Counted from the stretch's first letter, positions 1-64,000 are shown. The stretch: 64,000 bases of DNA from Sphingomonadales bacterium (GCA_019455285.1 JACFMS010000007.1:47940-111939); one strand, 5' to 3'. Made by a program: numbers and translations. Notes: generated by a model from the sequence alone, not told the origin.

Positions 1-2
1 TC

Positions 3-113
3 CACCCGATCCTGCGCATGCATTACCAGATGGCCATGAACCCGGGCATGGCGGAGCATGTCAGTATCAAAGGCTTTCTAAGCGAACTTAAAAAGGATCA
101 GGGGCATGGCTGA
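3..113 (+). CDS. LigA-type dioxygenase small subunit, C-terminal tail (partial)
   Basis: The window opens inside this reading frame; only the last 36 codons are present, ending at a TGA that overlaps the next gene's ATG by 8 bases. The tail begins with a His-Pro-Ile-Leu stretch that resembles the end of the LigA (alpha) subunit family of LigAB extradiol dioxygenases, but so short a piece is weak evidence. The overlap with a LigB-type gene supports the reading, because LigA and LigB subunits are usually encoded side by side and translated together. The start and most of the protein lie outside the window. Confidence 0.55.
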   Translation, partial: HPILRMHYQMAMNPGMAEHVSIKGFLSELKKDQGHG

Positions 114-915
114 AATTGTTGCGGCTGTGGCCACATCCCACATCCTGATGTCACCGGATAGTGCCGGGGAGCGGGCATGGCGGGTTTTTACCGGGATGCG
201 CGCCGTGGGCCAGGCGGTTCAGTCCGCGAAGCCCGATGTGATCGTGGTGCTCAGCAATGATCACCTGTTCAATTTTGATCTTGAAGTTGATGTGCCCTTT
301 CTGGTGGGGGCGGCTGAACAGTACACGCCATTTGGCGATATGGATATTCCGCAACATCCCGTTGCTGGGCACCGTGACTTTGCGTTGGGTTTTGCAACCC
401 ACGCCCAGGCGGCGGGGTTTGCTGTCATAGCGCTGGATCATCACCGGCCGGATCACGGCACCATGATTCCACTGCTGTTCGCCAATCCCGAAAACACCAT
501 TCCAGTGGTGCCGGTTTATATAAATCTGGCCAATAATGCCGCGCCAAGCGCTGACGATTGCTGGCGCTTGGGCGAGGCACTGCGGCAGTTCATTCAAGAC
601 CAACGGCCCGCTGATGAACGTGTGGCCATCATCGCTACCGGCGGCCTGTCGCATTGGGTGGGCTATGACGGGAAGGGCGTTAACGAGGAATTTGATTGCC
701 GTTTCTTAAACGACATGGCCAGCGGGAAGGCAGAACTGTGGCGCGTGAAGCCTTCGGAAGATATTGAATGGCAGGCCGGCAATGGCGGCCTGGAAATTGT
801 CAACTGGCTCATTCTAGCAGCGTCAGTGCCGGGTGCCCGTGGTGAAATTGTCTACTATGAACCGGTGCCCGAATGGATGACCGGCATGGGCGGCATGATT
901 ATGAAGTTGTCTTAA
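106..915 (+). CDS. LigB-type class III extradiol ring-cleavage dioxygenase
   Basis: A 269-residue LigB-family protein, close to the usual length for the catalytic subunit of protocatechuate 4,5-dioxygenase-like enzymes. These non-haem Fe(II) enzymes open catechol-type rings next to the hydroxyl pair, in the cytoplasm. The family's iron ligands can be placed at His12 (ATSH), His53 (NDH) and Glu230 (NGGLE), and the conserved His117 (DHG) and His183 (GLSH) are also present. It overlaps the likely LigA tail by 8 bases and is followed by a TonB-dependent receptor 47 bases on, which suggests an uptake and ring-opening unit. The substrate cannot be told from sequence; a protocatechuate- or gallate-like diol is the family norm. 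Confidence 0.88.
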   Translation: MAEIVAAVATSHILMSPDSAGERAWRVFTGMRAVGQAVQSAKPDVIVVLSNDHLFNFDLEVDVPFLVGAAEQYTPFGDMDIPQHPVAGHRDFALGFATHAQAAGFAVIALDHHRPDHGTMIPLLFANPENTIPVVPVYINLANNAAPSADDCWRLGEALRQFIQDQRPADERVAIIATGGLSHWVGYDGKGVNEEFDCRFLNDMASGKAELWRVKPSEDIEWQAGNGGLEIVNWLILAASVPGARGEIVYYEPVPEWMTGMGGMIMKLS

Positions 916-962
916 TTTACGGACGCTTTCAGCAGTTTTCAACTATGACAGGGAGGTTATAT

Positions 963-3235
963 ATGTCTCATAAAATATGCCAGAGAACGCGAACCTTGAG
1001 CGCTCTGCCGTTTGTGCTCGGCGGCATGCTTGCCCCCGTCGCCACCTATGGCGAAACCAGGGCATCCAGCATGGTACTGGACGAAATTATTGTAACCGCC
1101 CGCAAGCGTGAGGAAAGTTTGCAGGATACGCCCACATCTATCACTGCCGCCAGCGGCCAGGCGCTGAATGCAAGGCTGATCACAAGCACCCAAGGCATTG
1201 CAGAAATAACGCCCAACCTGGTGGTCACGCAGGGTTTGGCGCGTCTGGCAACAGCTCCGTTGGTGCTTATTTCATCAGGGGCATAGGTCAAATAGATTTT
1301 TTATTGAATACGGATCCCGGCGTGGGGCTTTATCTGGATGGTGTCTATATCGCACGGGCATTTGGTTCGATCATGGATTTGATCGACCTGGAGCGTGTGG
1401 AAGTGCTGCGCGGGCCCCAAGGCACGCTGTTTGGGCGTAATACCATTGGTGGGGCCGTTAGCATGGTGTCCGCCGCGCCCGCCAGCGAGTTTTCTTTGGA
1501 TGGCCGGCTTAAGTACGGCAGCTTTGATCGGGCCGAAGCGCGTGCGGTTGTGAACGTTCCGTTAAGCGAAACCCTGTCATCAAAGGTGGCCGTTATATAC
1601 AGGAATATTGACGGCTATGTGCACAGAATCACCGATAATTCCCGGCTAGGGGATGAGGAGACGGTGGGCATACGATTTGCTACACGCTGGACCCCCGCAG
1701 ACACGCTGACTTTCGATTTATCTGTCGATTACTCGGATTCCGATGGCACTTCGCCGCCCCAGAATGTGATCCAGATTGTGGAAACAGCGAACTTTCCCAG
1801 CGTCGTGAACGGTCTATTCGTGGGCCCACCGTGCGTGCCGCCCCCCAGTCCGTTAAATAATCCGGCGTGCTTTAACTCACAGTACGAGGCAAATGACCGT
1901 TTTACCGAACAGGGCACGTTTAATTCTGAACAAAAAACGGAAGTATGGGGTCTGAATTTCACAGCCGAATATTTAGCCACCGATTGGCTGACGGTTAAAT
2001 CCATTACCGGTTATCGTGAGGTGGATGCGGTCGGCAGCCGTGACGGCGACCATACACCCATTCTTATTCAAAATACATATGATACATGGACACATAAGCA
2101 GTTCAGCCAGGAACTACAGCTTCTTGGGACAAATTTCGATGACAGCCTGAATTGGATTTTAGGGGCCTATTATTTTTCAGAGAAGGGCGAAAATCTCAGC
2201 TTCATCGATTTTCCTATAGCCTCTTTCCAAAGCGGGGGATCGGTCGATAACGAGAATTTTGCATTATTCGCCCAGGCGACCTATGACATCACCCGGCGGC
2301 TTGCGCTGACCGCAGGGGTTCGGTGGACCGACGAGACTAAAACGTTTCTGCCGGATCAGTTTGTCCTTGTGGATCCGCTTGGCCTTTTTCCCCCTGGTTC
2401 TGTGCCGGGGTTCCGTCTGGTCAACTTCGAAACAAACAAATTCAGTATTTCCGAAGTTAAGCCGATGGCGACAGTATCCTATAAGCTCACAGATGATTTG
2501 ATGGCTTATGGCTCTTTCTCACAGGGTTTTAAAAGCGGCGGCTTTAATCAGCGCATTCTTGTGCCGGTTCAAAATCCAAAGGCTTTTGCGCCGGAATTTG
2601 TTTCATCTTATGAAGCCGGGCTGAAATGGGATAGTCCTTCTTTGCCGCTGCGTATTAATGCTGCCTTCTTCTACACCGACTATAAAGACTTGCAGATTCA
2701 GACATTTGATGGGGTGCAGCCGGTAACGGCAAATGCCGCCAGTGCTGAAATTAAAGGCTTGGAGATTGAAATGAATGCCGCGCCCATTGATGGCATGTCC
2801 ATCAGTGTGGGCATAGGTTACACGGACGCTAAGTATAAAGATCTGGATCCTTCGGTCCTTGCTACGGGGGTGGGCCTTGATAACGAATTCGCCCAAATTC
2901 CTGAATGGACGATCAATGCTGGCGTTTCCTATGAATACGGTCTTCGCGGTGGCATGGGTAGTGTGACCCCGCGTGTTGATGTTGTTTATCAGTCTGCCAC
3001 GTTTTTAGATACCGCGAACACGCCAGCCCTGCGTCAGCCGGGATTTGCGCTGGTGAATGCAGCCGTTGCCTATGAAAGCGAGACTGGCGCGTGGGGCCTG
3101 ACCTTATATGGACGAAATCTGACCGATAAAACCTATCTGACAGGCGGCTTTGCTGACTTCCTCGATCAGGGATATGCGGAGGCGTTAATCGGGCGTCCGC
3201 GTGAATGGGGCATTCAACTGGACGTGCATTATTAG
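963..3235 (+). pseudogene. TonB-dependent outer-membrane receptor, frameshifted
   Basis: Outer-membrane receptor for energy-dependent substrate uptake, split into two frames. The first frame (963-1286; GGGAGG ribosome site at 950-955) gives a signal peptide, a TonB-box-like DEIIVTARKREE and the start of the plug, then stops at TAG 1284-1286. The second frame is open from about 1241 and continues seamlessly with the plug motif FIRGIGQ, then LRGPQGTLFGRN and a full barrel ending in a C-terminal Tyr. One missing G near 1236-1241 explains the break. The restored protein would be about 757 residues, a normal size for catabolic receptors of this type. It may be a recent pseudogene or an assembly error, because the rest is well preserved. 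Confidence 0.85.
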
Positions 3236-3289
3236 GCTGCGTGGCCAGTGCAGCTGTAAGCCCCCCCTATTGGCAAAGAGGAGACAGAA

Positions 3290-4306
3290 ATGGCCAGGAA
3301 AATCCCCATTTGGGAGCCTTCTGACGAGACCAAATCAGCGATGGCGCCAATAGATGGCAATGAATATTGTGGCGTTGGCGAGTCTTCGGTTGTTCGGCCC
3401 AAGCCATTTTTTTGGCATGACCCAGCCTTGCACCCGTGGGGTAGAATGCAACAATATACTGTCCAGCTGATGTTCGGCGTGCCTGGAGAAGGCGACCAGG
3501 TTGCTCAGGCATTCCGTGCCGGCGCGGATGGCATTTCGTTTGAACAACGGGGGCCGGAAGCCATACCAGTTGCGGATACCAAAATTGAAAAAACGCCACA
3601 GGACTGGAGCGAGAATATCCGGGCTTTTGCACTGGCAAACGAGGCAGACGATATAGGCATCGCCCGCCTGGATCCTACGTGGGTTTTTGAGGGGTTCGAG
3701 GTTAATTTGCCAAACATCATTACCATTGCCGTTGCCCATGACTATAATGAGATCAAGGAAGTACCGTCCTTACCGGGAAGTCCGCGGGGTATTATTGAGG
3801 TTGGTAAACAATACACGCGGGGGGCAACCGTTGCAAACCGCCTACGGAACTACATACGGGCACAAGGCTACAACGCAGATTCATATGAAGGACCAATGGC
3901 GGCAGGCCTGTTGATGATTCCGGCGGCAATTGCCGGGGGGTTGGGGGAACTTGGGAAGCATCACAGTATTATTCATCCCAGATTTGGTTCTTCCTTTCGG
4001 CTGGCGGCGGTTGCCACCGATATGCCATTGAAGCTCAATGAGCCTATTGACTTTGGGGCGGATGATTTTTGCTTGTCGTGTCAGATCTGCACGGATAACT
4101 GCCCGCCGGCAGCGATCTCCGATGAAAAGCAAATCGTCCGTGGGGTGGAGAAATGGCATATAGATTTTGATAAGTGTATTCCTTTTTTTGCCGAAGCGCG
4201 TGGTTGCGCCATTTGTATTGCAGTATGTCCTTGGAGCCGGCCAGGCGTTGCAAAAGGATTATTGCAAAAGATAGCAAAAAAACGGGCCAGGAGTGTTGGA
4301 AAATAG
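3290..4306 (+). CDS. Reductive dehalogenase-like iron-sulfur protein
   Basis: A 338-residue protein with the C-terminal architecture of cobamide-dependent reductive dehalogenases. The first cluster motif has Cys261, 264, 267 and 271 (CxxCxxCxxxCP); the second has Cys296, 306, 309 and 313. Before them, residues 211-245 (GGLGELGKHH, FRLAAVATDMPL) match the conserved corrinoid-domain core of the family and of the related QueG enzymes. There is no twin-arginine signal or membrane anchor gene, so it should be cytoplasmic, like the aerobic catabolic forms. It is shorter than classical RdhA and has no fused flavodoxin or reductase domain, so electrons must come from another protein. A good ribosome site (GAGGAG) precedes the ATG. 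Removal of halogen from an aromatic is possible but unproven. Confidence 0.75.
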   Translation: MARKIPIWEPSDETKSAMAPIDGNEYCGVGESSVVRPKPFFWHDPALHPWGRMQQYTVQLMFGVPGEGDQVAQAFRAGADGISFEQRGPEAIPVADTKIEKTPQDWSENIRAFALANEADDIGIARLDPTWVFEGFEVNLPNIITIAVAHDYNEIKEVPSLPGSPRGIIEVGKQYTRGATVANRLRNYIRAQGYNADSYEGPMAAGLLMIPAAIAGGLGELGKHHSIIHPRFGSSFRLAAVATDMPLKLNEPIDFGADDFCLSCQICTDNCPPAAISDEKQIVRGVEKWHIDFDKCIPFFAEARGCAICIAVCPWSRPGVAKGLLQKIAKKRARSVGK

Positions 4307-4447
4307 CCACTTCGTGTAAAGCTGATGGCCCTGAACAGCCCCAATCTTCTCGTTAATAGGGGCAGTGCGCGTCTTAAGCTATAGCATCATCTGAAGGAAG
4401 GGCATGACCTCATCCACACTCGAAATTACCAGCATCTTGGGCGGCTT

Positions 4448-5254
4448 TTATGGTGCGTATCGACTTAAAAATTCTTCCAGCTTGGCATTAAAGACTTCAG
4501 GCGCTTCTATATTGCTCAAATGCCCAACACCCTTTAGCACGACTAGGTCTGAGTGAGGGATAAGTCTTGCAAGCGACTCGCTTTCACGAGGCGGTAATAC
4601 TCGGTCCTCGTCACCAACGATGATGAGCGTGGGTACCTTAATTTTAGGCAAAACCGACCGGAAGTCTGTGGTCAAAATTGCCCTTAAGGTCATCTTATAG
4701 GGTTCCGCCCGGAGCGCTTCCAGGGATTGCAGTATCTTGTGCCGGGCTTCCGCCGTGGCTTTGGCCGCCAGCAGCACATCGGCCATCGGGGGCGCGATTT
4801 GCTTGAGCGTCAGGCCTGCTTCCAAAGGCTTCAGGCGCTTGTCGAGAAATTCCGATTGTTCCGCTTTGGACAAGACATGAAATCCGCTGGAGGTGTTCAC
4901 TAAAGTGAGAGTCAGAACCCGTTCCGGATGCCGGCCGTAGAAATCCTGCACGATCATGCCGCCCATGGACAAACCCACCAGATGAGCTTTCTTTGCCCCT
5001 AAGTGGTCCAGCAGGTTGCGCAGGTCTTCGGCAAACTGGGAGAACTCCAGCGGGGTTTTCGGGTCATCACTGTCACCATAGCCCCGGGCATCCCAGGCAA
5101 TGGTGGTGAAGCGGCCGCTGAACTCGTTGACCTGGTCTTGCCAGTTCAGGCGATTGCCGCCGATGCCGTGGAGAAAAATTAAAAAGGGACCGGAACCCGC
5201 GCGCTCATATGCCAGCCGCAGTCCGCCGCTTTGAAAATACTCTGTGCTGCTCAT
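4448..5254 (-). CDS. Alpha/beta-fold hydrolase
   Basis: A 268-residue single-domain alpha/beta hydrolase, with oxyanion-loop motif HGIGGN near 29-34, nucleophile elbow GLSMGG (Ser96), acid Asp217 (GDEDRV) and His245 (GVGHLS). It resembles 3-oxoadipate enol-lactonase and meta-cleavage-product hydrolase relatives in size and layout. Its start codon overlaps the stop of the RidA gene upstream by one base (TAATG), so it is translated with the hydantoinase operon. A late hydrolytic step, such as opening a lactone or cleaving a C-C or ester bond of the operon's product, is likely, but the substrate is unknown. Confidence 0.85.
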   Translation of the reverse strand: MSSTEYFQSGGLRLAYERAGSGPFLIFLHGIGGNRLNWQDQVNEFSGRFTTIAWDARGYGDSDDPKTPLEFSQFAEDLRNLLDHLGAKKAHLVGLSMGGMIVQDFYGRHPERVLTLTLVNTSSGFHVLSKAEQSEFLDKRLKPLEAGLTLKQIAPPMADVLLAAKATAEARHKILQSLEALRAEPYKMTLRAILTTDFRSVLPKIKVPTLIIVGDEDRVLPPRESESLARLIPHSDLVVLKGVGHLSNIEAPEVFNAKLEEFLSRYAP

Positions 5255-5667
5255 TAGTCACGCCCGCGGGGAAGATATGCTGTCGCTTCGACTTCCAACA
5301 TCAGTTCCGGGTAGACCAGGGCGGTTACCTGAACACCGGTGCTGGCGGGTTTATGGGCGCCAAAAAATTCACGCCGCACATCAAAGTAACCTTTAACCGC
5401 CTCAAAGTCGGTGATGTCCACGGTGAAAAAGGTGGTGAGCTTAACAATGTCCGTGAAGGACGCACCGGCTTTGTCCAGTATCTCTTGGATGTTTTCAAAT
5501 ATCTTGCGGGTCTGGGCACGCAGGTCGCCTGCGCCCACCACCTTGCCTTCCCCATCAATGGCGCACTGACCGGACAGGATCACCACATCGCCCACCCGCA
5601 GCCCTTGCGACAGGGGAAATTCCGCATCCCATTGCCAGCCGGGATCAATGAAGTTGATATCCGACAT
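5254..5667 (-). CDS. RidA family (YjgF/UK114) enamine/imine deaminase-like protein
   Basis: 137 residues, the standard length for a RidA monomer (homotrimer, cytoplasmic). RidA proteins hydrolyse reactive enamines and imines, and specialised members act in the breakdown of nitrogen heterocycles or amino sugars. The family core is seen in GDVVILSGQCAID, FENIQEILDKAGAS and the C-terminal ELMLEVEATAYLP. The Arg expected near residue 105 of classical RidA is not clearly in place here, so deaminase activity is not assured. It sits 20 bases after the second HyuB gene and is coupled to the hydrolase, which suggests a role in the same pathway. Confidence 0.85.
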   Translation of the reverse strand: MSDINFIDPGWQWDAEFPLSQGLRVGDVVILSGQCAIDGEGKVVGAGDLRAQTRKIFENIQEILDKAGASFTDIVKLTTFFTVDITDFEAVKGYFDVRREFFGAHKPASTGVQVTALVYPELMLEVEATAYLPRGRD

Positions 5668-5687
5668 TTTGATACTCCCTCAAATAA

Positions 5688-7454
5688 TCAATTGCCAATT
5701 TCGGTAGAGACGGATGATTGCTGATGTGCCTTGCGCAGCTTGGTGGTGGCTTCTTCGTCCACAGTTTCGGTGGCTGGATTGATAATCACGCCATAATCGC
5801 GCTTAGCGCCTTCCAGGGATACGTAGTCGTCCAGATAGTCGCGCAATACCATGGCAGGATCGCGCTTGAAGGGCGGTCCCCAGCCGCCGCCGCCCGCACT
5901 TTGGGCAAACAGCAGGGCGCCGGGTTCCTGAACATAGCCTTCCGCATCCATGTGGATTTTTTGTTCGTTTGGTCCCTTGTAATCAATGATCACATAGTTG
6001 CCTGCCGCCGGGCCGCCACCGGCAAAGCCCATCAAGGGCCGCTTGGAGGCTTGGACCTGAATATTGTTGATCACCGGATCTGTGGTGCTGACCCGTTGCA
6101 CCCAGTGGGCGGGGCAACCGCGCCACTGGCCGGGTGCTGCGGTATCGGTGCTGTATTCATTTTGCAGATAGAAGAACGGATACAGCACTTCCATAAGTTC
6201 AAAGGATGGGATTTTAAGCGAGGCGTGCGGTGCCGCATAACCGCCCCAGCCATCCGTGCCAAAGGCGCCGCCGCTGGAGGTGGCGCTGGGGCCATAGTCC
6301 ACCGAAACATACATTTCACCGCCATAGCGGGAGTTATGACCGAATACAGTGTTGATGGTCATGTCGATGAAGGCGGAGCCGGTTTTTTCTGGCACGATAT
6401 TCTCCAGGGCTTTCATCACCGCCTGACCAATGTCGTTGCCGATACACAACGTGGAGTTGCCCACCGGGGCGGGTGGCTTCGGGTTCACCACGGACGCTTC
6501 CGGCAGCTTCACCTTGATGGGCCGGAAGAAACCGGAATTCAGCGGAATGTTGGGCATCACCACGGAAAATTCCGTGAATACCCAGGATAGCGTATTGCCG
6601 GGCACGCTGTTGACAAAGCCGCGCGTCTGCGGGTGAGAGCCGGTGAAATCCACAGTGCAGCCGTCGCCTTCCACGTTGATGGTCACATCTACGTTGATGT
6701 CCGTGCCGCCCATGAAGTCGTGTTCCAGAATGCTGCGCCCTTTATATACTCCGTCGGGCCAGCGGGAAATTTCCGCCCGCACCAGACGCTCGCTGTAGCC
6801 CATGATATATTCCACGGCTTCCAGCACCGTATCGATGCCGTACTTTTCCACCATGCGCAGCACCCGGTCTTCGCCCACTTTGCAGGCGCCGATCATGGCG
6901 TTAAGATCACCTTTCATCACCATGGGCAGCCGGTTGTTGGCGGCCAGCAGTTCCAGAAGATCGCGGCGCATTTCGCCCTTTTCACATATCTTCATGGGCG
7001 CCAGACGGAAACCTTCCTGCCATATTTCCGTGGCGGAGGAATTGTAGCCGCCGGGCACCGGGCCGCCCACTTCCACGAAGTGCGCACGCACGGCGGGAAA
7101 AAAGATCGGCTTGTTTTTGTAGAATACCGGCTTGATCAGGGTCCAATCGGGAATGTGGCTGCCGCCGTAGTAAGGATCGGTGGCCAGAACCATATCGCCT
7201 TCATTCAGATTGTATTTGAAGGTTCTTAAAATGGTTTCCACGGAATGAACCGAGGCGTAAATATGGACCGGCTGGGAATTGGCGCGCGCCAGCAGGCTGA
7301 CTTCCTTGCCACGCAAATAAAATACCCCGGTGGAATAATCATGGGCTTCGCTGAAAACCGGCGAGACCGATGTGTTTTCCATGGTTTTGCTGATCTCTTC
7401 AGAGACCGTTTCCAGATATTCCCGAATGATTTCGGCAGTGACCAGATCTTTCAT
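5688..7454 (-). CDS. HyuB-type subunit of hydantoinase/oxoprolinase/carboxylase (copy with intact metal site)
   Basis: A 588-residue member of the hydantoinase B/oxoprolinase family. These subunits carry the site where a substrate phosphorylated by the HyuA partner is hydrolysed or carboxylated. The predicted metal ligands are His100 and Asp103 in DPYYGGSHIPD, with His125 in VRAHFVEVGG. Their spacing (+3, +25) equals that of the Mn ligands I recall for the acetone carboxylase alpha subunit. The Gly-rich C-terminal GGGGWGPPFKRDP is typical of the family. It overlaps the upstream HyuB paralogue by 4 bases (ATGA). Whether the complex is a hydantoinase, lactamase or carboxylase cannot be decided from sequence. 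Confidence 0.88.
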   Translation of the reverse strand: MKDLVTAEIIREYLETVSEEISKTMENTSVSPVFSEAHDYSTGVFYLRGKEVSLLARANSQPVHIYASVHSVETILRTFKYNLNEGDMVLATDPYYGGSHIPDWTLIKPVFYKNKPIFFPAVRAHFVEVGGPVPGGYNSSATEIWQEGFRLAPMKICEKGEMRRDLLELLAANNRLPMVMKGDLNAMIGACKVGEDRVLRMVEKYGIDTVLEAVEYIMGYSERLVRAEISRWPDGVYKGRSILEHDFMGGTDINVDVTINVEGDGCTVDFTGSHPQTRGFVNSVPGNTLSWVFTEFSVVMPNIPLNSGFFRPIKVKLPEASVVNPKPPAPVGNSTLCIGNDIGQAVMKALENIVPEKTGSAFIDMTINTVFGHNSRYGGEMYVSVDYGPSATSSGGAFGTDGWGGYAAPHASLKIPSFELMEVLYPFFYLQNEYSTDTAAPGQWRGCPAHWVQRVSTTDPVINNIQVQASKRPLMGFAGGGPAAGNYVIIDYKGPNEQKIHMDAEGYVQEPGALLFAQSAGGGGWGPPFKRDPAMVLRDYLDDYVSLEGAKRDYGVIINPATETVDEEATTKLRKAHQQSSVSTEIGN

Positions 7455-9208
7455 CTTGCTTCTCCGGCGCGCAGGGGCTTTTGACGCAACCTGGCGGTTT
7501 CTGCGTCATCGATGGTATCATCAGCACGGATGGCAACGCCATAATGCTGCCGGGCGGCATCCCGGCTGACATAATCATTCAGCACATCCTGCAAAACCAG
7601 TTGGGGGTCGCGGTTAAATGGATTGCCCCAGCCCGCGCCGCCGCCCATGGTCAGGGTGATTTCCGCGCCGCCAGCCAATGTCATGTCCAAAAAAGTTTTT
7701 TCTATGATGTCGTTGGCGCCGTTGGTGGTCACGGCCAGGCTGTTGGCGGTGCCGGGCATGCCATCTGCCACGCCGTTTTTTGCAGGATCTGACGCCATGA
7801 CGCAGGCGGTCAGATAATGTTCGCCATCTGCTGTCTGCACCGGCGTCAGCCGGGCCGTGGTGCCGGGTCCGCCCCGCCATTGGCCGGGCCCGCTGGAATC
7901 AACATCAAATTCCAAACTGCTGATCCAGCCTTCGGCGCGGGTTTCATACAATTCCACCGAGGGCAATGGCGCTGCGGCGGACGCCGTCGCCATGCCCCAG
8001 CCATCGCAGTCGTAGGTGCCGCTGCAACCGCCCTGGGCAAAGCGGCTGTAATCATAGCTATCCATCTGTTCCAGGGTGTTGCCGTGGCGAATGCCGCGCT
8101 TCACCGTGAAGGCCAGCAATTTGTTGGCCACTACACTGGCGGCGGCCTTGGGCAGGAACTGCGCCAGGGCGGCGCTGACGGCGTTGGCGACTTCGTGGCC
8201 CGCATGATCCACGCTCCAGCCCGTGGGGGCAGGGTAGGCGGGTTCCACAAGCGAGCCCGGGCGGGTGACGATTTCCACACAGCGGGCAATGCCCGAATTG
8301 CGGGGCACCGCCGCGCCCACCGCCGCCAGCACAGGCAAAAGTGCGTAACCGCTGGCCATGGAGCGGGTGATATTGGTAAACCCGGCGGACTGATCGTCGC
8401 TGCCGCTTAAATCGATTTGCAGCGAACCGTCCTGAACCTTCAGGGCTGCCCGCACATGCAGGTTTTCGCGGTCCTGACAATCGTGCGGCAGAACAGAAAT
8501 CCCTTCATGGCGGCCCGCCGGCCATTGCGCCAGCAGTGTCGACAAGCGCCGGGCGGCATAATCAATGGTCCATTCCATGGCGGCGATGACAGTGTCACGG
8601 CCATGACTGCCCAACAGTTCCTCAAACCGCCGCCGCCCTACCGTGATGGCGGCGGCCATGGCTTCAAGGTCCAATTGCATGGCTTCCGGCGCCCGGCTGT
8701 TGAGCAGCAGCGTGTTCAGTGCATCCTGAACCAGGCGGCCGTCGCGGTAAAACCGCACCGGCGTGCAGCGGGCGCCTTCCTGCCAGATCTCCCGCGCTTT
8801 CGGGTTCAGATTCCCGCGCAGATCCCCGCCAAAATCTTCAATGTGGCCGCGCACACCCAGATAGAAGACGATTTCATCATGGTCGCTGACCGGCGCGATC
8901 AACGTGAATTCCTGCACCCGGCTGCCGCCGCTGTAGGGATCGTTGGTGACAATCATATCTTCCGGCCCCAGATCGTACTGAAAGCGATCCAGAATAGAAG
9001 CGGCGGTATCCGCCATGGAAAACAAATGCACCGGATTATCGATGGCCACCAGCGATGTGTTTTCAGTGAAAATGGCGCTGCAACATTCCTGGGCCTCGCC
9101 AATCATGGGCGAATAGGCGGTGCTGGTGAGCGTGGCCCGCATTTCTGCCACGATCGCATCGAATTTGTTGCGGAGTATTTCCGCGGTAACCGGATTAAGC
9201 TCGGTCAT
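7451..9208 (-). CDS. HyuB-type subunit, divergent paralogue with altered metal site
   Basis: A 585-residue hydantoinase B/oxoprolinase family protein and a paralogue of its downstream neighbour. The equivalent of the metal motif reads DPYSGGSRVQE, so the first two ligands are replaced by Arg97 and Glu100; the third, His122 (VRGHIEDFGG), is kept at the same spacing. The family fold seems otherwise complete, including the C-terminal GGGAGWGNPFNRDP. This suggests a non-catalytic or differently metallated partner subunit, not a spare copy. It is followed by a 4-base overlap into the other HyuB gene and preceded 19 bases away by the HyuA gene, with no room for an acetone-carboxylase-type gamma subunit. 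Confidence 0.88.
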   Translation of the reverse strand: MTELNPVTAEILRNKFDAIVAEMRATLTSTAYSPMIGEAQECCSAIFTENTSLVAIDNPVHLFSMADTAASILDRFQYDLGPEDMIVTNDPYSGGSRVQEFTLIAPVSDHDEIVFYLGVRGHIEDFGGDLRGNLNPKAREIWQEGARCTPVRFYRDGRLVQDALNTLLLNSRAPEAMQLDLEAMAAAITVGRRRFEELLGSHGRDTVIAAMEWTIDYAARRLSTLLAQWPAGRHEGISVLPHDCQDRENLHVRAALKVQDGSLQIDLSGSDDQSAGFTNITRSMASGYALLPVLAAVGAAVPRNSGIARCVEIVTRPGSLVEPAYPAPTGWSVDHAGHEVANAVSAALAQFLPKAAASVVANKLLAFTVKRGIRHGNTLEQMDSYDYSRFAQGGCSGTYDCDGWGMATASAAAPLPSVELYETRAEGWISSLEFDVDSSGPGQWRGGPGTTARLTPVQTADGEHYLTACVMASDPAKNGVADGMPGTANSLAVTTNGANDIIEKTFLDMTLAGGAEITLTMGGGAGWGNPFNRDPQLVLQDVLNDYVSRDAARQHYGVAIRADDTIDDAETARLRQKPLRAGEAR

Positions 9209-9227
9209 CGTGCGCTACTCCTTACCC

Positions 9228-11291
9228 TCAATCGAGGCTTTCGATCACATAGGTCTGATAATGATCCAGCATGGCTTCCTGGCCAGGATAGATCACGATG
9301 GTTGTTTCCGGCTCTTCAATCACCGCAGGACCGGCGATCAGATTGCCGGGCTTTACCCGTGTGCCATCAAAGATATTGGTGTCTATGAAGCCTTCGTTTT
9401 CGAAGAATACCCGGCGCTTTTCCATCAGTGCGTCGTCGGGCTTTTCCGAGGCAAAGGGCTGGCTGCGGTATTTCATGGTATCGCGCACGCCGATGATGTC
9501 CACCCGCAGCCCCATGATCTCCACCGTCACCGTGGGTCGCTTGAAGGAATAAAGCTGTTCGTGAAGTTCGTGGAAGTCCTGAATGGTTTTTTTGAAATTC
9601 AGGTCCGTCACCCGCTTGGTGCGCGACCGGATGGGTACGGTGACTTCGTGGGTCTGGCCCACATAGCGGATGTCCACGAAGCGCTGAGTCTGGCGTTCCA
9701 TGATACCGCTGGCACCATCCAGCAGTTTTTCACCTTCCGATTCCAGCTGTTCGAACACCTCGTTCAATTCATCCAGGTTGATGTCCGACTCGCGGCAGAT
9801 AAAGCTTTTGACCTTGAAAATCTTAAAGTTGGAAATCAGGCAGCCCAGCGCCGAAAATACCCCGGCGTTTTTGGGCACCAGAATGGTTTTGACGCCCAAA
9901 TCCTTGGCCTGGGTGCCCACGTGCACCGGCCCGGCGCCGCCATAGGCCATTAGGGCAAAGTCGCGGGGGTCGCGTCCCCGGGATATGGACACATAGCGGA
10001 TGGCGTTGGTCATGGCGCCGTTGGAGATGCGGAAAATACCGCTGGCGGCTTCTTCCACCGTCATGCCCAAGGGCTTGGCGATGTGTTCTTCAATGGCCTT
10101 TCGGGCGGCATCGATATCCAGCTTCAGTTTGCCGCCGCCGATGGCCTTGGGGCTTAAAAAGCCCAGGATCAGGTTGGCATCGGTCACCGTGGGCTGCGTG
10201 CCGCCCCGGCCATAACAGGCCGGGCCAGGGGTGGATCGGGCGCTTTTGGGACCGACGCGAAGCGCGCCGCCTTCATCGATCCAGGCGATGGAGCCGCCGC
10301 CGGTGCCGATGGAATGAATATCGATCATCGGTGTGGCGACGCGGTAGCGGCTGACCCAGGATTCGACGCCGATATCGGGCTGGCCATCCTTGATCAGGCA
10401 TACGTCATAGCTGGTGCCGCCCATGTCCACGGCGATGATGTCCTTATAGCCGGACCATTCCCCCACCGCGACACTGGCGGTCACCCCGCCAGCGGGACCG
10501 GACTGGATCAGCTCCACACCCCGGTCGCAACAGAAATCAATGTCCATGACCCCGCCATTAGACAACTTGATGAACAGTTGACCGGCAAACCCGCTTTCTT
10601 TGAGCCGTTTTTCCAGACGGCGCAGGTAAACGCTCAGCATCGGACTTAAGTAACTGTTCAGCATGGTGGTGCTGAACCGTTCAAATTCGCGTACCTGCGG
10701 CAGCACTTCGGACGACAGCGAGACGAACACATCCGGGCATTCTTCACGGATGATGTCCCGCACCCGCTTTTCGTGGATGTTGTTTCGGAAAGAGAACAGC
10801 AGACACACCGCGATGGAGTCCACGTTCAGCTTGCGCAGTTTGCGCACGGCTTCGCGCACTTCGTTTTCATCCAATGGAATGGCGATCTCGCCTTGGGCGT
10901 TGATGCGTTCGGTGACGCCCAGGCGGCGCTGGCGGGGCACGATGGGGGTGGGCGCCGGTAAACGGATATCGAAATGATCCTCTTTGTACCCGGTGCGCAG
11001 GTCGATGATATCGCGAAACCCCTTGGTGGTGATCATACCGGTGTTGGCGCCGGAATATTCCAGCATGGCATTGGTGACCACCGTGGTTCCCAGCACCAGC
11101 ACATCAGACTGGGCCAAAAAGCTGGCAACATCGGTCCCGTAGTGTTCCGCCATGGCGGTAATGGCGTTCAAGATACCGGTCGCCTCGTCGTTGGGCGTGG
11201 TCAGTACTTTGCCGCTAAGAGTGTCCTTGTCGCTTTGCACGACGAAGTCGGTAAAAGTGCCGCCCACGTCCACGCCAATTTGATAAACCAT
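9228..11291 (-). CDS. HyuA-type ATPase subunit of hydantoinase/oxoprolinase/carboxylase
   Basis: A 687-residue hydantoinase A/oxoprolinase family protein of normal length. It has the ASKHA-type nucleotide-binding motifs near the N-terminus (VDVGGTFTDF, residues 7-16) and in the middle (VDMGGTSYDV), plus family blocks SGPAGGV, GTGGGSIAW and GGAGPVH. HyuA-type subunits use ATP to phosphorylate a carbonyl or carboxylate of the substrate for the HyuB subunit. It is the only HyuA gene here for two HyuB genes, unlike acetophenone carboxylase, where the ATPase subunit is the duplicated one. It follows a TonB-dependent receptor gene by 90 bases that contain a hairpin. Confidence 0.9.
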   Translation of the reverse strand: MVYQIGVDVGGTFTDFVVQSDKDTLSGKVLTTPNDEATGILNAITAMAEHYGTDVASFLAQSDVLVLGTTVVTNAMLEYSGANTGMITTKGFRDIIDLRTGYKEDHFDIRLPAPTPIVPRQRRLGVTERINAQGEIAIPLDENEVREAVRKLRKLNVDSIAVCLLFSFRNNIHEKRVRDIIREECPDVFVSLSSEVLPQVREFERFSTTMLNSYLSPMLSVYLRRLEKRLKESGFAGQLFIKLSNGGVMDIDFCCDRGVELIQSGPAGGVTASVAVGEWSGYKDIIAVDMGGTSYDVCLIKDGQPDIGVESWVSRYRVATPMIDIHSIGTGGGSIAWIDEGGALRVGPKSARSTPGPACYGRGGTQPTVTDANLILGFLSPKAIGGGKLKLDIDAARKAIEEHIAKPLGMTVEEAASGIFRISNGAMTNAIRYVSISRGRDPRDFALMAYGGAGPVHVGTQAKDLGVKTILVPKNAGVFSALGCLISNFKIFKVKSFICRESDINLDELNEVFEQLESEGEKLLDGASGIMERQTQRFVDIRYVGQTHEVTVPIRSRTKRVTDLNFKKTIQDFHELHEQLYSFKRPTVTVEIMGLRVDIIGVRDTMKYRSQPFASEKPDDALMEKRRVFFENEGFIDTNIFDGTRVKPGNLIAGPAVIEEPETTIVIYPGQEAMLDHYQTYVIESLD

Positions 11292-11318
11292 TGGTATTTT
11301 CCTTCACGATCCATGGTT

Positions 11319-11340
11319 GCCTGAAGCCCAGTCTTCAGGC
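11319..11340 (-). repeat. Perfect 8-bp hairpin between receptor and hyuA genes
   Basis: GCCTGAAG and CTTCAGGC flank a 6-base loop in the 90-base gap between the receptor stop and the HyuA start. No run of T follows on either strand, so it is not a standard intrinsic terminator. It could stabilise or process the message between the receptor and enzyme parts of the operon; this is inference. Confidence 0.45.
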
Positions 11341-11381
11341 CACGTCTGATGTATTTGAATGCGTCCGTTCAGGCGCTGGTA

Positions 11382-13862
11382 TTAGAACCGGTAGCGCAGT
11401 TCCGCCCCGTAAGCCCGGCGCAAGCCGGGGGATAGGTTCGACCCGCCAAGTTCCGGCAGCGGAATGACCTCGTCAAGGTACTTTTCATTGAAGAGGTTTT
11501 GGGCATAACCGATCAATGACCAGTTTTCCCCCTGCACACCGGCACGCAAGTTAACGGTATTATACGTATCGCGCCGGGTGTTGGTATAGTCTTGCTGTGT
11601 GCCAAACACGGTGGTGGTGGATTGCGCCTGGATCACATGGAACCAGGTGGGACCCACCCACGCCCAATCTACCCGCGAGAAGAAATCAAGGCCGTCCACC
11701 GGGGTGGGAATAATGGCCTGGACGCCGATGTTGGCGGTCCATTTCGGTGCATACGGCACTTCATTGCCTACAGAAATGGGGCGGCCGTCATGGCGTTTGA
11801 TTTTGCCATCAATGACACTGGCGCCGCCGTAGATGGAGAACATCTCATCCAGTTGGGCGTCAAAGCCTGCTTCCAACCCCTTGATGTGGACCTTGTCGAT
11901 ATTGGATACGGCGCGGATAACGCCGAACGGTCCTGTCAGGAATTCGAAAAACTGCATGTCGTCCACGATGGTGTAGAACAGCGAGCCTTCCAAATTGACC
12001 CGGCCATCGGCAAGCGACGATTTAAAGCCTGCTTCAAAGGCATTGGTCACTTCCTTGCGGAACAGGTCGTTTACCTGAATGACTTGCGATCCGATGGGGA
12101 CATTGATGAACAAATCAATGATTTCGGCAATGCCGGTGGCGTTAAAGCCACCGCTTTTGAAGCCAACGCCCCAGCTGCTGAACAAGGTCAGGTTGTCCTG
12201 CGGCTGCCAGCGCAGGGAAACCTTGGGCTGGAAGTGCTTAAAGGTAGCGTCGCGATCCGGCACTGAATTGACAATTTCGCCATCCACAAAGCCGAACGCG
12301 GGATTAAGTGGCGATCCGCCCGCACCGGCAACAATGGGCAACACGAAATCAACATACTGCGTGGGATAAACGCTGGGTGGCGGCACCAGACTGTGGATTT
12401 TGCGCTTTTCACGATCCCAGCGCAGGGCAACGGCCAGTTCCAGGTCCGGCGCCACATCATAGAAAACATGGCCGAAGCCGGAAATGACCTCTGTATCAAA
12501 ATCAGAATGGATCAATGTTTCGGTTCTGCCGGGAACCAGCAAATCACGCACCACCTGGTCGTCGCCGTTGTCAATGCCTTGGCTTAAGCCATATTCACGC
12601 TGGATGTCCAGATAGTACATGCCCACCTGCCAGCGCAAAGTCTGGTCCGATGGCGACGTCAAGCGGAATTCAAAGCTGATATCATCCTGTTCGACGGTCT
12701 GTGTTTGATAGCCATCACATGTTGTGGGGCCATACAAGGGCAGCAGCGCCGAATCAAAGGGCGTGGGCCCTAAGAACGATGGTGGCGGCAGGGTTACGCC
12801 ATCGGCAAACAGCTCTGCGGTGGAAGCAATACAAGTCGGTTCGGTAGCGAAGGTATAGCTGCCTGCAAAAGTGCCATCGGCAAATACAAAGTTATCGATT
12901 TTGCTGTAAAGGCCCCAAACCGTCAGGGTTGCCCAATCCATATCGTAGTCAGCTTTTAAGGAAGCTTCGAAGGTTTTCTGTTCATTGAGCGGATTGACGT
13001 TGTGAAAGTAAACAAACTCGTGATCGTTTACATCTTCAAAGAAGCCGAAGGACTGATTGAACCACACGCCGCCCGCTTCCGGGACTTCCGAATAATTCAG
13101 CTTGGCGTCCAATTTTAAATCGGCAGACGGTTCCCAAATAAAGCGACCGCGTACACTGTAGTTTTCCAGGTCATCCACCCGGGTATCGGGCCGGAATGAA
13201 TTTTTAAAAGTGCCGTCGGTGGTGCGGTAGCTGGCGCTAAGACGGGCGAACAACTGTTCATCCACCAGCGGGCCGCTGATAAAGGCAGAACCGGAATAGG
13301 TGGAATTATTGCCCACCGTCAAGCGCCCGCCAGCTTCAAATTCATTGGTCGGGCGCTCGGTGTCGACAATGATGGCGCCGGCGATGGCGCTGCGGCCATA
13401 AAGCGCGCCTTGCGGCCCTTTCATGACGACGATTTGCGACAGGTCGTCAAATTCGCGATTAAATGCGGTGGGGTTGGTCAGCAGAATGCCATCGACGATG
13501 AAAGCAAAATTCGATTCGCCGTCGCGGGCTTTGTTGATGCCGCGGATGCTGACGGAAAAATCACCCACTTCAACGTTGTTTGTCATGATAACGCCGGGGG
13601 TTAAGCGCACAAAATCTTCGGGGCGCTGGATGCCGGCATTTTCAATCTCCGCATTGCTGAAGGCGGTGATGGTGGCCGGCACGTCGGCCAGGCGTTCCTC
13701 ACGCTGGCGGGCCATGACAACAATTTCTTCAAAGCCGCGGCTTGCGGCGGTCTGTTGGGCGGCCATTGATACGGGGGCAATAAAGCAGGCCGTGGCAACC
13801 GTGGAGAGCAGAGTGGCAAGATAATGGGCTGATTTAACAGGGTTTTCCGGGACGTCGCGCAT
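11382..13862 (-). CDS. TonB-dependent outer-membrane receptor
   Basis: An intact receptor of about 826 residues with a signal peptide, TonB-box-like FEEIVVMARQREE, plug motifs (SIRGINK, MKGPQGALYGRSAIAG) and a 22-strand-type barrel ending YRF. It would import a substrate too large or scarce for porins. I chose the ATG at 13862, since an AAGGA site lies at proper distance; a TTG two codons earlier is possible. It heads the operon with the HyuA/HyuB genes and diverges from a TetR gene whose operator lies in the shared promoter region, so its substrate is probably that of the operon. Confidence 0.92.
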   Translation of the reverse strand: MRDVPENPVKSAHYLATLLSTVATACFIAPVSMAAQQTAASRGFEEIVVMARQREERLADVPATITAFSNAEIENAGIQRPEDFVRLTPGVIMTNNVEVGDFSVSIRGINKARDGESNFAFIVDGILLTNPTAFNREFDDLSQIVVMKGPQGALYGRSAIAGAIIVDTERPTNEFEAGGRLTVGNNSTYSGSAFISGPLVDEQLFARLSASYRTTDGTFKNSFRPDTRVDDLENYSVRGRFIWEPSADLKLDAKLNYSEVPEAGGVWFNQSFGFFEDVNDHEFVYFHNVNPLNEQKTFEASLKADYDMDWATLTVWGLYSKIDNFVFADGTFAGSYTFATEPTCIASTAELFADGVTLPPPSFLGPTPFDSALLPLYGPTTCDGYQTQTVEQDDISFEFRLTSPSDQTLRWQVGMYYLDIQREYGLSQGIDNGDDQVVRDLLVPGRTETLIHSDFDTEVISGFGHVFYDVAPDLELAVALRWDREKRKIHSLVPPPSVYPTQYVDFVLPIVAGAGGSPLNPAFGFVDGEIVNSVPDRDATFKHFQPKVSLRWQPQDNLTLFSSWGVGFKSGGFNATGIAEIIDLFINVPIGSQVIQVNDLFRKEVTNAFEAGFKSSLADGRVNLEGSLFYTIVDDMQFFEFLTGPFGVIRAVSNIDKVHIKGLEAGFDAQLDEMFSIYGGASVIDGKIKRHDGRPISVGNEVPYAPKWTANIGVQAIIPTPVDGLDFFSRVDWAWVGPTWFHVIQAQSTTTVFGTQQDYTNTRRDTYNTVNLRAGVQGENWSLIGYAQNLFNEKYLDEVIPLPELGGSNLSPGLRRAYGAELRYRF

Positions 13863-13913
13863 TTCCAATCCTTATCAATTTGATCTGGTTGAATAGAAAC
13901 TCAGCAACAAGTA

Positions 13914-13941
13914 TTGACCTTTCCCAGCGGTCTTATATATT
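13914..13941 (+). promoter_or_regulatory. Predicted promoter of the tetR gene
   Basis: TTGACC (13914-13919) and TATATT (13936-13941) are 16 bases apart, a good sigma70-like promoter for the rightward TetR gene. The expected transcription start falls inside the palindrome just downstream, as in autorepressed tetR genes. Confidence 0.5.
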
Positions 13942-13962
13942 ACGAAACGATACCGTTCCGTA
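13941..13962. promoter_or_regulatory. Probable TetR operator, 22-bp imperfect palindrome
   Basis: The 22 bases read TACGAAACGAT followed by ACCGTTCCGTA; 18 of 22 positions agree with the reverse complement. The size, centre and sequence style (GAAACG/CGTTCC half-sites) are those of TetR/AcrR-type operators. It touches the -10 of the tetR promoter and lies upstream of the receptor gene, so one repressor bound here could control both directions. Confidence 0.7.
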
Positions 13963-14002
13963 TTTGTAATAACTATCATAAGGTAAATTGAGGGTCAACC
14001 CT

Positions 14003-14695
14003 ATGCCGGTAATGAAAAAGCCTGTCGCTGCGAATAAAATGTCGTCTACTGGTGCCATAAGCAGGGGGAGGAAAAGATTGGCTGCAAAATCAGAAACTTC
14101 TGAGAATGGGGGGGCGCGGCAATCCGGGCGGCCGCGGGCGCCGGAAGTGGACGACGCCATTCTGGACGCCGCCCTGGAACAGATGGCGGAGCAGGGATAT
14201 CAGCGGATGTCGTTCGACTCGGTGGCGAAAGTTGCCGGCGTTGGCAAGGCCACCATTTACCGCCGCTGGTCTTCCAAGGCCGAAGTGGCGACGGCAGCGC
14301 TCAGCAAGAGAATTGATTCAGAACCACAGCTAAAGCAGAAAGCGTTTTCCAAAGAAGCGCTGATTTCCATGCTGGGCGCTATCCGCGAACGCTTGCTGCA
14401 GCCCAACAATATGGCCCTGGTCGGTACATTGCTGGCGGAAGAAAAGCAGACACCGGAGTTGATCAGCTTATTCCGGGAACGGGTCTGGCACCGCCGCAGC
14501 AGCATGATTCGCAGTGTGCTCGAACAAGGTCAGCGCGAAGGCAGGATTGCAAAGCATGTTGATCTGGATATCGTCATCGACATGATCATCGGCTCCATGT
14601 ACGCTTCCTACCTTCGCCGGAACACGATCCCGGCAGATTGGCCGGAAAGAGCCGTGGAAACTATTTGGAGGGGTATAGGCACGGTAACGGTATGA
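14003..14695 (+). CDS. TetR/AcrR family transcriptional regulator
   Basis: About 230 residues. The N-terminal helix-turn-helix domain (AILDAALEQMAEQGY, MSFDSVAKVAGVGKATIYRRW) follows a long basic leader, and the C-terminal half is a ligand-binding helical domain of the TetR_C type. I chose the ATG at 14003, preceded by GAGGG; a TTG at 13988 would add five residues. It diverges from the receptor-hydantoinase operon, and a palindromic operator lies between them, so it is the likely repressor of both, released by a pathway substrate or product. Confidence 0.9.
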   Translation: MPVMKKPVAANKMSSTGAISRGRKRLAAKSETSENGGARQSGRPRAPEVDDAILDAALEQMAEQGYQRMSFDSVAKVAGVGKATIYRRWSSKAEVATAALSKRIDSEPQLKQKAFSKEALISMLGAIRERLLQPNNMALVGTLLAEEKQTPELISLFRERVWHRRSSMIRSVLEQGQREGRIAKHVDLDIVIDMIIGSMYASYLRRNTIPADWPERAVETIWRGIGTVTV

Positions 14696-14778
14696 GTGTT
14701 TGATGTGCAAGATTTTATAAAGCACATTAGATTACTTGATGCCGATTTCCGCCGCTGCTGAATAGCCATACAGCCAAT

Positions 14779-14786
14779 TACTTATT
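14779..14786. repeat. Target-site duplication, left copy
   Basis: TACTTATT here is identical to 15507-15514 on the other side of the insertion sequence. An 8-bp duplication is the normal result of IS1595-family transposition. Confidence 0.85.
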
Positions 14787-15506
14787 GGGTCTGGCGTAGC
14801 TAAGAAGCCTTAAAGGAGGCAATCTTAGCGAAATGTATCAACGCAAGAGCCGGATGACTGCGCGGCAGTAGAGTCGCCTGCTGGAGCATTTTGTTGTGGG
14901 GACGACGGCCAGGGTGGCTGCCGAACTTGTTGGGGTGCAGAGGACCACGGCCATCAAGTTTTACCACCGCCTACGCCAGCTGATAGCGAGGAAGCTGCCA
15001 AGCTATGAGCTATCACGCGAGGTTGAAGCGGATGAAAGTTACTTTGGTGGGCAACGTAAGGGGAAACACGACAGGGGTGCGGCAGGAAAAGTGCCGGTAT
15101 TTGACCTATTGAAGCGTGGTGGAAAGGTCTACACGGCGATCATCCCTGACGCCTCTGGTGAGACACTTATGGATATCATTGAAGAAAAAGTTACCCCTGA
15201 TAGCATCGTTTACACGGATTGTTTCCTGGCCTATGACGCACTTGACATGTCTGACTTCCATCACGAACGCATCAACCATTCAAAGTTTTTTACGGACAAG
15301 CAAAACCACATCAACGGGATTGAGAACTTTTGGAACCAGGCGAAGCGCCATATGCGCCGTTTTAATGGCATCCCCCGGCAGCATTTATATTGGCTCCTGA
15401 AGGAGTGCGAATGGCGATTCAATGGCGGGAGCCATAAAACCCTACTGCGGCAGCTAAAACGTTGGTATAAACTGGCTCAAAAATAGCCCTTAGCTACGCC
15501 AGCCCC
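14787..15506 (+). mobile_element. IS1595-family (IS1016-like) insertion sequence, 720 bp
   Basis: The element is bounded by 18-base terminal inverted repeats, left GGGTCTGGCGTAGCTAAG (14787-14804) and right complement GGGGCTGGCGTAGCTAAG (15489-15506), with one mismatch. A perfect 8-bp direct repeat flanks it. The single transposase gene and the length of 720 bp fit IS1016-type elements. It lies in the gap between the tetR gene and the branched-chain oxidation cluster and breaks no visible gene. Confidence 0.9.
14833..15486 (+). pseudogene. IS1595-family DDE transposase with premature stop
   Basis: The frame starts at ATG 14833 with an N-terminus typical of IS1016 transposases, then meets TAG at 14869-14871 after 12 codons. 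Beyond it the same frame runs intact to 15486. The DDE-type core is recognisable: EADESYFGG, VYTDCFLAYDAL, and NGIENFWNQAKRHMRRFNG near the C-terminus. Restart at GTG 14896 would give 196 residues lacking the first part of the DNA-binding N-terminus. The single nonsense codon suggests an inactive or weakened copy that could still be moved in trans. Confidence 0.8.
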
Positions 15507-15514
15507 TACTTATT
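15507..15514. repeat. Target-site duplication, right copy
   Basis: TACTTATT, identical to 14779-14786, directly abuts the right inverted repeat of the insertion sequence. Confidence 0.85.
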
Positions 15515-15651
15515 TAACGAGTTGGCTTGCAAGTAACGTCTAAATTTGACGGTCTATTTGACGGTGTGGAAAGCTTCGCCGTCTGGATTATATCCGTAAA
15601 TCAATTAGCTGATATTCTCCTTGACCATCGAGTGGGAGTAGGGGCGTAAGC

Positions 15652-15686
15652 CGTCATTGCGAGCCCCATAGGGGCGAAGCAATCCA
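15652..15686. repeat. REP-like palindromic intergenic element
   Basis: A 35-base element of the widespread form GTCATTGCGAGCCCC-ATA-GGGGCGAAGCAATCC, with nested stems GCCCC/GGGGC and ATTGC/GCAAT. It lies just past the 3' end of the CoA-transferase-family gene. Together with the target duplication it is all I see in the 220 bases between the transposase and that gene. Confidence 0.7.
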
Positions 15687-15706
15687 TTATTCATCGCAAA
15701 TTCGCC

Positions 15707-16864
15707 TCACGTAAGAATGCCCGCCGCGCGCAGGCGGTTGATTTCTTCCTTAGAGAGCCCGGCCTCCAGCAATATGCTTTCGGAATCTTCCCCCGGCCTG
15801 CGGGGAGCCTTGGGCGCATCGGTTGTCGTGCGGCTGAAGCGTGGGGCCGGCGCATTTTGCACGACGCCATCGACCTCGATGAATGATTGCCTTGCCGCGT
15901 TGTGTCGATGGTTCGGCGCTTCCTCGACGCCGAGCACCGGTGCGAAGCACACGTCAGTGCCTTCCATGATGCGACACCACTCGTCGCGCGTCTTGCTGCG
16001 AAATGCCGTGGCGATCGCTTCACGCAATTTTGGCCATCCCTCTTTGATGGTAGTCGAATCGAGAGCCGGTATTCCCATCAGCCCATAGCGCTCGCGATCC
16101 AGGCCGAGTTTCTCGAGAAGCAGCGTATAGAACTGCGGCTCAAGGGAGCCTATGGCAACGTATCTGCCGTCTTTTGTCTGGTACGTGTCATAATAGGGGG
16201 CGGCGCCGGCGAGAAAGTTTTCGCCTGTCGCATCGCGGAAGTACCCTTCCGCGCGAAAGCCGAAATGCATGGCGAGCAGTGCGATGGCGCCATCCACCAT
16301 CGCGGCATCAACGACCTGGCCGCTGCCCGACTGACGCGCCTCGAAGAGCGCGGCCAGCACGCCAACGGTTAGCAACATCCCCCCGCCGCCGAAGTCCCCG
16401 ACTAGGTTGAGCGGCGGTACCGGTTTGCCACCGGGCGCCCCGATCAAACCGAGGGCACCCGACAGCGCGATGTAGTTGATGTCGTGTCCCGCCGCGTGCG
16501 CCAGCGGGCCATCCTGCCCCCATCCCGTCATGCGTCCATATACCAGGCGCGGATTGCGATCGAGACACTCTTTCGGCCCGACGCCGAGCCGCTCGGCGAC
16601 GCCCGGACGGAATCCTTCGATCAGAACATCCGCCTGCTCCACCAGTTTAAGCAGTACGTCGCTGCCGCCGGGCTGCCTGATATCCATCGCGATCGAACGG
16701 CGGTTGCGCAGCAACGGATCCTTCGGCGTCGGCTCATCGGCGGTAGCTGACGTGCGCTCGATACGCACAACATCGGCGCCCATATCCGCCAACATCATAC
16801 CGCAGAATGGGGTGGGACCGATGCCGCCAATCTCCAATACCTTGATGCCCTTGAGCGGCCCCAT
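15707..16864 (-). CDS. Alpha-methylacyl-CoA racemase-like CaiB/BaiF family protein
   Basis: About 385 residues, start chosen at 16864 because GGGAG precedes it; the ATG at 16885 is poorly placed. The protein aligns with alpha-methylacyl-CoA racemase: predicted catalytic His127 (AAGHDIN), Asp157 (VGDFGGG) and Glu242 (GSLEPQF) lie within one residue of those known for mycobacterial MCR. It would interconvert (2R)- and (2S)-2-methylacyl-CoA, making the isomer that acyl-CoA dehydrogenase can use. It is the last gene of a seven-gene beta-oxidation set. A CoA transferase of the same family is the alternative, but the Glu and His positions favour racemase. Confidence 0.85.
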   Translation of the reverse strand: MGPLKGIKVLEIGGIGPTPFCGMMLADMGADVVRIERTSATADEPTPKDPLLRNRRSIAMDIRQPGGSDVLLKLVEQADVLIEGFRPGVAERLGVGPKECLDRNPRLVYGRMTGWGQDGPLAHAAGHDINYIALSGALGLIGAPGGKPVPPLNLVGDFGGGGMLLTVGVLAALFEARQSGSGQVVDAAMVDGAIALLAMHFGFRAEGYFRDATGENFLAGAAPYYDTYQTKDGRYVAIGSLEPQFYTLLLEKLGLDRERYGLMGIPALDSTTIKEGWPKLREAIATAFRSKTRDEWCRIMEGTDVCFAPVLGVEEAPNHRHNAARQSFIEVDGVVQNAPAPRFSRTTTDAPKAPRRPGEDSESILLEAGLSKEEINRLRAAGILT

Positions 16865-16960
16865 GGAAATCTCCCGCTTACTCATTTCAATAGATACAGA
16901 TCCGGAATTAAGGGGGTTGCCGTTGCGCTCAATCGCCCCAAGGCTCCGGGATTACGCTGG

Positions 16961-18103
16961 TTACAATTGCCGCGCGATCAGCTCGGTCATGACCTCGTTG
17001 GCGCCGCCATAGATCCTCTGGGCGCGGGCATCCGCCCAGGCGCGAGCCACCGGATACTCCCACATGTAGCCATAGCCGCCATGCAACTGAAGACAATCAT
17101 CGATCAGCTTGTTCTGCATCTCGGTGGCTGTCATCTTGGCGGTCGCGGCCATCGTGGCGTCCAGACGTCCGGCGACGTGCAGCGCAATGCACCTGTCGAC
17201 GAATACCTGAATCACCTCCAACTGTGCTGAAGCGCGGGCAAGTACGAAGCGCGTGTTCTGAAAATCGAACGTGGTCTTACCGAATATTTTGCGATTACGG
17301 GTAAATTCGACGGTATGCTCCAAGATTGCGCGAGTAGCGGAAACTGCCTGGATGGCAATGATCAGCCGCTCCTGCGGCAGTTCACTCATCAGATGATGCA
17401 GGCCGTGATGTTCCTGGCCAACTAGATTGCTCACCGGTACGCGAACATCATCGAAAAATAGTTCGGAGGTGTCCTGCGCCTTCATCCCGATCTTTTCAAG
17501 CTTGCGCCCCCGCCTGAATCCCGGTCGGTCCGCCTCGACGATAATGAGGCTCAGGCCCGACTGGTTTGTTGTATCGGCGGTACGAGCCACCACGACCACG
17601 AAATCGGCGCTTTGCCCATTCGTGATGAAGGTTTTCGAACCGCTGATGATGTACTCATCTCCCTCGCGAATGGCGCGCGTCGATATTGCTCGCAGATCAC
17701 TACCCGTCCCGGGCTCAGTCATGGCGATTGCCGCCACGACTTCACCACGGGCCATCGGCGGCAGCCACCTACGCCGGATAGCTTCACTGCCATGATGCAG
17801 AAGATAGGGAGCCACAATATCGGAATGCAGGGCGAATCCGGGCCCGGAGGCGCCGATCCGCATCAACTCCTCGATCAGGAGCGCGGAAGCGCGAAAGTCA
17901 AATCCGCCGCCGCCGTACTCCACCGGCATCCCCATGCACAGCAAGCCGAGTTCGCCGGCCTTGAGCCATGCTGACCTTGGCACGACGCCGGTTTTCTCCC
18001 AGGCGTCGTGATGAGGAGCGATTTCCTGCTCGCAGAACCGTCGCGCGGTCTGCCTGATCAGGTCATGCTCCGAGTCGAATATATCTCTGGGAAAGGTAAT
18101 CAT
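16961..18103 (-). CDS. Acyl-CoA dehydrogenase
   Basis: A 380-residue FAD-dependent acyl-CoA dehydrogenase with all three domains. Motifs include AMTEPGTGSDL (residues 127-137), GSKTFITNG and the C-terminal RIYGGANEVM. The C-terminal motif lacks the MCAD-type Glu, but Glu245 in LPQERL sits where the long-chain and isovaleryl-type enzymes have their base, so it should be active. It introduces the alpha-beta double bond. It starts one base after the SDR stop. The family branch is consistent with branched or long acyl-CoA substrates. Confidence 0.92.
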   Translation of the reverse strand: MITFPRDIFDSEHDLIRQTARRFCEQEIAPHHDAWEKTGVVPRSAWLKAGELGLLCMGMPVEYGGGGFDFRASALLIEELMRIGASGPGFALHSDIVAPYLLHHGSEAIRRRWLPPMARGEVVAAIAMTEPGTGSDLRAISTRAIREGDEYIISGSKTFITNGQSADFVVVVARTADTTNQSGLSLIIVEADRPGFRRGRKLEKIGMKAQDTSELFFDDVRVPVSNLVGQEHHGLHHLMSELPQERLIIAIQAVSATRAILEHTVEFTRNRKIFGKTTFDFQNTRFVLARASAQLEVIQVFVDRCIALHVAGRLDATMAATAKMTATEMQNKLIDDCLQLHGGYGYMWEYPVARAWADARAQRIYGGANEVMTELIARQL

Positions 18104-18104
18104 C

Positions 18105-18932
18105 TTACATTAACAAGCCGCCGCCACACACGAGCACCTGACCACTAATGTAGTCAGATTCGGGCGAACAGAAGAGATAGATGGCGTCGGCGGCTTCCTT
18201 GGGCGTGCCGGCGCGACCTAAAGGCGCCATTGTAGAGATCGCTTGCAGCAATTTCGGTTGTATGCCGACACCGAGTTCACGGCCTTCGATGCTGATATGC
18301 GCCTCTCCGCTGGTCAGTGGTTGCGTCAGACGAGTTTCGATCAATCCAAACGCCACACAGTTGACGTTGACCCGATAGCGGCCCCATTCCTTGCAGAGCG
18401 TGCGCGTCAGCCCGACGATGCCGGCCTTGCCGACGGAATAGCCGGCCTGTCCCGCATTGCCATAAAGCCCGGCGAGAGATGATATGTTCACCACCTTGCG
18501 GTAGGCGTATTCCTGGCGCTCATCTTCACGCTTGACCGCTTCGCGGATATGGGCTGTCGCGGCGCGGAGAATGCGAAACGGCGCGATCAGGTGAATATCC
18601 AGCATTGCCTGGAATTGCTCATCGCTTGTCTTCTGAATCACGCTGTCCCAAGTGTAGCCGGCGTTGTTGACGATGATATGAACGTCGCCAAACGTCTCGA
18701 GGGCGGCCGCGACGAAGCGCTCGCCGAAGTTGGGCTCGGTGACGCTGCCGACGACGGACGTGATCTCGCCACCCATCTCCTGGACGATCTTTACTGTCTC
18801 AGCAACCGGCGCTTCATCAAGATCGTTTAGTACGATTTTTGCGCCTTCACGAGCGAGCTTAAGTGCAAGGGCGCGGCCAATGCCGCGGCCGCCGCCCGTG
18901 ACGAGGGCGACCTTTCCGGCCAGTCTGGTCAT
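18105..18932 (-). CDS. SDR family dehydrogenase, probable beta-hydroxyacyl-CoA oxidation
   Basis: A 275-residue short-chain dehydrogenase with the NAD(P) loop GGGRGIGRA (residues 13-21), NNAGYTWD, catalytic Ser in NISSLAG and Tyr-Lys in YSVGK. The Asp of NDLDEAP after the second strand favours NAD+. Its layout is like the dehydrogenase domain of peroxisomal multifunctional enzyme 2, and its neighbours (MaoC hydratases, thiolase, racemase) fit oxidation of a beta-hydroxyacyl-CoA. It overlaps the MaoC gene upstream by 4 bases. Confidence 0.88.
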   Translation of the reverse strand: MTRLAGKVALVTGGGRGIGRALALKLAREGAKIVLNDLDEAPVAETVKIVQEMGGEITSVVGSVTEPNFGERFVAAALETFGDVHIIVNNAGYTWDSVIQKTSDEQFQAMLDIHLIAPFRILRAATAHIREAVKREDERQEYAYRKVVNISSLAGLYGNAGQAGYSVGKAGIVGLTRTLCKEWGRYRVNVNCVAFGLIETRLTQPLTSGEAHISIEGRELGVGIQPKLLQAISTMAPLGRAGTPKEAADAIYLFCSPESDYISGQVLVCGGGLLM

Positions 18933-19369
18933 ATGTTCTGTTCCTCTAGATTGATTTCGACAACCGCATCACCGAGAAGCGTGGGCTCGCCTCGTGAGTT
19001 GATGACAGTCAGTTTAAGATTAAGACGCTGGCCCGAGGCGCAATCCTCAGCCGTTATAACTTCCCCGATGCAGTCGAGACGATCCCGGACGTGGGTGATG
19101 GCCGAGAATCGAACGCCGAACTCGCGCAGCGCAAATGGCCCGAAGGCATTCGTGAGCGCCCTGCCGAGATACGCCATCGGCAACATGCCCTGAGCGAATA
19201 CATCGTCCATGCCGGCGGCTCGCGCGGCGTCAAGATCTATATGCATCGGATTATGATCATTGGAAGCGCCGGCAAACAATGCCAGAGTCGCCCTGCTGAC
19301 CGGTGTAATCTGCAACGTTGGAATGAGATCGCCTGGCGCATAGCGGTGTGCATGAGCGACAGCGGTCAT
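18929..19369 (-). CDS. MaoC-like enoyl-CoA hydratase, catalytic half
   Basis: A 146-residue hotdog-fold protein of the MaoC/R-specific hydratase family. The hydratase-2 motif is present as ASNDHNPMHID, with the Asp and His needed for water addition. It overlaps the companion half by 4 bases upstream and the SDR by 4 bases downstream. The two halves probably form a heterodimer with one active site, as in split MaoC hydratases of actinobacterial sterol degradation. The product would be a beta-hydroxyacyl-CoA for the SDR. Confidence 0.85.
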   Translation of the reverse strand: MTAVAHAHRYAPGDLIPTLQITPVSRATLALFAGASNDHNPMHIDLDAARAAGMDDVFAQGMLPMAYLGRALTNAFGPFALREFGVRFSAITHVRDRLDCIGEVITAEDCASGQRLNLKLTVINSRGEPTLLGDAVVEINLEEQNI

Positions 19370-19821
19370 TTTGCACTCCTGGATTGACGAACCACTACTG
19401 TCTTCGACATCTCGACCGCCAGTTCGCCACGTTGATTCGTAGCCTCGGTGCGGATGATGATGAAAAGCAACGCTCCGCCTTTCTTCTCGTAAATGTCTTC
19501 AACGGTGGACTGCATCGTAATCCGATCTCCGACGCAAATGGGCTTGTGGTATATGAAGCGTTGGCTGCCATGCAGTATCCGATTAAGGCGTATGCCCAGT
19601 TTTTCTAACATTACAAATGGCTGCGATTGATCCAGCTCGAGCGCAAACGCATAGGTTGGCGGTGCGGCAAGACCAGGAAGTCCAGCGGCGCGTGCAGCGG
19701 CTTCTTCTGTGTAGATAGGGTTGGTTTCGCCAATCACGCGGGCGAAGAACCGGAGCATCCCTTGTTCGACATCGACGGAGTACGCTGGATGCCGATAACC
19801 GATATGTGCGACATCTGCCAT
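19366..19821 (-). CDS. MaoC-like hydratase, non-catalytic (FAS1-type N-terminal) half
   Basis: 151 residues from ATG 19821, which lies 4 bases after the thiolase stop; the frame stays open further upstream, but that part overlaps the thiolase and does not look like protein. The hydratase motif is degenerate (GETNPIYTEEA: Tyr where His is needed), as is normal for the substrate-binding half of split hydratases. The C-terminal hotdog strands (FIYHKPICVGDRI) are clear. It should pair with the catalytic half encoded next to it. Confidence 0.82.
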   Translation of the reverse strand: MADVAHIGYRHPAYSVDVEQGMLRFFARVIGETNPIYTEEAAARAAGLPGLAAPPTYAFALELDQSQPFVMLEKLGIRLNRILHGSQRFIYHKPICVGDRITMQSTVEDIYEKKGGALLFIIIRTEATNQRGELAVEMSKTVVVRQSRSAK

Positions 19822-19825
19822 GGAA

Positions 19826-21010
19826 TTAAGCTGACTGGTAGAGCGTGACGACACAGGCGCCTCCCATGCCGAGGTTGTGCTGAAGCGCATTACGAGCGCC
19901 ATCGACCTGCCGCTTCTCCGCCGTGCCGCGCAATTGGTGGGTGATTTCATAACATTGAGCAAGTCCGGTTGCGCCAAGCGGGTGTCCTTTCGACAAGAGG
20001 CCGCCCGAAGGATTCGTCACGACTTGACCGCCATAGGTATTGGCGCCATCTTCGACAAATTTCTCAGCGCCTCCCTCAGGACAAAAACCCAACGCTTCGT
20101 AACAAAGCAATTCATTTTGCGCGAAGCAGTCGTGCAGTTCCACGAGGTCAATATCTTCTGGGCCGACGCCAGCCGCTTCGTATACTCTGGACGCCCCTTC
20201 GCGCGCCATATCGTAGCCGACGACTTTGATCATATCGCGCTCTTCGAATGTGGACGGAAAGTCAGTCACCATTGCCTGGGCGGCGATGACGACATCCGTG
20301 CGCAATCCTCGAGCTCTGGCGAATTCATCGGATACAAGCACAGCCGCGGCGGCGCCGCAGGTGGGCGGGCAAGCCATTAGGCGCGTCATCACGCCTGGCC
20401 AAATGACCTGATCCCCCAGCACATCTTCGTCTGTCAACACCTTGCGGAATACGGCCAGCGGGTTATTTGCCGCATGGCGCGATGCCTTGGCGCGAATCTT
20501 AGCGAACGTTTTAAGGGGCGTGCCATATTTCTGCATGTGGCTCAGCCCGGCGCCGCCGAAATAACGTAGCGCCATCGGCAGTTGCGGCATACCAACCAGC
20601 TCCAGCGTCAGTGCATTAAACTTGTCAAACGGGGTTGGGCCGTCAATCTCCCCTGTACCGAGCGCGCCGGGCTTCATTTCTTCAAATCCGAGCGCCAGTA
20701 CGCACTCAGCCGCGCCTGTCTCGATCGCCTGGCGCGCCAGGAAAAGCGCCGTCGATCCGCTTGAACAATTGTTATTGACGTTGAAGATAGGAATGCCTGT
20801 CATGCCCAGGCCATAAAGCGTATGCTGTCCACAGGTAGAGTGCCCATGGACGTACCCGGCATAGGCCTGCTCTATATCGCTGTAGGTAATGCATGCATCA
20901 GATATCGCAAGCTGCGCCGCCTGCATACCCATTACATTGTAGGACTCGCTGGTGCCCGGCTTCTTGAAGGGAATCATGCCCACACCAGCAACATGGATTT
21001 TACGCATCAT
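19826..21010 (-). CDS. SCP2-type thiolase
   Basis: A 394-residue thiolase of the sterol-carrier-protein X family. Cys82 (NNNCSSGST), the HDCF motif, His in KGHPLGATG and the last Cys in GMGGACVV are all present, so it should be a true thiolase and not an Ltp2-type aldolase. No DUF35 partner, which Ltp2 aldolases need, is encoded in the window. SCP2 thiolases accept 2-methyl-3-ketoacyl-CoA, which ordinary thiolases handle badly, and this fits the racemase in the same operon. Two ATG codons follow a GGAG site at 21010. Confidence 0.9.
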   Translation of the reverse strand: MMRKIHVAGVGMIPFKKPGTSESYNVMGMQAAQLAISDACITYSDIEQAYAGYVHGHSTCGQHTLYGLGMTGIPIFNVNNNCSSGSTALFLARQAIETGAAECVLALGFEEMKPGALGTGEIDGPTPFDKFNALTLELVGMPQLPMALRYFGGAGLSHMQKYGTPLKTFAKIRAKASRHAANNPLAVFRKVLTDEDVLGDQVIWPGVMTRLMACPPTCGAAAAVLVSDEFARARGLRTDVVIAAQAMVTDFPSTFEERDMIKVVGYDMAREGASRVYEAAGVGPEDIDLVELHDCFAQNELLCYEALGFCPEGGAEKFVEDGANTYGGQVVTNPSGGLLSKGHPLGATGLAQCYEITHQLRGTAEKRQVDGARNALQHNLGMGGACVVTLYQSA

Positions 21011-21027
21011 AATACTCCAACAGTTTT

Positions 21028-22599
21028 TTAAGCCATTAAGTCGTTGGTACCGGTCTTGGCGAACTGCTTGCGCAGTTCTCGTTTCAGCACTTTGCCCAAG
21101 GCATTAACCGGCAGTGATTGACGGAAAGCCACGAAACTAACGCGCTGTCGTTTGCCAACGCGCTCATTTATCCAGGACAGCATTTCATCAGCATCCAGCC
21201 GCGCTCCATTGCGCGGTACGATGACCGCCAGCGGCGTCTCGCCCCATTTCTCGTGCGAGACGCCGATGACAGCAATCTGGGCGATGCCAGGATGTGCGGC
21301 TGCGGCCGTTTCGATATCGACCGGAAAAATATTTTGACCACCGGATACGATCATGTCTTTTTTCCGGTCCAGCAAATACAGAAAGCCCTCTTCATCGAGG
21401 TAGCCGATATCGCCGGTCCTCAGCCACTGCCTGCCGGATTCATCGGTCCAAAATGAGGCTGCCGTCTCGGCTGGTCGATTAAAGTAGTAGTCCATTGTCA
21501 GCGAAGACAGGCCAACAATCTCGCCAGGCTCGCCAGTTGCAGCTTCAGTGCCTTCGTCCGTGAGAATTTTCAGATCGGATCCAGGCATTGGCCGCCCCAC
21601 CGAGGTGGGTTTGCGACGACCGTCCTTATCGGACAGGATGGTGGCGAAGCCTTCGGTGAGTCCGTACGCCTCGACGAAAGCGCAATCGACCCAGTTGGAT
21701 ATGCGCTCCTTCAACTCAGCGGCCATCACGGCCCCGGCGGTCGCCAGCACTTGCAGAGATGATACATCGAACGACGGGCGCTCAGGACACTCCACTAATA
21801 ATCGATACTGCAATGGCACCAGGAAAAGATGGGTAGCGGATACCCTCTCAATCGTGTGCAGAAACCGTTCGGGTTGGAATCCTGGCTCGACTACGACGGT
21901 GCCGCCGACCACGAGCGCGCTGAGCAGCGACAACCAGGTTGCGTTCGAATAGAAGCCAAGGCTGCAAATCGTAACGCCATCTTCGTGTATCCGCAACGCC
22001 AGCGCCCCTTGCTGCGCAAAGGCAAGCCGACCGCGATGACTGTGAGCGATGCCCTTGGGCGCGCCCGTCGTGCCGGAACTGTAGGTGATCGTGCACAGGT
22101 CATCTGGTGCGGGCAGAGAACGTGGTGCCGTCCGCGCCTGAGCATCACGCCACGTCGTGTAGTCAATCCAGCCCGAAGCTTCGCCGCCGACGATCACTCG
22201 TTGATGCGCCGCAATTGCGGATAGACCATCCATGCCACTAATTCGAAATGCTTCCGCTGGACTTGCGATAATCGCAGATGGCTTGCAATCGAGTAGCTGC
22301 GTTCTGATAGCGTCATCACTGATCACCAAACTGATGGGCACGACGGCAGCGCCGCTGCGCATCACCCCGATCATAATCTCTACCGTTTCAAGGCGATTAT
22401 CGATCAGCACCGCCACCGTGTGGCCAGCGCCAATTCCATAGCTATTCAGTCCATTAGCAACTTGGTGTAGGCGCGCCGCAAGCTCGCCCCAGGTCAGGCG
22501 CACGTCGCCGAAGATGACCGCAGTGCGCTCGGCGCGCCACTTGCCATGCAGATCGAAGTGTTCGCATAACATCGGATCAAAGGTATTTCTGCTGGTCAT
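21028..22599 (-). CDS. AMP-binding acyl-CoA synthetase
   Basis: A 523-residue member of the ANL superfamily, normal in length. The phosphate loop TYSSGTTGAPKG, EAYGLTEG, GDIGYLDEEG and the C-terminal lysine motif VNALGKVLKREL are all present. It activates a carboxylic acid to acyl-CoA with ATP and should start the beta-oxidation route encoded downstream. A GGAGG site precedes the start. It is the first enzyme gene of the set, 124 bases after the receptor gene on the same strand. Confidence 0.92.
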   Translation of the reverse strand: MTSRNTFDPMLCEHFDLHGKWRAERTAVIFGDVRLTWGELAARLHQVANGLNSYGIGAGHTVAVLIDNRLETVEIMIGVMRSGAAVVPISLVISDDAIRTQLLDCKPSAIIASPAEAFRISGMDGLSAIAAHQRVIVGGEASGWIDYTTWRDAQARTAPRSLPAPDDLCTITYSSGTTGAPKGIAHSHRGRLAFAQQGALALRIHEDGVTICSLGFYSNATWLSLLSALVVGGTVVVEPGFQPERFLHTIERVSATHLFLVPLQYRLLVECPERPSFDVSSLQVLATAGAVMAAELKERISNWVDCAFVEAYGLTEGFATILSDKDGRRKPTSVGRPMPGSDLKILTDEGTEAATGEPGEIVGLSSLTMDYYFNRPAETAASFWTDESGRQWLRTGDIGYLDEEGFLYLLDRKKDMIVSGGQNIFPVDIETAAAAHPGIAQIAVIGVSHEKWGETPLAVIVPRNGARLDADEMLSWINERVGKRQRVSFVAFRQSLPVNALGKVLKRELRKQFAKTGTNDLMA

Positions 22600-22723
22600 A
22601 TTCGCCTCCGGCGACGTCGCCGTTTCAATAAGTTATGCCCGCCTAGATTCCAAACCGACGCTCACGGTTCTGATAAATTATCGCTCAAAAAGGTCAGCGT
22701 AGCGACGGTATTTTTTGTTGTGA

Positions 22724-25027
22724 TTATAGGCGGCAGGAAATCTCGAAGCCGACGACCCGTCCCTTGTTCAGTGGCGAGAAGGTGCCGCCGAGGGGCACTC
22801 CCCCCAACAAGGTCGGAAATTGCGTGTCGCCGCCATGACCGACCTCATTCAGCAGATTGCGGCCGTAGAGCGAGTAGGTCCAGCGTCCGCCGCTGGCGTG
22901 GAAGTCAAGACCGGCGTCGAGGATCTTCTGCGATTGCAGGAATCCCAGGTTATTGTCGGTAAAATATGATTTATCGCGGAATGCATAGTTTGCGCGCGCG
23001 GTCAGATAGCCCCAATCGCTGATATGGATGTCATGATTGATGCCGACGCTCCACGTCCACTCCGCCGCCCGCGGCAACTTGAGATTCTTGTCGGCGTCAT
23101 TAATTACGCCATCGCCATTCAGGTCAAAGAAAACGTCCTGGTATTTCGGGTCGATCCAGCCAACTGACCCGAGCAAAACGGTATTCTTTCCGAGAGCTAC
23201 AACTCCTTCAATTTCAAACCCCAGAACCTCGGCATTGGCGGTATTCTTGATCACCTGTACGATACCTGAAACCGGATCTGTCAGGTTCACCTCGCGCTGC
23301 ATGTCGTCGATCGTTGTATAGAATATGGCGGCATTCAAGTGACCTCGGTCGCCCAGTTCCGTTTTGAAGCCGAGTTCATAACTGTCAACGGTTTCTTCGT
23401 CGAAGGGGCCTGGGCCCAGGTTGACGGTGTCAATCGCCGCATTGCGCAGGTTATACCCGCCGGAGCGGTGAGAGCGTGACCAGTGGCCATAGACGCGCAA
23501 GTTGTCTCTCACGTTCCAAGTCGCACCCAGCTTGCCGGACCAGGCATCCCAGGAGGCGTCGTCAATGAAGTCAAACGAGCAGGTGTCCTCGACGACATTG
23601 CAGGGGTTATTAACGTTGCGCACCAGCGAGGCGATCTTCACGGATTTTTCTTCAGAGGTGAAGCGCGCGCCGGCGGTCAGCGTCCAGGATTCCGAAATGT
23701 CGTAATCCACCGTGCCGAACCAGGCCTTGGATTCCACATGGTAGTCTCCGCCGCCATCCTGGGTGAGGGCCGGGGCCACGCCGCCGGTCGCGATACCAAG
23801 CAATTCGCGCCGTTCGTGGTATTTTATCTTGTTGTCGAACCAGAATAGACCGCTCGTCACTCGCGCATTGCCGAACGTGCCGGTGTAGCGCAACTCATTG
23901 CTGAACTGCTTTTGATCATTCCAGAATGGGGCGTGAAACAGCCATACGGGTTGCGCGTCGATATCGCTCACGCCATCGACCTTGAAATCCTTGTACCCGA
24001 AGATGTTTGTGATCGTGCCATCGCCAAGAGCGATATCCCAGTTTAATTCCAGAGTTACGAGGTCGTTCTTGAGGTCATACCGACCTTCTTCGTCAATTGA
24101 CATGCCAAAGCTGTCACGGTCAAAATTCGCGAAGAAACCTGGCACACCCGAACTATTGGTATGACTCTGGGCCGCCGGACCCTGACCGTCGGAAGTCATG
24201 TGCTCCCAGCGCAGAACCATGCTGATATCGTCACTGGGCCGCCAGGAAAAAACCGGGCGGAATATCAATGTTTCAGCCTTGCCAAAGTTTTTACCATTGT
24301 ATTGGTTGACGAACCAGCCGTCATCCTTGTTGTAGTAGACGCTCATGCGCGCGCCGAAGGTATCGCTGAGCGGACCGCTGACGGCGGCCATGATGTAGGA
24401 GTTCAACCCTCCATCGCCATTCGGGTTGCCGTCAATTGCAGCGCGCGCCGTGAATTCCAGCTCATCGGTAGGACGCTTGGAGTTGATCAGGATTGCGCCG
24501 CCAGTGACGTTACGGCCAAATAGCACGCCCTGAGGGCCACGCAGCACCTCGATGCTCTGGATATCGGCCATGTCCATGACGACGCCAAAGTTTTGACCCT
24601 GGTATACGCCATCAATGAAGACGCCTACAGTCGGATCGATGGATGGAATCGTGCTGTTGACGCCGAGACCACGGATTGAAAAATTGGCGGTGCTGCGTAA
24701 CGTTTTCACGTCATCCAGCGCCACATTGGGCATTTTGATGGAAAGGTCGCCAATATCCCGAACCTTCAATGCTTCGAGTTTTTCGGCGCCGTAGGCAACA
24801 ATGGATAGTGGAACCTCTTGCGAAAGCTCCTCGCGTTTGCGGGCGGTGACCACCACCTCATCCAGCAAAGAGGATACGGATCCCATTTGCTCGACTTCCT
24901 CAGCCGAAAGCGGCAGCGGCAAACCTGTGCTGACCACCCACGCCGCCACAAGTAACGGCCAAGTCCCGGAAAGCGCGGTCTGACTGGCAAAGGCCGCTTT
25001 GGTATTCTTCGCATGCAATGACATCAT
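22724..25027 (-). CDS. TonB-dependent outer-membrane receptor
   Basis: An intact receptor of about 767 residues from ATG 25027, which has AGGTAGGG upstream; the longer open frame to 25108 lacks such a site. Signal peptide, TonB-box-like LDEVVVTARKREE, plug motifs (SIRGLGVNS, LRGPQGVLFGRN) and a barrel ending in SCRL are seen. The terminal Leu is less usual than Phe or Tyr, but the alignment is otherwise complete. It lies just upstream of the acyl-CoA synthetase and probably imports the branched-chain or sterol-like substrate. Confidence 0.92.
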   Translation of the reverse strand: MMSLHAKNTKAAFASQTALSGTWPLLVAAWVVSTGLPLPLSAEEVEQMGSVSSLLDEVVVTARKREELSQEVPLSIVAYGAEKLEALKVRDIGDLSIKMPNVALDDVKTLRSTANFSIRGLGVNSTIPSIDPTVGVFIDGVYQGQNFGVVMDMADIQSIEVLRGPQGVLFGRNVTGGAILINSKRPTDELEFTARAAIDGNPNGDGGLNSYIMAAVSGPLSDTFGARMSVYYNKDDGWFVNQYNGKNFGKAETLIFRPVFSWRPSDDISMVLRWEHMTSDGQGPAAQSHTNSSGVPGFFANFDRDSFGMSIDEEGRYDLKNDLVTLELNWDIALGDGTITNIFGYKDFKVDGVSDIDAQPVWLFHAPFWNDQKQFSNELRYTGTFGNARVTSGLFWFDNKIKYHERRELLGIATGGVAPALTQDGGGDYHVESKAWFGTVDYDISESWTLTAGARFTSEEKSVKIASLVRNVNNPCNVVEDTCSFDFIDDASWDAWSGKLGATWNVRDNLRVYGHWSRSHRSGGYNLRNAAIDTVNLGPGPFDEETVDSYELGFKTELGDRGHLNAAIFYTTIDDMQREVNLTDPVSGIVQVIKNTANAEVLGFEIEGVVALGKNTVLLGSVGWIDPKYQDVFFDLNGDGVINDADKNLKLPRAAEWTWSVGINHDIHISDWGYLTARANYAFRDKSYFTDNNLGFLQSQKILDAGLDFHASGGRWTYSLYGRNLLNEVGHGGDTQFPTLLGGVPLGGTFSPLNKGRVVGFEISCRL

Positions 25028-25215
25028 GATTTTATACCCTACCTGACATACCCTATTAGAATTAATCCAGGAAAAAACCCCGTGTGATAGCCGTCTGTTT
25101 ACCGCCAAGTTGCGGGCGGTTCCGCGGTGGGGGCTAAAGGGCGGTTCACTATCGGGTATCCTCCGCTCTTGTATCTAGGCGAATTAACCACGCACTTTCT
25201 TGGGCGCTAGTGAAC

Positions 25216-25244
25216 TTGCCAGGACATCTTTGTTTAACTATGAT
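25216..25244 (+). promoter_or_regulatory. Predicted promoter of the lysR gene
   Basis: TTGCCA (25216-25221) and TATGAT (25239-25244) are 17 bases apart, close to the sigma70 consensus. Transcription would start near 25251, some 40 bases before the GTG start. The 265-base gap between the receptor and lysR genes also contains a 6-bp hairpin (25101-25120) near the receptor start. Confidence 0.5.
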
Positions 25245-25274
25245 TATTTGTCCAATTGATTCTTTTAACGAAAA

Positions 25275-25293
25275 CGATTAGCGTAGCTTATCG
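25275..25293. promoter_or_regulatory. Inverted repeat at the lysR start, possible autoregulatory site
   Basis: CGATTAGC and GCTTATCG, separated by GTA, form a 19-base near-palindrome (7 of 8 arm positions pair) ending on the start codon. It lies downstream of the predicted promoter, where binding would repress. A LysR-type T-N11-A box is not evident, so the role is only suggested. Confidence 0.35.
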
Positions 25294-26216
25294 TGAACCT
25301 TCAGCAATTCAGACATATCGTCGCGCTTGCCGAGCACCGGCACTTTGGTCGTGCGGCCGATGCGGTCAACATCACCCAAGCCGCGCTGACGCAGAGCATT
25401 CAAAAAATTGAGGCGCTTTGCGGCGTACAGTTGTTCGAACGGCGTTATGGAGATGTAACGCCAACTGCTTACGGTGAGGTCGTAGTCGAAACGGCGTTGG
25501 CCGCCATCTCAAAAGTCCACCACATGCATCGGCAGATCAAGTTGATGCAGAAGCTGGCCGCAGGTCGCCTCATCATCGGCTGCGACCCGTACTTCGCGGA
25601 ACCGATTGTCACCCCGGCGCTCATTCGTCTTCTCAACCATTATCCCAATCTCGAATTCACATTGGAATTAGGCGGATGGGAAATGATGCAAGAGCGACTG
25701 ATCGCGCGGGAACTTGATGTGTACATCGGCTTTGCCTACGAATCGATGGACACGCGCATTGCCATCGAGAACCATACCTTGCCGCCGCTCATCGTATTTG
25801 GCCGCTCAGGGCACGACATCATGCGGGTTGAACGTGTGACTGCGCACGACGTATTCCAGTATCCAATCGTCGTTCCCAAAGCTTCGCTGTGGCTGCGTCA
25901 GCGATTGGAAACGACGGTCAGTCATCTGTCGGAAGCTGATGAGCCCAAGAGATTGCCGGCGTACCTGTTGACTACAGACTTTGGAATTATTCGCCAGGTC
26001 GTCCGCAACAGTGATGCGCTTGCCGCCATTCTGAAGCGCTCGCTAGAAGCAGAGTTGGCGGCAGGCATTTTTGCGCGTGTGCCGCTGCAGGAGATCAATT
26101 TTGATATCTCATTGGTGATCGCTACCGTCGCCCGCCACAGCGTGACGCCGGCGGCTGAAGCGCTGCTGAACGAGGTACGCAAGGAGATCGCTTCAGTGGC
26201 CAGTGACGATCATTGA
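25293..26216 (+). CDS. LysR family transcriptional regulator
   Basis: A 307-residue LysR-type regulator with GTG start. The winged helix-turn-helix (residues 1-60: FGRAADAVNITQAALTQSI) is followed by a substrate-binding domain of usual length. It diverges from the receptor at the head of the branched-chain oxidation cluster, the typical place for the activator of such genes. A good promoter is visible in front, and an inverted repeat covers the start codon. The inducer is unknown; an acyl-CoA or the free acid would be usual. Confidence 0.9.
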   Translation: MNLQQFRHIVALAEHRHFGRAADAVNITQAALTQSIQKIEALCGVQLFERRYGDVTPTAYGEVVVETALAAISKVHHMHRQIKLMQKLAAGRLIIGCDPYFAEPIVTPALIRLLNHYPNLEFTLELGGWEMMQERLIARELDVYIGFAYESMDTRIAIENHTLPPLIVFGRSGHDIMRVERVTAHDVFQYPIVVPKASLWLRQRLETTVSHLSEADEPKRLPAYLLTTDFGIIRQVVRNSDALAAILKRSLEAELAAGIFARVPLQEINFDISLVIATVARHSVTPAAEALLNEVRKEIASVASDDH

Positions 26217-26282
26217 GGGAGATATAGTAGATATTATCTCAGACGTATTGGTATTCATGCTTCAACTTAAACGCCTTTTACT

Positions 26283-26975
26283 CTAAACTTTGCCAACGCC
26301 ATACGTCGCCGGGCTGATGACATCCACCAAATGGCCGCTTTTGACGTAGACCATGCAGCCGTTGCGGCTGAACGGGGCGTGGCGGCTTTGGGGCGGATAG
26401 CGCAGCCAGGTGCCTTTTGGATACTCCCCGTGCTCATCCTCGATCATGCCGTCGAGCACCAGAACTTCCTCGCCGCCGTCGTGGGTGTGGGCGATGGCGT
26501 CCAGTCCTGGCGCGATTTTCACCAATACGATCTGCTCGCCGCGAAATTGGTGCAGCCATAAGATGCTGATCCCTGCCACAGGACCGGGCTGCCACGCTGC
26601 GTCATGGAAATTGATGACGACGCGCTGCGCGTCCTCAGGGTGAAACTGGAAAAGCTTCACGAATATGGTGCAGCCGTCCTTGCTGTACGGCGCATGGCTG
26701 GTGCCGGGCGGATTGCGCACATACGTACCGGCGGGATAGTCGCCATGTTCATCGGAGAAAGTGCCCTCCAGCACTAGAAACTCTTCTCCGCCGGTATGGA
26801 CATGCCGGGAAAACGTGGACCCTGGCGCATAGCGCACGATGGAGGTGGCGCGCGCCACTTCGCCGCCATCCCGGTCCAGCATCATGCGTTCGACCCCGGC
26901 AAGGGGAGAGGGGACAAACTTTGTATCCCCCGGCCGGATGACGACACGCTCTGAATAATCCGAATGAAGCTGCAT
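26283..26975 (-). CDS. Bicupin protein (ChrR-like cupin duplication)
   Basis: About 230 residues from ATG 26975, which has GAGGATC at good distance. Two similar cupin domains follow each other: GSTFSRHVHTGGEEFLVLEG and its later His-Ala-Pro-Tyr, then IAHTHDGGEEVLVLDG with His-Ala-Pro-Phe. Each keeps a His-x-His, Glu and His set for one metal ion. Such ChrR-like bicupins are found as metal-binding enzymes (for example small dioxygenases) and as anti-sigma partners, but no sigma factor gene is near. It is alone on the minus strand between the lysR gene and the ATPase gene; function unassigned. Confidence 0.75.
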   Translation of the reverse strand: MQLHSDYSERVVIRPGDTKFVPSPLAGVERMMLDRDGGEVARATSIVRYAPGSTFSRHVHTGGEEFLVLEGTFSDEHGDYPAGTYVRNPPGTSHAPYSKDGCTIFVKLFQFHPEDAQRVVINFHDAAWQPGPVAGISILWLHQFRGEQIVLVKIAPGLDAIAHTHDGGEEVLVLDGMIEDEHGEYPKGTWLRYPPQSRHAPFSRNGCMVYVKSGHLVDVISPATYGVGKV

Positions 26976-27093
26976 GATGATCCTCATTTCTTCAGATATT
27001 ACTCCAAAGCGATCCATCCGTCGCTACCCGCATCGACTTTGGGGTGACCTCCAAACCGCTGGGGGGGGATTGAGGGGGAGTAGGGTGGCGAAA

Positions 27094-28266
27094 TCAAATC
27101 TCCGCCAGCAGCGACGCCATCTCCTTAATGCCGATCGCGGTGGTGTCTTTGGTGACCGGGTATCGGTCGTCGCCCGCGTAGACAATGAACGAGTGCTTCG
27201 GCTTTAGATCCTCACGGGCATTGTGGAAGCCCTTGCCGGGACCAGCCGTAAGGCTGCGCTTGATTTCAATCGCCCATAGCCCATGCGCGCCTGGCAAATC
27301 GAGCACGAGGTCGATTTCAGCGCCGGCGGCGGTGCGGTAGAAACTTGCCGTCGTTCGATCAGGGGCGGCAGCCAGGAGGTTCTCGATGACAAAGCCTTCC
27401 CAACTGGGACCGACGACGGGGTGTCCGGCCAGCGTATTGTAGTCGCCAATGCCGAGGAGGGCGTGGACAAGACCGCTGTCGCGGACATAGACCTTCGGCG
27501 ATTTCACCAGCCGCTTGCCGGTGTTGGCGTGATACGGAGGCAATCGGCGCACCAGAAGCAGATCAACCAGGAGGTCGATATACGTGGCGATCGTTGGCGC
27601 GCTGACGGATAATCCCGATGCCAGCTTGGAAGCATTAAGCAGCGTTCCCTGGCTGTGGGCGAGCATGGTCCACAACCGCTCCAGCGTTTCCGCCGGGATG
27701 CGTCTGCCGAACTGCGGAACGTCCCGTTCGAGATAGGTGCGAATAAAATTTTGCCGGAATGCGAGGCTGTCGGCGTCGCTGGCTGCAAGAAAGCTGTCGG
27801 GAAAGCCGCCGCGCACCCAAAGTGAAGTTAACGCAGACGCATCCGACGCCGCTTCTAAAACATCGAGGGGGGTCATTGCCACATATTCGATCCGTCCGGC
27901 AAGGCTTTCGCCCGACTGCCTTAAGAGGTCGATCGACGCCGATCCAAGGATCAGAAAGCGACCAGTTCGTAGTCCACGCCGACGCCCGCTGTCGATCAAG
28001 CCGCGCAGCTCTTGAAAGAGCTCCGGCACGCGATGAATTTCATCGAGAATGACCAGGCGGTCTTCGTGTTCTTTGAGGAATAATGCCGGTTCGGCGAGTT
28101 TGTCGCGATCGGCGCGAGACTCAAGATCAAGATAAAGCGCGTTGGTGCTTGCTGCGATCTCGTGGGCAAGGGTGGTCTTGCCGACCTGACGCGGGCCGAT
28201 CAGGGCAACGGCAGCCTGCCGGGCGAGAGCAGCTCGGACGGATTGGGTGATGCGACGGCGAATCAT
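27094..28266 (-). CDS. AAA-type ATPase with DUF4143 C-terminal domain
   Basis: 390 residues. The N-terminal ATPase has Walker A GPRQVGKTT (residues 24-32) and Walker B LVILDEIHRVP. The C-terminal DUF4143 part contains a nuclease-like core (GAEIDLVLDLPG, AIEIKRS) reminiscent of PD-(D/E)xK folds. Genes of this type are very common as single, mobile units in bacteria, and their role is unknown; DNA-related or toxin-like activity has been suggested. It stands alone between the catabolic region and the core genes and was probably acquired separately. Confidence 0.88.
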   Translation of the reverse strand: MIRRRITQSVRAALARQAAVALIGPRQVGKTTLAHEIAASTNALYLDLESRADRDKLAEPALFLKEHEDRLVILDEIHRVPELFQELRGLIDSGRRRGLRTGRFLILGSASIDLLRQSGESLAGRIEYVAMTPLDVLEAASDASALTSLWVRGGFPDSFLAASDADSLAFRQNFIRTYLERDVPQFGRRIPAETLERLWTMLAHSQGTLLNASKLASGLSVSAPTIATYIDLLVDLLLVRRLPPYHANTGKRLVKSPKVYVRDSGLVHALLGIGDYNTLAGHPVVGPSWEGFVIENLLAAAPDRTTASFYRTAAGAEIDLVLDLPGAHGLWAIEIKRSLTAGPGKGFHNAREDLKPKHSFIVYAGDDRYPVTKDTTAIGIKEMASLLAEI

Positions 28267-28314
28267 TCTTGTAAATTAAAATAATATATTTCAAAATACA
28301 AGGATAATATTTCT

Positions 28315-28671
28315 CTACTGCCGTATCAGCCAATCCTTCAGGGCGGCGGCGTTATTGTGGGTTTCGTCGCGACTGGCGTAGAGCAGGGTCACCGTACCCT
28401 TGCGCGCGTACCCCCGGAGGGTCTTGGCGGCGGCTTGGGCCGCCTCCTCCTTCAGCTCGGCGGCATAGGCGCGGCAAAACGCCGCCCACTCATCCGGCTT
28501 GCCGTGGAACTTTTTGCGCAAGGCGTCGCTCGGCGCGATGTCCTTCAGCCACAGGTCGATTTTGGCCTTGTCCTTGGATAGCCCCCGCGGCCACAGCCGG
28601 TCGACCAGGATGCGCGCGCCGTCGGCGGCCGCGGGCGGATCATAGACCCGTTTGATCTTTAATGTCGTCAT
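28315..28671 (-). CDS. DUF488 family protein
   Basis: A small protein of about 118 residues, start set at 28671 by a strong AAGGAGG site. The family blocks KRVYDPP, RILVDRLWPRGLSK and LLYASRDETHNNA are clear, with the Asp-Glu-x-His-Asn motif near the end. The family's biochemical role is unknown. It is a single gene, divergent from panB. Confidence 0.85.
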   Translation of the reverse strand: MTTLKIKRVYDPPAAADGARILVDRLWPRGLSKDKAKIDLWLKDIAPSDALRKKFHGKPDEWAAFCRAYAAELKEEAAQAAAKTLRGYARKGTVTLLYASRDETHNNAAALKDWLIRQ

Positions 28672-28789
28672 CAGCGCCTCCTTAACAGTCAAGCGGGCAT
28701 TAAACATATATAGTAAGGCTTCTTTTGCACTTCACCCCCATCGAGGCTATATGTTTTCGGCAATCGGGGAAGCATTTTAGGAGCAGTCC

Positions 28790-29608
28790 ATGTCCAAACA
28801 CACCTCCATAAAACGCCTGACCGTCCCCGATATCGCCGCCCGCAAGGGCCAGGAGCCGGTGGTGGTCTTGACCGCTTATACCGCCCCCATGGCTGGGCTA
28901 TTAGACCCCCATTGCGACGTCCTTCTGGTGGGCGACAGCCTAGGGAACGTGATCTATGGCTTCGACACCACCCTGCCGGTGACCTTGGATATGATGATCG
29001 CCCACGGCGCGGCGGTGGTGCGCGGCTCCGCCCACCCTTGCGTCATCATCGACATGCCGTTCCGCACGGTGGAGGAAAGCCCCGCCCAGGCCTTCCGCAA
29101 TGCGGCAAGGGTGATCGCCGAAACCGGGGCCGCTGGGGTCAAGATCGAGGGCGGCGTCCATATGGCGGAGACTATTGCGTTCCTGGTGGCGCGGGGCATT
29201 CCGGTCATGGGCCATGTCGGCTTGCGGCCGCAAAGCGTCAATGTCATGGGCGGCTTTAAGACGCAAGGTCGGCGCAAATCAGAATGGCAGGCCATCATCG
29301 CCGACGCCGAGGCAGTGGCGGCTGCCGGCGCCTTTTCCATGGTGCTCGAAGGCATGGCCGCGCCGCTGGCGGACGAGATTACCAAGAAGGTGCCAGCCGT
29401 CACCATCGGCATCGGCGCTTCCGCCCAGTGCGACGGTCAGGTGCTGGTCACCGAGGACATGCTGGGCTTCTTCCCCTCTGCCCCCAAATTCGTCCGCCGC
29501 TTCGCCGAGCTGGGGGACGCCATTGATAAGGCGGCGGCCGAGTATGCCGAGGCCGTCCGCAGCCGCCATTTTCCCGCCACGGAGCACACCTATACGCTTC
29601 GTGACTAA
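28790..29608 (+). CDS. panB: 3-methyl-2-oxobutanoate hydroxymethyltransferase
   Basis: 272 residues, typical length. PanB transfers a hydroxymethyl group from methylenetetrahydrofolate to 2-oxoisovalerate to make ketopantoate for pantothenate and CoA. Family signatures are present: [12 protein letters not shown], the metal-binding [18 protein letters not shown] and [11 protein letters not shown]. An AGGAG site precedes the ATG. It is on the plus strand ahead of the TPR-type and bamB genes; panC is not in the window. Confidence 0.96.
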
Positions 29609-29683
29609 GCCGTTTGCCAGTGCCGCATGCACACGCTATCTTAGCCGCGCTTTGACCCGTGACCGGGGCTTAAGGAGAGCCGT

Positions 29684-30346
29684 TTGACCGATATTTTCGA
29701 TGAAGTCACCGAAGACCTGCGCCGTCAGCAGATGCTGGGCCTGTGGCGCTCTTACGGCAAGTATCTGATGGCGGCGGCGGTGGCGATCGTCATCGGCGTC
29801 GGCGGCTATCAATACTGGCGCCACCACACGCGGACCGTACAGGAGAAGGAAAGCGCCGCCTTTGCCGAGGCGATCGCGCTTCTAGAGCAGGGCAAGACCG
29901 ACGACGGCCTGGCCGCCCTGGCGGCGCTGCAGGAAACCGCCGGCGGCGGCTACCGCTTGCTGGCGGGACTGCGCGAGGCGGCGGAGCGGGAGCGGCGCGG
30001 CGATGCGGCGGCCGCCGTCAAGATTTACGAACGCTTGGCGGCGGATAAGGCCATCGATGAAACCTTGCGCGGCTATGCCGAGTTGCAGGCGGTGGCGGCG
30101 CAGATCGATCAAGGCGATGCGGCGGCGCTGCGGCCGCGCCTGGAAAAGCTCGCCGCCCCCAATGCCCCGTGGTCGGCGCTGGCGGAAGAATTTTTGGCCC
30201 TGTTGGACTTAAAGGCCGGCAACGTGGCCGCTGCCCGCGAGCGGCTCGACCGCCTGGCGCAAAATGAAGATGCCCCGGCGGGGGCGCGAACCCGGGCCGG
30301 GGAGATCCTCGCTACCCTGCCGCAAGCAACGGAGTCGGCGAAATGA
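29684..30346 (+). CDS. YfgM-like membrane-anchored TPR protein
   Basis: 220 residues starting at TTG 29684, with AAGGAGAG at the right distance. A short cytoplasmic N-terminus (RRQQMLGLWRSYGKY) is followed by one membrane segment (residues 24-43) and a periplasmic Ala-rich helical part with TPR-like repeats. This is the YfgM type that, in other proteobacteria, is encoded before bamB and der and works with periplasmic chaperones at the SecYEG translocon. It overlaps bamB by 4 bases. Confidence 0.85.
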   Translation: MTDIFDEVTEDLRRQQMLGLWRSYGKYLMAAAVAIVIGVGGYQYWRHHTRTVQEKESAAFAEAIALLEQGKTDDGLAALAALQETAGGGYRLLAGLREAAERERRGDAAAAVKIYERLAADKAIDETLRGYAELQAVAAQIDQGDAAALRPRLEKLAAPNAPWSALAEEFLALLDLKAGNVAAARERLDRLAQNEDAPAGARTRAGEILATLPQATESAK

Positions 30347-31680
30347 ACGGGCGCGACGTGATGTCCTTCTCCTGCAAAATGGCGGCGGTCCTCATCCTCG
30401 GCGTCGCCATCGCCGCCTGCGGCTCGGGTAAGAAGAAAACCGGCCGGCTGGAAGGCGAGCGCATTCCGGTCTTGACCTTCGAGCAGGAGCTGATCCCCGA
30501 TCCCCGGGCGCTCGATGTTCAGGTGGCGCTGCCCGATCCGGTGCGCAATCGCGACTGGCCGCAGGGCGGCGGCATGCCGGCCCATGCCATGCAGCATCTG
30601 GAGCTGGCCGCCAACCCGAAAAAAGCCTGGCGCGAGAGCGTCGGCGACGGCACCACCGGACGCAAGCAATTGACCAGCAGCCCGGTGGTGGTGGAAGGGA
30701 TCGTCTATGTCATGGACAGCGACGCCCAAGTGACGGCGCTCAGCGCCAGCACCGGCGTGACCCTGTGGCGGCGCGAGCTTGAGATGAAGGGCCGCTCCAA
30801 AGCCGTCTCCTTCGGCGGCGGGGTGAGCGTAGCCGACGGCAAGGTGTTCGCCTCGACCGGCTTTGGCTTCGTCGCCGCCCTGGATGCCCAAAGCGGCGCC
30901 GAGCTGTGGCGCACCGATCTGGCGGCGCCGCTGCGCGGCGCGCCGGCGGCGGGCGGCGGCCGGGTCTTCGTCAATACCTTCGATAACCAGTTGTTTGCCC
31001 TCTCCGCCAGCGATGGGACCGAGATCTGGAGCCACGCCGGCATCATCGAATCCGCCGGCATCCTGGGCGCGGCGACGCCGGCGGTGGTGGGCAGCACGGT
31101 GATCGCCGGGTTCTCCTCGGGTGAAATCTTTGCCCTGACCGCGGAAAACGGCCACGTCGCCTGGACCGATACCTTAAGCCGTACCGGCCGCTTGACGCCG
31201 CTGGCGACCTTGAGCGACGTCGATGGTCCACCGGTGGTCGATCGTGGTTTGGTGTTCGCCACCAGTCATGGCGGGCGTATGGCGGCCATCGACCTGCGCA
31301 GCGGCGAGCGGGTGTGGGAGCGTAACGTCGGCAGCCTCTATTCGCCGTGGATCGCTGGCGAGTTCTTGTTTGCCGTCACCGTCGACAGCCAAGTGGTGTG
31401 CCTGACCCGGCGGGACGGCCGGGTGCGCTGGGTGCGCGAATTGCAGCGCTACAAGGACCAGGAAAAACGCAAAGGGCTCCTTACCTGGGCCGGGCCGGTG
31501 CTGGCCGGCGACCGCCTGATTGTGACCTCCTCACATGGCTATGCGCTGTCGATCTCGCCTTATACCGGCGAGGTCATCAGCGGCATGAAGCTGTCGGATA
31601 AAACCTACCTGTCGCCGGTAGTGGCTGACGGTACGCTCTATATCTTAAGCGAGGACGGCGAACTGACGGCGATGCGCTGA
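30343..31680 (+). CDS. bamB: Outer membrane assembly lipoprotein BamB
   Basis: 445 residues. The N-terminal signal ends in a lipobox IAAC (Cys27), so the protein is lipid-anchored. The rest is a PQQ-like beta-propeller: repeated units such as VYVMDSDAQVTALSASTG, VFASTGFGFVAALDAQSG and LYILSEDGELTAMR. BamB is part of the BAM complex that folds outer-membrane proteins, such as the receptors in this window. The order yfgM-bamB-der is the normal proteobacterial one. It is translationally coupled (ATGA) to the gene before. Confidence 0.93.
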   Translation: MNGRDVMSFSCKMAAVLILGVAIAACGSGKKKTGRLEGERIPVLTFEQELIPDPRALDVQVALPDPVRNRDWPQGGGMPAHAMQHLELAANPKKAWRESVGDGTTGRKQLTSSPVVVEGIVYVMDSDAQVTALSASTGVTLWRRELEMKGRSKAVSFGGGVSVADGKVFASTGFGFVAALDAQSGAELWRTDLAAPLRGAPAAGGGRVFVNTFDNQLFALSASDGTEIWSHAGIIESAGILGAATPAVVGSTVIAGFSSGEIFALTAENGHVAWTDTLSRTGRLTPLATLSDVDGPPVVDRGLVFATSHGGRMAAIDLRSGERVWERNVGSLYSPWIAGEFLFAVTVDSQVVCLTRRDGRVRWVRELQRYKDQEKRKGLLTWAGPVLAGDRLIVTSSHGYALSISPYTGEVISGMKLSDKTYLSPVVADGTLYILSEDGELTAMR

Positions 31681-31720
31681 GTGTATTGGCGTCTAAGTAG
31701 TTTGCCGGATAATTTTTTAC

Positions 31721-31792
31721 TGTCATTCCCGCGTAAGCGGGAATCCATGGAGCGACTATAATGACTGGATCCCCGCTTTCGCGGGGATGACG
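31721..31792. repeat. Paired REP-like palindromes between bamB and der
   Basis: Two perfect 8-bp hairpins, ATTCCCGC-GTAA-GCGGGAAT (31725-31744) and ATCCCCGC-TTTC-GCGGGGAT (31769-31788), sit in the common TGTCATTCCCGC...GGGGATGACG repeat arrangement. No T-run follows, so they are not classical terminators. The surrounding gap holds no gene. Confidence 0.75.
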
Positions 31793-31846
31793 GGTGAAAG
31801 CAATGTGTCTTGTAACGAAATTCAAACGGAAAATATTTTTTTAAGC

Positions 31847-33190
31847 ATGTTGCCCACCGTCGCCATCATCGGCCGGCCCAACGTCGGCAAATCGACGCTG
31901 TTCAATCGCTTGGTGGGCAAGCGCTTGGCGCTGGTGGACGATACGCCGGGCGTCACCCGCGACCGCCGGGAAGGGCGCGGCCGGCTGGGGCCGTTGCAAT
32001 TTAAGGTCATCGACACCGCAGGCCTGGAGGAAGCCGCCGGCGATACGCTGCCGGCGCGCATGCGCCAGCAGACCGAAGCCGCCATCCACGAAGCCGATGT
32101 GGTGCTGTTCCTGATTGACGCCCGCGCCGGCGTGACGCCCTTGGATCGCCATTTCGCCGATGTCGTGCGCAAAACCGGCAAGCCGGTGATTTGTCTTGCC
32201 AACAAGTGCGAGGGGCAGGCCGGTGAAACGGGGCGCATGGAAGCCTATGGCTTGGGTCTTAGCGATCCGCTACCCATCTCGGCCGAGCATGACGAGGGCA
32301 TGGGCGAGCTTTATGACGCCATGATCGCCATCGTCGGCGAACCGGCAGAGGACGAAATAGAGACTGCGGAGGAGGGCGAGAAGCCGCTCCTGATGGCCAT
32401 CGTCGGGCGGCCCAATGTGGGCAAATCGACGCTGGTCAACCGGCTGCTTGGGCAAGAACGGCAGATCACCGGACCCGAGGCCGGCATCACCCGCGATACC
32501 GTGGCCATCGATTGGGAATGGCAAGGCAAGCCGGTGCGGCTGCACGACACCGCGGGCCTGCGCCGCAAGGCCAAGGTGCAGGAGAAGCTGGAAAAGCTGT
32601 CGGTTGCCGATACCTTGCGCGCGGTACAGTTCGCCGAAGTGGTGGTGCTGGTGATCGACGCCGAGCTTGGCTTCAAGCGGCAGGATTTGAGCATCGCCGA
32701 TCTGGTGGCGCAGGAAGGCCGCGCGCTCGTCATCGCGGTCAACAAGATCGATGTCGCGTCAGAGCCGCAGACGGTGTTAAGGGCGGTGTCGGATGCGCTG
32801 GAGCGCTCGCTGCCGCAACTGCGCGGCATTGCGGTGGTGCCGCTGTCAGCAAAAAGCGGGCGCGGCGTTGATCGGTTGATGCCCGCCGTGTTCAAGGCCT
32901 TCACCATCTGGAACACGCGCATTGCCACCAACGCCGTCAACCGTTGGCTTGCCGACGCCACTTCGCGCAATCCGCCGCCATCGGATAAAGGCAAGCGGGT
33001 GAAAATTCGTTTCGCCAGCCAGATCAAGAACCGGCCGCCGACCTTTCTGTTCTCGGTCAATCGCCCGGAAAGCGTGCCGCAAAGTTATGTGCGGTTCTTG
33101 ATGAACGACGTGCGCGCCGCCTTCAATCTTGACGGCGCGCCAATCCGCATCCTGCTGCGCAAGGGTGAAAATCCGTTTGCAGAGAAGTAA
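31847..33190 (+). CDS. der: Ribosome-assembly GTPase Der (EngA)
   Basis: About 447 residues from ATG 31847. The two tandem GTPase domains are seen as GRPNVGKSTLFNR with DTAGLEE near the N-terminus and GRPNVGKSTLVNR with HDTAGLRRK in the middle; NKCE and NKID are the G4 motifs. A C-terminal KH-like domain follows. Der acts in 50S subunit maturation. The frame is open to 31787, but that stretch comes from the repeat and a random leader, and GTPase homology starts at MLPTVAIIG. No strong ribosome site is seen. Confidence 0.95.
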   Translation: MLPTVAIIGRPNVGKSTLFNRLVGKRLALVDDTPGVTRDRREGRGRLGPLQFKVIDTAGLEEAAGDTLPARMRQQTEAAIHEADVVLFLIDARAGVTPLDRHFADVVRKTGKPVICLANKCEGQAGETGRMEAYGLGLSDPLPISAEHDEGMGELYDAMIAIVGEPAEDEIETAEEGEKPLLMAIVGRPNVGKSTLVNRLLGQERQITGPEAGITRDTVAIDWEWQGKPVRLHDTAGLRRKAKVQEKLEKLSVADTLRAVQFAEVVVLVIDAELGFKRQDLSIADLVAQEGRALVIAVNKIDVASEPQTVLRAVSDALERSLPQLRGIAVVPLSAKSGRGVDRLMPAVFKAFTIWNTRIATNAVNRWLADATSRNPPPSDKGKRVKIRFASQIKNRPPTFLFSVNRPESVPQSYVRFLMNDVRAAFNLDGAPIRILLRKGENPFAEK

Positions 33191-33192
33191 GT

Positions 33193-33597
33193 CTATTTTT
33201 CTATGAATTTCCTAATTTTCTCTTTGACTTTTTCAGTATTCTTTATTTGGCATTCCCAAATTACCAACGATCTCCACCCCATTCTTTTTAAATTCTTTAG
33301 GTGTATTTTATCTCTTTCTTTGTTTTTATTAAGTTTGACAAGCCAGTATTCTTGATGTGATTTTGGCGATCTTGCGCCACGCCGACAATCATGTTGGTGC
33401 CAAAAGCATCCATGTACGAAAATAATCTTTCGTCTTTTTGAGAAAACTATATCTGGCTTTCCAGGCAGGTCTGACCGATGCAATCGATAACGATATCCCA
33501 GCGCGTGTACTAACCTACGTATTTCAATCTCTGCGCTCGTGTTCTTACCCTTAACCGCTCGCATAATTCTGCTGCGATCATCGAGTGTATTCTTCAT
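33193..33597 (-). CDS. vsr: Very short patch repair endonuclease
   Basis: 134 residues, the usual size. Vsr nicks DNA 5' of a T:G mismatch left by deamination of 5-methylcytosine, next to the target of its partner methyltransferase. The motifs are clear: RSRIMRAVKGKNTSAE at the N-terminus, KPDIVF with the catalytic Asp, and HGCFWHQHDC with the zinc and catalytic His/Cys. It overlaps the preceding gene by 4 bases (ATGA), in an operon with a cytosine-C5 methyltransferase. The coding sequence is much richer in A and T than der, whose stop is only 3 bases away in convergent orientation. Confidence 0.93.
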   Translation of the reverse strand: MKNTLDDRSRIMRAVKGKNTSAEIEIRRLVHALGYRYRLHRSDLPGKPDIVFSKRRKIIFVHGCFWHQHDCRRGARSPKSHQEYWLVKLNKNKERDKIHLKNLKRMGWRSLVIWECQIKNTEKVKEKIRKFIEK

Positions 33598-34529
33598 TTT
33601 TTAATTTCAATCCTCAGACTGGGATCGGTCTCATGGAGGTATACAATCTCATTATATCGATTAACTAACTTCTCAATAGAAATACGCCTTCCCTTTGCCG
33701 CGAACTTTGCCCATTCAAGAACATTTAAGGCGACAAACTGCTCTATTTCAAATATGTCAACCCTCTGCCCTATCTCTTGGTTTTCGGCTAGGCCTTCGGC
33801 AACGGCGAGTCCCTTTCGCGTGGTTACCAATACTGGCTTAAGATCATTATCAAGATTTTCCTTGCATTGTTTAATGACAGCTTCACCAGGCGAAGTTGTT
33901 ACATGAATAGCAACATCGCCAACTAGAAAATCTCCAGAGCGTTGTCCCGGAGCATCAGCGGTTGAAAAACTATTGTGGTTGAAGTTACCTTCTCCAAGAG
34001 CGCAGTCAAGCTTGGCCCCTACAAGATGCTGCAGAACTGCTCCTGCATAACTAACTCCCTGTCCAGTCCTTTGCCGTTCAGTCGCTTGTTCTATGAGGTC
34101 ACGAATAATATACCGGAGGCTACGAGAACTATCCATTTTTATTGAGAATGGCTTTCCCGCAAAGAAGGCTTGTACTTTTTCGACCCAGAATTTTTCTGTT
34201 TCTTTCTGATCAAACACCCCGTTCTTATGCAAATCGTTTAGGAAATCTACATACTTTCGCATGTTTTCTAGGCTATTGCGACTGGTGCGCCCTCCCTCTG
34301 CCGCTAGTGTCCGTTCAATGCCATACTCTTTTAATACAGATTGAACTGCGCTAACGCCGAGTCCTGAAACTTGACCTTTTCCTTCAGTGATAAAATCTTC
34401 GGGGGACAATGGAAGGCCATAATCTTTTGACCGTCGTGTAATAACTATAGCGACAGAAAGCGGACCCTTGCCAATGAATTTGTTGCTAGAGGTGAATTCT
34501 TCCAGCAGATCCCGTAGATTCTTCTGCAT
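33594..34529 (-). CDS. DUF4928-like protein, probable restriction endonuclease
   Basis: 311 residues, predicted soluble. I recognise it as resembling the DUF4928 family, found beside cytosine-C5 methyltransferases and Vsr. It contains a stretch with acidic residues and Lys-rich strands (KLDCALGEGNF, GDFLVGDVAIHV) that could form a PD-(D/E)xK-like nuclease core, with Asp in GDFLVGD and Glu in TTSPGEAVIKQ; this is inference from pattern. The gene starts 4 bases after the methyltransferase stop and overlaps vsr by 4 bases. Position and linkage make it the likely restriction enzyme of the system. Confidence 0.75.
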   Translation of the reverse strand: MQKNLRDLLEEFTSSNKFIGKGPLSVAIVITRRSKDYGLPLSPEDFITEGKGQVSGLGVSAVQSVLKEYGIERTLAAEGGRTSRNSLENMRKYVDFLNDLHKNGVFDQKETEKFWVEKVQAFFAGKPFSIKMDSSRSLRYIIRDLIEQATERQRTGQGVSYAGAVLQHLVGAKLDCALGEGNFNHNSFSTADAPGQRSGDFLVGDVAIHVTTSPGEAVIKQCKENLDNDLKPVLVTTRKGLAVAEGLAENQEIGQRVDIFEIEQFVALNVLEWAKFAAKGRRISIEKLVNRYNEIVYLHETDPSLRIEIKK

Positions 34530-34533
34530 TGTT

Positions 34534-35679
34534 CTAGGCGGCCTTTCTTTTTTTAATTTTATTATTGGCGATGATGGGCTCTAGAATATGTTCCGCCAGG
34601 TGTCTAACCACGGGCACAACGACACCGTCTCCTGCCAAGTGGTAGGCGTCATTATAGTTTTGAGGCAAAGCATAGCTATCCGGGAGCCCCATCAAACGAG
34701 CAGCCTCACGCGGTGAGAGGAGTCTGGATCGAATTCTATTTCCTTCAACAACCATTATGGTCTGTCTACTAGAACCGCCGGCAGGTGTGCGTAGGCATCC
34801 AGCAGAATCATCAAAGCGAATTTCCGCTCTTTGCACTTTATTCCCATCAGCGTCTCTGCGTGTGCGTTTATAGATGGCGCCAATCAGTTTTTTCCGACTT
34901 TCCTTTGCAATTTCAACCTTGGCTATATTTTTTTGACTCATCATGCCAAGAAGTTTTTCTGTTTCTTGGCATGTATGCCAGCGAACGCCTTGAGGGTTCC
35001 CCTCAATTAAATCTGCAAAAACAGTGTTACGTTTTAATGGTTGGGGCATGTTCCACCATATCCATAGGCTACGCAGCTCTTCTGGGAGATTTTCATATGC
35101 CTCAAGTAGGGCGAGAGTAGTCCAGAAATCATTTGGATCAGGTTGTTGCAATGACAGAGGAATCTGCATGCCTTTGTGCACGGCGATAAAGAAAAGGCGA
35201 GGGCGAGATTGTGGTACAAAATGGATGGCATCCATTACTATAGCGCCAAAGTGATAACCAGCAGATGCAATTGAGTGACAGATTGATTGAAAATCTTTGC
35301 CACCATGAGAGGTTATAGCGCCGCAAACATTCTCAAGTACGATTAGGGAAGGCGCTCGGCCGCTGTCTATAAGTTCCTTGGTAAGATTCCAGAAAGGCCA
35401 GAAAGTTCCGGACCGTGAACCCTGTAGACCTGCGCCAAAGCCAGCCAGAGATAAATCTTGGCAGGGAAATGACGCCCAAACCAAATCTCCCCCCTTTGGT
35501 AAATCACCGGCGCTTAGCGCCCCTACGTCCGATAGAATAAACTCGCCATCACCCCAATTTTTTATATAAGACTCGGCTTTTTTTGGGTCTATGTCATTTG
35601 CTAGTAAGCATTGCCATCCTGTCCCTAATCCTGCGCGGGCCATTCCTCCGCCAGCGAAGAATTCGTAAAATTGCCCCAT
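34534..35679 (-). CDS. DNA cytosine-C5 methyltransferase
   Basis: 381 residues. Motif I (FFAGGGMARAGLG), motif IV with catalytic Cys in SFPCQDLSLAG, motif VI in VLENVCG, motif VIII (QSRPRLFFIA) and the C-terminal motif X region are present in standard order. It methylates cytosine at C5 within a specific site, protecting host DNA from the co-encoded nuclease; the site cannot be read from sequence. A GGGGAG ribosome site precedes the ATG. It is the first gene of the AT-rich three-gene island. Confidence 0.94.
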   Translation of the reverse strand: MGQFYEFFAGGGMARAGLGTGWQCLLANDIDPKKAESYIKNWGDGEFILSDVGALSAGDLPKGGDLVWASFPCQDLSLAGFGAGLQGSRSGTFWPFWNLTKELIDSGRAPSLIVLENVCGAITSHGGKDFQSICHSIASAGYHFGAIVMDAIHFVPQSRPRLFFIAVHKGMQIPLSLQQPDPNDFWTTLALLEAYENLPEELRSLWIWWNMPQPLKRNTVFADLIEGNPQGVRWHTCQETEKLLGMMSQKNIAKVEIAKESRKKLIGAIYKRTRRDADGNKVQRAEIRFDDSAGCLRTPAGGSSRQTIMVVEGNRIRSRLLSPREAARLMGLPDSYALPQNYNDAYHLAGDGVVVPVVRHLAEHILEPIIANNKIKKRKAA

Positions 35680-35728
35680 GATATTACTCCCCTGAACGAC
35701 AGGCGGTGGCTTTATGATGAATTAAAAT

Positions 35729-35788
35729 ATTATGCCATTAGATTATTAGCATAGCAACAATTGTTCTTTCTTTGTTCGCAGCAGCGAA
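35729..35788 (-). promoter_or_regulatory. Promoter and palindromes ahead of the methyltransferase gene
   Basis: On the minus strand TTGCTA (35757-35752) and CATAAT (35734-35729) are 17 bases apart and would start transcription near 35722. A perfect palindrome AACAATTGTT (35756-35765) overlaps the -35, and a stem TTCGC-AGCA-GCGAA (35775-35788) lies just upstream. Such sites could bind a regulator or the methyltransferase itself. No controller protein gene is seen, so autoregulation is the simplest guess. Confidence 0.45.
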
Positions 35789-35846
35789 TATGGAGGAGGC
35801 TTCCATTAATTATTTATAACAAAATGATATTTTAGATTTTTCTGGA

Positions 35847-36572
35847 TTATCTATAATTGAAAATCTCACCATTGGCCGTGCAGCTCGGCAGCGCCAATTC
35901 CAAAAACAACGCCGCAACTTCTTCCGGCGCGGGCAGGGTCTTTGGATTCTCACCGGGCATGGCTTGCGCGCGCATGGCGGTGCGCGTGGCGCCGGGATTG
36001 ATCAGATTGACCCGCACCGAGGTTTTCGCCACTTCGGCGGCGTAGGTTTTCGCCAGATATTCCAACGCCGCCTTGGTGACGCCATACCCGCCCCAATAGG
36101 CGCGCGCCTCGCGGGTGACGCCAGAGGTGACGAAAATCACCCGCCCGGCGTCGGAGGCGCGCAACAGCGCATCGAACGAGCGCAGGAGCCGCCAGTTGGC
36201 GGTAATATTGGTTGCCAGAAGATCGTCCCATACTTTCGGCGAAATGTGGCTGATCGGCCCCAGCATGCCGAGAATGCCGGCATTGCCGACGAGGATGTCG
36301 AGTTTTTTCCAGCGCTCCGCCACCGCGCCGCCCAAGCGATCGATGGCGGCGCCGTCGCGTACGTCCATGGGCACAAGCGTGGCGCTGCCGCCGAGGGCGC
36401 GAATGGCGTCATCCAGCGCTTCCAAGCCGCCCTGGGTGCGGGCGACGGCGATGATGTGCGCGCCGGCCCGGGCCAATCGTTGGGCTACCGCCGCACCAAT
36501 GCCGCGCGACGCACCGGTGACAAGCGCCACCCGCCCGGCAAGCGGTTGATCGGCATTCGTACCGGCGCTCAC
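35847..36572 (-). CDS. SDR family oxidoreductase
   Basis: 241 residues with GASRGIGAAVAQ near the N-terminus, VGNAGILG, Ser in FVTSGVTR and YGVTKAAL as the Tyr-x-x-x-Lys site. It resembles YciK-type dehydrogenases. The substrate is unknown. It overlaps purF by 4 bases, an arrangement common in Alphaproteobacteria. The AT-rich restriction island lies just beyond its 3' end. Confidence 0.88.
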   Translation of the reverse strand: MSAGTNADQPLAGRVALVTGASRGIGAAVAQRLARAGAHIIAVARTQGGLEALDDAIRALGGSATLVPMDVRDGAAIDRLGGAVAERWKKLDILVGNAGILGMLGPISHISPKVWDDLLATNITANWRLLRSFDALLRASDAGRVIFVTSGVTREARAYWGGYGVTKAALEYLAKTYAAEVAKTSVRVNLINPGATRTAMRAQAMPGENPKTLPAPEEVAALFLELALPSCTANGEIFNYR

Positions 36573-38059
36573 TGAGCAACCCGCTCATTCAATAGGGATA
36601 ATTGCACCGGTCGGTCGCCGCCTTCGTGATCGGTCAGGCGGATCGGATAATCGCCGGTAAAGCAGGCATCGCAGAATTGCGGATGATCCATGTTGCGTTT
36701 CGCTTCGCCGACGGCGCGGTAAAGCCCGTCAATGGACAAAAAGGCGAGGCTGTCGACGCCGATGTATTTCGCCATTTCCTCAACACTCATGCGCGAGGCG
36801 AGAAGCTTGGAACGCTCCGGCGTATCGACGCCGTAAAAGCAGGAGTCGGTGGTGGGCGGGCTGGCGATCCGCATGTGCACTTCAGCGGCGCCGGCGCCGC
36901 GCACCATGTCGACGTTTTTGACTGATGTGGTGCCGCGCACGATGCTGTCGTCGATCAGCACCACCCGCTTGCCGGCAAGCTCCCAGCGGTTGGCGTTGTG
37001 TTTGAGCTTGACGCCCAAGTGACGGATCTGATCGGACGGCTCGATGAAGGTGCGGCCGACATAATGATTGCGGATGATGCCAAGCTCGAACGGAATGCCC
37101 GATTGATGCGCATAGCCGATGGCGGCCGGCGTACCCGAATCCGGCACCGGGATGACGACGTCGGCGGCAACCGGGCTTTCCCGCGCCAGTTCCTCGCCGA
37201 TGCGCTTGCGCACCTGGTAGACGCTCGATCCGCAGACGTAAGAATCGGGGCGGGAGAAATAGATGTGCTCAAAAATGCACGGCCGCGGTCGCATCGGCGG
37301 AAACGGCTTAAGGCTTTCCAGTCCTTTCGCCGTGACGGTGACGATTTCGCCCGGTTCCACTTGCCGCAGAAAGCTGGCGCCGATGATGTCGAGAGCGCAG
37401 GTCTCGGAGGCGACCACGTACGAGCCGTCGGTCATCCGTCCCAGCACCAAGGGACGCACGCCCAACGGATCACGCAGCGCAATTAAGCTGTCGCGGGTCA
37501 AGATCACCAGCGAATACGCCCCTTCCACTTGCCGCAGCGCATCCACCAGCCGGTCAAGAAGCGTGCCGTCATGGCTCATCGCCACCAGATGGATGATGAC
37601 CTCGGTATCGCTAGTCGACTGAAAGATGGCGCCGCGGCGGATCAGTTGGCGGCGCAACAGCATGGCGTTGGTCAGATTGCCGTTGTGGGCGATGGCGAAG
37701 CCGCCGCTCGCCAGTTCGGCGAATAGCGGCTGAACGTTGCGCAAAATGGTCTCGCCGGTGGTCGAGTAGCGGACATGGCCGATGGCGGAGTCGCCGGGCA
37801 GGGATTCGATGATGCGCTGGGAATTGAAGTTGTCGGCCACCTGGCCCATGGAGCGGTGGCTGTGGAAGCGCACGCCGTCGAAGGTGACGATGCCGGCCGC
37901 CTCCTGGCCGCGGTGCTGCAAGGCATGAAGGCCGAGCACGGTATGGGCGGCGGCATCGATATGATTAAAGATGCCGAATACGCCGCACTCCTCGCGCAAC
38001 TTGTCGTCGAAGGGGCGGGTCAAAAGGCTCGGCTTTAAGGTCATGCGGTCACTCGTCAC
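36569..38059 (-). CDS. purF: Amidophosphoribosyltransferase
   Basis: 496 residues. PurF makes 5-phosphoribosylamine from PRPP and glutamine, the first step of purine synthesis. The N-terminal nucleophile would be Cys25 (EECGVFGIF), so a 24-residue propeptide must be removed. The PRPP loop VVLIDDSIVRGTT is clear. Cys residues in PRPCIFEH, DSCFYGVDTP and FCDACFTGD fit the iron-sulfur cluster of the Bacillus-type enzyme. It overlaps cvpA by 11 bases. Confidence 0.96.
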   Translation of the reverse strand: MTSDRMTLKPSLLTRPFDDKLREECGVFGIFNHIDAAAHTVLGLHALQHRGQEAAGIVTFDGVRFHSHRSMGQVADNFNSQRIIESLPGDSAIGHVRYSTTGETILRNVQPLFAELASGGFAIAHNGNLTNAMLLRRQLIRRGAIFQSTSDTEVIIHLVAMSHDGTLLDRLVDALRQVEGAYSLVILTRDSLIALRDPLGVRPLVLGRMTDGSYVVASETCALDIIGASFLRQVEPGEIVTVTAKGLESLKPFPPMRPRPCIFEHIYFSRPDSYVCGSSVYQVRKRIGEELARESPVAADVVIPVPDSGTPAAIGYAHQSGIPFELGIIRNHYVGRTFIEPSDQIRHLGVKLKHNANRWELAGKRVVLIDDSIVRGTTSVKNVDMVRGAGAAEVHMRIASPPTTDSCFYGVDTPERSKLLASRMSVEEMAKYIGVDSLAFLSIDGLYRAVGEAKRNMDHPQFCDACFTGDYPIRLTDHEGGDRPVQLSLLNERVAQ

Positions 38060-38648
38060 TACTCGATTTATCGTCGAGTACGCCCGGCGCGTGTTCCTTT
38101 ACCGCGTTCTTGAGCATCGTGTCCAGTCCGCCGTTGTCCAAATTGCTCAGACTTTCGACGATTTCGGCCGGCGTCACCTTGGACAAGAGCTCGGCGCCGA
38201 ATTCCACCAGCGGCAAGGTGCGCGCGCCAGCGATCCAATCGGGAAAGCTCTGCTTCGGCACCAGCCAGTTTATCATCAAGAATACCACACACACCACGAA
38301 AAGGCCGCGAAGAAGGCCAAACAGGGCGCCAAAGCTGCGATCGATGAAGCCCAGATCGCTTTGTTTCACCAATTTGCCCAAAAAATGCGCCAGGAATTTC
38401 AGAACGATCAGGCTGACCACGCCCAAGACCACGATGGCGATGGTATCGGCGAAGGCTTCGGGCTCCATGTACTGCCGCGCCCAGGGGCGGACGTGGGGAA
38501 AGCCGTAAATGGTCACGAACGCAGCCCCGATCCAGGCCACTAAGCTTAAGATTTCACTGACGAATCCCCGGCCCATGCCATAAAGGGCGGAAAGCGCCAA
38601 GATGACGATCACCAGAATATCAAAGGCGGTTATCCCTAGACTTTCCAC
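38049..38648 (-). CDS. cvpA: CvpA family membrane protein
   Basis: 199 residues with four hydrophobic membrane segments in the first 120 residues (starting FDILVIVILALSALYG), followed by a variable, acidic C-terminal tail. CvpA is an inner-membrane protein needed for colicin V production in E. coli and for envelope stress tolerance. Its place directly before purF is the classical one. It is 5 bases downstream of radA. Confidence 0.9.
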   Translation of the reverse strand: MESLGITAFDILVIVILALSALYGMGRGFVSEILSLVAWIGAAFVTIYGFPHVRPWARQYMEPEAFADTIAIVVLGVVSLIVLKFLAHFLGKLVKQSDLGFIDRSFGALFGLLRGLFVVCVVFLMINWLVPKQSFPDWIAGARTLPLVEFGAELLSKVTPAEIVESLSNLDNGGLDTMLKNAVKEHAPGVLDDKSSSDE

Positions 38649-38653
38649 GACAC

Positions 38654-40021
38654 TCAGCTCCCCGCGCCTGAGAGAATGAAATCAGCCAGATCCTGGATAT
38701 GGGCGATCACGGCCTGACCCGCCGCCGGCCGGACGCCCTTCAGGTTCGCCGGCAAGAAGGCTTGGCGAAACCCGAGTTTTTCCGCCTCCCGCAGCCGCTG
38801 CGCGGCGTGTGAGACCGGCCGCACGTCGCCCGACAAGCTGACCTCGCCAAAGACCACGGCGTCGCCCGGCAGCGGCGCGCCCTTCAAGGACGACAACAGC
38901 GCCGCCGCCACCGCCAGGTCAGCCGCCGGCTCGCTGACCCGCAAGCCCCCGGCAACATTCAGATAGACGTCATGGCCGCCAAGCCCCAGGCCGCAGCGGG
39001 CGTCCAGCACCGCCAAGATCATCGCCAGCCGGCCGGCGTCCCAGCCGACCACGGCGCGCCGCGGCGTGCCAAGGGCGGTGGGGGCCACCAGGGCCTGGAT
39101 CTCCACCAGCACTGGCCGGCTGCCTTCCATGCCGGCGAACACGGCGGCGCCGCTGACATCGGCCCGGCGGCTTCCTAAGAACAGGGCGGAGGGGTTCGGC
39201 ACCTCCTCCAGCCCGCGGTCGGTCATCTCGAAAACGCCGATCTCGTCGGTACCGCCGAAGCGGTTCTTGACCGCGCGCAGAATACGAAACTGATGGCCGC
39301 GCTCGCCCTCGAAATAAAGCACCGTATCAACCATGTGCTCCAAGACCCGGGGGCCGGCGATCTGGCCATCCTTGGTGACATGGCCGACCAGGAATACCGC
39401 CGAGCCGGTGCGCTTGGCGTGGCGGATGAGTTCCTGGGCGCAGGCGCGCACCTGGGCCACGGTGCCGGGGGCGGAATCGAGGCTGTCGGCAAACAGGGTC
39501 TGGATGGAATCGATGATCACCACCGCGCCGGGCTTGGCGGATTCCAGGGTGGCGAGGATGTCGCGCAGGTTGGTTTCGGCGCCAAGTTTGACCGGGGCGC
39601 GCTCCAGTCCTAAGCGTTGGGCGCGCATCTGCACCTGCGCCACCGCTTCCTCGCCGGACAAATAGACTACCTCGCCCGAGGCGGTGAGCTTGGCCGCCGC
39701 CTGCAACAGGATGGTCGATTTGCCGATGCCGGGATCGCCGCCGATCAGCACCGCCGAGCCGGCAACCACCCCGCCGCCGAGCACCCGATCCAACTCGCCG
39801 ATGCCGGTCAGGCGGCGGGGGAAGGTGGCGGCATCGCTCTGCAAATCGGTCAGCGGCACGGTGCGGCCCTTGGAGCGGCCCTTCAAGCCGCCGGGCTCCG
39901 CCTGCCGGCCGATTTCCTCAACGATGGTGTTCCATTCGCCGCAGGCGTCGCATTGACCCATCCAGCGCGAATGCACCGCGCCGCAGGCTTGGCAGACGTA
40001 GTGTTTGGCTGCTTTGGCCAT
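38654..40021 (-). CDS. radA: DNA repair protein RadA
   Basis: 455 residues, normal length. The N-terminal zinc finger has Cys pairs CQAC and CDAC, Walker A is GGDPGIGKST, the RadA-specific KNRFG motif is present, and the C-terminus is Lon-protease-like. RadA helps branch migration in recombination. It leads the radA-cvpA-purF group on the minus strand; the 118 bases before it hold a repeat. Confidence 0.96.
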   Translation of the reverse strand: MAKAAKHYVCQACGAVHSRWMGQCDACGEWNTIVEEIGRQAEPGGLKGRSKGRTVPLTDLQSDAATFPRRLTGIGELDRVLGGGVVAGSAVLIGGDPGIGKSTILLQAAAKLTASGEVVYLSGEEAVAQVQMRAQRLGLERAPVKLGAETNLRDILATLESAKPGAVVIIDSIQTLFADSLDSAPGTVAQVRACAQELIRHAKRTGSAVFLVGHVTKDGQIAGPRVLEHMVDTVLYFEGERGHQFRILRAVKNRFGGTDEIGVFEMTDRGLEEVPNPSALFLGSRRADVSGAAVFAGMEGSRPVLVEIQALVAPTALGTPRRAVVGWDAGRLAMILAVLDARCGLGLGGHDVYLNVAGGLRVSEPAADLAVAAALLSSLKGAPLPGDAVVFGEVSLSGDVRPVSHAAQRLREAEKLGFRQAFLPANLKGVRPAAGQAVIAHIQDLADFILSGAGS

Positions 40022-40026
40022 TATTT

Positions 40027-40135
40027 TCTCCCTCTCCTTCGAGGAGAGGGTCGGGGTGAGGTGGGTTGCATCAGTCTCACCTCATCCGCTCGCTGCCGCT
40101 CGCACCTTCTCCTCCAGGAGAAGGAGAAATGTGCG
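40027..40135. repeat. Intergenic repeat with two long hairpins, copy 1
   Basis: Contains CCTCTCCT-TCG-AGGAGAGG (40031-40049), then GGGGTGAGGTGG, and a second perfect 9-bp hairpin CCTTCTCCT-CC-AGGAGAAGG (40105-40124). The first part matches the complement of 61055-61090 almost exactly, so this is a dispersed family. It fills the gap between mlaF and radA. Confidence 0.7.
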
Positions 40136-40139
40136 CTTA

Positions 40140-40916
40140 TCACGCCTTCAATACCTCCATCCGGATCGGTCCCTCGGCGCGGCCGTGAATGAACTGATCG
40201 ACATACGGATTACCGCTCCTGTCGATCTTGTCCTTCACGCCGACCCAAATCAGCCTGCCCTTATAAAGCATGGCGACGCGATCGGCGATTTTCCTGACGC
40301 TGGCCATGTCATGGGTGATGGTGATGGTGGTGGCGCCCAGATCCTTGACTCGCTCGACGATCAGATGGTTGATGACGTCGGCCATGATCGGATCGAGGCC
40401 GGTGGTCGGTTCGTCGAAGAAAATGATATCCGGGCTCGCCGCGATGGCGCGCGCCAAACCGACGCGCTTCTGCATGCCGCCCGACAGCTCCGCCGGGTTC
40501 AAGTCGGCGACATCGGACCCAAGGCCGACCCGTTGCAGCACTTCCATCGCCTTGTCACGGGCGTCGCGGCGGCGGATGCGCTTTTGCGCCAAGAGGCCGA
40601 AGGTGACATTTTCCCATACCGGCAGGCTGTCGAACAGCGCCGCACCCTGAAACAGCATGCCGAAGCGGCTTAACACTTCCTGTCGTTGACGGCGACTGAG
40701 GGCGGCCATGTCCTGGCCGTCCACGGCGATGCTGCCCTCATCAGCCTTCAGGATGCCGAGAATGCATTTGATCAGCACCGATTTGCCCGAGCCGGAGCCG
40801 CCGATCACCACCACCGACTCGCCCTTTTGCACCTCAAGGTCGACGCCATCGAGCACGACCTTTTTGCCGAAGCTTTTCTTCACGCCCTTAAGGCTGATTT
40901 TCGCGACGCCCGTCAT
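40140..40916 (-). CDS. mlaF: ABC transporter ATP-binding protein, MlaF type
   Basis: 258 residues with Walker A GGSGSGKS, signature LSGGMQKRV and Walker B DIIFFDEPTTGLDP. It matches the MlaF/Ttg2A branch, which powers phospholipid movement between inner and outer membrane to keep lipid asymmetry. It overlaps the permease gene by 4 bases. No mlaD, mlaC or mlaB gene follows, so the substrate-binding parts must be elsewhere. Confidence 0.92.
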   Translation of the reverse strand: MTGVAKISLKGVKKSFGKKVVLDGVDLEVQKGESVVVIGGSGSGKSVLIKCILGILKADEGSIAVDGQDMAALSRRQRQEVLSRFGMLFQGAALFDSLPVWENVTFGLLAQKRIRRRDARDKAMEVLQRVGLGSDVADLNPAELSGGMQKRVGLARAIAASPDIIFFDEPTTGLDPIMADVINHLIVERVKDLGATTITITHDMASVRKIADRVAMLYKGRLIWVGVKDKIDRSGNPYVDQFIHGRAEGPIRMEVLKA

Positions 40917-41710
40917 TGCGAGAAAAACAACTCGGTAACGATGTAATTGGAGAATAGGATCAGGATCGAGGCCGAGACCACGGCGTTGGTGGTGGCGACG
41001 CCGACGCCCTGCGCGCCGCCCTTGCTGTTATAGCCGTGATAACAGCCCATCAGCGCGATGAAGAAGCCGAACACGCCGGCCTTCACCAGGCCCGAAATCA
41101 CGTCATCGAATTCCAGGTAGTCGAAGGTCGTCTTCAAATAGCTGCCGGGATTGAAGCCGAGCTTGTTGGTGGACAGCACGAACGAGCCCGAGACGCCGAT
41201 GATGTCGGCGATCAGCACCAGACACGGCATCATCAATGTGGCGGCTATGAGGCGAGGCGCGATCAGGAACTTGAAGGGATCGGTGGAGAGGGTGGACAAG
41301 GCATCGATCTGCTCGGTCACCCGCATGGTGCCGATTTCGGCGGCCATGGCGGCGCTGACCCGGCCGGCCACCATCAGGCCGCCCAAGACCGGCCCCAGTT
41401 CGCGCACGAAACCGATCACCACGATGCCGGCCACCGCGCTTTCGGCGTTAAAGCGGGATGAGCCTTCGTAAATCTGCAACGCCAAAACCGCGCCGGTAAA
41501 CACCGCGGTCAACCCCACCACCGGCAGCGAGTAGTAGCCGATGTTCACGGCTTGGCTAGCGATATGACGAAAATAGTAGGGTGGCCGCAGGCAATGGCTT
41601 AAGGCATGAAAAGCGAACAGTCCGAGGCGGCCGGCGCCCGCCAGGAAGTCCAGCACCACCCGCCCGATCATGCCGAGAAAATTCATGCCCGCCGCCGTCG
41701 TTCTACCCAT
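40913..41710 (-). CDS. mlaE: MlaE-type ABC transporter permease
   Basis: 265 residues, five or six membrane segments, with the family motif EIGTMRVTEQIDAL in the cytoplasmic loop and FVRELGPVLGGL before it. Forms the inner-membrane channel for the MlaF ATPase. It overlaps alr by 8 bases and mlaF by 4, so all three are translated together. Confidence 0.92.
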   Translation of the reverse strand: MGRTTAAGMNFLGMIGRVVLDFLAGAGRLGLFAFHALSHCLRPPYYFRHIASQAVNIGYYSLPVVGLTAVFTGAVLALQIYEGSSRFNAESAVAGIVVIGFVRELGPVLGGLMVAGRVSAAMAAEIGTMRVTEQIDALSTLSTDPFKFLIAPRLIAATLMMPCLVLIADIIGVSGSFVLSTNKLGFNPGSYLKTTFDYLEFDDVISGLVKAGVFGFFIALMGCYHGYNSKGGAQGVGVATTNAVVSASILILFSNYIVTELFFSQ

Positions 41711-42779
41711 TCAAGTAGACACGGTTATAGCGGCGGCCGAGCAAGGTGAGCAACTCATAACAGCTAAGTCCTGAGGCGGCGGCGGCTTCATCAAGGCTGA
41801 GGCCGCCACCCAACAGGTTGACCGCCGTCCCCACCTCGGCCTGGCCGGGGGCGATGTCGGTGACGTCGAGGGCCAGAAAATCCATCGATATCCGACCCGC
41901 CACGGGTACGCGCTGGCCGGCGATCAGGGCGCGGCCCTTATTGGAAAACGCCCGCAAATAGCCATCGGCATAGCCGACGTCGACGATGGCGATGCGGCTT
42001 GGCCGGGTGGCGGTAAAGGTCGCGCCGTAGCCGACGCACTCACCGGCGGCAACGGCGCGGATTTGCAGGATGCGGCCATGGACTTCCACCACATTGGCCA
42101 TGGGATTGAGCCGGTCGGCGAAGGGATTGCCGCCATAAAGCGCGATGCCGGGGCGTACCAGGTCAAAATGATAGTCAGGCCCTAAAAAGATGCCGGCGGA
42201 ATTGGCGAGGCTCAAGGCCGCGGTCTTAAAGGCGGGCAGGGATTTTAGGCGGTCGGTAATTTCCCGGAAGCGCGCCAGCTGCCGCTTGTTCATGGGATGA
42301 TCCGGCTCATCAGCGCAGGCCAGATGGCTCATCAGGATGGCGACCTCAAACCTGATTTTACCCCGATCGCTGAGGAGGGCTTCGATCTCTGCCGCCTCCA
42401 GCCCTAAGCGGTTCATGCCGGTATCCACATAGACGGCGGCGGGGCCATCGCGCCAAGCCTCGATTTCCGCCAGCGTATTCAATACGGGGCGCAGGCGATA
42501 GGCGCGATAGACTTCCCGCAATTCTACCTGGTAACCGGTCATGACATAGATTTCGGCTTCCCGAAGCACCGTTCTCAGCGCCCGCCCTTCCTCAGGGGTA
42601 GCGACGAAAAAGACTTTGCAGCCGGCACCGGCCAAAACCGGGGCCACCGCCGCCATACCGAGCCCGTAGGCGTCGGCCTTGAGCATGGCGGCGCATTGCG
42701 CGGCGACCGCACGCGCCGCCAAGGTTCGATAGTTGGCTACGATGGCCGCCAGATCGATCCGAAGCTCGGCACGGATCAC
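41703..42779 (-). CDS. alr: Alanine racemase
   Basis: 358 residues, PLP-dependent, supplying D-alanine for the cell wall. The PLP lysine lies in AAMLKADAYGLG and the catalytic Tyr in CVGYGATF. Domain order (TIM barrel, then beta domain) is normal. It overlaps dnaB by 4 bases (ATGA). Confidence 0.94.
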   Translation of the reverse strand: MIRAELRIDLAAIVANYRTLAARAVAAQCAAMLKADAYGLGMAAVAPVLAGAGCKVFFVATPEEGRALRTVLREAEIYVMTGYQVELREVYRAYRLRPVLNTLAEIEAWRDGPAAVYVDTGMNRLGLEAAEIEALLSDRGKIRFEVAILMSHLACADEPDHPMNKRQLARFREITDRLKSLPAFKTAALSLANSAGIFLGPDYHFDLVRPGIALYGGNPFADRLNPMANVVEVHGRILQIRAVAAGECVGYGATFTATRPSRIAIVDVGYADGYLRAFSNKGRALIAGQRVPVAGRISMDFLALDVTDIAPGQAEVGTAVNLLGGGLSLDEAAAASGLSCYELLTLLGRRYNRVYLNG

Positions 42780-44287
42780 GCAAAGCTCTCCGGCAGGTAG
42801 GAATCGTCGGCGAGGTCGGAAAAGCGGGTGGTTTCGCGCTCGAAGTAGAGCCGCACCGTGCCGGTGGGGCCGTGGCGCTGCTTGCCGATGATGTATTCGG
42901 CCAGGCCGTGGATGGCTTCGCCCTTGGCCTGCCAGGCCTCGTGCTCCGCCGTACCCATGGCCGGCTCGCGCATCTGGTGGTAGTACTCCTCGCGAAACAC
43001 GAAGCTGACCACGTCGGCGTCCTGCTCGATGGAGCCGGATTCCCGCAAGTCAGACAATTGCGGCCGCTTGTCCTCGCGCTGCTCGACAGTACGGCTCAAT
43101 TGGCTCAACGCCAGAACCGGCACATCAAGTTCCTTCGCCAACCCTTTAAGACCACGGGTGATTTCTGATATTTCCTGGACCCGGTTCTCCGGCCCGCGGC
43201 CGCCCGTGCCGCTGCCCCGCAGGAGTTGCAGGTAATCGACGATGACCAGGCCAAGGTTATGCTGACGCTTCAAGCGCCGGGCGCGGGTTCTGAGCGCCGA
43301 GATAGTCAGCTGCGGCGTATCGTCGATGAAAAACGGCAGCCGTTCCAACTCCTGGGCGACCCGGGCGATGCTGCGGAATTGTTCGTTGTTCAGGCGGCCG
43401 CGACGCAGATCTTCCGACGGGATGCGGGCGCGCTCGGCGAGAATACGGGTGGCCAACTGCTCGGCGGACATTTCCAGGGAGAAAAAGCCCACCACCGCGC
43501 CTTCCGAGGCCGTAGGCTCGATGCCTTCCTCAAGATTGCGGGCGTAGGCCAGGGCGGCGTTGAAGCCGATGTTGGTGGCGAGCGCCGTTTTGCCCATGGC
43601 GGGGCGGCCCGCCAATATGATGAGGTCCGACTTGTGGAGGCCGCCTAATTTATCATTGACGGCGCGAAAGCCGGTGGTGACGCCCGACAGCTTGCCATCG
43701 CGCTTGAACGCCAGTTCGATCATACCCACCGCTTCGGCGGCGGTGCGGGAGAAGGTTTTAAAGCCGGTATCGCGGCGGCCCCGTTCGGCCAGATCAAACA
43801 GCTTCTGCTCGGCGTCCTCGATCTGGGTGGCGGCTTCGGCGTGCACCGGAGAGTCATAGGCGGTGAGCACCATTTCCTCGCCGATGCCAATCAGCTCGCG
43901 GCGGATCGCCAAGTCGTAGATGGTGCGGCCGTAATCCTCGGCGTTCAAAATGGTCACTGCCGACCCGGCCAGCCGGGCGAGGTATTGTGCGCCGCCGACA
44001 TCGACGAGCGCCTCGTCGCGCTCGAAGAATGATTTCAAGGTCACCGGGCTCGCCAGTTGGCCGCGATCAATCAGCCGCAGCGCCGCCTCATAGATGCGGC
44101 CATGCACCGGCTCGAAGAAATGGTGCGGTTCGAGAAAATCCTGCACCTTGGCCAGCGCGTCATTGGTGACCAGGATGGCGCCCAAGAGCGCTTGCTCCGC
44201 CTCGATGTTGTGCGGCAAGCTGCGATAGTCGCTCAACTCCTCGCCGGATACGGCGCGCACGCGAAGGGATGTCGGTTCGCTCATCAA
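42776..44287 (-). CDS. dnaB: Replicative DNA helicase DnaB
   Basis: 503 residues. The N-terminal primase-binding domain begins at SLPHNIEAEQALLGAIL; the RecA-like ATPase has Walker A GRPAMGKTA, then VGFFSLEMSAEQ and the arginine-finger region. No intein is present at the usual insertion point. It unwinds DNA at the fork as a hexamer. The gene follows rplI after 219 bases and overlaps alr downstream. Confidence 0.96.
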   Translation of the reverse strand: MMSEPTSLRVRAVSGEELSDYRSLPHNIEAEQALLGAILVTNDALAKVQDFLEPHHFFEPVHGRIYEAALRLIDRGQLASPVTLKSFFERDEALVDVGGAQYLARLAGSAVTILNAEDYGRTIYDLAIRRELIGIGEEMVLTAYDSPVHAEAATQIEDAEQKLFDLAERGRRDTGFKTFSRTAAEAVGMIELAFKRDGKLSGVTTGFRAVNDKLGGLHKSDLIILAGRPAMGKTALATNIGFNAALAYARNLEEGIEPTASEGAVVGFFSLEMSAEQLATRILAERARIPSEDLRRGRLNNEQFRSIARVAQELERLPFFIDDTPQLTISALRTRARRLKRQHNLGLVIVDYLQLLRGSGTGGRGPENRVQEISEITRGLKGLAKELDVPVLALSQLSRTVEQREDKRPQLSDLRESGSIEQDADVVSFVFREEYYHQMREPAMGTAEHEAWQAKGEAIHGLAEYIIGKQRHGPTGTVRLYFERETTRFSDLADDSYLPESFA

Positions 44288-44397
44288 TATTCGGTCTGGT
44301 TATTGGGTTCCCTGGCGTCCATTCAGGGACGCACACATAGCATAGGCCAGTTTATATCAGAGGAACAGAGAAAGGTCGTTGGCCGGCGTTTCAGTTT

Positions 44398-44428
44398 CCC
44401 GTTCGCCCTGAGCTTGTCGAAGGGCGGA
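44398..44428. repeat. Short palindromic repeat (CGCCCT...AGGGCG)
   Basis: A widespread intergenic repeat of the form TTCGCCCTGAGCTTGTCGAAG, with stem CGCCCT/AGGGCG. It lies in the 219-base gap between dnaB and rplI, which otherwise holds a terminator-like hairpin and no gene. Confidence 0.65.
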
Positions 44429-44456
44429 TGCAAAGAAGTTATCTGCAAACAAATGA

Positions 44457-44479
44457 GCGGCAGCTTTTTAAGCCGCCGC
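44457..44479 (-). terminator. Probable terminator of the rpsF-rpsR-rplI operon
   Basis: On the minus strand, 28 bases past the rplI stop, GCGGC-G-GCTT and AAGC-T-GCCGC form a stem of ten pairs (one G-T) with a three-A loop, followed by a T-rich stretch. The T-run is broken, so strength is uncertain. Confidence 0.5.
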
Positions 44480-44506
44480 CCATTCGAATAAAGCCGAAAA
44501 TTGGCG

Positions 44507-45061
44507 TTACGCCGTTGCTTCGTCGCTTGCTTCAGCAGCAGCTTCCTCAGCCAACGCCTCACGGGCGACCTCTTCTGATTCGAAGAAGCTGGCCGCTTCC
44601 TGCTCCGCCGCTTCGGCGCTGGAGCGGGCGACGTTCACCGTCACCGTCACCGCAACGTCGGGATGCAGCGCGACTTTCACTTCGTGCACGCCCAGCGTCT
44701 TGATCGGACGATTGAGCACCACTTGCTGACGGTCCACATGGAAACCGCCGGCCGCCAGACCTTCGGCGATGTCGCGGGCAGACACCGATCCGTAAAGGTG
44801 TCCGGTTTCGCCGGCCTGACGGATGATGGTGCAGCTGGCGCCGGTCAAGGTCTTCGCCACCTTTTCGGCATCCTGGCGATGTTGCAGATTGCGCGCTTCG
44901 ATTTCCTTGCGTTGGCTTTCGAAACGGGCGAGGTTTTCCTTGCTCCAGCGCAGCGCCTTTTTGCGCGGCAGGAGAAAGTTCCGGGCGTAGCCGGGACGCA
45001 CGTTCACCTCATCGCCAATGTGGCCGAGGTTGTCGACGCGCTCGATCAGAATGACCTTCAT
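44507..45061 (-). CDS. rplI: 50S ribosomal protein L9
   Basis: 184 residues: a standard L9 of about 150 (N-terminal [17 protein letters not shown], long central helix, C-terminal rRNA-binding domain) plus an extra acidic, Ala- and Glu-rich tail of some 35 residues. Such tails occur in Alphaproteobacteria. It is the last gene of the rpsF-rpsR-rplI operon, 12 bases after rpsR. Confidence 0.96.
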
Positions 45062-45073
45062 GACGCCCTCCCT

Positions 45074-45346
45074 CTACTCGACCGCAAACGGCAACAGCGA
45101 GAGAATGCGCGCGCGCTTGATGGCGCGGGCGAGTTCACGCTGCTTCTTGGTCGATACCGCGGTGATGCGGCTGGGGACGATCTTGCCGCGCTCGGAGACG
45201 AACCGCGACAGCAGCTTGACGTCCTTGTAATCGATTTTCGGCGCGCCCGGACCAGAGAACGGGCAGGTCTTGCGCCGCCGGAAAAAGGGCCGGCGTTGTC
45301 CGCCGCCGCCGCCCGCGCCGCCGCGGGGACCTTGCTGCTCACTCAT
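45074..45346 (-). CDS. rpsR: 30S ribosomal protein S18
   Basis: 90 residues with a Gly-, Arg-rich N-terminus and the conserved S18 core ([33 protein letters not shown]-like end). It binds 16S rRNA together with S6. It overlaps rpsF by 8 bases, which keeps the partners in balance. Confidence 0.96.
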
Positions 45347-45767
45347 CGCTTATCTCCTCAGCTTCCTGCTCGCCCCAACGTCCGCCGCGTTCGCCGCGAT
45401 CGCCGCGCCGTCCGCGATCACGATCGCGGTCTCGGTCGGGACGCACCTGCATGATCGCCGAAGGGCCTTCCTCCAGCGCCTCGACCCGAACGGTGAGGTG
45501 GCGGATGATGTCCTCGTTCAAGCGGACGTTGCGCTCCAGCTCGGTCACCAGGCTGGCCGGCGCATCGATGTTGAGGAGCACATAGTGCCCCTTGCGGTTC
45601 TTATTGATCTTGTAGGCGAGATTGCGAAGGCCCCAGGTCTCGGCTTTCTTGACCTGGCCGCCGTTCGCTTCAATGACCTTGGTAAGGTCAGCGGTCAAGG
45701 TCTCCACCTGTTGCGGGGAGATGTCTTGCCGCGCGACAAAGACATGCTCATAAAATGGCATAGCCAC
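45339..45767 (-). CDS. rpsF: 30S ribosomal protein S6
   Basis: 142 residues. The S6 core ([35 protein letters not shown]) is followed by a charged tail of alternating Arg-Asp and Gly, then Glu-rich residues. S6 pairs with S18 in the central domain of the 30S subunit. It is the first gene of its operon; a promoter is seen 156 bases upstream. Confidence 0.96.
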
Positions 45768-45922
45768 GTGTCTCCTTTCGGATTCCTGTGGGTCATGGCG
45801 CTCGCCGTCCAGCCGGTACGCACTCCAAGCCGGCCTTTAAGGATCAGCAACCGCTCGCCACAAAAACCGCGCCCCCGCCAAAGCTGGCCAGGCGCGGAAA
45901 AAAACGCCGTGCGAGGCCGCGG

Positions 45923-45950
45923 ACTATACAGCAAACTCAAGGTCAAGCAA
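45923..45950 (-). promoter_or_regulatory. Predicted promoter of the rpsF operon
   Basis: On the minus strand TTGCTT (45950-45945) and TATAGT (45928-45923) are 16 bases apart. The start would be near 45915, leaving a leader of about 150 bases before rpsF; long leaders are common in ribosomal protein operons and may bind S6-S18, though I did not find the motif. The 260-base gap to fabD holds no gene. Confidence 0.45.
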
Positions 45951-46027
45951 GGGCTTTCTAAGCGGCTTGACAGCCGGGGGGTGGGCTGCGATTGATGGCG
46001 CGAAGTTTGGATAATAAGGGGGACGCG

Positions 46028-46972
46028 ATGTCGCGTGCATTTACGTTTCCGGGGCAGGGCAGCCAGTTCGTCGGCATGGGCAAGGAATTGGCCGAAAATC
46101 TCGCTACTGCCCGCCATGTCTTTGAGGAAGTCGACGAGGCCCTGGGCCAAAAGCTCTCAAAACTGATGTTCGAAGGTCCGGAGGCGGACCTGACCTTGAC
46201 CGAAAACGCCCAACCGGCCTTAATGGCGGTCAGCCTGGCCGTCACCCGGGCGCTGGCGGCCGATTTCGGCATCAGGATCGCCGACAAGGCGGCATTCGTC
46301 GCCGGTCATTCCTTGGGCGAATATTCGGCCCTGGCGGCGGCCGGCGCCATTTCCCTGGCCGATACCGCCCGTCTGTTGAAGCGGCGCGGCCGGGCCATGC
46401 AGCGCGCCGTGCCGGTGGGCAAGGGGGCGATGGCGGCGCTTTTGGGCCTGGACCTGGAGACGGCCAAGGCGGTGGCCGCTGAGGCGGCGCAAGGCGAAGT
46501 CTGCGCCACCGCCAACGACAATGCTCCGGGCCAAGTGGTGGTCAGCGGCGACAAGGCGGCGGTGGAGAGGGCGATTGAGATCGCCAAGGGCAAGGGCGCG
46601 CGGCGCTCGATCCTGTTGCCGGTCAGCGCCCCCTTCCATTGCCCGCTGATGCAGCCGGCCGCCGACGACATGGCCGAGGCTTTGGCGGCGGTAGCCATCC
46701 AGTCCCCCATCGCGCCGCTGGTGGCCAACGTGACCGCCGCCGCCGAGCGCGATCCGGAACGCATACGCAAACTCCTGGTGGAGCAGGTCACCGGCCTGGT
46801 GCGGTGGCAGGAAAGCGTGCTTTACATGGCCGATCAAGGGGTTGAAACTCTGATCGAACTGGGCGCCGGCAAGGTGCTCACGGGGCTTGCCAAGCGCATT
46901 AAGGATGGCCTGCAGGGGATCGCAATCGGATCGTCGCAAGACATGGAAACATTTGCAAAATCAATAAGCTAG
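46028..46972 (+). CDS. fabD: Malonyl-CoA:ACP transacylase
   Basis: About 314 residues from ATG 46028 with AGGGGGA upstream; the frame is open 36 bases further, but that part is not conserved. GQGSQFVGMG, the nucleophile elbow GHSLGEYSA and QPALMA identify FabD, which loads malonyl groups onto ACP. It is the first of four fatty-acid synthesis genes in a row. Confidence 0.95.
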   Translation: MSRAFTFPGQGSQFVGMGKELAENLATARHVFEEVDEALGQKLSKLMFEGPEADLTLTENAQPALMAVSLAVTRALAADFGIRIADKAAFVAGHSLGEYSALAAAGAISLADTARLLKRRGRAMQRAVPVGKGAMAALLGLDLETAKAVAAEAAQGEVCATANDNAPGQVVVSGDKAAVERAIEIAKGKGARRSILLPVSAPFHCPLMQPAADDMAEALAAVAIQSPIAPLVANVTAAAERDPERIRKLLVEQVTGLVRWQESVLYMADQGVETLIELGAGKVLTGLAKRIKDGLQGIAIGSSQDMETFAKSIS

Positions 46973-46984
46973 GGAAGTTAGCTG

Positions 46985-47722
46985 ATGTTTGACTTAAATG
47001 GGAAATGCGCCCTGGTCACCGGCGCCTCGGGAGGCATCGGCACAGCCATTGCCAAGGCCCTGCACGCCCAGGGCGCGACGGTGGCGCTCAGCGGCACCCG
47101 GCGCGAGGCGTTGGACGCGATCGCCGCCGAGCTCGGCCCTCGCGCTAATGTTCTGCCCTGCAACTTGAGCGACATGGCGGCAGTGTCGGTGCTGCCCAAA
47201 GCCGCCGAAGCAGCCATGGGCAAGGTCGATATCCTGGTCAACAACGCCGGCATCACCCGCGACAATCTCGCCCTGCGCATGAAGGAAGAGGACTGGGACG
47301 CCGTGTTGTCGGTCAATCTCAAGGCCGCGTTCCTGCTCTCGCAAGGGGTCATGCGCGGCATGATGAAGCAACGCTGGGGGCGGATCATCAATATTACCTC
47401 CATCGTTGGCGTCACCGGCAACCCGGGCCAAGCCAATTACGCCGCGGCCAAGGCCGGGATCATCGGCATGACCAAATCGCTGGCCCAAGAGATTGCTTCC
47501 CGGGAAATCACCGTCAACTGTGTGGCCCCGGGCTTCATCGCCACGCCGATGACCGATGTTTTAAGCGACGATCAAAAGGCGGCCTTGGTCGGAAAGGTGC
47601 CGCTGGGCCGGCTGGGTATGCCCGAGGATATCGCTGCCGGGGTGGTCTATCTGGCCAGCAATGAAGCCGGTTATGTTACCGGCCAAACCCTCCATATTAA
47701 CGGCGGTATGGCGATGATTTAG
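46985..47722 (+). CDS. fabG: 3-oxoacyl-ACP reductase
   Basis: 245 residues, an SDR with GASGGIGTA, NNAGITRDN, Ser in INITSIVG and YAAAK. It reduces 3-oxoacyl-ACP with NADPH. The FabG-specific ends (QTLHINGGMAM) are present, and the place between fabD and acpP makes the call firm, unlike for the other SDR genes in the window. Confidence 0.95.
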   Translation: MFDLNGKCALVTGASGGIGTAIAKALHAQGATVALSGTRREALDAIAAELGPRANVLPCNLSDMAAVSVLPKAAEAAMGKVDILVNNAGITRDNLALRMKEEDWDAVLSVNLKAAFLLSQGVMRGMMKQRWGRIINITSIVGVTGNPGQANYAAAKAGIIGMTKSLAQEIASREITVNCVAPGFIATPMTDVLSDDQKAALVGKVPLGRLGMPEDIAAGVVYLASNEAGYVTGQTLHINGGMAMI

Positions 47723-47877
47723 GAGGGCAGCGGGGAGGCTGGCCAAAGGGAAAAAACTGTGATACCTAGCGCTGCCGAAATCAACGGCTGTGAGATTGGA
47801 CGCTTCACCGGGGGGATTTCCCAGCGTAGTCTCGACAGCCGCGAGTTAAAGCTCACAACACGAAGGACAAGGTCAAC

Positions 47878-48114
47878 ATGAGCGATATTGCCGATAAGGT
47901 TAAGAAGATCATCGTCGAGCAGCTGGGTGTCGACGAAGCCAAGGTGGTCGAGGATGCGAAGTTCGTCGATGATCTGGGCGCCGACAGCCTGGATACCGTT
48001 GAGCTCGTGATGGCGCTGGAAGAAAATTTCGGCATCGAAATTCCCGACGAAGCCGCGGAAAAAATCGTGTCGGTGAAGGATGCCATCGACTTTATCGTGG
48101 CTCACCAGGGCTGA
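47878..48114 (+). CDS. acpP: Acyl carrier protein
   Basis: 78 residues, strongly acidic, with the phosphopantetheine Ser in [16 protein letters not shown]. It carries growing acyl chains. The 155 bases between fabG and acpP probably include its own promoter, as in many bacteria, but I cannot point to clear boxes. Confidence 0.97.
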
Positions 48115-48169
48115 CGGCGGTGCGGACCGGCCTTTGGTCCGCTGACGCCCCATTCGGCGAGGTCCAGGC

Positions 48170-49432
48170 ATGAGACGGGTCGTCGTTACCGGATTGGGTC
48201 TTGTCACGCCGCTTGCCTGCGGTGTTGAAGAGACCTGGAAGCGGTTGATCGCCGGGCAATCCGGCGCTGCGCGCATCACCAAATTTGACCCCACCAACTA
48301 CACCGCGCAGGTCGCCTGCGAGGTCAAGAAGGGGGATGGGTCCAACGGCACCTTCAATGCCGATCAATGGTTGGAGCCCAAGGAACAGCGCCGGGTCGAC
48401 GAATTTATCGTCTATGGCATCGCGGCGGCGTCCCAGGCGATCCAGGATTCCGGTTGGGAAGCCAAATCGGACGAAGACCGCGAGATGGCCGGGGTGCTGA
48501 TCGGCTCCGGTATCGGCGGGTTGCCGGGGATCGAAAAAGAGGCGGTTAACCTCTTTCAAAACGGCCCGCGGCGGGTTAGCCCGTTCTTCATCCCCGGCCG
48601 GCTGATCAATCTGGTCTCCGGCCAGGTCTCCATTAAATTCGGCTTAAAAGGCCCCAACCATTCCGTGGTCACGGCTTGCGCCACCGGCGCCCACGCCATC
48701 GGCGACGCCGCCCGGCTGATTGCCTTGGGCGACGCTGATATGATGGTGGCGGGCGGCTCGGAAGCAGCCATCTGCCCGGTGGGCGTAGCCGGCTTTGCCC
48801 AGGCCAAAGCCTTAAGCACCGGCTACAACGATCGCCCCAGCGAAGCCTCCCGGCCATGGGACAAGGGCCGCGACGGCTTCGTCATCGGCGAAGGCGCCGG
48901 GGTAGTGGTGCTCGAGGAATATGAACGGGCCAAGAAGCGCGGCGCCAAGATTTACGCCGAGGTCAAGGGCTATGGCCTGTCCGGCGACGCTTTCCACGTC
49001 ACCTCGCCGGAACCCAGCGGCGACGGCGCTTTCCGCGCCATGCGCGCTGCCTTGAAGCGGGCCGAAGTCGATGTCTCCGAGATTCAGTACATCAATGCCC
49101 ACGGCACCTCGACGCCGATGGGCGACGAGATCGAGGCCGGCGCCGTGCAACGCTTGTTTGGCAACGCCTTGTCGGATGTGTCGATGTCGTCCACCAAGTC
49201 GGCCATCGGCCACCTTCTGGGAGCCGCCGGCAGTACCGAGGCGATCTTCTGCATGCTGGCCATGCGCGATGGCGTCGTGCCGCCGACCTTGAACCTGCAT
49301 GACCCGGCGGTGGATCCCGAGGTCTTCGACCTGGTGCCGCTGAAGGCCAAGGAACGCAAGGTCGACGTGGCGCTGTCAAACTCTTTCGGCTTCGGCGGCA
49401 CCAACGCCTCGCTGGTGCTCACTAAGGTATAA
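48170..49432 (+). CDS. fabF: 3-oxoacyl-ACP synthase II
   Basis: 420 residues. The Cys-His-His site is clear: CATGAHAIGDA, NAHGTSTPMGD and SAIGHLLGAAG. FabF elongates acyl-ACP by condensing it with malonyl-ACP. It follows acpP by 55 bases in the usual order. Confidence 0.96.
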   Translation: MRRVVVTGLGLVTPLACGVEETWKRLIAGQSGAARITKFDPTNYTAQVACEVKKGDGSNGTFNADQWLEPKEQRRVDEFIVYGIAAASQAIQDSGWEAKSDEDREMAGVLIGSGIGGLPGIEKEAVNLFQNGPRRVSPFFIPGRLINLVSGQVSIKFGLKGPNHSVVTACATGAHAIGDAARLIALGDADMMVAGGSEAAICPVGVAGFAQAKALSTGYNDRPSEASRPWDKGRDGFVIGEGAGVVVLEEYERAKKRGAKIYAEVKGYGLSGDAFHVTSPEPSGDGAFRAMRAALKRAEVDVSEIQYINAHGTSTPMGDEIEAGAVQRLFGNALSDVSMSSTKSAIGHLLGAAGSTEAIFCMLAMRDGVVPPTLNLHDPAVDPEVFDLVPLKAKERKVDVALSNSFGFGGTNASLVLTKV

Positions 49433-49481
49433 GCACTGTGAAAGCATGGCGGCTGCAAGCGGCTCATGACAGGATGAGCCG

Positions 49482-50528
49482 ATGATCCGTCGTCTGCTGA
49501 TCGCCCTTGTGGTCTTGGTTCTTGTCCTTGCCGTGGCCGGCGGGTGGGCGATACGCTGGGCGGCCAAGGAATTCGACGCGAACGGACCGCTGACGGAAGA
49601 CACGCTGGTGTTCATACCCCGCGGCAGCGGCCTTGAGGTCATTACTGCCCGATTATCGGAAAAAACGGCCATTCGCCATCCCTGGCTATTCAAGCTGGCA
49701 GTCCGGATCAATGGACAGGCAGCGGCCTTGAAGGCCGGCGAATACTTGCTGCCCGCCGGGGTCAGCATGAGCGGCATCGTGGAGCGGCTTGTCGCCGGGC
49801 GGGTGGTGCATCACCGGTTGACCATCCCCGAAGGGCTGACCGCGACGCAGGTGTTGGCGTTGGTGGAGGCTGCTCCGCTTTTGGCGGGCAAGATGCCGGA
49901 CACCGTGGCCGAAGGCAGCTTGTTGCCGGAGACCTATTTTTATGCCCGCGGCGATGCCCGGGCCGAGCTGATCGCGCGCATGAAAAACGCCATGGAGCGG
50001 GCGCTGGCGGCGGCATGGGAAAAGCAGCGGCCGGATTTTCCGCTGCCCAGCCCTCAGGACGTTCTCATTCTCGCCAGCATCGTCGAGAAGGAAACCGCGC
50101 TGCCGGAGGAGCGGCCGCGCATCGCCGCGGTATTTCTCAATCGTTTGAAGCTCGGCATGCGACTGCAATCGGACCCCACCGTAGTTTATGGCTTGAGCGG
50201 CGGCGCTCCTTTGGGCCGGGCGCTGACCACCAACGACCTGGTCACGCCCTCGCCCTACAATACCTATGTCATTGACGGCTTGCCGCCAGGCCCCATCGCC
50301 AACCCGGGTTGGGACGCCATACGGGCGGTGCTGGAGCCGGCGCAAAGCGATGAGCTTTATTTCGTTGCTGACGGCAGCGGCGGCCACATCTTCGCCCGCA
50401 CCCTGGCGGAACACAACCACAACGTCGCCAAGTGGCGGCGGATTAAGAAAACCCTGGGCGCATCACCGCTTGCGCGGCGCGCGCCGCAACAACAAGTCGC
50501 TCCAGGCGGCGGGCAACAGGGCAAGTAG
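49482..50528 (+). CDS. mltG: Endolytic murein transglycosylase MltG
   Basis: 348 residues, one N-terminal membrane segment, then the YceG/MltG domain. The catalytic Glu lies in ILASIVEKET; RLQSDPTVVYG and YNTYVIDGLPPGPIANPG are family signatures. It cuts nascent glycan strands and may terminate them. The C-terminal Gln/Gly-rich tail runs 66 bases into the convergent SDR gene. The fabF-mltG-yicC-gmk order is common in Alphaproteobacteria. Confidence 0.94.
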   Translation: MIRRLLIALVVLVLVLAVAGGWAIRWAAKEFDANGPLTEDTLVFIPRGSGLEVITARLSEKTAIRHPWLFKLAVRINGQAAALKAGEYLLPAGVSMSGIVERLVAGRVVHHRLTIPEGLTATQVLALVEAAPLLAGKMPDTVAEGSLLPETYFYARGDARAELIARMKNAMERALAAAWEKQRPDFPLPSPQDVLILASIVEKETALPEERPRIAAVFLNRLKLGMRLQSDPTVVYGLSGGAPLGRALTTNDLVTPSPYNTYVIDGLPPGPIANPGWDAIRAVLEPAQSDELYFVADGSGGHIFARTLAEHNHNVAKWRRIKKTLGASPLARRAPQQQVAPGGGQQGK

Positions 50529-51221
50529 TCGAACCATGGCCAGCATGGGGAGGGGGAAGGCGATGCGCGCCGCGCCCCGGGCCAAGCCGCGCACGATGAT
50601 CTGTGCGGCGCGGTCAGAGGACATCAGGAACGGCATTGGGAAATCGTTGCGCGCCGTCATGTGGGAGTCGATAAAGCCGGGGCAGATGACGCTCACCGTA
50701 ATGTCTTCCTTGGCCAGCAAGCCCCGAAGCGCCTCACCATAAGATTTTACCGCCGCCTTGCTGGCCGAATAGGCCGGACTCGACGGCAGGCCATGGAAGC
50801 CGGATAGCGAACTCATGATGGCGATCTGCCCGCCGCGGCCAGTCATGCAGCGGATGGCCGGATGCACGGTGTTGAAAACGCCATCGACATTGGCCATGAA
50901 CGTCATGCGGGTGTGCGGCGCCAGGTCATAGTCCCGCGAATAGCCCAGGGAAACGCCGGCGTTGGCGATCACCAGATCGAGCGCCGCCATCTGATGCGCA
51001 TCCTCGATCCAGGTTTTCATCGCCGCTTCGTCGCCGACATCCCCCACCCGGGTTTCTACCAGTGCCCCTTTGGCGCGGCACTCGGCGGCCGCCGCCGCCA
51101 GCCGTTCGGCATTGCGGCCGCCCAAGAACAGCGTTCGCCCAGGCTTCGCATAGGCCACCGCCAAGGCGCGGCCGATGCCGCTGGAGGCCCCGGTGATCAG
51201 GATGGAGCGCGGATTTTGCAT
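50463..51221 (-). CDS. SDR family oxidoreductase
   Basis: 252 residues, with GASSGIGRALA, IANAGVSLG, Ser in IMSSLSGFHG and Tyr-Lys in YSASKAAVKS. The C-terminal end is hydrophobic and basic (LLALLPAAWSDLLLRR), like membrane-attached SDRs. The substrate is unknown. Its 3' end overlaps mltG by 66 bases in the opposite direction. Confidence 0.88.
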   Translation of the reverse strand: MQNPRSILITGASSGIGRALAVAYAKPGRTLFLGGRNAERLAAAAAECRAKGALVETRVGDVGDEAAMKTWIEDAHQMAALDLVIANAGVSLGYSRDYDLAPHTRMTFMANVDGVFNTVHPAIRCMTGRGGQIAIMSSLSGFHGLPSSPAYSASKAAVKSYGEALRGLLAKEDITVSVICPGFIDSHMTARNDFPMPFLMSSDRAAQIIVRGLARGAARIAFPLPMLAMVRLLALLPAAWSDLLLRRAPRKR

Positions 51222-51302
51222 GGCGGTTCTCCTATCTCGGGGCGTCGCGGCTTGCGCCCCCTTTGCGATCCTATATAAAGGCGAGAAAGGGGTTCAAGAT
51301 AG

Positions 51303-52190
51303 ATGTCCATTGCAAGCATGACGGGTTTCGCCCGCGCCAGCGGCGAGGCGGGTAAGATCAATTGGGGCTGGGAGCTGAAAAGCGTCAACGGGCGCGGCCT
51401 CGAGCTCCGCATGCGCTTGCCCAATGGCTTTGAAGCCATGGAGGTTGAAATCCGCCGCCGCTTGAACGCGGCCTTTGCCCGCGGCAGTTTCAATGTGTCC
51501 CTGCAGGTCCGCCATATTGCCGGAGCCGGCAGCGTCACCATCAACGAGGCGGCGCTGGCTTCCTTTCTCGAGCTTGCCGAGCGCTATCGCGACCATGCTT
51601 ATCTGCGTCCGCCGTCGTTGAGCGGACTCCTCAGCCTGCCAGGCGTGGTGGAGACGTTCGACCCCATCTCCGATGAGGAGACGAGGGCCGAAGTGGAATC
51701 GGCGATGCTCGACTCTTTTGATGCCGCCATCGCCGGTTTACGCACCATGCGGCTTAGCGAAGGGGCGGCGTTGCGCGACGTTCTATCCCAGCTCTTGCAG
51801 CGTATCGCCGAACTGGTGACAGCGGCCCGGGCGGCGGATTCCACTCAGCCGGAAACGCTGCGTCAGCGCTTTACCGACCGGGTACAGGAATTTCTGCAAG
51901 ACCTGCCGGCGCTGGGACCGGAGCGGGTGGCGCAGGAAGTGGCGATGATTGCCGCCAAGGCCGACGTGCGCGAGGAGTTGGACCGCCTGGACGGCCACGT
52001 CGCGGCGGCGCGCGATCTCTTGAACGCCAAGGAGCCCATTGGCCGCAAGCTCGATTTCCTGGCCCAGGAGTTCAACCGCGAGGCCAACACGCTGTGCTCG
52101 AAATCGGCCGACATGACGCTTACCCAACTGGGGCTGGAGTTGAAAAACGTCATCGGCCAATGGCGCGAGCAAGTGCAGAACGTGGAGTAG
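51303..52190 (+). CDS. YicC family endoribonuclease-like protein
   Basis: 295 residues. N-terminal MTGFARASGE and the C-terminal block GRKLDFLAQEFNREANTLCSKS with KNVIGQWREQVQNVE are diagnostic. YicC proteins have been linked to RNA cleavage and small-RNA turnover. It is followed 7 bases on by gmk, its usual neighbour. Confidence 0.93.
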   Translation: MSIASMTGFARASGEAGKINWGWELKSVNGRGLELRMRLPNGFEAMEVEIRRRLNAAFARGSFNVSLQVRHIAGAGSVTINEAALASFLELAERYRDHAYLRPPSLSGLLSLPGVVETFDPISDEETRAEVESAMLDSFDAAIAGLRTMRLSEGAALRDVLSQLLQRIAELVTAARAADSTQPETLRQRFTDRVQEFLQDLPALGPERVAQEVAMIAAKADVREELDRLDGHVAAARDLLNAKEPIGRKLDFLAQEFNREANTLCSKSADMTLTQLGLELKNVIGQWREQVQNVE

Positions 52191-52197
52191 ATCGCCC

Positions 52198-52827
52198 ATG
52201 GTCGAGATTGCCCGGCGCGGCTTGATGCTGGTGCTGTCCTCGCCGTCGGGGGCGGGCAAAACGACGCTGTCGCGCCTGTTGTTGGCGGCGGAGGGCGAGC
52301 AGGTGGCGATGTCGGTTTCCACCACCACCCGCGCCCCCAGGCCCGGCGAGGTAGAGGGCAAGGATTACCATTTCGTCGATGAGGCGACATTTGCGCGCCA
52401 GGTGCGGGAAGGCGCTTTCCTGGAACACGCAACCGTGTTCGGGAAATTCTACGGCACCCCGGCGGCGGTGGTGGAGGCGGCGCTTAATCGTGGTCAGGAC
52501 GTGCTGTTTGATATCGATTGGCAGGGCACGCAGCAATTAGCCCAGAAAATGCCCAAGGATCTGGTGCGGGTGTTCGTGCTGCCGCCTTCCACCGCCGAGT
52601 TGGAGCGCCGCCTGCGCGCGCGCGGCCAGGACAGCCCCGAGGTGGTGACTGGACGCATGGCCAAGGCCGCTGAAGAGATCAGCCACTGGGCGGAATATGA
52701 TTATGTGATTGTCAATGATGACCTTCAGGAAACGCTTCAAAAAATCCGCGCAATACTTTTAGCCGAAAGACAAAAACGGGATCGTCAGACCGGGCTTTTC
52801 GAATTTGTGCGAGGGTTGTTGGGGTAG
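52198..52827 (+). CDS. gmk: Guanylate kinase
   Basis: 209 residues. P-loop SSPSGAGKTTLSR, GMP-binding STTTRAPRPGE(V)EG-like stretch and FDIDWQGTQQL are clear. It makes GDP from GMP with ATP. Coupled to yicC upstream; a toxin-antitoxin pair begins 64 bases downstream. Confidence 0.96.
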   Translation: MVEIARRGLMLVLSSPSGAGKTTLSRLLLAAEGEQVAMSVSTTTRAPRPGEVEGKDYHFVDEATFARQVREGAFLEHATVFGKFYGTPAAVVEAALNRGQDVLFDIDWQGTQQLAQKMPKDLVRVFVLPPSTAELERRLRARGQDSPEVVTGRMAKAAEEISHWAEYDYVIVNDDLQETLQKIRAILLAERQKRDRQTGLFEFVRGLLG

Positions 52828-52857
52828 GTTGTGCATAATGCCCATATGATTTAAGAC

Positions 52858-52883
52858 TTGACATTGTTGTCAAATTTAACAAC
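52858..52883 (+). promoter_or_regulatory. Overlapping palindromes ahead of higBA, likely operator
   Basis: TTGACA-TTGT-TGTCAA (52858-52873) and GTTGT-CAAATTTA-ACAAC (52866-52883) overlap just before the toxin gene. The first arm is itself a perfect -35 hexamer; a good -10 at 17 bases is not seen. Antitoxins of this type repress their own operon by binding such repeats. Confidence 0.5.
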
Positions 52884-52891
52884 ATTCGATA

Positions 52892-53236
52892 ATGAAAAAT
52901 ATACGACCGATTTCGTGGATAAAGTCCGCTCGGAAGGATTTTGAAAATTTTCCACTCGGCGCTCAGTCTACACTTTTGGATGCACTGACGATTGCTGCCG
53001 ACGGCGGTTTTCCTGATATTTCCAAGCCTTTTAAGGGAGTTGGAACCGGTGTCTTTGAATTGGCGTTGCAATATCGCTCGGATGCCTATCGGGTGATTTA
53101 TGCTGTGCGAATTGGCGATGATCTTTGGGTCATTCATGCTTTTCAGAAGAAATCAAAGAGCGGGATTAAAACGCCCCAGACGGATATTGAACTGATCAAG
53201 CAACGGCTGAAACGGCTGAAGGAGCTGTTACGATGA
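52892..53236 (+). CDS. HigB-like (RelE-fold, Gp49 family) toxin
   Basis: 114 residues of the phage-derived Gp49-like/HigB family, with the core YRVIYAVRIGDDLWVIHAFQKKSK and a C-terminal run of basic residues. Such toxins cut mRNA on the ribosome. It overlaps the antitoxin by 4 bases, with the toxin first, as in higBA systems. The coding sequence is clearly more AT-rich than gmk, pointing to acquisition. Confidence 0.85.
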   Translation: MKNIRPISWIKSARKDFENFPLGAQSTLLDALTIAADGGFPDISKPFKGVGTGVFELALQYRSDAYRVIYAVRIGDDLWVIHAFQKKSKSGIKTPQTDIELIKQRLKRLKELLR

Positions 53237-53562
53237 AAGTGGATATGGAGCTAGAGCGAGGTAGCGGTAATGTATACCGCGATCTTGGCGTTCCCCAGGC
53301 CGAGTTGAGACAAGCCAAGGCCCTATTGGCCTCCAATATAATCAAATTACTGGATAAGAAGGGGCTTTCCGTACGTCAAGCGGAACAGTTAAGTGGAACG
53401 CCGGCAGCGGATTTTTCGCGTATTCGCCAGGCAAAGCTGGAACGCTTCACCATTGAACGACTGATGAATATTCTTGGCAGTTTTGGCCAAGTCGTTGAAT
53501 TGAAAATTAAAATTCGACCGGGCCGTCGAACGCACAAGGAACAACATTCTACCGCAGCTTAG
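53233..53562 (+). CDS. HigA-like XRE family antitoxin
   Basis: 109 residues with a helix-turn-helix ([29 protein letters not shown], residues 39-67) of the type that follows Gp49-like toxins. It should neutralise the toxin and repress the pair. Its stop codon overlaps that of rsmA, on the other strand, by 4 bases. Confidence 0.85.
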
Positions 53563-54407
53563 CGCTTCATCTCCTCAATCAATCTAGCCAGCCGGGCGAA
53601 GTCGGCGACCGATAATTCCTCGGCCCGGGCCGTTTCGGCGATGCCGGCGGCGGCGAGGAGCGGCAGGGGATCGGGGATCAGTGATTTCAAGCTGGCGCGC
53701 AGCATCTTGCGGCGCTGACCGAAGGCGGCGGCGGTGACCCGCTCCAGGGTGGCGATGCGCGGCGCGGCCGGCACATCTTCCCGCGACAGCAACTGCACCA
53801 CGCAGGAGGTAACCTTGGGCGGCGGCACGAACGCCTTTGGGCTGACCTCGAACAGGATTTTAGGCGTTGTGCGGTATTGCGCCAGTACGGAGAGGCGGCC
53901 GTAGTCCTTGCTCCTGGGCTTGGCGACGATGCGCTCGCCCACCTCTTTTTGGAACATCAGGGTGAGCGAGGAAAACCACGCCGGCCATGGTTCGGCGGTC
54001 AGCCATTTGACCAGCAATGCGGTGCCGATGTTGTAGGGCAGGTTGGCCACCACCTTGACCCGCTCATTGGCAAAAAGCGTGCGCTCATCCATGGCCAGCG
54101 CGTCACCCTTATGGACAATCAGCCGGCCGGGATTGGCGGCGGCGATCTCCGCCAAGGCGTCCAGGCAACGAGGGTCGGTTTCCACTGCAACGACCCCATG
54201 CGCGCCGGCGGCAAGGAGCGCCCGGGTCAGGCCGCCGGGGCCGGGACCCACCTCATAGACCGTATATCCTTCCAGCGGCCCGGCGGCGCGGGCGATGCGG
54301 CCGGTCAGATTTAAGTCCAAGAGGAAATTTTGACCTAAGGCTTTTTTCGCCATCAGGTTATGGCGCGCGATGATCTCGCGCAGCGGCGGCAAGCCGTCGC
54401 CGCTCAT
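53559..54407 (-). CDS. rsmA: 16S rRNA dimethyladenosine transferase
   Basis: 282 residues. [23 protein letters not shown] (SAM site) and [11 protein letters not shown] identify RsmA (KsgA), which dimethylates two adenosines near the 3' end of 16S rRNA. It overlaps pdxA by 4 bases in the common surA-pdxA-rsmA order. Confidence 0.95.
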
Positions 54408-55426
54408 GAGCGCGCCTGGCGGTGGCCGGCGATGCAGCGGGCGGTATGGAGGGCGGCGATCAAACTCTCAGCGCTGGCCAGGCCCCGTCCGGCGATGTCC
54501 AGCGCGGTGCCGTGATCGGGCGAGGTGCGGACGATGGAAAGCCCGAGCGTGATGTTGACGCCGCGCTCAAAATCGAGGGCTTTCAACGGGATCAGCGCCT
54601 GGTCATGGTACATGCACAAGGCGGCGTCATAGCCGGCGCGGGCGGCGGCGGAAAACAGGCTGTCGGGCGAATGGGGGCCAGTGACGGCCCATCCCTGGCT
54701 CTGCAACGCCGCCACCGCCGGGGCAATAACATCAATCTCTTCCCGGCCCAATGCCCCGCCTTCGCCGGCATGCGGGTTGAGGCCGGCCACCGCCAAGCGC
54801 GGGGTCGCGATGGCGAAATCACGGCGAAGCGCCGCCAGCACGCGGCGGCCGGTGTCAATGATGTGAGCTGTGGTCAGGGAAGCCGGCACTCTGGCCAGGG
54901 GGATATGAACGGTCAGCGGCACCACCCGCAAGCCGGGGATGGCCAGCATCATGATGGGGCGCTCTTGCGCGCCGACCAGATCGGCGATGAATTCGGTATG
55001 TCCGGGGTGCTTGAAGCCGGCGTCATAAAGCACGCTTTTTTGGATCGGGTTGGTGACCACGCCACTAACCGCGCCGCTGGCCGCCAATCGCACCGCCTCG
55101 CTAATGGAACGGATGACGGCGTCGGCGGTCTGCGGCGAGGGCTGGCCAAAGGTCACCGCGCCGCCGGCATCCATCGGCAACACGGGCAGGGCGTCGGCAA
55201 AAACCGCCAGCGCCTCCCGCGGTGAGGAAACCGCCTTTATGGGCGTCGCCAGGCCAAGGGCCTTATCGGCCATGGCCAGCACCTTAAGGTCGGCCAGGGC
55301 GACGAACGGCGGCAGGTTTTCCGTGTGGCGGGCGCGCCAGGCTTTGAGCGTGATTTCGGAGCCGACGCCTGCCGGCTCGCCCATGGTCAGGGCTAAGGGG
55401 TGATCAGCGGTAATCGATGATGGCAT
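54404..55426 (-). CDS. pdxA: 4-hydroxythreonine-4-phosphate dehydrogenase
   Basis: 340 residues, step in pyridoxal phosphate synthesis. [19 protein letters not shown] and the metal-binding [11 protein letters not shown] are present. The start at 55426 overlaps surA by 23 bases; a shorter start at the Met of TMGEPAG is less likely, since it would cut the first strand. Confidence 0.94.
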
Positions 55427-56687
55427 CCCGGCGCAAATCCCGAAGATAGCGGCGCGCCATCAGCGACAGCCGCTGTTGGGTCAGCGATTCCGAGACGGCG
55501 TCGAAGGTCGGCACGCGCACCTCGGGCACGGTACGCTCGCATAATACCAGAACCCGAGCGCCATTGGGCGCCGGAAATGGCGCGGCGGCGCGGCCAACTT
55601 CAAGGCGCTCCAGCCGTTCCTGCGCATCCGGCGGCAGGTCGCCTAAGCGCATCACGCCGAGCCGGCCGCCTTCCTTGGCGCCCAGCGCCGCCGGTTCAGG
55701 CAGGTTTTCGCACGACGTAATGCCCTGGGTCGAGCGGGAAGCCCGGCCCATGGTCGCCTCCATGCTTTCGCCGGCGGCGTTTTCAAACAAATATTGATGG
55801 AGCGATAACTGGGCGTCAGCCGGATCGGCATCAAGAATTTTGCGGCGATCGCGCAGCAGCATGATGTAGTAGCCGCCCGGCGTCTCTATGGGGTCGGATA
55901 TCTGGTTGGCCCGCATGGCGCCGAGCGCCTTGACTACCTCCTCGGCGAGCTGTCCTTGCGGTACCCAGCCAAGGTCGCCGCCGCCGGCGGCGGTGGCCGC
56001 TTCCGAAAACTGCCGGGCCACCACCTGGAACGGCGCGCCGCCGCGCAGTTGCTCAACCAGCCGTTCGGCGGTGGCGCGCACTTCCGCCGCCCGGGCGGGG
56101 ACGTCAACAATGAGGAAAATTTCGGACAAAAGGTATTCGCTTTGGCCCTGGCTCTGCTGCAGTTTGTCCAGCACCGCCTGTACTTCCTCATCGCCCACCG
56201 TGATCTGCTGGCGGTAGCGGCCGCGCACCAGTCGCGACCAGGCGATTTCGGCCCTGACCTGGGAGCGCAGCGCGTCCAGGCCGGCCCCGGCGCGTTTCAG
56301 GTAGGCGTCGAACTGCTGGGGCGTCATGCGGTACTGCTGGCCGATGGCGGTCAGGGTTTCATCGACTTCCGCATCGGAAATGATGACGTCGAAATTCTCG
56401 GCCTCCTGGATCTGCAGCCTCTCATCGATCAGGTTCTGCATCGCCTGTCGGCGCAGGAATTGCTTTTGCTCGGGCGTGACCTCGGCATTGACCGAAGCTA
56501 AAATCAGGCTTAGGCGCTGATCGACATCGTAGGCGGATACCACCTGGTCATTGACCACGGCCTCGATGCTTTGCACATCAATGCTTTGCGCCCCAGCGGG
56601 CAGGCCGGCGGCAGTCCATGTCAACGCCGCGGCAAAGGCAAAAGACCGCCCCATGACGCCCCAAAGTCGCTTGCCGTCGTCCGTCAT
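55404..56687 (-). CDS. surA: SurA-type peptidylprolyl isomerase/chaperone
   Basis: 427 residues with a signal peptide, a SurA N-terminal domain (SIEAVVNDQVVSAYDVDQRL) and a parvulin domain (VARQFSEAATAAGGGDLGWV, GYYIMLLRDRR). A second, degenerate parvulin-like part follows. It guides outer-membrane proteins to BAM in the periplasm. GGGAGG precedes the ATG. It follows lptD by 74 bases on the same strand. Confidence 0.9.
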   Translation of the reverse strand: MTDDGKRLWGVMGRSFAFAAALTWTAAGLPAGAQSIDVQSIEAVVNDQVVSAYDVDQRLSLILASVNAEVTPEQKQFLRRQAMQNLIDERLQIQEAENFDVIISDAEVDETLTAIGQQYRMTPQQFDAYLKRAGAGLDALRSQVRAEIAWSRLVRGRYRQQITVGDEEVQAVLDKLQQSQGQSEYLLSEIFLIVDVPARAAEVRATAERLVEQLRGGAPFQVVARQFSEAATAAGGGDLGWVPQGQLAEEVVKALGAMRANQISDPIETPGGYYIMLLRDRRKILDADPADAQLSLHQYLFENAAGESMEATMGRASRSTQGITSCENLPEPAALGAKEGGRLGVMRLGDLPPDAQERLERLEVGRAAAPFPAPNGARVLVLCERTVPEVRVPTFDAVSESLTQQRLSLMARRYLRDLRRDAIIDYR

Positions 56688-56761
56688 TCAGCCTCCCCGC
56701 CAGACTTTTGTCCCGTCCCCAACGCCGTTGCTGAGCCGTACCTTGTTGCCATCGTATCCGG

Positions 56762-58915
56762 TTATCCGAGGTTTTTCAGCGCAATCTTCAAGATGATCGA
56801 GGTATCCGGCTCGATATCGCGGTCGCGGGTGTAACGTTTGTCAAGAATGACGCCAAAACGCAAGCATTCATCCTCATAGTAAATTCCGCCCCGAGCCTCG
56901 ATGCTTGCCTTGCGGTCGATATCATGGGTGTAATTCCCCAAAATCCGCCAATTCTTGGCGATCTGGTAAACCGCGCCGGCGCGCACTTCCTCCCGCGCCT
57001 GAAGGGGGTTTGAGGGATCCAAATCCTCCGCCCCGGTCTTCAGGTTAAGATAGCCCACCGTTACCCGGAATTTCTCCGGGCCGATGAAGGCGTCGATCTC
57101 GTTGCGCCGCAGCTTCCAATGGTTGTTATCCAGGCGCATCCTGTAAATAAGATCCAAATAGGGCGACAGCGTGACCTCAAGCCGGCCGACGATATCGGAA
57201 AACCGCCCTTCCAGACCGGAGCCGAGCGGAATTTCATCATCCCGCTGCAAACGGTAGCTCTGGCCGACGAGAGCCCGCGCCGAAACGCTACCGCCGTCCA
57301 GCCCGTAGCGCAGGCCGTAATCCAGCCGCGACCCGCCTTCCCAGCGGTCAAGGCCGGCGTAGCGGCTGGCGGCAAAGAGATTGGTGTCGTCAAAACCGAC
57401 GATGCGGCTGTCCTCGTTGGGAATCTCGTCGGGATTGCCGCCATTGAAGGCCCCGACAAGCGCCACCACCGGCTCCACGGTCTGTTGGCTGTTCTGCCCG
57501 GCGCGCACCAGGGGCAGACGCCATTCCAGGCGGGCTTGCGGCAGCAGGCGGTAGGTGGTGCCGTTTTGCCCGCCGTAGGCGGCTTCATCAGGGCTGGCGG
57601 CGTTCGAGACATGATAGACGTCGCCGCGGACGCTGACGCCTACGGTATAGATCGAGCCGGATTCGGCCACAAACGGCACCTCCCAGCGCCCGGCTGCGGC
57701 CAGCCGCCGGGTATCCATGCCATCGAGCCGGGTGATCGCCAGGGCATTGCCGTCAAACTCGAAACTGCCGCCAAGAAGGGCGGGCGGGCTGCGGTAATGG
57801 TATTCCACCATCGGCAGGGCGAAGGGGGTCAGACCGGTATCATCCTCGATGCGCAAGCCCTGGAAGCCGAGCGCAGTGGCGGCGGCGTAGCTTCGCTTGC
57901 CGAAGCGCTCCAGCGCCGCCTCGCTGACAATGGTGTCGATCTTGCTGAAGCGGTAGCGCCGCAGGTAGGTATCGTCGCTGGCCCAGCCGGCATTGTACCG
58001 CCACTGCCAGGATCCGCCGACGCCGATGGGGTCGTCCATGCGGAAGCGGCCGTTGCTGAAGATGTGGCCGCGAAACTCGTTCTTGCCGGTGGTGGCGCCG
58101 AAGACGTCGCGTTCGTCCACGTATGTCACGCTGCCTTCAACCTTATATTTTCCGCGTCCGATATGATGCCGGTACTCGCTGGCCATCACCAGGCCTTCCC
58201 TCGTGGTCACGATGGGCTCGATGGTGGCGTCTTGGTTTTGCGCGATGCGCCAGTAGTAGGGCGTGCGGAAAATCAGGCCCAAGACCCCGGAGCGCCCGAG
58301 GTCCGGCGCCAGAAAGCCGCTGGCGGCATGCACCGTGGGGTCGGGGTGGGAGAAATAGGGGGTATAGACCACCGGCACCCCGAAGGCTTCGATCCAGGCA
58401 TTTTTATAGGTCACGCGCTTACGGTCGCGGTCGTGGATGACCCGCACCGCCTTGACCTGCCATAGCGGCGTCTCCTCAACCCCGCATATCTTGCACGGGG
58501 AATAGACGGCGCGGCTGAGGATCAGCCGGTCGCCGCCCTCCAGTGCCCCCTTGTCGGAGGCAAAGCGGGAATCATCGGCCAGGATGACCCCGATATGCTC
58601 GATGACGCCGTTCTTGAAGCGATCGTCGATAACCAGATCTTCGGCGGTGATGATGGCGCCGTCCCGCGCTTCCGCCCACAGCTTGCCTTTAACCGACACC
58701 TCGCCGCTGGCGCGGTCATAAACGATGCGCTCTGCGTGGACCACCATGTCGTCATAGGACATGACGACATTGCCCTCGGCAACGATAAGCTCGCTGTTGC
58801 GGTCATAAGTCAGGCTATCGGCGGCAAAGTCGATGGGTTTACCGGCCTCCTCCTCGGCGTAAGCCGGGGAGACGGCGGCGGCAAGCATCAGCGCGGCGAA
58901 GAAGCGAGCTTTCAT
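56762..58915 (-). CDS. lptD: LPS assembly protein LptD
   Basis: About 717 residues from ATG 58915, where a classical signal peptide ending AYA begins; the frame is open 98 codons further upstream but that part runs over pepA on the other strand. The N-terminal OstA domain (FAADSLTYDRNSELIVAEGNV) is followed by the beta-barrel. LptD inserts lipopolysaccharide into the outer leaflet. It heads the lptD-surA-pdxA-rsmA group. The lptG and lptF genes, usually just upstream in Alphaproteobacteria, are absent here. Confidence 0.92.
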   Translation of the reverse strand: MKARFFAALMLAAAVSPAYAEEEAGKPIDFAADSLTYDRNSELIVAEGNVVMSYDDMVVHAERIVYDRASGEVSVKGKLWAEARDGAIITAEDLVIDDRFKNGVIEHIGVILADDSRFASDKGALEGGDRLILSRAVYSPCKICGVEETPLWQVKAVRVIHDRDRKRVTYKNAWIEAFGVPVVYTPYFSHPDPTVHAASGFLAPDLGRSGVLGLIFRTPYYWRIAQNQDATIEPIVTTREGLVMASEYRHHIGRGKYKVEGSVTYVDERDVFGATTGKNEFRGHIFSNGRFRMDDPIGVGGSWQWRYNAGWASDDTYLRRYRFSKIDTIVSEAALERFGKRSYAAATALGFQGLRIEDDTGLTPFALPMVEYHYRSPPALLGGSFEFDGNALAITRLDGMDTRRLAAAGRWEVPFVAESGSIYTVGVSVRGDVYHVSNAASPDEAAYGGQNGTTYRLLPQARLEWRLPLVRAGQNSQQTVEPVVALVGAFNGGNPDEIPNEDSRIVGFDDTNLFAASRYAGLDRWEGGSRLDYGLRYGLDGGSVSARALVGQSYRLQRDDEIPLGSGLEGRFSDIVGRLEVTLSPYLDLIYRMRLDNNHWKLRRNEIDAFIGPEKFRVTVGYLNLKTGAEDLDPSNPLQAREEVRAGAVYQIAKNWRILGNYTHDIDRKASIEARGGIYYEDECLRFGVILDKRYTRDRDIEPDTSIILKIALKNLG

Positions 58916-59051
58916 GGCCAGTCTTTTTATCGGGTTTGCAAGGCCTTGCCTAATGGTTTTTGCCGCCACCCCGCCGCCGTTGACCCACCGGGCTCGACCT
59001 GCAATAGTGCCTGCCGAATTGGCCGAACCTTTGAGGAGTAAAACCGACGCC

Positions 59052-60551
59052 ATGAAGATTTCCTTCGCCAAACCTGCCGCATTGAAAGGCCATGCCGCCG
59101 TCGTTTTCGCTGGACCGGGCGGTAAGCTGTTCTCCCACGGCGTCAAGCTCGACGCCGACAGCGGCGGCGCCATCACCCGGGCGATCAAGGCGGCATCATT
59201 CGAGGGCAAGAAAAATCAGGTGCTGGAACTTCTCGGCCTGCCGCAGATCGGCGCAACGCGGCTGCTCGTGGCGGGCATCGGCAAGGCCGGCGACATTGAT
59301 GACAAGGCGGCGGAAGAAGTGGGCGGCGCCCTCATCGCCAAGTTGCAGACCAGCGGCGAGACGGCGGTCAACATCGTCATCGATGATATTGCCGGTTTGA
59401 AGCTTAAAGGCAGCGACTTTGCCGCTCGCCTCGCCTATGGCATGAAGCTGAGGAGCTATCGCTTCGACCGCTACCGCACCAAGGCGGAGGAGGGCAAGAA
59501 GCCGACCTTGGGCAAGGTCGTGCTTATGGTTGACGAGACAAAGAAGGCGGAGGCCGCCTTTGCCCGCCTTGACGCGGTGGCGAATGGCGTGTTTTTCGCC
59601 CGCGATCTGGTCAGCGAGCCGGGCAACGTCATCTACCCCGCAAGCTACGCCAAAGAAATCAAGAAGCTGGAAAAGCAGGGGCTGAAGATCCAGGTTCTGG
59701 ACGAAAAGGCGATGAAGAAGCTGGGCATGGGGGCGCTCTTGGGTGTTGCCCAGGGCAGCGCCCATCAAGCCAAGCTGGTGATCATGGAATGGCGCGGCGC
59801 GAAGAACGCCAAGGCCAAGCCTATCGCCTTTGTCGGCAAGGGTCTGACCTTCGATTCCGGCGGCATATCGCTTAAACCCGGCGAAGGCATGCAGGACATG
59901 AAGTTCGACATGGCGGGATCGGCGGCGGTGGTCGGCGTCATGCAGGCGCTGGCGGCGCGACAGGCCAAGGTCAATGCCGTCGGCGTGGTGGCGCTGGTGG
60001 AGAACATGCCGTCCGACAAGGCGCAGCGGCCGGGCGATGTGGTCAAGTCGATGTCAGGTCAGACCATCGAGGTGATCAATACCGACGCTGAAGGCCGGCT
60101 CGTTCTCGCCGACGCCTTGTGGTACACGCAAAGTCGTTTCAAGCCGCAATGCATCATCGACCTTGCCACCTTGACGGGGGCAATGATCATCGCTCTTGGT
60201 CATGAATATGCCGGCGTGTTTTCCAATGACGACACGCTGGCCCAGCAGTTGATCGCCGCCGGCGAGGCCGAAGGCGACCTGACCTGGCGCATGCCGATCG
60301 GCAAGATGTATGAAAAAGACATCGAGAGCGATATTGCCGACATGAAGAATACAGGCGCGGGCCGCACCGCCGGCAGCATCGCCGGCGCGATGTTCCTCAA
60401 GCGCTACGTCAATGATCTGCCGTGGGCGCACATCGACATCGCCGGCACCGCCTGGATCAAGAAAGACAAGCCGACCGTTCCGAAGGGCGCGACCGGCTAT
60501 GGCGTGCGACTTTTGGATCGTCTGGTCGCCGATTATTACGAGGAAAAGTAA
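59052..60551 (+). CDS. pepA: Leucyl aminopeptidase (M17)
   Basis: About 499 residues from ATG 59052. The two-metal site is clear in GKGLTFDSGGISLKPG, FDMAGSAAV and NTDAEGRLVLADAL, and the N-terminal macro-like domain is complete. It removes N-terminal residues from peptides as a hexamer and can bind DNA in some bacteria. It diverges from lptD and is followed by holC after 9 bases. Confidence 0.96.
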   Translation: MKISFAKPAALKGHAAVVFAGPGGKLFSHGVKLDADSGGAITRAIKAASFEGKKNQVLELLGLPQIGATRLLVAGIGKAGDIDDKAAEEVGGALIAKLQTSGETAVNIVIDDIAGLKLKGSDFAARLAYGMKLRSYRFDRYRTKAEEGKKPTLGKVVLMVDETKKAEAAFARLDAVANGVFFARDLVSEPGNVIYPASYAKEIKKLEKQGLKIQVLDEKAMKKLGMGALLGVAQGSAHQAKLVIMEWRGAKNAKAKPIAFVGKGLTFDSGGISLKPGEGMQDMKFDMAGSAAVVGVMQALAARQAKVNAVGVVALVENMPSDKAQRPGDVVKSMSGQTIEVINTDAEGRLVLADALWYTQSRFKPQCIIDLATLTGAMIIALGHEYAGVFSNDDTLAQQLIAAGEAEGDLTWRMPIGKMYEKDIESDIADMKNTGAGRTAGSIAGAMFLKRYVNDLPWAHIDIAGTAWIKKDKPTVPKGATGYGVRLLDRLVADYYEEK

Positions 60552-60560
60552 GCGCCATCC

Positions 60561-61010
60561 ATGACCGAGGTGAGCTTCTATCACCTGCAACGCCAGCCGT
60601 TGTCGCAGGCGCTGCCCAAGTTATTGGAGCGGGCGCTGGCGGCGGGGCATCGCGCGGTGGTGATGGCCGGTTCGCAAGAGCGGGTGGAAGCGTTGGATGC
60701 AACGCTCTGGGTCTATGACCCCGACAGCTTTCTGCCGCACGGCACGGCGCGCGTCGGCTTTTCGGCGGAGCAGCCGATTTATCTGACCACCGAGGACGAG
60801 AATCCCAATCAGGCGTCGCTCCTGGTGCTCATCGACGGCATGGAGCCCGCCGACATTTCCGCTTACGCGCGCTGTCTCGATCTTTTCGACGGCAACAACC
60901 AGTTCGCGGTGGACGCGGCACGGCTGCGTTGGAAAAAATACAAGGACGCCGGCCACCAGGTGACCTACTGGCAGCAAAAGCCCGGCGGCGGTTGGGAGAA
61001 GAAGGGGTAG
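60561..61010 (+). CDS. holC: DNA polymerase III chi subunit
   Basis: 149 residues. VSFYHLQRQPLSQALPKLLERAL, LWVYDPDSFLPHG and LVLIDGMEPADIS fit the chi family, which links the clamp loader to single-strand binding protein. The pepA-holC order is the usual proteobacterial one. Confidence 0.92.
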   Translation: MTEVSFYHLQRQPLSQALPKLLERALAAGHRAVVMAGSQERVEALDATLWVYDPDSFLPHGTARVGFSAEQPIYLTTEDENPNQASLLVLIDGMEPADISAYARCLDLFDGNNQFAVDAARLRWKKYKDAGHQVTYWQQKPGGGWEKKG

Positions 61011-61054
61011 GGCTAATTGATGGGTCCGCTGTCGATTGACCCGTCTTACAGCGT

Positions 61055-61148
61055 CCACCTCACCCCACCCCTCTCCTCGAAGGAGAGGGGGCTTGTACCT
61101 TCTCCTTTGAGGAGAGGGTGTCACGCGTCAGCGTGACGGATGAGGTGG
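61055..61148. repeat. Intergenic repeat with hairpins, copy 2
   Basis: CCCCTCTCCT-CGA-AGGAGAGGGG (61068-61090) is a perfect 10-bp hairpin, and CACCTCACCCC before it matches the complement of the copy at 40027. A second, imperfect hairpin and TCACGC-GTCA-GCGTGA follow. It lies between convergent holC and the ABC-F gene, 192 bases apart, with no gene in the gap. Confidence 0.7.
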
Positions 61149-61202
61149 TCAGTAGTCGCAGCGCAGGTTCGCGTGCGCTTGACCCATCCTATGGTTCACG
61201 GT

Positions 61203-63059
61203 TCAGGCTTCCAGCGCTTCCGATGCTGCGAGCCACGCCGCTTCGGCTTGCGCGATTTCTTGGGCAAGATCGTTGTCGCGGCGGGAAAGCTGCATCAGCT
61301 TGGCGTTGTTCGCCGCTTCATAAAGCGACGGATCGGTGAGCGCCTGTTGCACCTTGGCGCGTTCCGCCGTCAATTTGTGAAGCCGCGCTTCCGCCTCATC
61401 GACGACTTTTTGATGCGCGCTCAAGCGCTGCCGCTGGTCGTCATTCTGACGGCGGTCCTTGCGTTTGGCGGCGGCGGCTTTTTCGGATGCGGCGGCGCGG
61501 CGTTCGCTTAAGACCAATTTTTCATAATCGTCAAGATCGCCGTCGAAGGGCGCGACCGTACCATTCGCCACCAGCCAGATGCGATCGGCGCAGGTTTCCA
61601 CAAAATGCCGGTCGTGGCTGATGAACACCACCGCGCCGGGAAATTCCTGCAACGCGGTGATCAGTGCCTCGCGGGCATCAAGATCAAGGTGGTTGGTCGG
61701 TTCGTCCAAGATGAGGAGCGCCGGGTTGCCGATGCCGATCATGGCGAACAACAGGCGAGCCTTCTCACCGCCCGACAGGGTGGCGATCTTGTTGCCCGCC
61801 TTGTCGGCGCTGAAGCCCGCGCCGCCGAGCCGTGTGCGCAACTCGCGCTCGCTCGCACGGGGCAGACGGCGGGCAAGTTCCAAGAGCGGAGTCGCCTCTT
61901 CATCCAATTCGTCCAGTTGGTGTTGGGCGAAATAACCGGCGGCGAGCTTCGGCACGGTGACGATGCGGCCGATTTCCGGTTTCAGGCGGCCGGATAACAG
62001 CTTGGCGAAGGTCGACTTGCCGTTGCCGTTCTGACCCACTAACGCCACCCGATCATCGGGATCAAGCCGCAGCGTGAGGTTTTTCAATATCGGATGGCCG
62101 GGTTCGTAGCCCACCGCCACGCCATCGATCGCCATCAACGGTGGCGACAATCGCTCCGGCGCCGGGAAATGGATTACCGGCGCCTCCGCCTGTGAGGCGA
62201 GCGTGATCGGCGTCAGCTTGGCCAGCGCCTTCATCCGGCTTTGCGCTTGCCGGGCCTTCGATGCCTTGGCGCGGAAACGGTCGACGAAGGCCTGAATGCG
62301 CGCCCGTTCGCTGTCGATGCGCCGCGCCTCCGCCGCGATACGCTCGCGATCGGCGGCGAGCCGCGCCATGAAGCGCTCGAAATCGCCGGGGTAATAGGCC
62401 AGCTTCAAGTTATCGAGGTGCAGAATGCCGTCCGCCACGCGGTTGAGGAAATCGCGGTCATGGCTGATGACGATCACCGTATGGCGGTAGGACTTCAGGA
62501 ATGTTTCCAGCCACATCACCCCTTCGAGGTCGAGGTAGTTGGTGGGCTCGTCGAGGAGTAGGAGATCAGGCTCGGCGAAAAGCGCGCCGGCCAGCGCCAC
62601 CCGCATCCGCCAGCCGCCGGAAAAGTCGCCGCAGGGGCGGGCCTGCGCCGCGGCATCGAAGCCAAGCCCGGCGAGGATCTGCGCCGCCCGCGCCTCCGCC
62701 CGATAGCCGTCCAAGGCGGCGAGACGAGCGTGGATCGCCGGTTGTTCTTCCGCCGGTGCGTGCTCGGCCTGGTGGAGGAGGTCGGCCAGTTCCACATGGG
62801 CGGCGATCACCATGCCGATGAGCGAGGCGTCGCCCGACGGCGCTTCCTGGGCGACATGGGCGATGCGCGCCCGTTTGGGCAGGTCGATGGACCCGCTCTC
62901 GCCGTGAATCTCACCCAAAATCAGTCGAAACAGGGTCGATTTGCCGATGCCGTTGCGGCCCACAAGCCCCACCCGCGCCCCGGTCGGGATGGCGGCCGAG
63001 GCGTGGTCCAGCAACAGGCGCGCGCCAATGCGGTAGGTGAGGTCGGTAATGCTCAGCAT
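61203..63059 (-). CDS. ABC-F family ATPase
   Basis: 618 residues with two ATP-binding domains (Walker A GRNGIGKST and GQNGNGKST; Walker B DLLLLDEPTNYLDL and LLILDEPTNHLDL) and no membrane part. The C-terminal coiled coil (residues about 530-615) resembles Uup/YheS proteins. ABC-F proteins act on the ribosome to relieve stalling; this subgroup is not a drug-resistance type as far as can be seen. It diverges from ndk. Confidence 0.92.
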   Translation of the reverse strand: MLSITDLTYRIGARLLLDHASAAIPTGARVGLVGRNGIGKSTLFRLILGEIHGESGSIDLPKRARIAHVAQEAPSGDASLIGMVIAAHVELADLLHQAEHAPAEEQPAIHARLAALDGYRAEARAAQILAGLGFDAAAQARPCGDFSGGWRMRVALAGALFAEPDLLLLDEPTNYLDLEGVMWLETFLKSYRHTVIVISHDRDFLNRVADGILHLDNLKLAYYPGDFERFMARLAADRERIAAEARRIDSERARIQAFVDRFRAKASKARQAQSRMKALAKLTPITLASQAEAPVIHFPAPERLSPPLMAIDGVAVGYEPGHPILKNLTLRLDPDDRVALVGQNGNGKSTFAKLLSGRLKPEIGRIVTVPKLAAGYFAQHQLDELDEEATPLLELARRLPRASERELRTRLGGAGFSADKAGNKIATLSGGEKARLLFAMIGIGNPALLILDEPTNHLDLDAREALITALQEFPGAVVFISHDRHFVETCADRIWLVANGTVAPFDGDLDDYEKLVLSERRAAASEKAAAAKRKDRRQNDDQRQRLSAHQKVVDEAEARLHKLTAERAKVQQALTDPSLYEAANNAKLMQLSRRDNDLAQEIAQAEAAWLAASEALEA

Positions 63060-63115
63060 GAATGGGGCTCGCTTTCGCGGCGCTTCTTATCACAAGGCTT
63101 GGGCCAGGCATAGGG

Positions 63116-63144
63116 TTGCGGGCGACTTGCGAACCCTTTATAAG
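63116..63144 (+). promoter_or_regulatory. Predicted ndk promoter
   Basis: TTGCGG (63116-63121) and TATAAG (63139-63144) are 17 bases apart; transcription would start about 35 bases before the gene. Confidence 0.45.
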
Positions 63145-63188
63145 CGCCCGCGAAGGAACAACCCGTCAAAGAAGGGCATATATTGGCT

Positions 63189-63611
63189 ATGGCTATCGAA
63201 CGCACCTTTTCGATCATCAAACCCGACGCCACTCGGCGCAACCTGACCGGCAAGGTCAACGCCATGCTGGAAGAGGCGGGCCTGCGCATCATCGCGCAAA
63301 AGCGCGTGCGGCTGACCCGCGCCCAGGCCGAGGGCTTTTACGCCGTACACCGCGAGCGGCCGTTTTTCAACGACCTGTGTAATTTCATGTGCTCCGGCCC
63401 GGTGGTGGTGCAGGTGCTGGAAGGTGAGAACGCGGTGGCGAAAAACCGCGAGGTGATGGGGGCGACCAATCCCAAGGACGCCGCTGCGGGCACCATCCGC
63501 AAGACGTTTGCCGAAAGCATCGAGGCGAATTCGGTCCACGGCTCGGATTCGGCCGCCAACGCCGCCATTGAAATCGCCTTCTTCTTCAGCGAGATCGAAA
63601 TCGTCGGGTAA
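63189..63611 (+). CDS. ndk: Nucleoside diphosphate kinase
   Basis: 140 residues from ATG 63189 ([18 protein letters not shown]). The active-site block [12 protein letters not shown] has the phospho-accepting His. It balances nucleoside triphosphates. A TTG at 63183 is better spaced from the AAGGG site and would add two residues; the protein family favours the ATG. A strong terminator follows. Confidence 0.95.
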
Positions 63612-63633
63612 GACCGGGCGAAAGCTTAAAACG

Positions 63634-63666
63634 AAAAGACCAGCCTTCACGGCTGGTCTTTTTTTA
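63634..63666 (+). terminator. Intrinsic terminator after ndk
   Basis: AAGACCAGCC and GGCTGGTCTT form a perfect 10-bp stem around TTCAC, followed by a T-run. The A-run before the stem makes it work in both directions, so it may also end the convergent gene on the right. Confidence 0.92.
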
Positions 63667-63682
63667 TTACAGCGCGCCGGTA

Positions 63683-64000
63683 TTAGCGCCGGCGACGCAT
63701 CAGGCCCATGCCGATCAGACCCATACCCAACAGGCCCAATGCGGCCGGGGCGGGGGTTTCGGTCGGCACGTCGACCGGCGCGAAGGTGTCGCGGAATTCC
63801 CACGAAATCACATCGTGATTGGCCCACGCGGCGCCAGTGCCGGAGGTAAAGCCGACAAACGCGTTGGTGCTGCCCAGCACCGTGGTCAAATCCACCGTAT
63901 AGGAGAGCAACGCCAACAGCGGCCGGGTGTCAGAATTATTGAGGCGTACTTCCAGAAGGTCGGTAGCGCCATTGTAATCAACCCAGGCCACCAGGTCCGT
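63683..64000 (-). CDS. L-type lectin-like protein with C-terminal sorting signal (partial)
   Basis: The C-terminal 105 residues of a protein whose start lies past the window edge; a GTG at 63991 is in frame, but the sequence reads on conserved beyond it. Residues such as AWVDYNGATDLLEVRLN and AFVGFTSGTG with NHDVISWEF match the end of a legume-lectin-type beta sandwich. The end (APAALGLLGMGLIGMGLMRRRR, cut here to its pattern: Pro-Ala, hydrophobic segment, Arg cluster) is a PEP-CTERM/VPLPA-CTERM type sorting signal for export and processing. Likely secreted, sugar-binding. Confidence 0.8.
   Translation of the reverse strand, partial: TDLVAWVDYNGATDLLEVRLNNSDTRPLLALLSYTVDLTTVLGSTNAFVGFTSGTGAAWANHDVISWEFRDTFAPVDVPTETPAPAALGLLGMGLIGMGLMRRRR

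Follow-up and report, generated by a model that had tools for sequence, protein, structure and literature searches.

A HyuB paralogue with an altered metal site, encoded beside an intact sister in A-B'-B operons of distantly related bacteria

The caprolactamase CapAB of Pseudomonas jessenii (PDB 6YRA) is built from the HyuA and HyuB families. It has a single CapB and forms a symmetric (alpha-beta)2 assembly, with a core of two CapB subunits that contact each other via residues 129-174 and carry one CapA each (PMC8453981). The metal ligands of CapB are Asp41, His99, Asp102 and His124. Replacing any one of the four with Ala, as in H99A, abolishes activity (PMC8453981).

Acetone carboxylase AcxABC of Xanthobacter autotrophicus (PDB 5SVB/5SVC/5M45) has longer subunits and an additional gamma subunit, and both metal subunits of the hexamer are identical and active. 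Its Mn ligands are His150, Asp153 and His175 plus an exchangeable Glu89 (PMC5543143, PMC12250083). This carboxylate acts as a gate: it can swing onto the metal, and through it the metal site communicates with the ATP site some 40 A away (PMC12250083). The acetophenone carboxylase (Apc) core of Aromatoleum aromaticum (PDB 5L9W) is a family member with a duplicated subunit. As a sequence-only reading of the present DNA had stated, the duplicated subunit is the ATPase one (alpha, alpha'), and gamma is present (PMC5214803).

Here we describe a locus of a Sphingomonadales bacterium in which the metal subunit is duplicated instead, and in which one of the two copies has an altered metal site. The window is the whole stretch of DNA that was analysed, 64,000 nucleotides in length, and all coordinates refer to it.

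Layout of the locus

On the minus strand, between 5688 and 11291, hyuA (A) is followed by the upstream copy hyuB' (B') and then by the downstream copy hyuB (B). These genes and their neighbours are as follows.

9228..11291, minus strand: hyuA, 687 aa, ATPase (ASKHA-type) subunit; reading frame open, Pfam match
7451..9208, minus strand: hyuB', 585 aa, HyuB paralogue with altered metal site (E41, R97, E100, H122)
5688..7454, minus strand: hyuB, 588 aa, full metal-ligand set (D39, H100, D103, H125)
7451..7454, minus strand: ATGA stop/start overlap of 4 nt, from hyuB' to hyuB
5254..5667, minus strand: RidA/L-PSP family protein, 137 aa, 20 nt past hyuB; same position in two gammaproteobacterial (gamma) MAG operons
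4448..5254, minus strand: alpha/beta hydrolase, 268 aa; same position in two gamma MAG operons
11382..13868, minus strand: TonB-dependent receptor, upstream of hyuA
13988..14695, plus strand: TetR-family regulator, divergent

All three hyu reading frames are open, and their Pfam scores lie far above the cut-offs with near full-length matches. The sequence-only reading had proposed two tandem HyuB genes joined by ATGA behind one HyuA, and both the 4-nt overlap and the three reading frames are confirmed. HyuA matches PF01968, PF05378 and PF19278 over its full length. Its phosphate motifs (DxGGTxTD and DxGGT) are intact as DVGGTFTDF at residue 8 and DMGGTSYDV at residue 289, so that ATP-driven activation of a cyclic amide is to be expected. 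Against PF02538 (Hydantoinase B/oxoprolinase; cut-off 26.8 bits) B scores 455.8 bits and B' 386.2 bits.

The two-gene layout of ATP-dependent hydantoinases and lactamases comprises one A and one B gene, whereas here there are one A and two B genes. No family of the small gamma subunit with four Cys was found among the neighbouring proteins scanned, which bears out the earlier description of one HyuA without gamma. CapAB is one of the closest known systems and shares the HyuA/HyuB families and, with B, all four ligands; the window differs in encoding a second, metal-site-altered B'. In structural alignment B is 29% and B' 26% identical to CapB. The scores stay under the NCBIfam equivalog cut-offs for CapA/CapB (A 695.6/1000, B 351.6/1000 and B' 224.5/1000 bits) and under those for Apc (best 379.8/1500 bits for HyuA and 146.4/1500 for B).

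The gene set probably reaches on to 4448, so as to include the RidA and alpha/beta hydrolase genes (4448-5667). The hydrolase resembles the PcaD/RutD models with scores under their cut-offs. From their positions, the TonB-dependent receptor is likely the uptake partner of the set, and the TetR-family regulator possibly controls it.

Loss of the metal site in a conserved lineage

The ligands of B and B' can be assigned because relatives with solved structures, CapB and acetone carboxylase, are available. His150, Asp153 and His175 of acetone carboxylase correspond to His99, Asp102 and His124 of CapB, and the gating carboxylate Glu89 to Asp41. B has the acetone carboxylase spacing (His, +3 Asp, +25 His) and shares the gate carboxylate with it (PMC5543143). 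The ligand codons of B are GAT (D39), CAC (H100), GAT (D103) and CAC (H125). Those at the same positions of B' are listed below.

9086..9088, minus strand: GAA, Glu41, gate-ligand position (CapB Asp41)
8918..8920, minus strand: CGG, Arg97 (CapB His99, acetone carboxylase His150)
8909..8911, minus strand: GAA, Glu100 (CapB Asp102)
8843..8845, minus strand: CAC, His122, retained (CapB His124)

The residues named from sequence (H100, D103 and H125 in B; R97, E100 and H122 in B') agree with the codons. The Mn ligands named for acetone carboxylase were correct (PMC5543143, PMC12250083), and the Arg/Glu positions are metal ligands in the solved homologues CapB and acetone carboxylase. The set of three named ligands therefore stands, but it overlooked the fourth, the gating carboxylate (Asp39 in B, Glu41 in B'). 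B has the tetrad D/E-H-D-H of metal-dependent HyuB proteins of the CapB/AcxA type and B' does not. Three of its four ligand positions are changed; two of the changes are Asp to Glu and the drastic one is His to Arg.

Relatives were sought with a degenerate DNA pattern for (N/T)DPYxGGx[R/S]xxE, run on a collection of 84,980 species represented by one genome apiece. It gave 31 matches, six of them HyuB, each the first HyuB after a HyuA. The carriers are four gammaproteobacterial MAGs, Amycolatopsis jejuensis (one) and Nocardia australiensis (one). None of the remaining 25 matches resembled A, B or B' at E 1e-5, the six matches of the same pattern in viral contigs included no relative, and a single-protein scan of genome contigs with B' as query gave no match. 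The gamma MAG operons are about 75-78% (HyuA), about 51% (B') and 73-78% (B) identical to the window; those of A. jejuensis and N. australiensis are 55% (A), 33-36% (B') and 39-42% (B) identical. Because the pattern selects for Arg (or Ser) and Glu, a second, whole-genome search was run with a B' profile. It added five operons, all unselected for the motif: four belong to A. jejuensis and one to a second Amycolatopsis genome.

The search for other hyuA-hyuB-hyuB operons that the earlier reading had proposed thus yielded 11 A-B'-B operons beyond the window. The resulting 12 (the window, four gammaproteobacterial MAGs, six in Amycolatopsis and one in Nocardia) all have the gene order A-B'-B, and B' and B overlap by 4 or 8 nt in 10 of the 11 operons measured. 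His99 (CapB numbering) is replaced in every B', by Arg in 11 and Gln in one, and is present in every partner B. The five B' unselected for the motif have Arg (four) or Gln (one) at this position and Asp at the Asp102 position. Over all B' the latter holds Glu in seven, six of them picked by the pattern, and Asp in five. The gate position is E, Q or D and the His124 position H, R or P; the B' of C20a and G889 still have both Asp41 and Asp102. The proposed conservation of an Arg/Glu change accordingly holds for His to Arg, with one Gln, but not for Glu.

Among the other HyuB rows, some of which are near-identical, 35 of 40 have D-H-D-H and the remaining five depart from it at a single position, whereas none of the 12 B' has the tetrad, so the loss in B' is not a matter of chance. 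A local mutation, which orthologues retaining His/Asp would have indicated, is rejected, as none of the B' orthologues found keeps His99. Since the same arrangement and the same loss recur in distantly related bacteria of different phyla, the metal-site-altered three-gene arrangement is a maintained design. The partner B tetrads are D-H-D-H in eight operons and D-H-C-H in four, all actinobacterial (L039, L042, L080 and L081); Cys at the Asp102 ligand may reflect another metal preference.

Tandem HyuB genes as such are not novel. Two other types of A-B-B locus were found, in which both HyuB are D-H-D-H:

L091, 4453-7748: Amycolatopsis jejuensis
L092, 13031-16570: gamma MAG
L094, 1678-5050: gamma MAG

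Like the window these have one HyuA and two adjacent HyuB, but both sites are intact and the duplications are separate. Of the new layout suggested earlier, the altered B' lineage therefore stands and the tandem by itself does not. No description of a tandem, second or pseudo-HyuB was found in the open-access literature, by which measure a conserved HyuB lineage lacking the metal site, in one operon with an intact sister, appears to be new. Proteins named 'hydantoinase B' from homology can thus be devoid of an active site. The host genome carries some ten HyuB genes. HyuB with Gln at His99 occur in another lineage (L003, on contig 43 of G000, and L010, in G001), and a HyuB in two pieces in different frames, adjoining a HyuA (L097, 3752-5504 on contig 36 of G000), is probably a frameshifted HyuB of the host genome.

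Maximum-likelihood analysis of 52 HyuB places B' in one clade and partner B in another, each with support of 100/99. The two are joined in a group (98/98) that also holds a stand-alone pair, L011 and L012, attached beside partner B with weak support (84/58). The well-supported inner branching of the B' and B subtrees matches, as expected if the two genes had stayed paired ever since a single duplication. That duplication is old, and it gave rise to B' and B as distinct clades. B' evolves under purifying selection: among the gamma MAGs its dN/dS is 0.10-0.12, compared with 0.03-0.06 for A and B.

Possible roles of B'

The predicted structures of B' and B both fold like CapB (TM 0.85 and 0.89; mean AlphaFold pLDDT 86 and 89), with matches to solved HyuB-type subunits along their length, and the C-terminal fold of B' is intact in the model. 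Conservation of individual stretches was taken as identity between the gamma and actinobacterial groups, which overall is 33% for B' vs 43% for B. The B-B contact stretch remains at 48% vs 55%. The HyuA-facing helices (30% vs 47%) and the C-terminus (27% vs 55%) are relaxed in B'. The former metal and gate stretch (CapB 36-128) is 38% identical in B' vs 36% in B. This pocket of B' is still constrained, which makes a structural or effector pocket likelier than a relic.

The best explanation, somewhat more probable than not, is a three-gene hydrolase of cyclic amides, ATP-dependent and of the hydantoinase/caprolactamase type, which in its B-B core pairs a catalytic B with a metal-free, pseudo-catalytic B' as a heterodimer; we infer its stoichiometry, the inactivity of B', the substrate and the regulatory role. 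HyuA would use ATP to activate a stable cyclic amide and the metal site of HyuB would open the activated ring. B' would take the place of one B in the core, with the levels of the two matched through translational coupling. It would retain the fold and the B-B contact stretch with no usable metal site, Arg (Gln once) standing at His99, and would stabilise or conformationally regulate the active A-B half. Arg at the first-His position could fix the gate of B' in a single state. Further steps on the product of ring opening would fall to RidA and the alpha/beta hydrolase. The neighbour genes fit amide catabolism.

The loss of His99 in 12/12 B', five of them unselected, beside a partner B that has it in 12/12 counts for the heterodimer. 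So do the constant gene order, the single duplication, the dN/dS of B', the coding overlap, the CapB-like fold, the inactivity of H99A in CapB and the retained B-B stretch beside relaxed HyuA-facing helices. The sole fixed charge reversal of the whole protein, at CapB-157 (Glu in all B, Arg in all B'; Glu158 and Arg155 in the window), lies inside the B-B stretch and weakly suggests a B-B' heterodimer; this column varies freely in other HyuB, and the chance of its falling in the stretch is about 8% (46/555 columns). Counted against the heterodimer is that Gln stands at His124 in N-methylhydantoinase and at His99 in two stand-alone HyuB, so that a single lost ligand need not mean inactivity, and that two of the B' retain both Asp41 and Asp102. 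The relaxed HyuA-facing helices could mean that B' binds no HyuA, with a stoichiometry other than A-B-B'-A.

The same relaxation weighs against B' as a neofunctionalised catalytic subunit, which we consider rather unlikely. One HyuA would then serve both a metal-dependent A-B and an A-B' that is metal-free or uses another metal, is Arg-assisted and acts on different or successive substrates. Arginine is able to bind phosphorylated or carboxylated intermediates, and that of B' could do so. The predicted C-terminal fold is intact, and the CapB 36-128 stretch is, unlike the rest of B', as conserved as in B. However, no B'-specific set of acid/base or nucleophilic residues stands out, and CapB needs every one of its four ligands (PMC8453981). 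A decaying duplicate, its function lost locally or recently and leaving no role, would account for the lost ligands and for a dN/dS two to three times that of A and B among the gamma MAGs. It is very improbable, and was rejected or downgraded, given a single old duplication, a dN/dS of about 0.1, a retained coding overlap, B' intact in 12/12 operons and, in 11 of them, an Arg at one shared position.

An acetone- or acetophenone-type carboxylase with an extra alpha subunit would share superfamily and fold, and the best structural matches include 5L9W, 5M45 and 5SVB. This too is improbable and was downgraded: gamma families are missing from the neighbouring proteins scanned, and the neighbours are amide or imine hydrolases. 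The best-scoring models for A and B are those of caprolactamase, though under their cut-offs, and B and B' are of CapB length, lacking the long gamma-binding C-terminal arms of Acx/Apc (PMC8453981).

The heterodimer can be taken further, though only tentatively: the ATP-dependent ring-opening enzyme may be obligately heteromeric, with the form A-B.B'-A. Arg in place of a catalytic metal ligand in one core subunit would then have turned half of a normally symmetric, allosterically coupled machine into a dedicated conformational regulator. If true, such a complex would be the counterpart of acetophenone carboxylase, in which duplication affected the ATPase subunit rather than the metal one. If the complex is natural, Arg in one metal site of the core would separate catalysis from communication and make the coupling between the halves directly testable.

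Distribution and genomic surroundings

The A-B'-B operon is sporadic, and horizontal spread is likely. Beyond the window's own genome B' was not found in 150 host relatives at E 1e-60, where only lower-scoring HyuB appeared, or in a 399-genome sample of the host phylum at E 1e-70. Among 80 genomes of the genus Amycolatopsis it occurs in one beyond the known carriers. No additional carrier turned up among 299 genomes of the Amycolatopsis order and 297 of its phylum, nor in the order (53 genomes) and class (258 genomes) of the gamma carriers; scoring in the large samples covered the few best candidates of each genome. The annotated plasmid neighbourhoods of B' relatives that were inspected hold ordinary A/B pairs, and none of the plasmid matches listed is more than about 31% identical.

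One gamma MAG operon is accompanied by an amidohydrolase and TonB receptors, and the actinobacterial operons by an AstE/AspA-type protein, an M20 peptidase or an amidohydrolase. In the window, positions 1-28300 have a G+C content of 55.9%, vs 62-64% in most of the rest. They contain catabolic genes, TonB receptors and an IS1595-type transposase (14896-15486), and are possibly an acquired catabolic island. Within this region, 15707-25108 (minus strand) is a beta-oxidation-type catabolic set with genes for CoA-transferase III, acyl-CoA dehydrogenase, SDR, MaoC-like protein, thiolase and AMP-ligase, and a TonB receptor upstream. A cassette of 44.7% G+C at 33193-35679, with a C5-cytosine methylase, a DUF4928 protein and a Vsr endonuclease, is likely a restriction-modification island.
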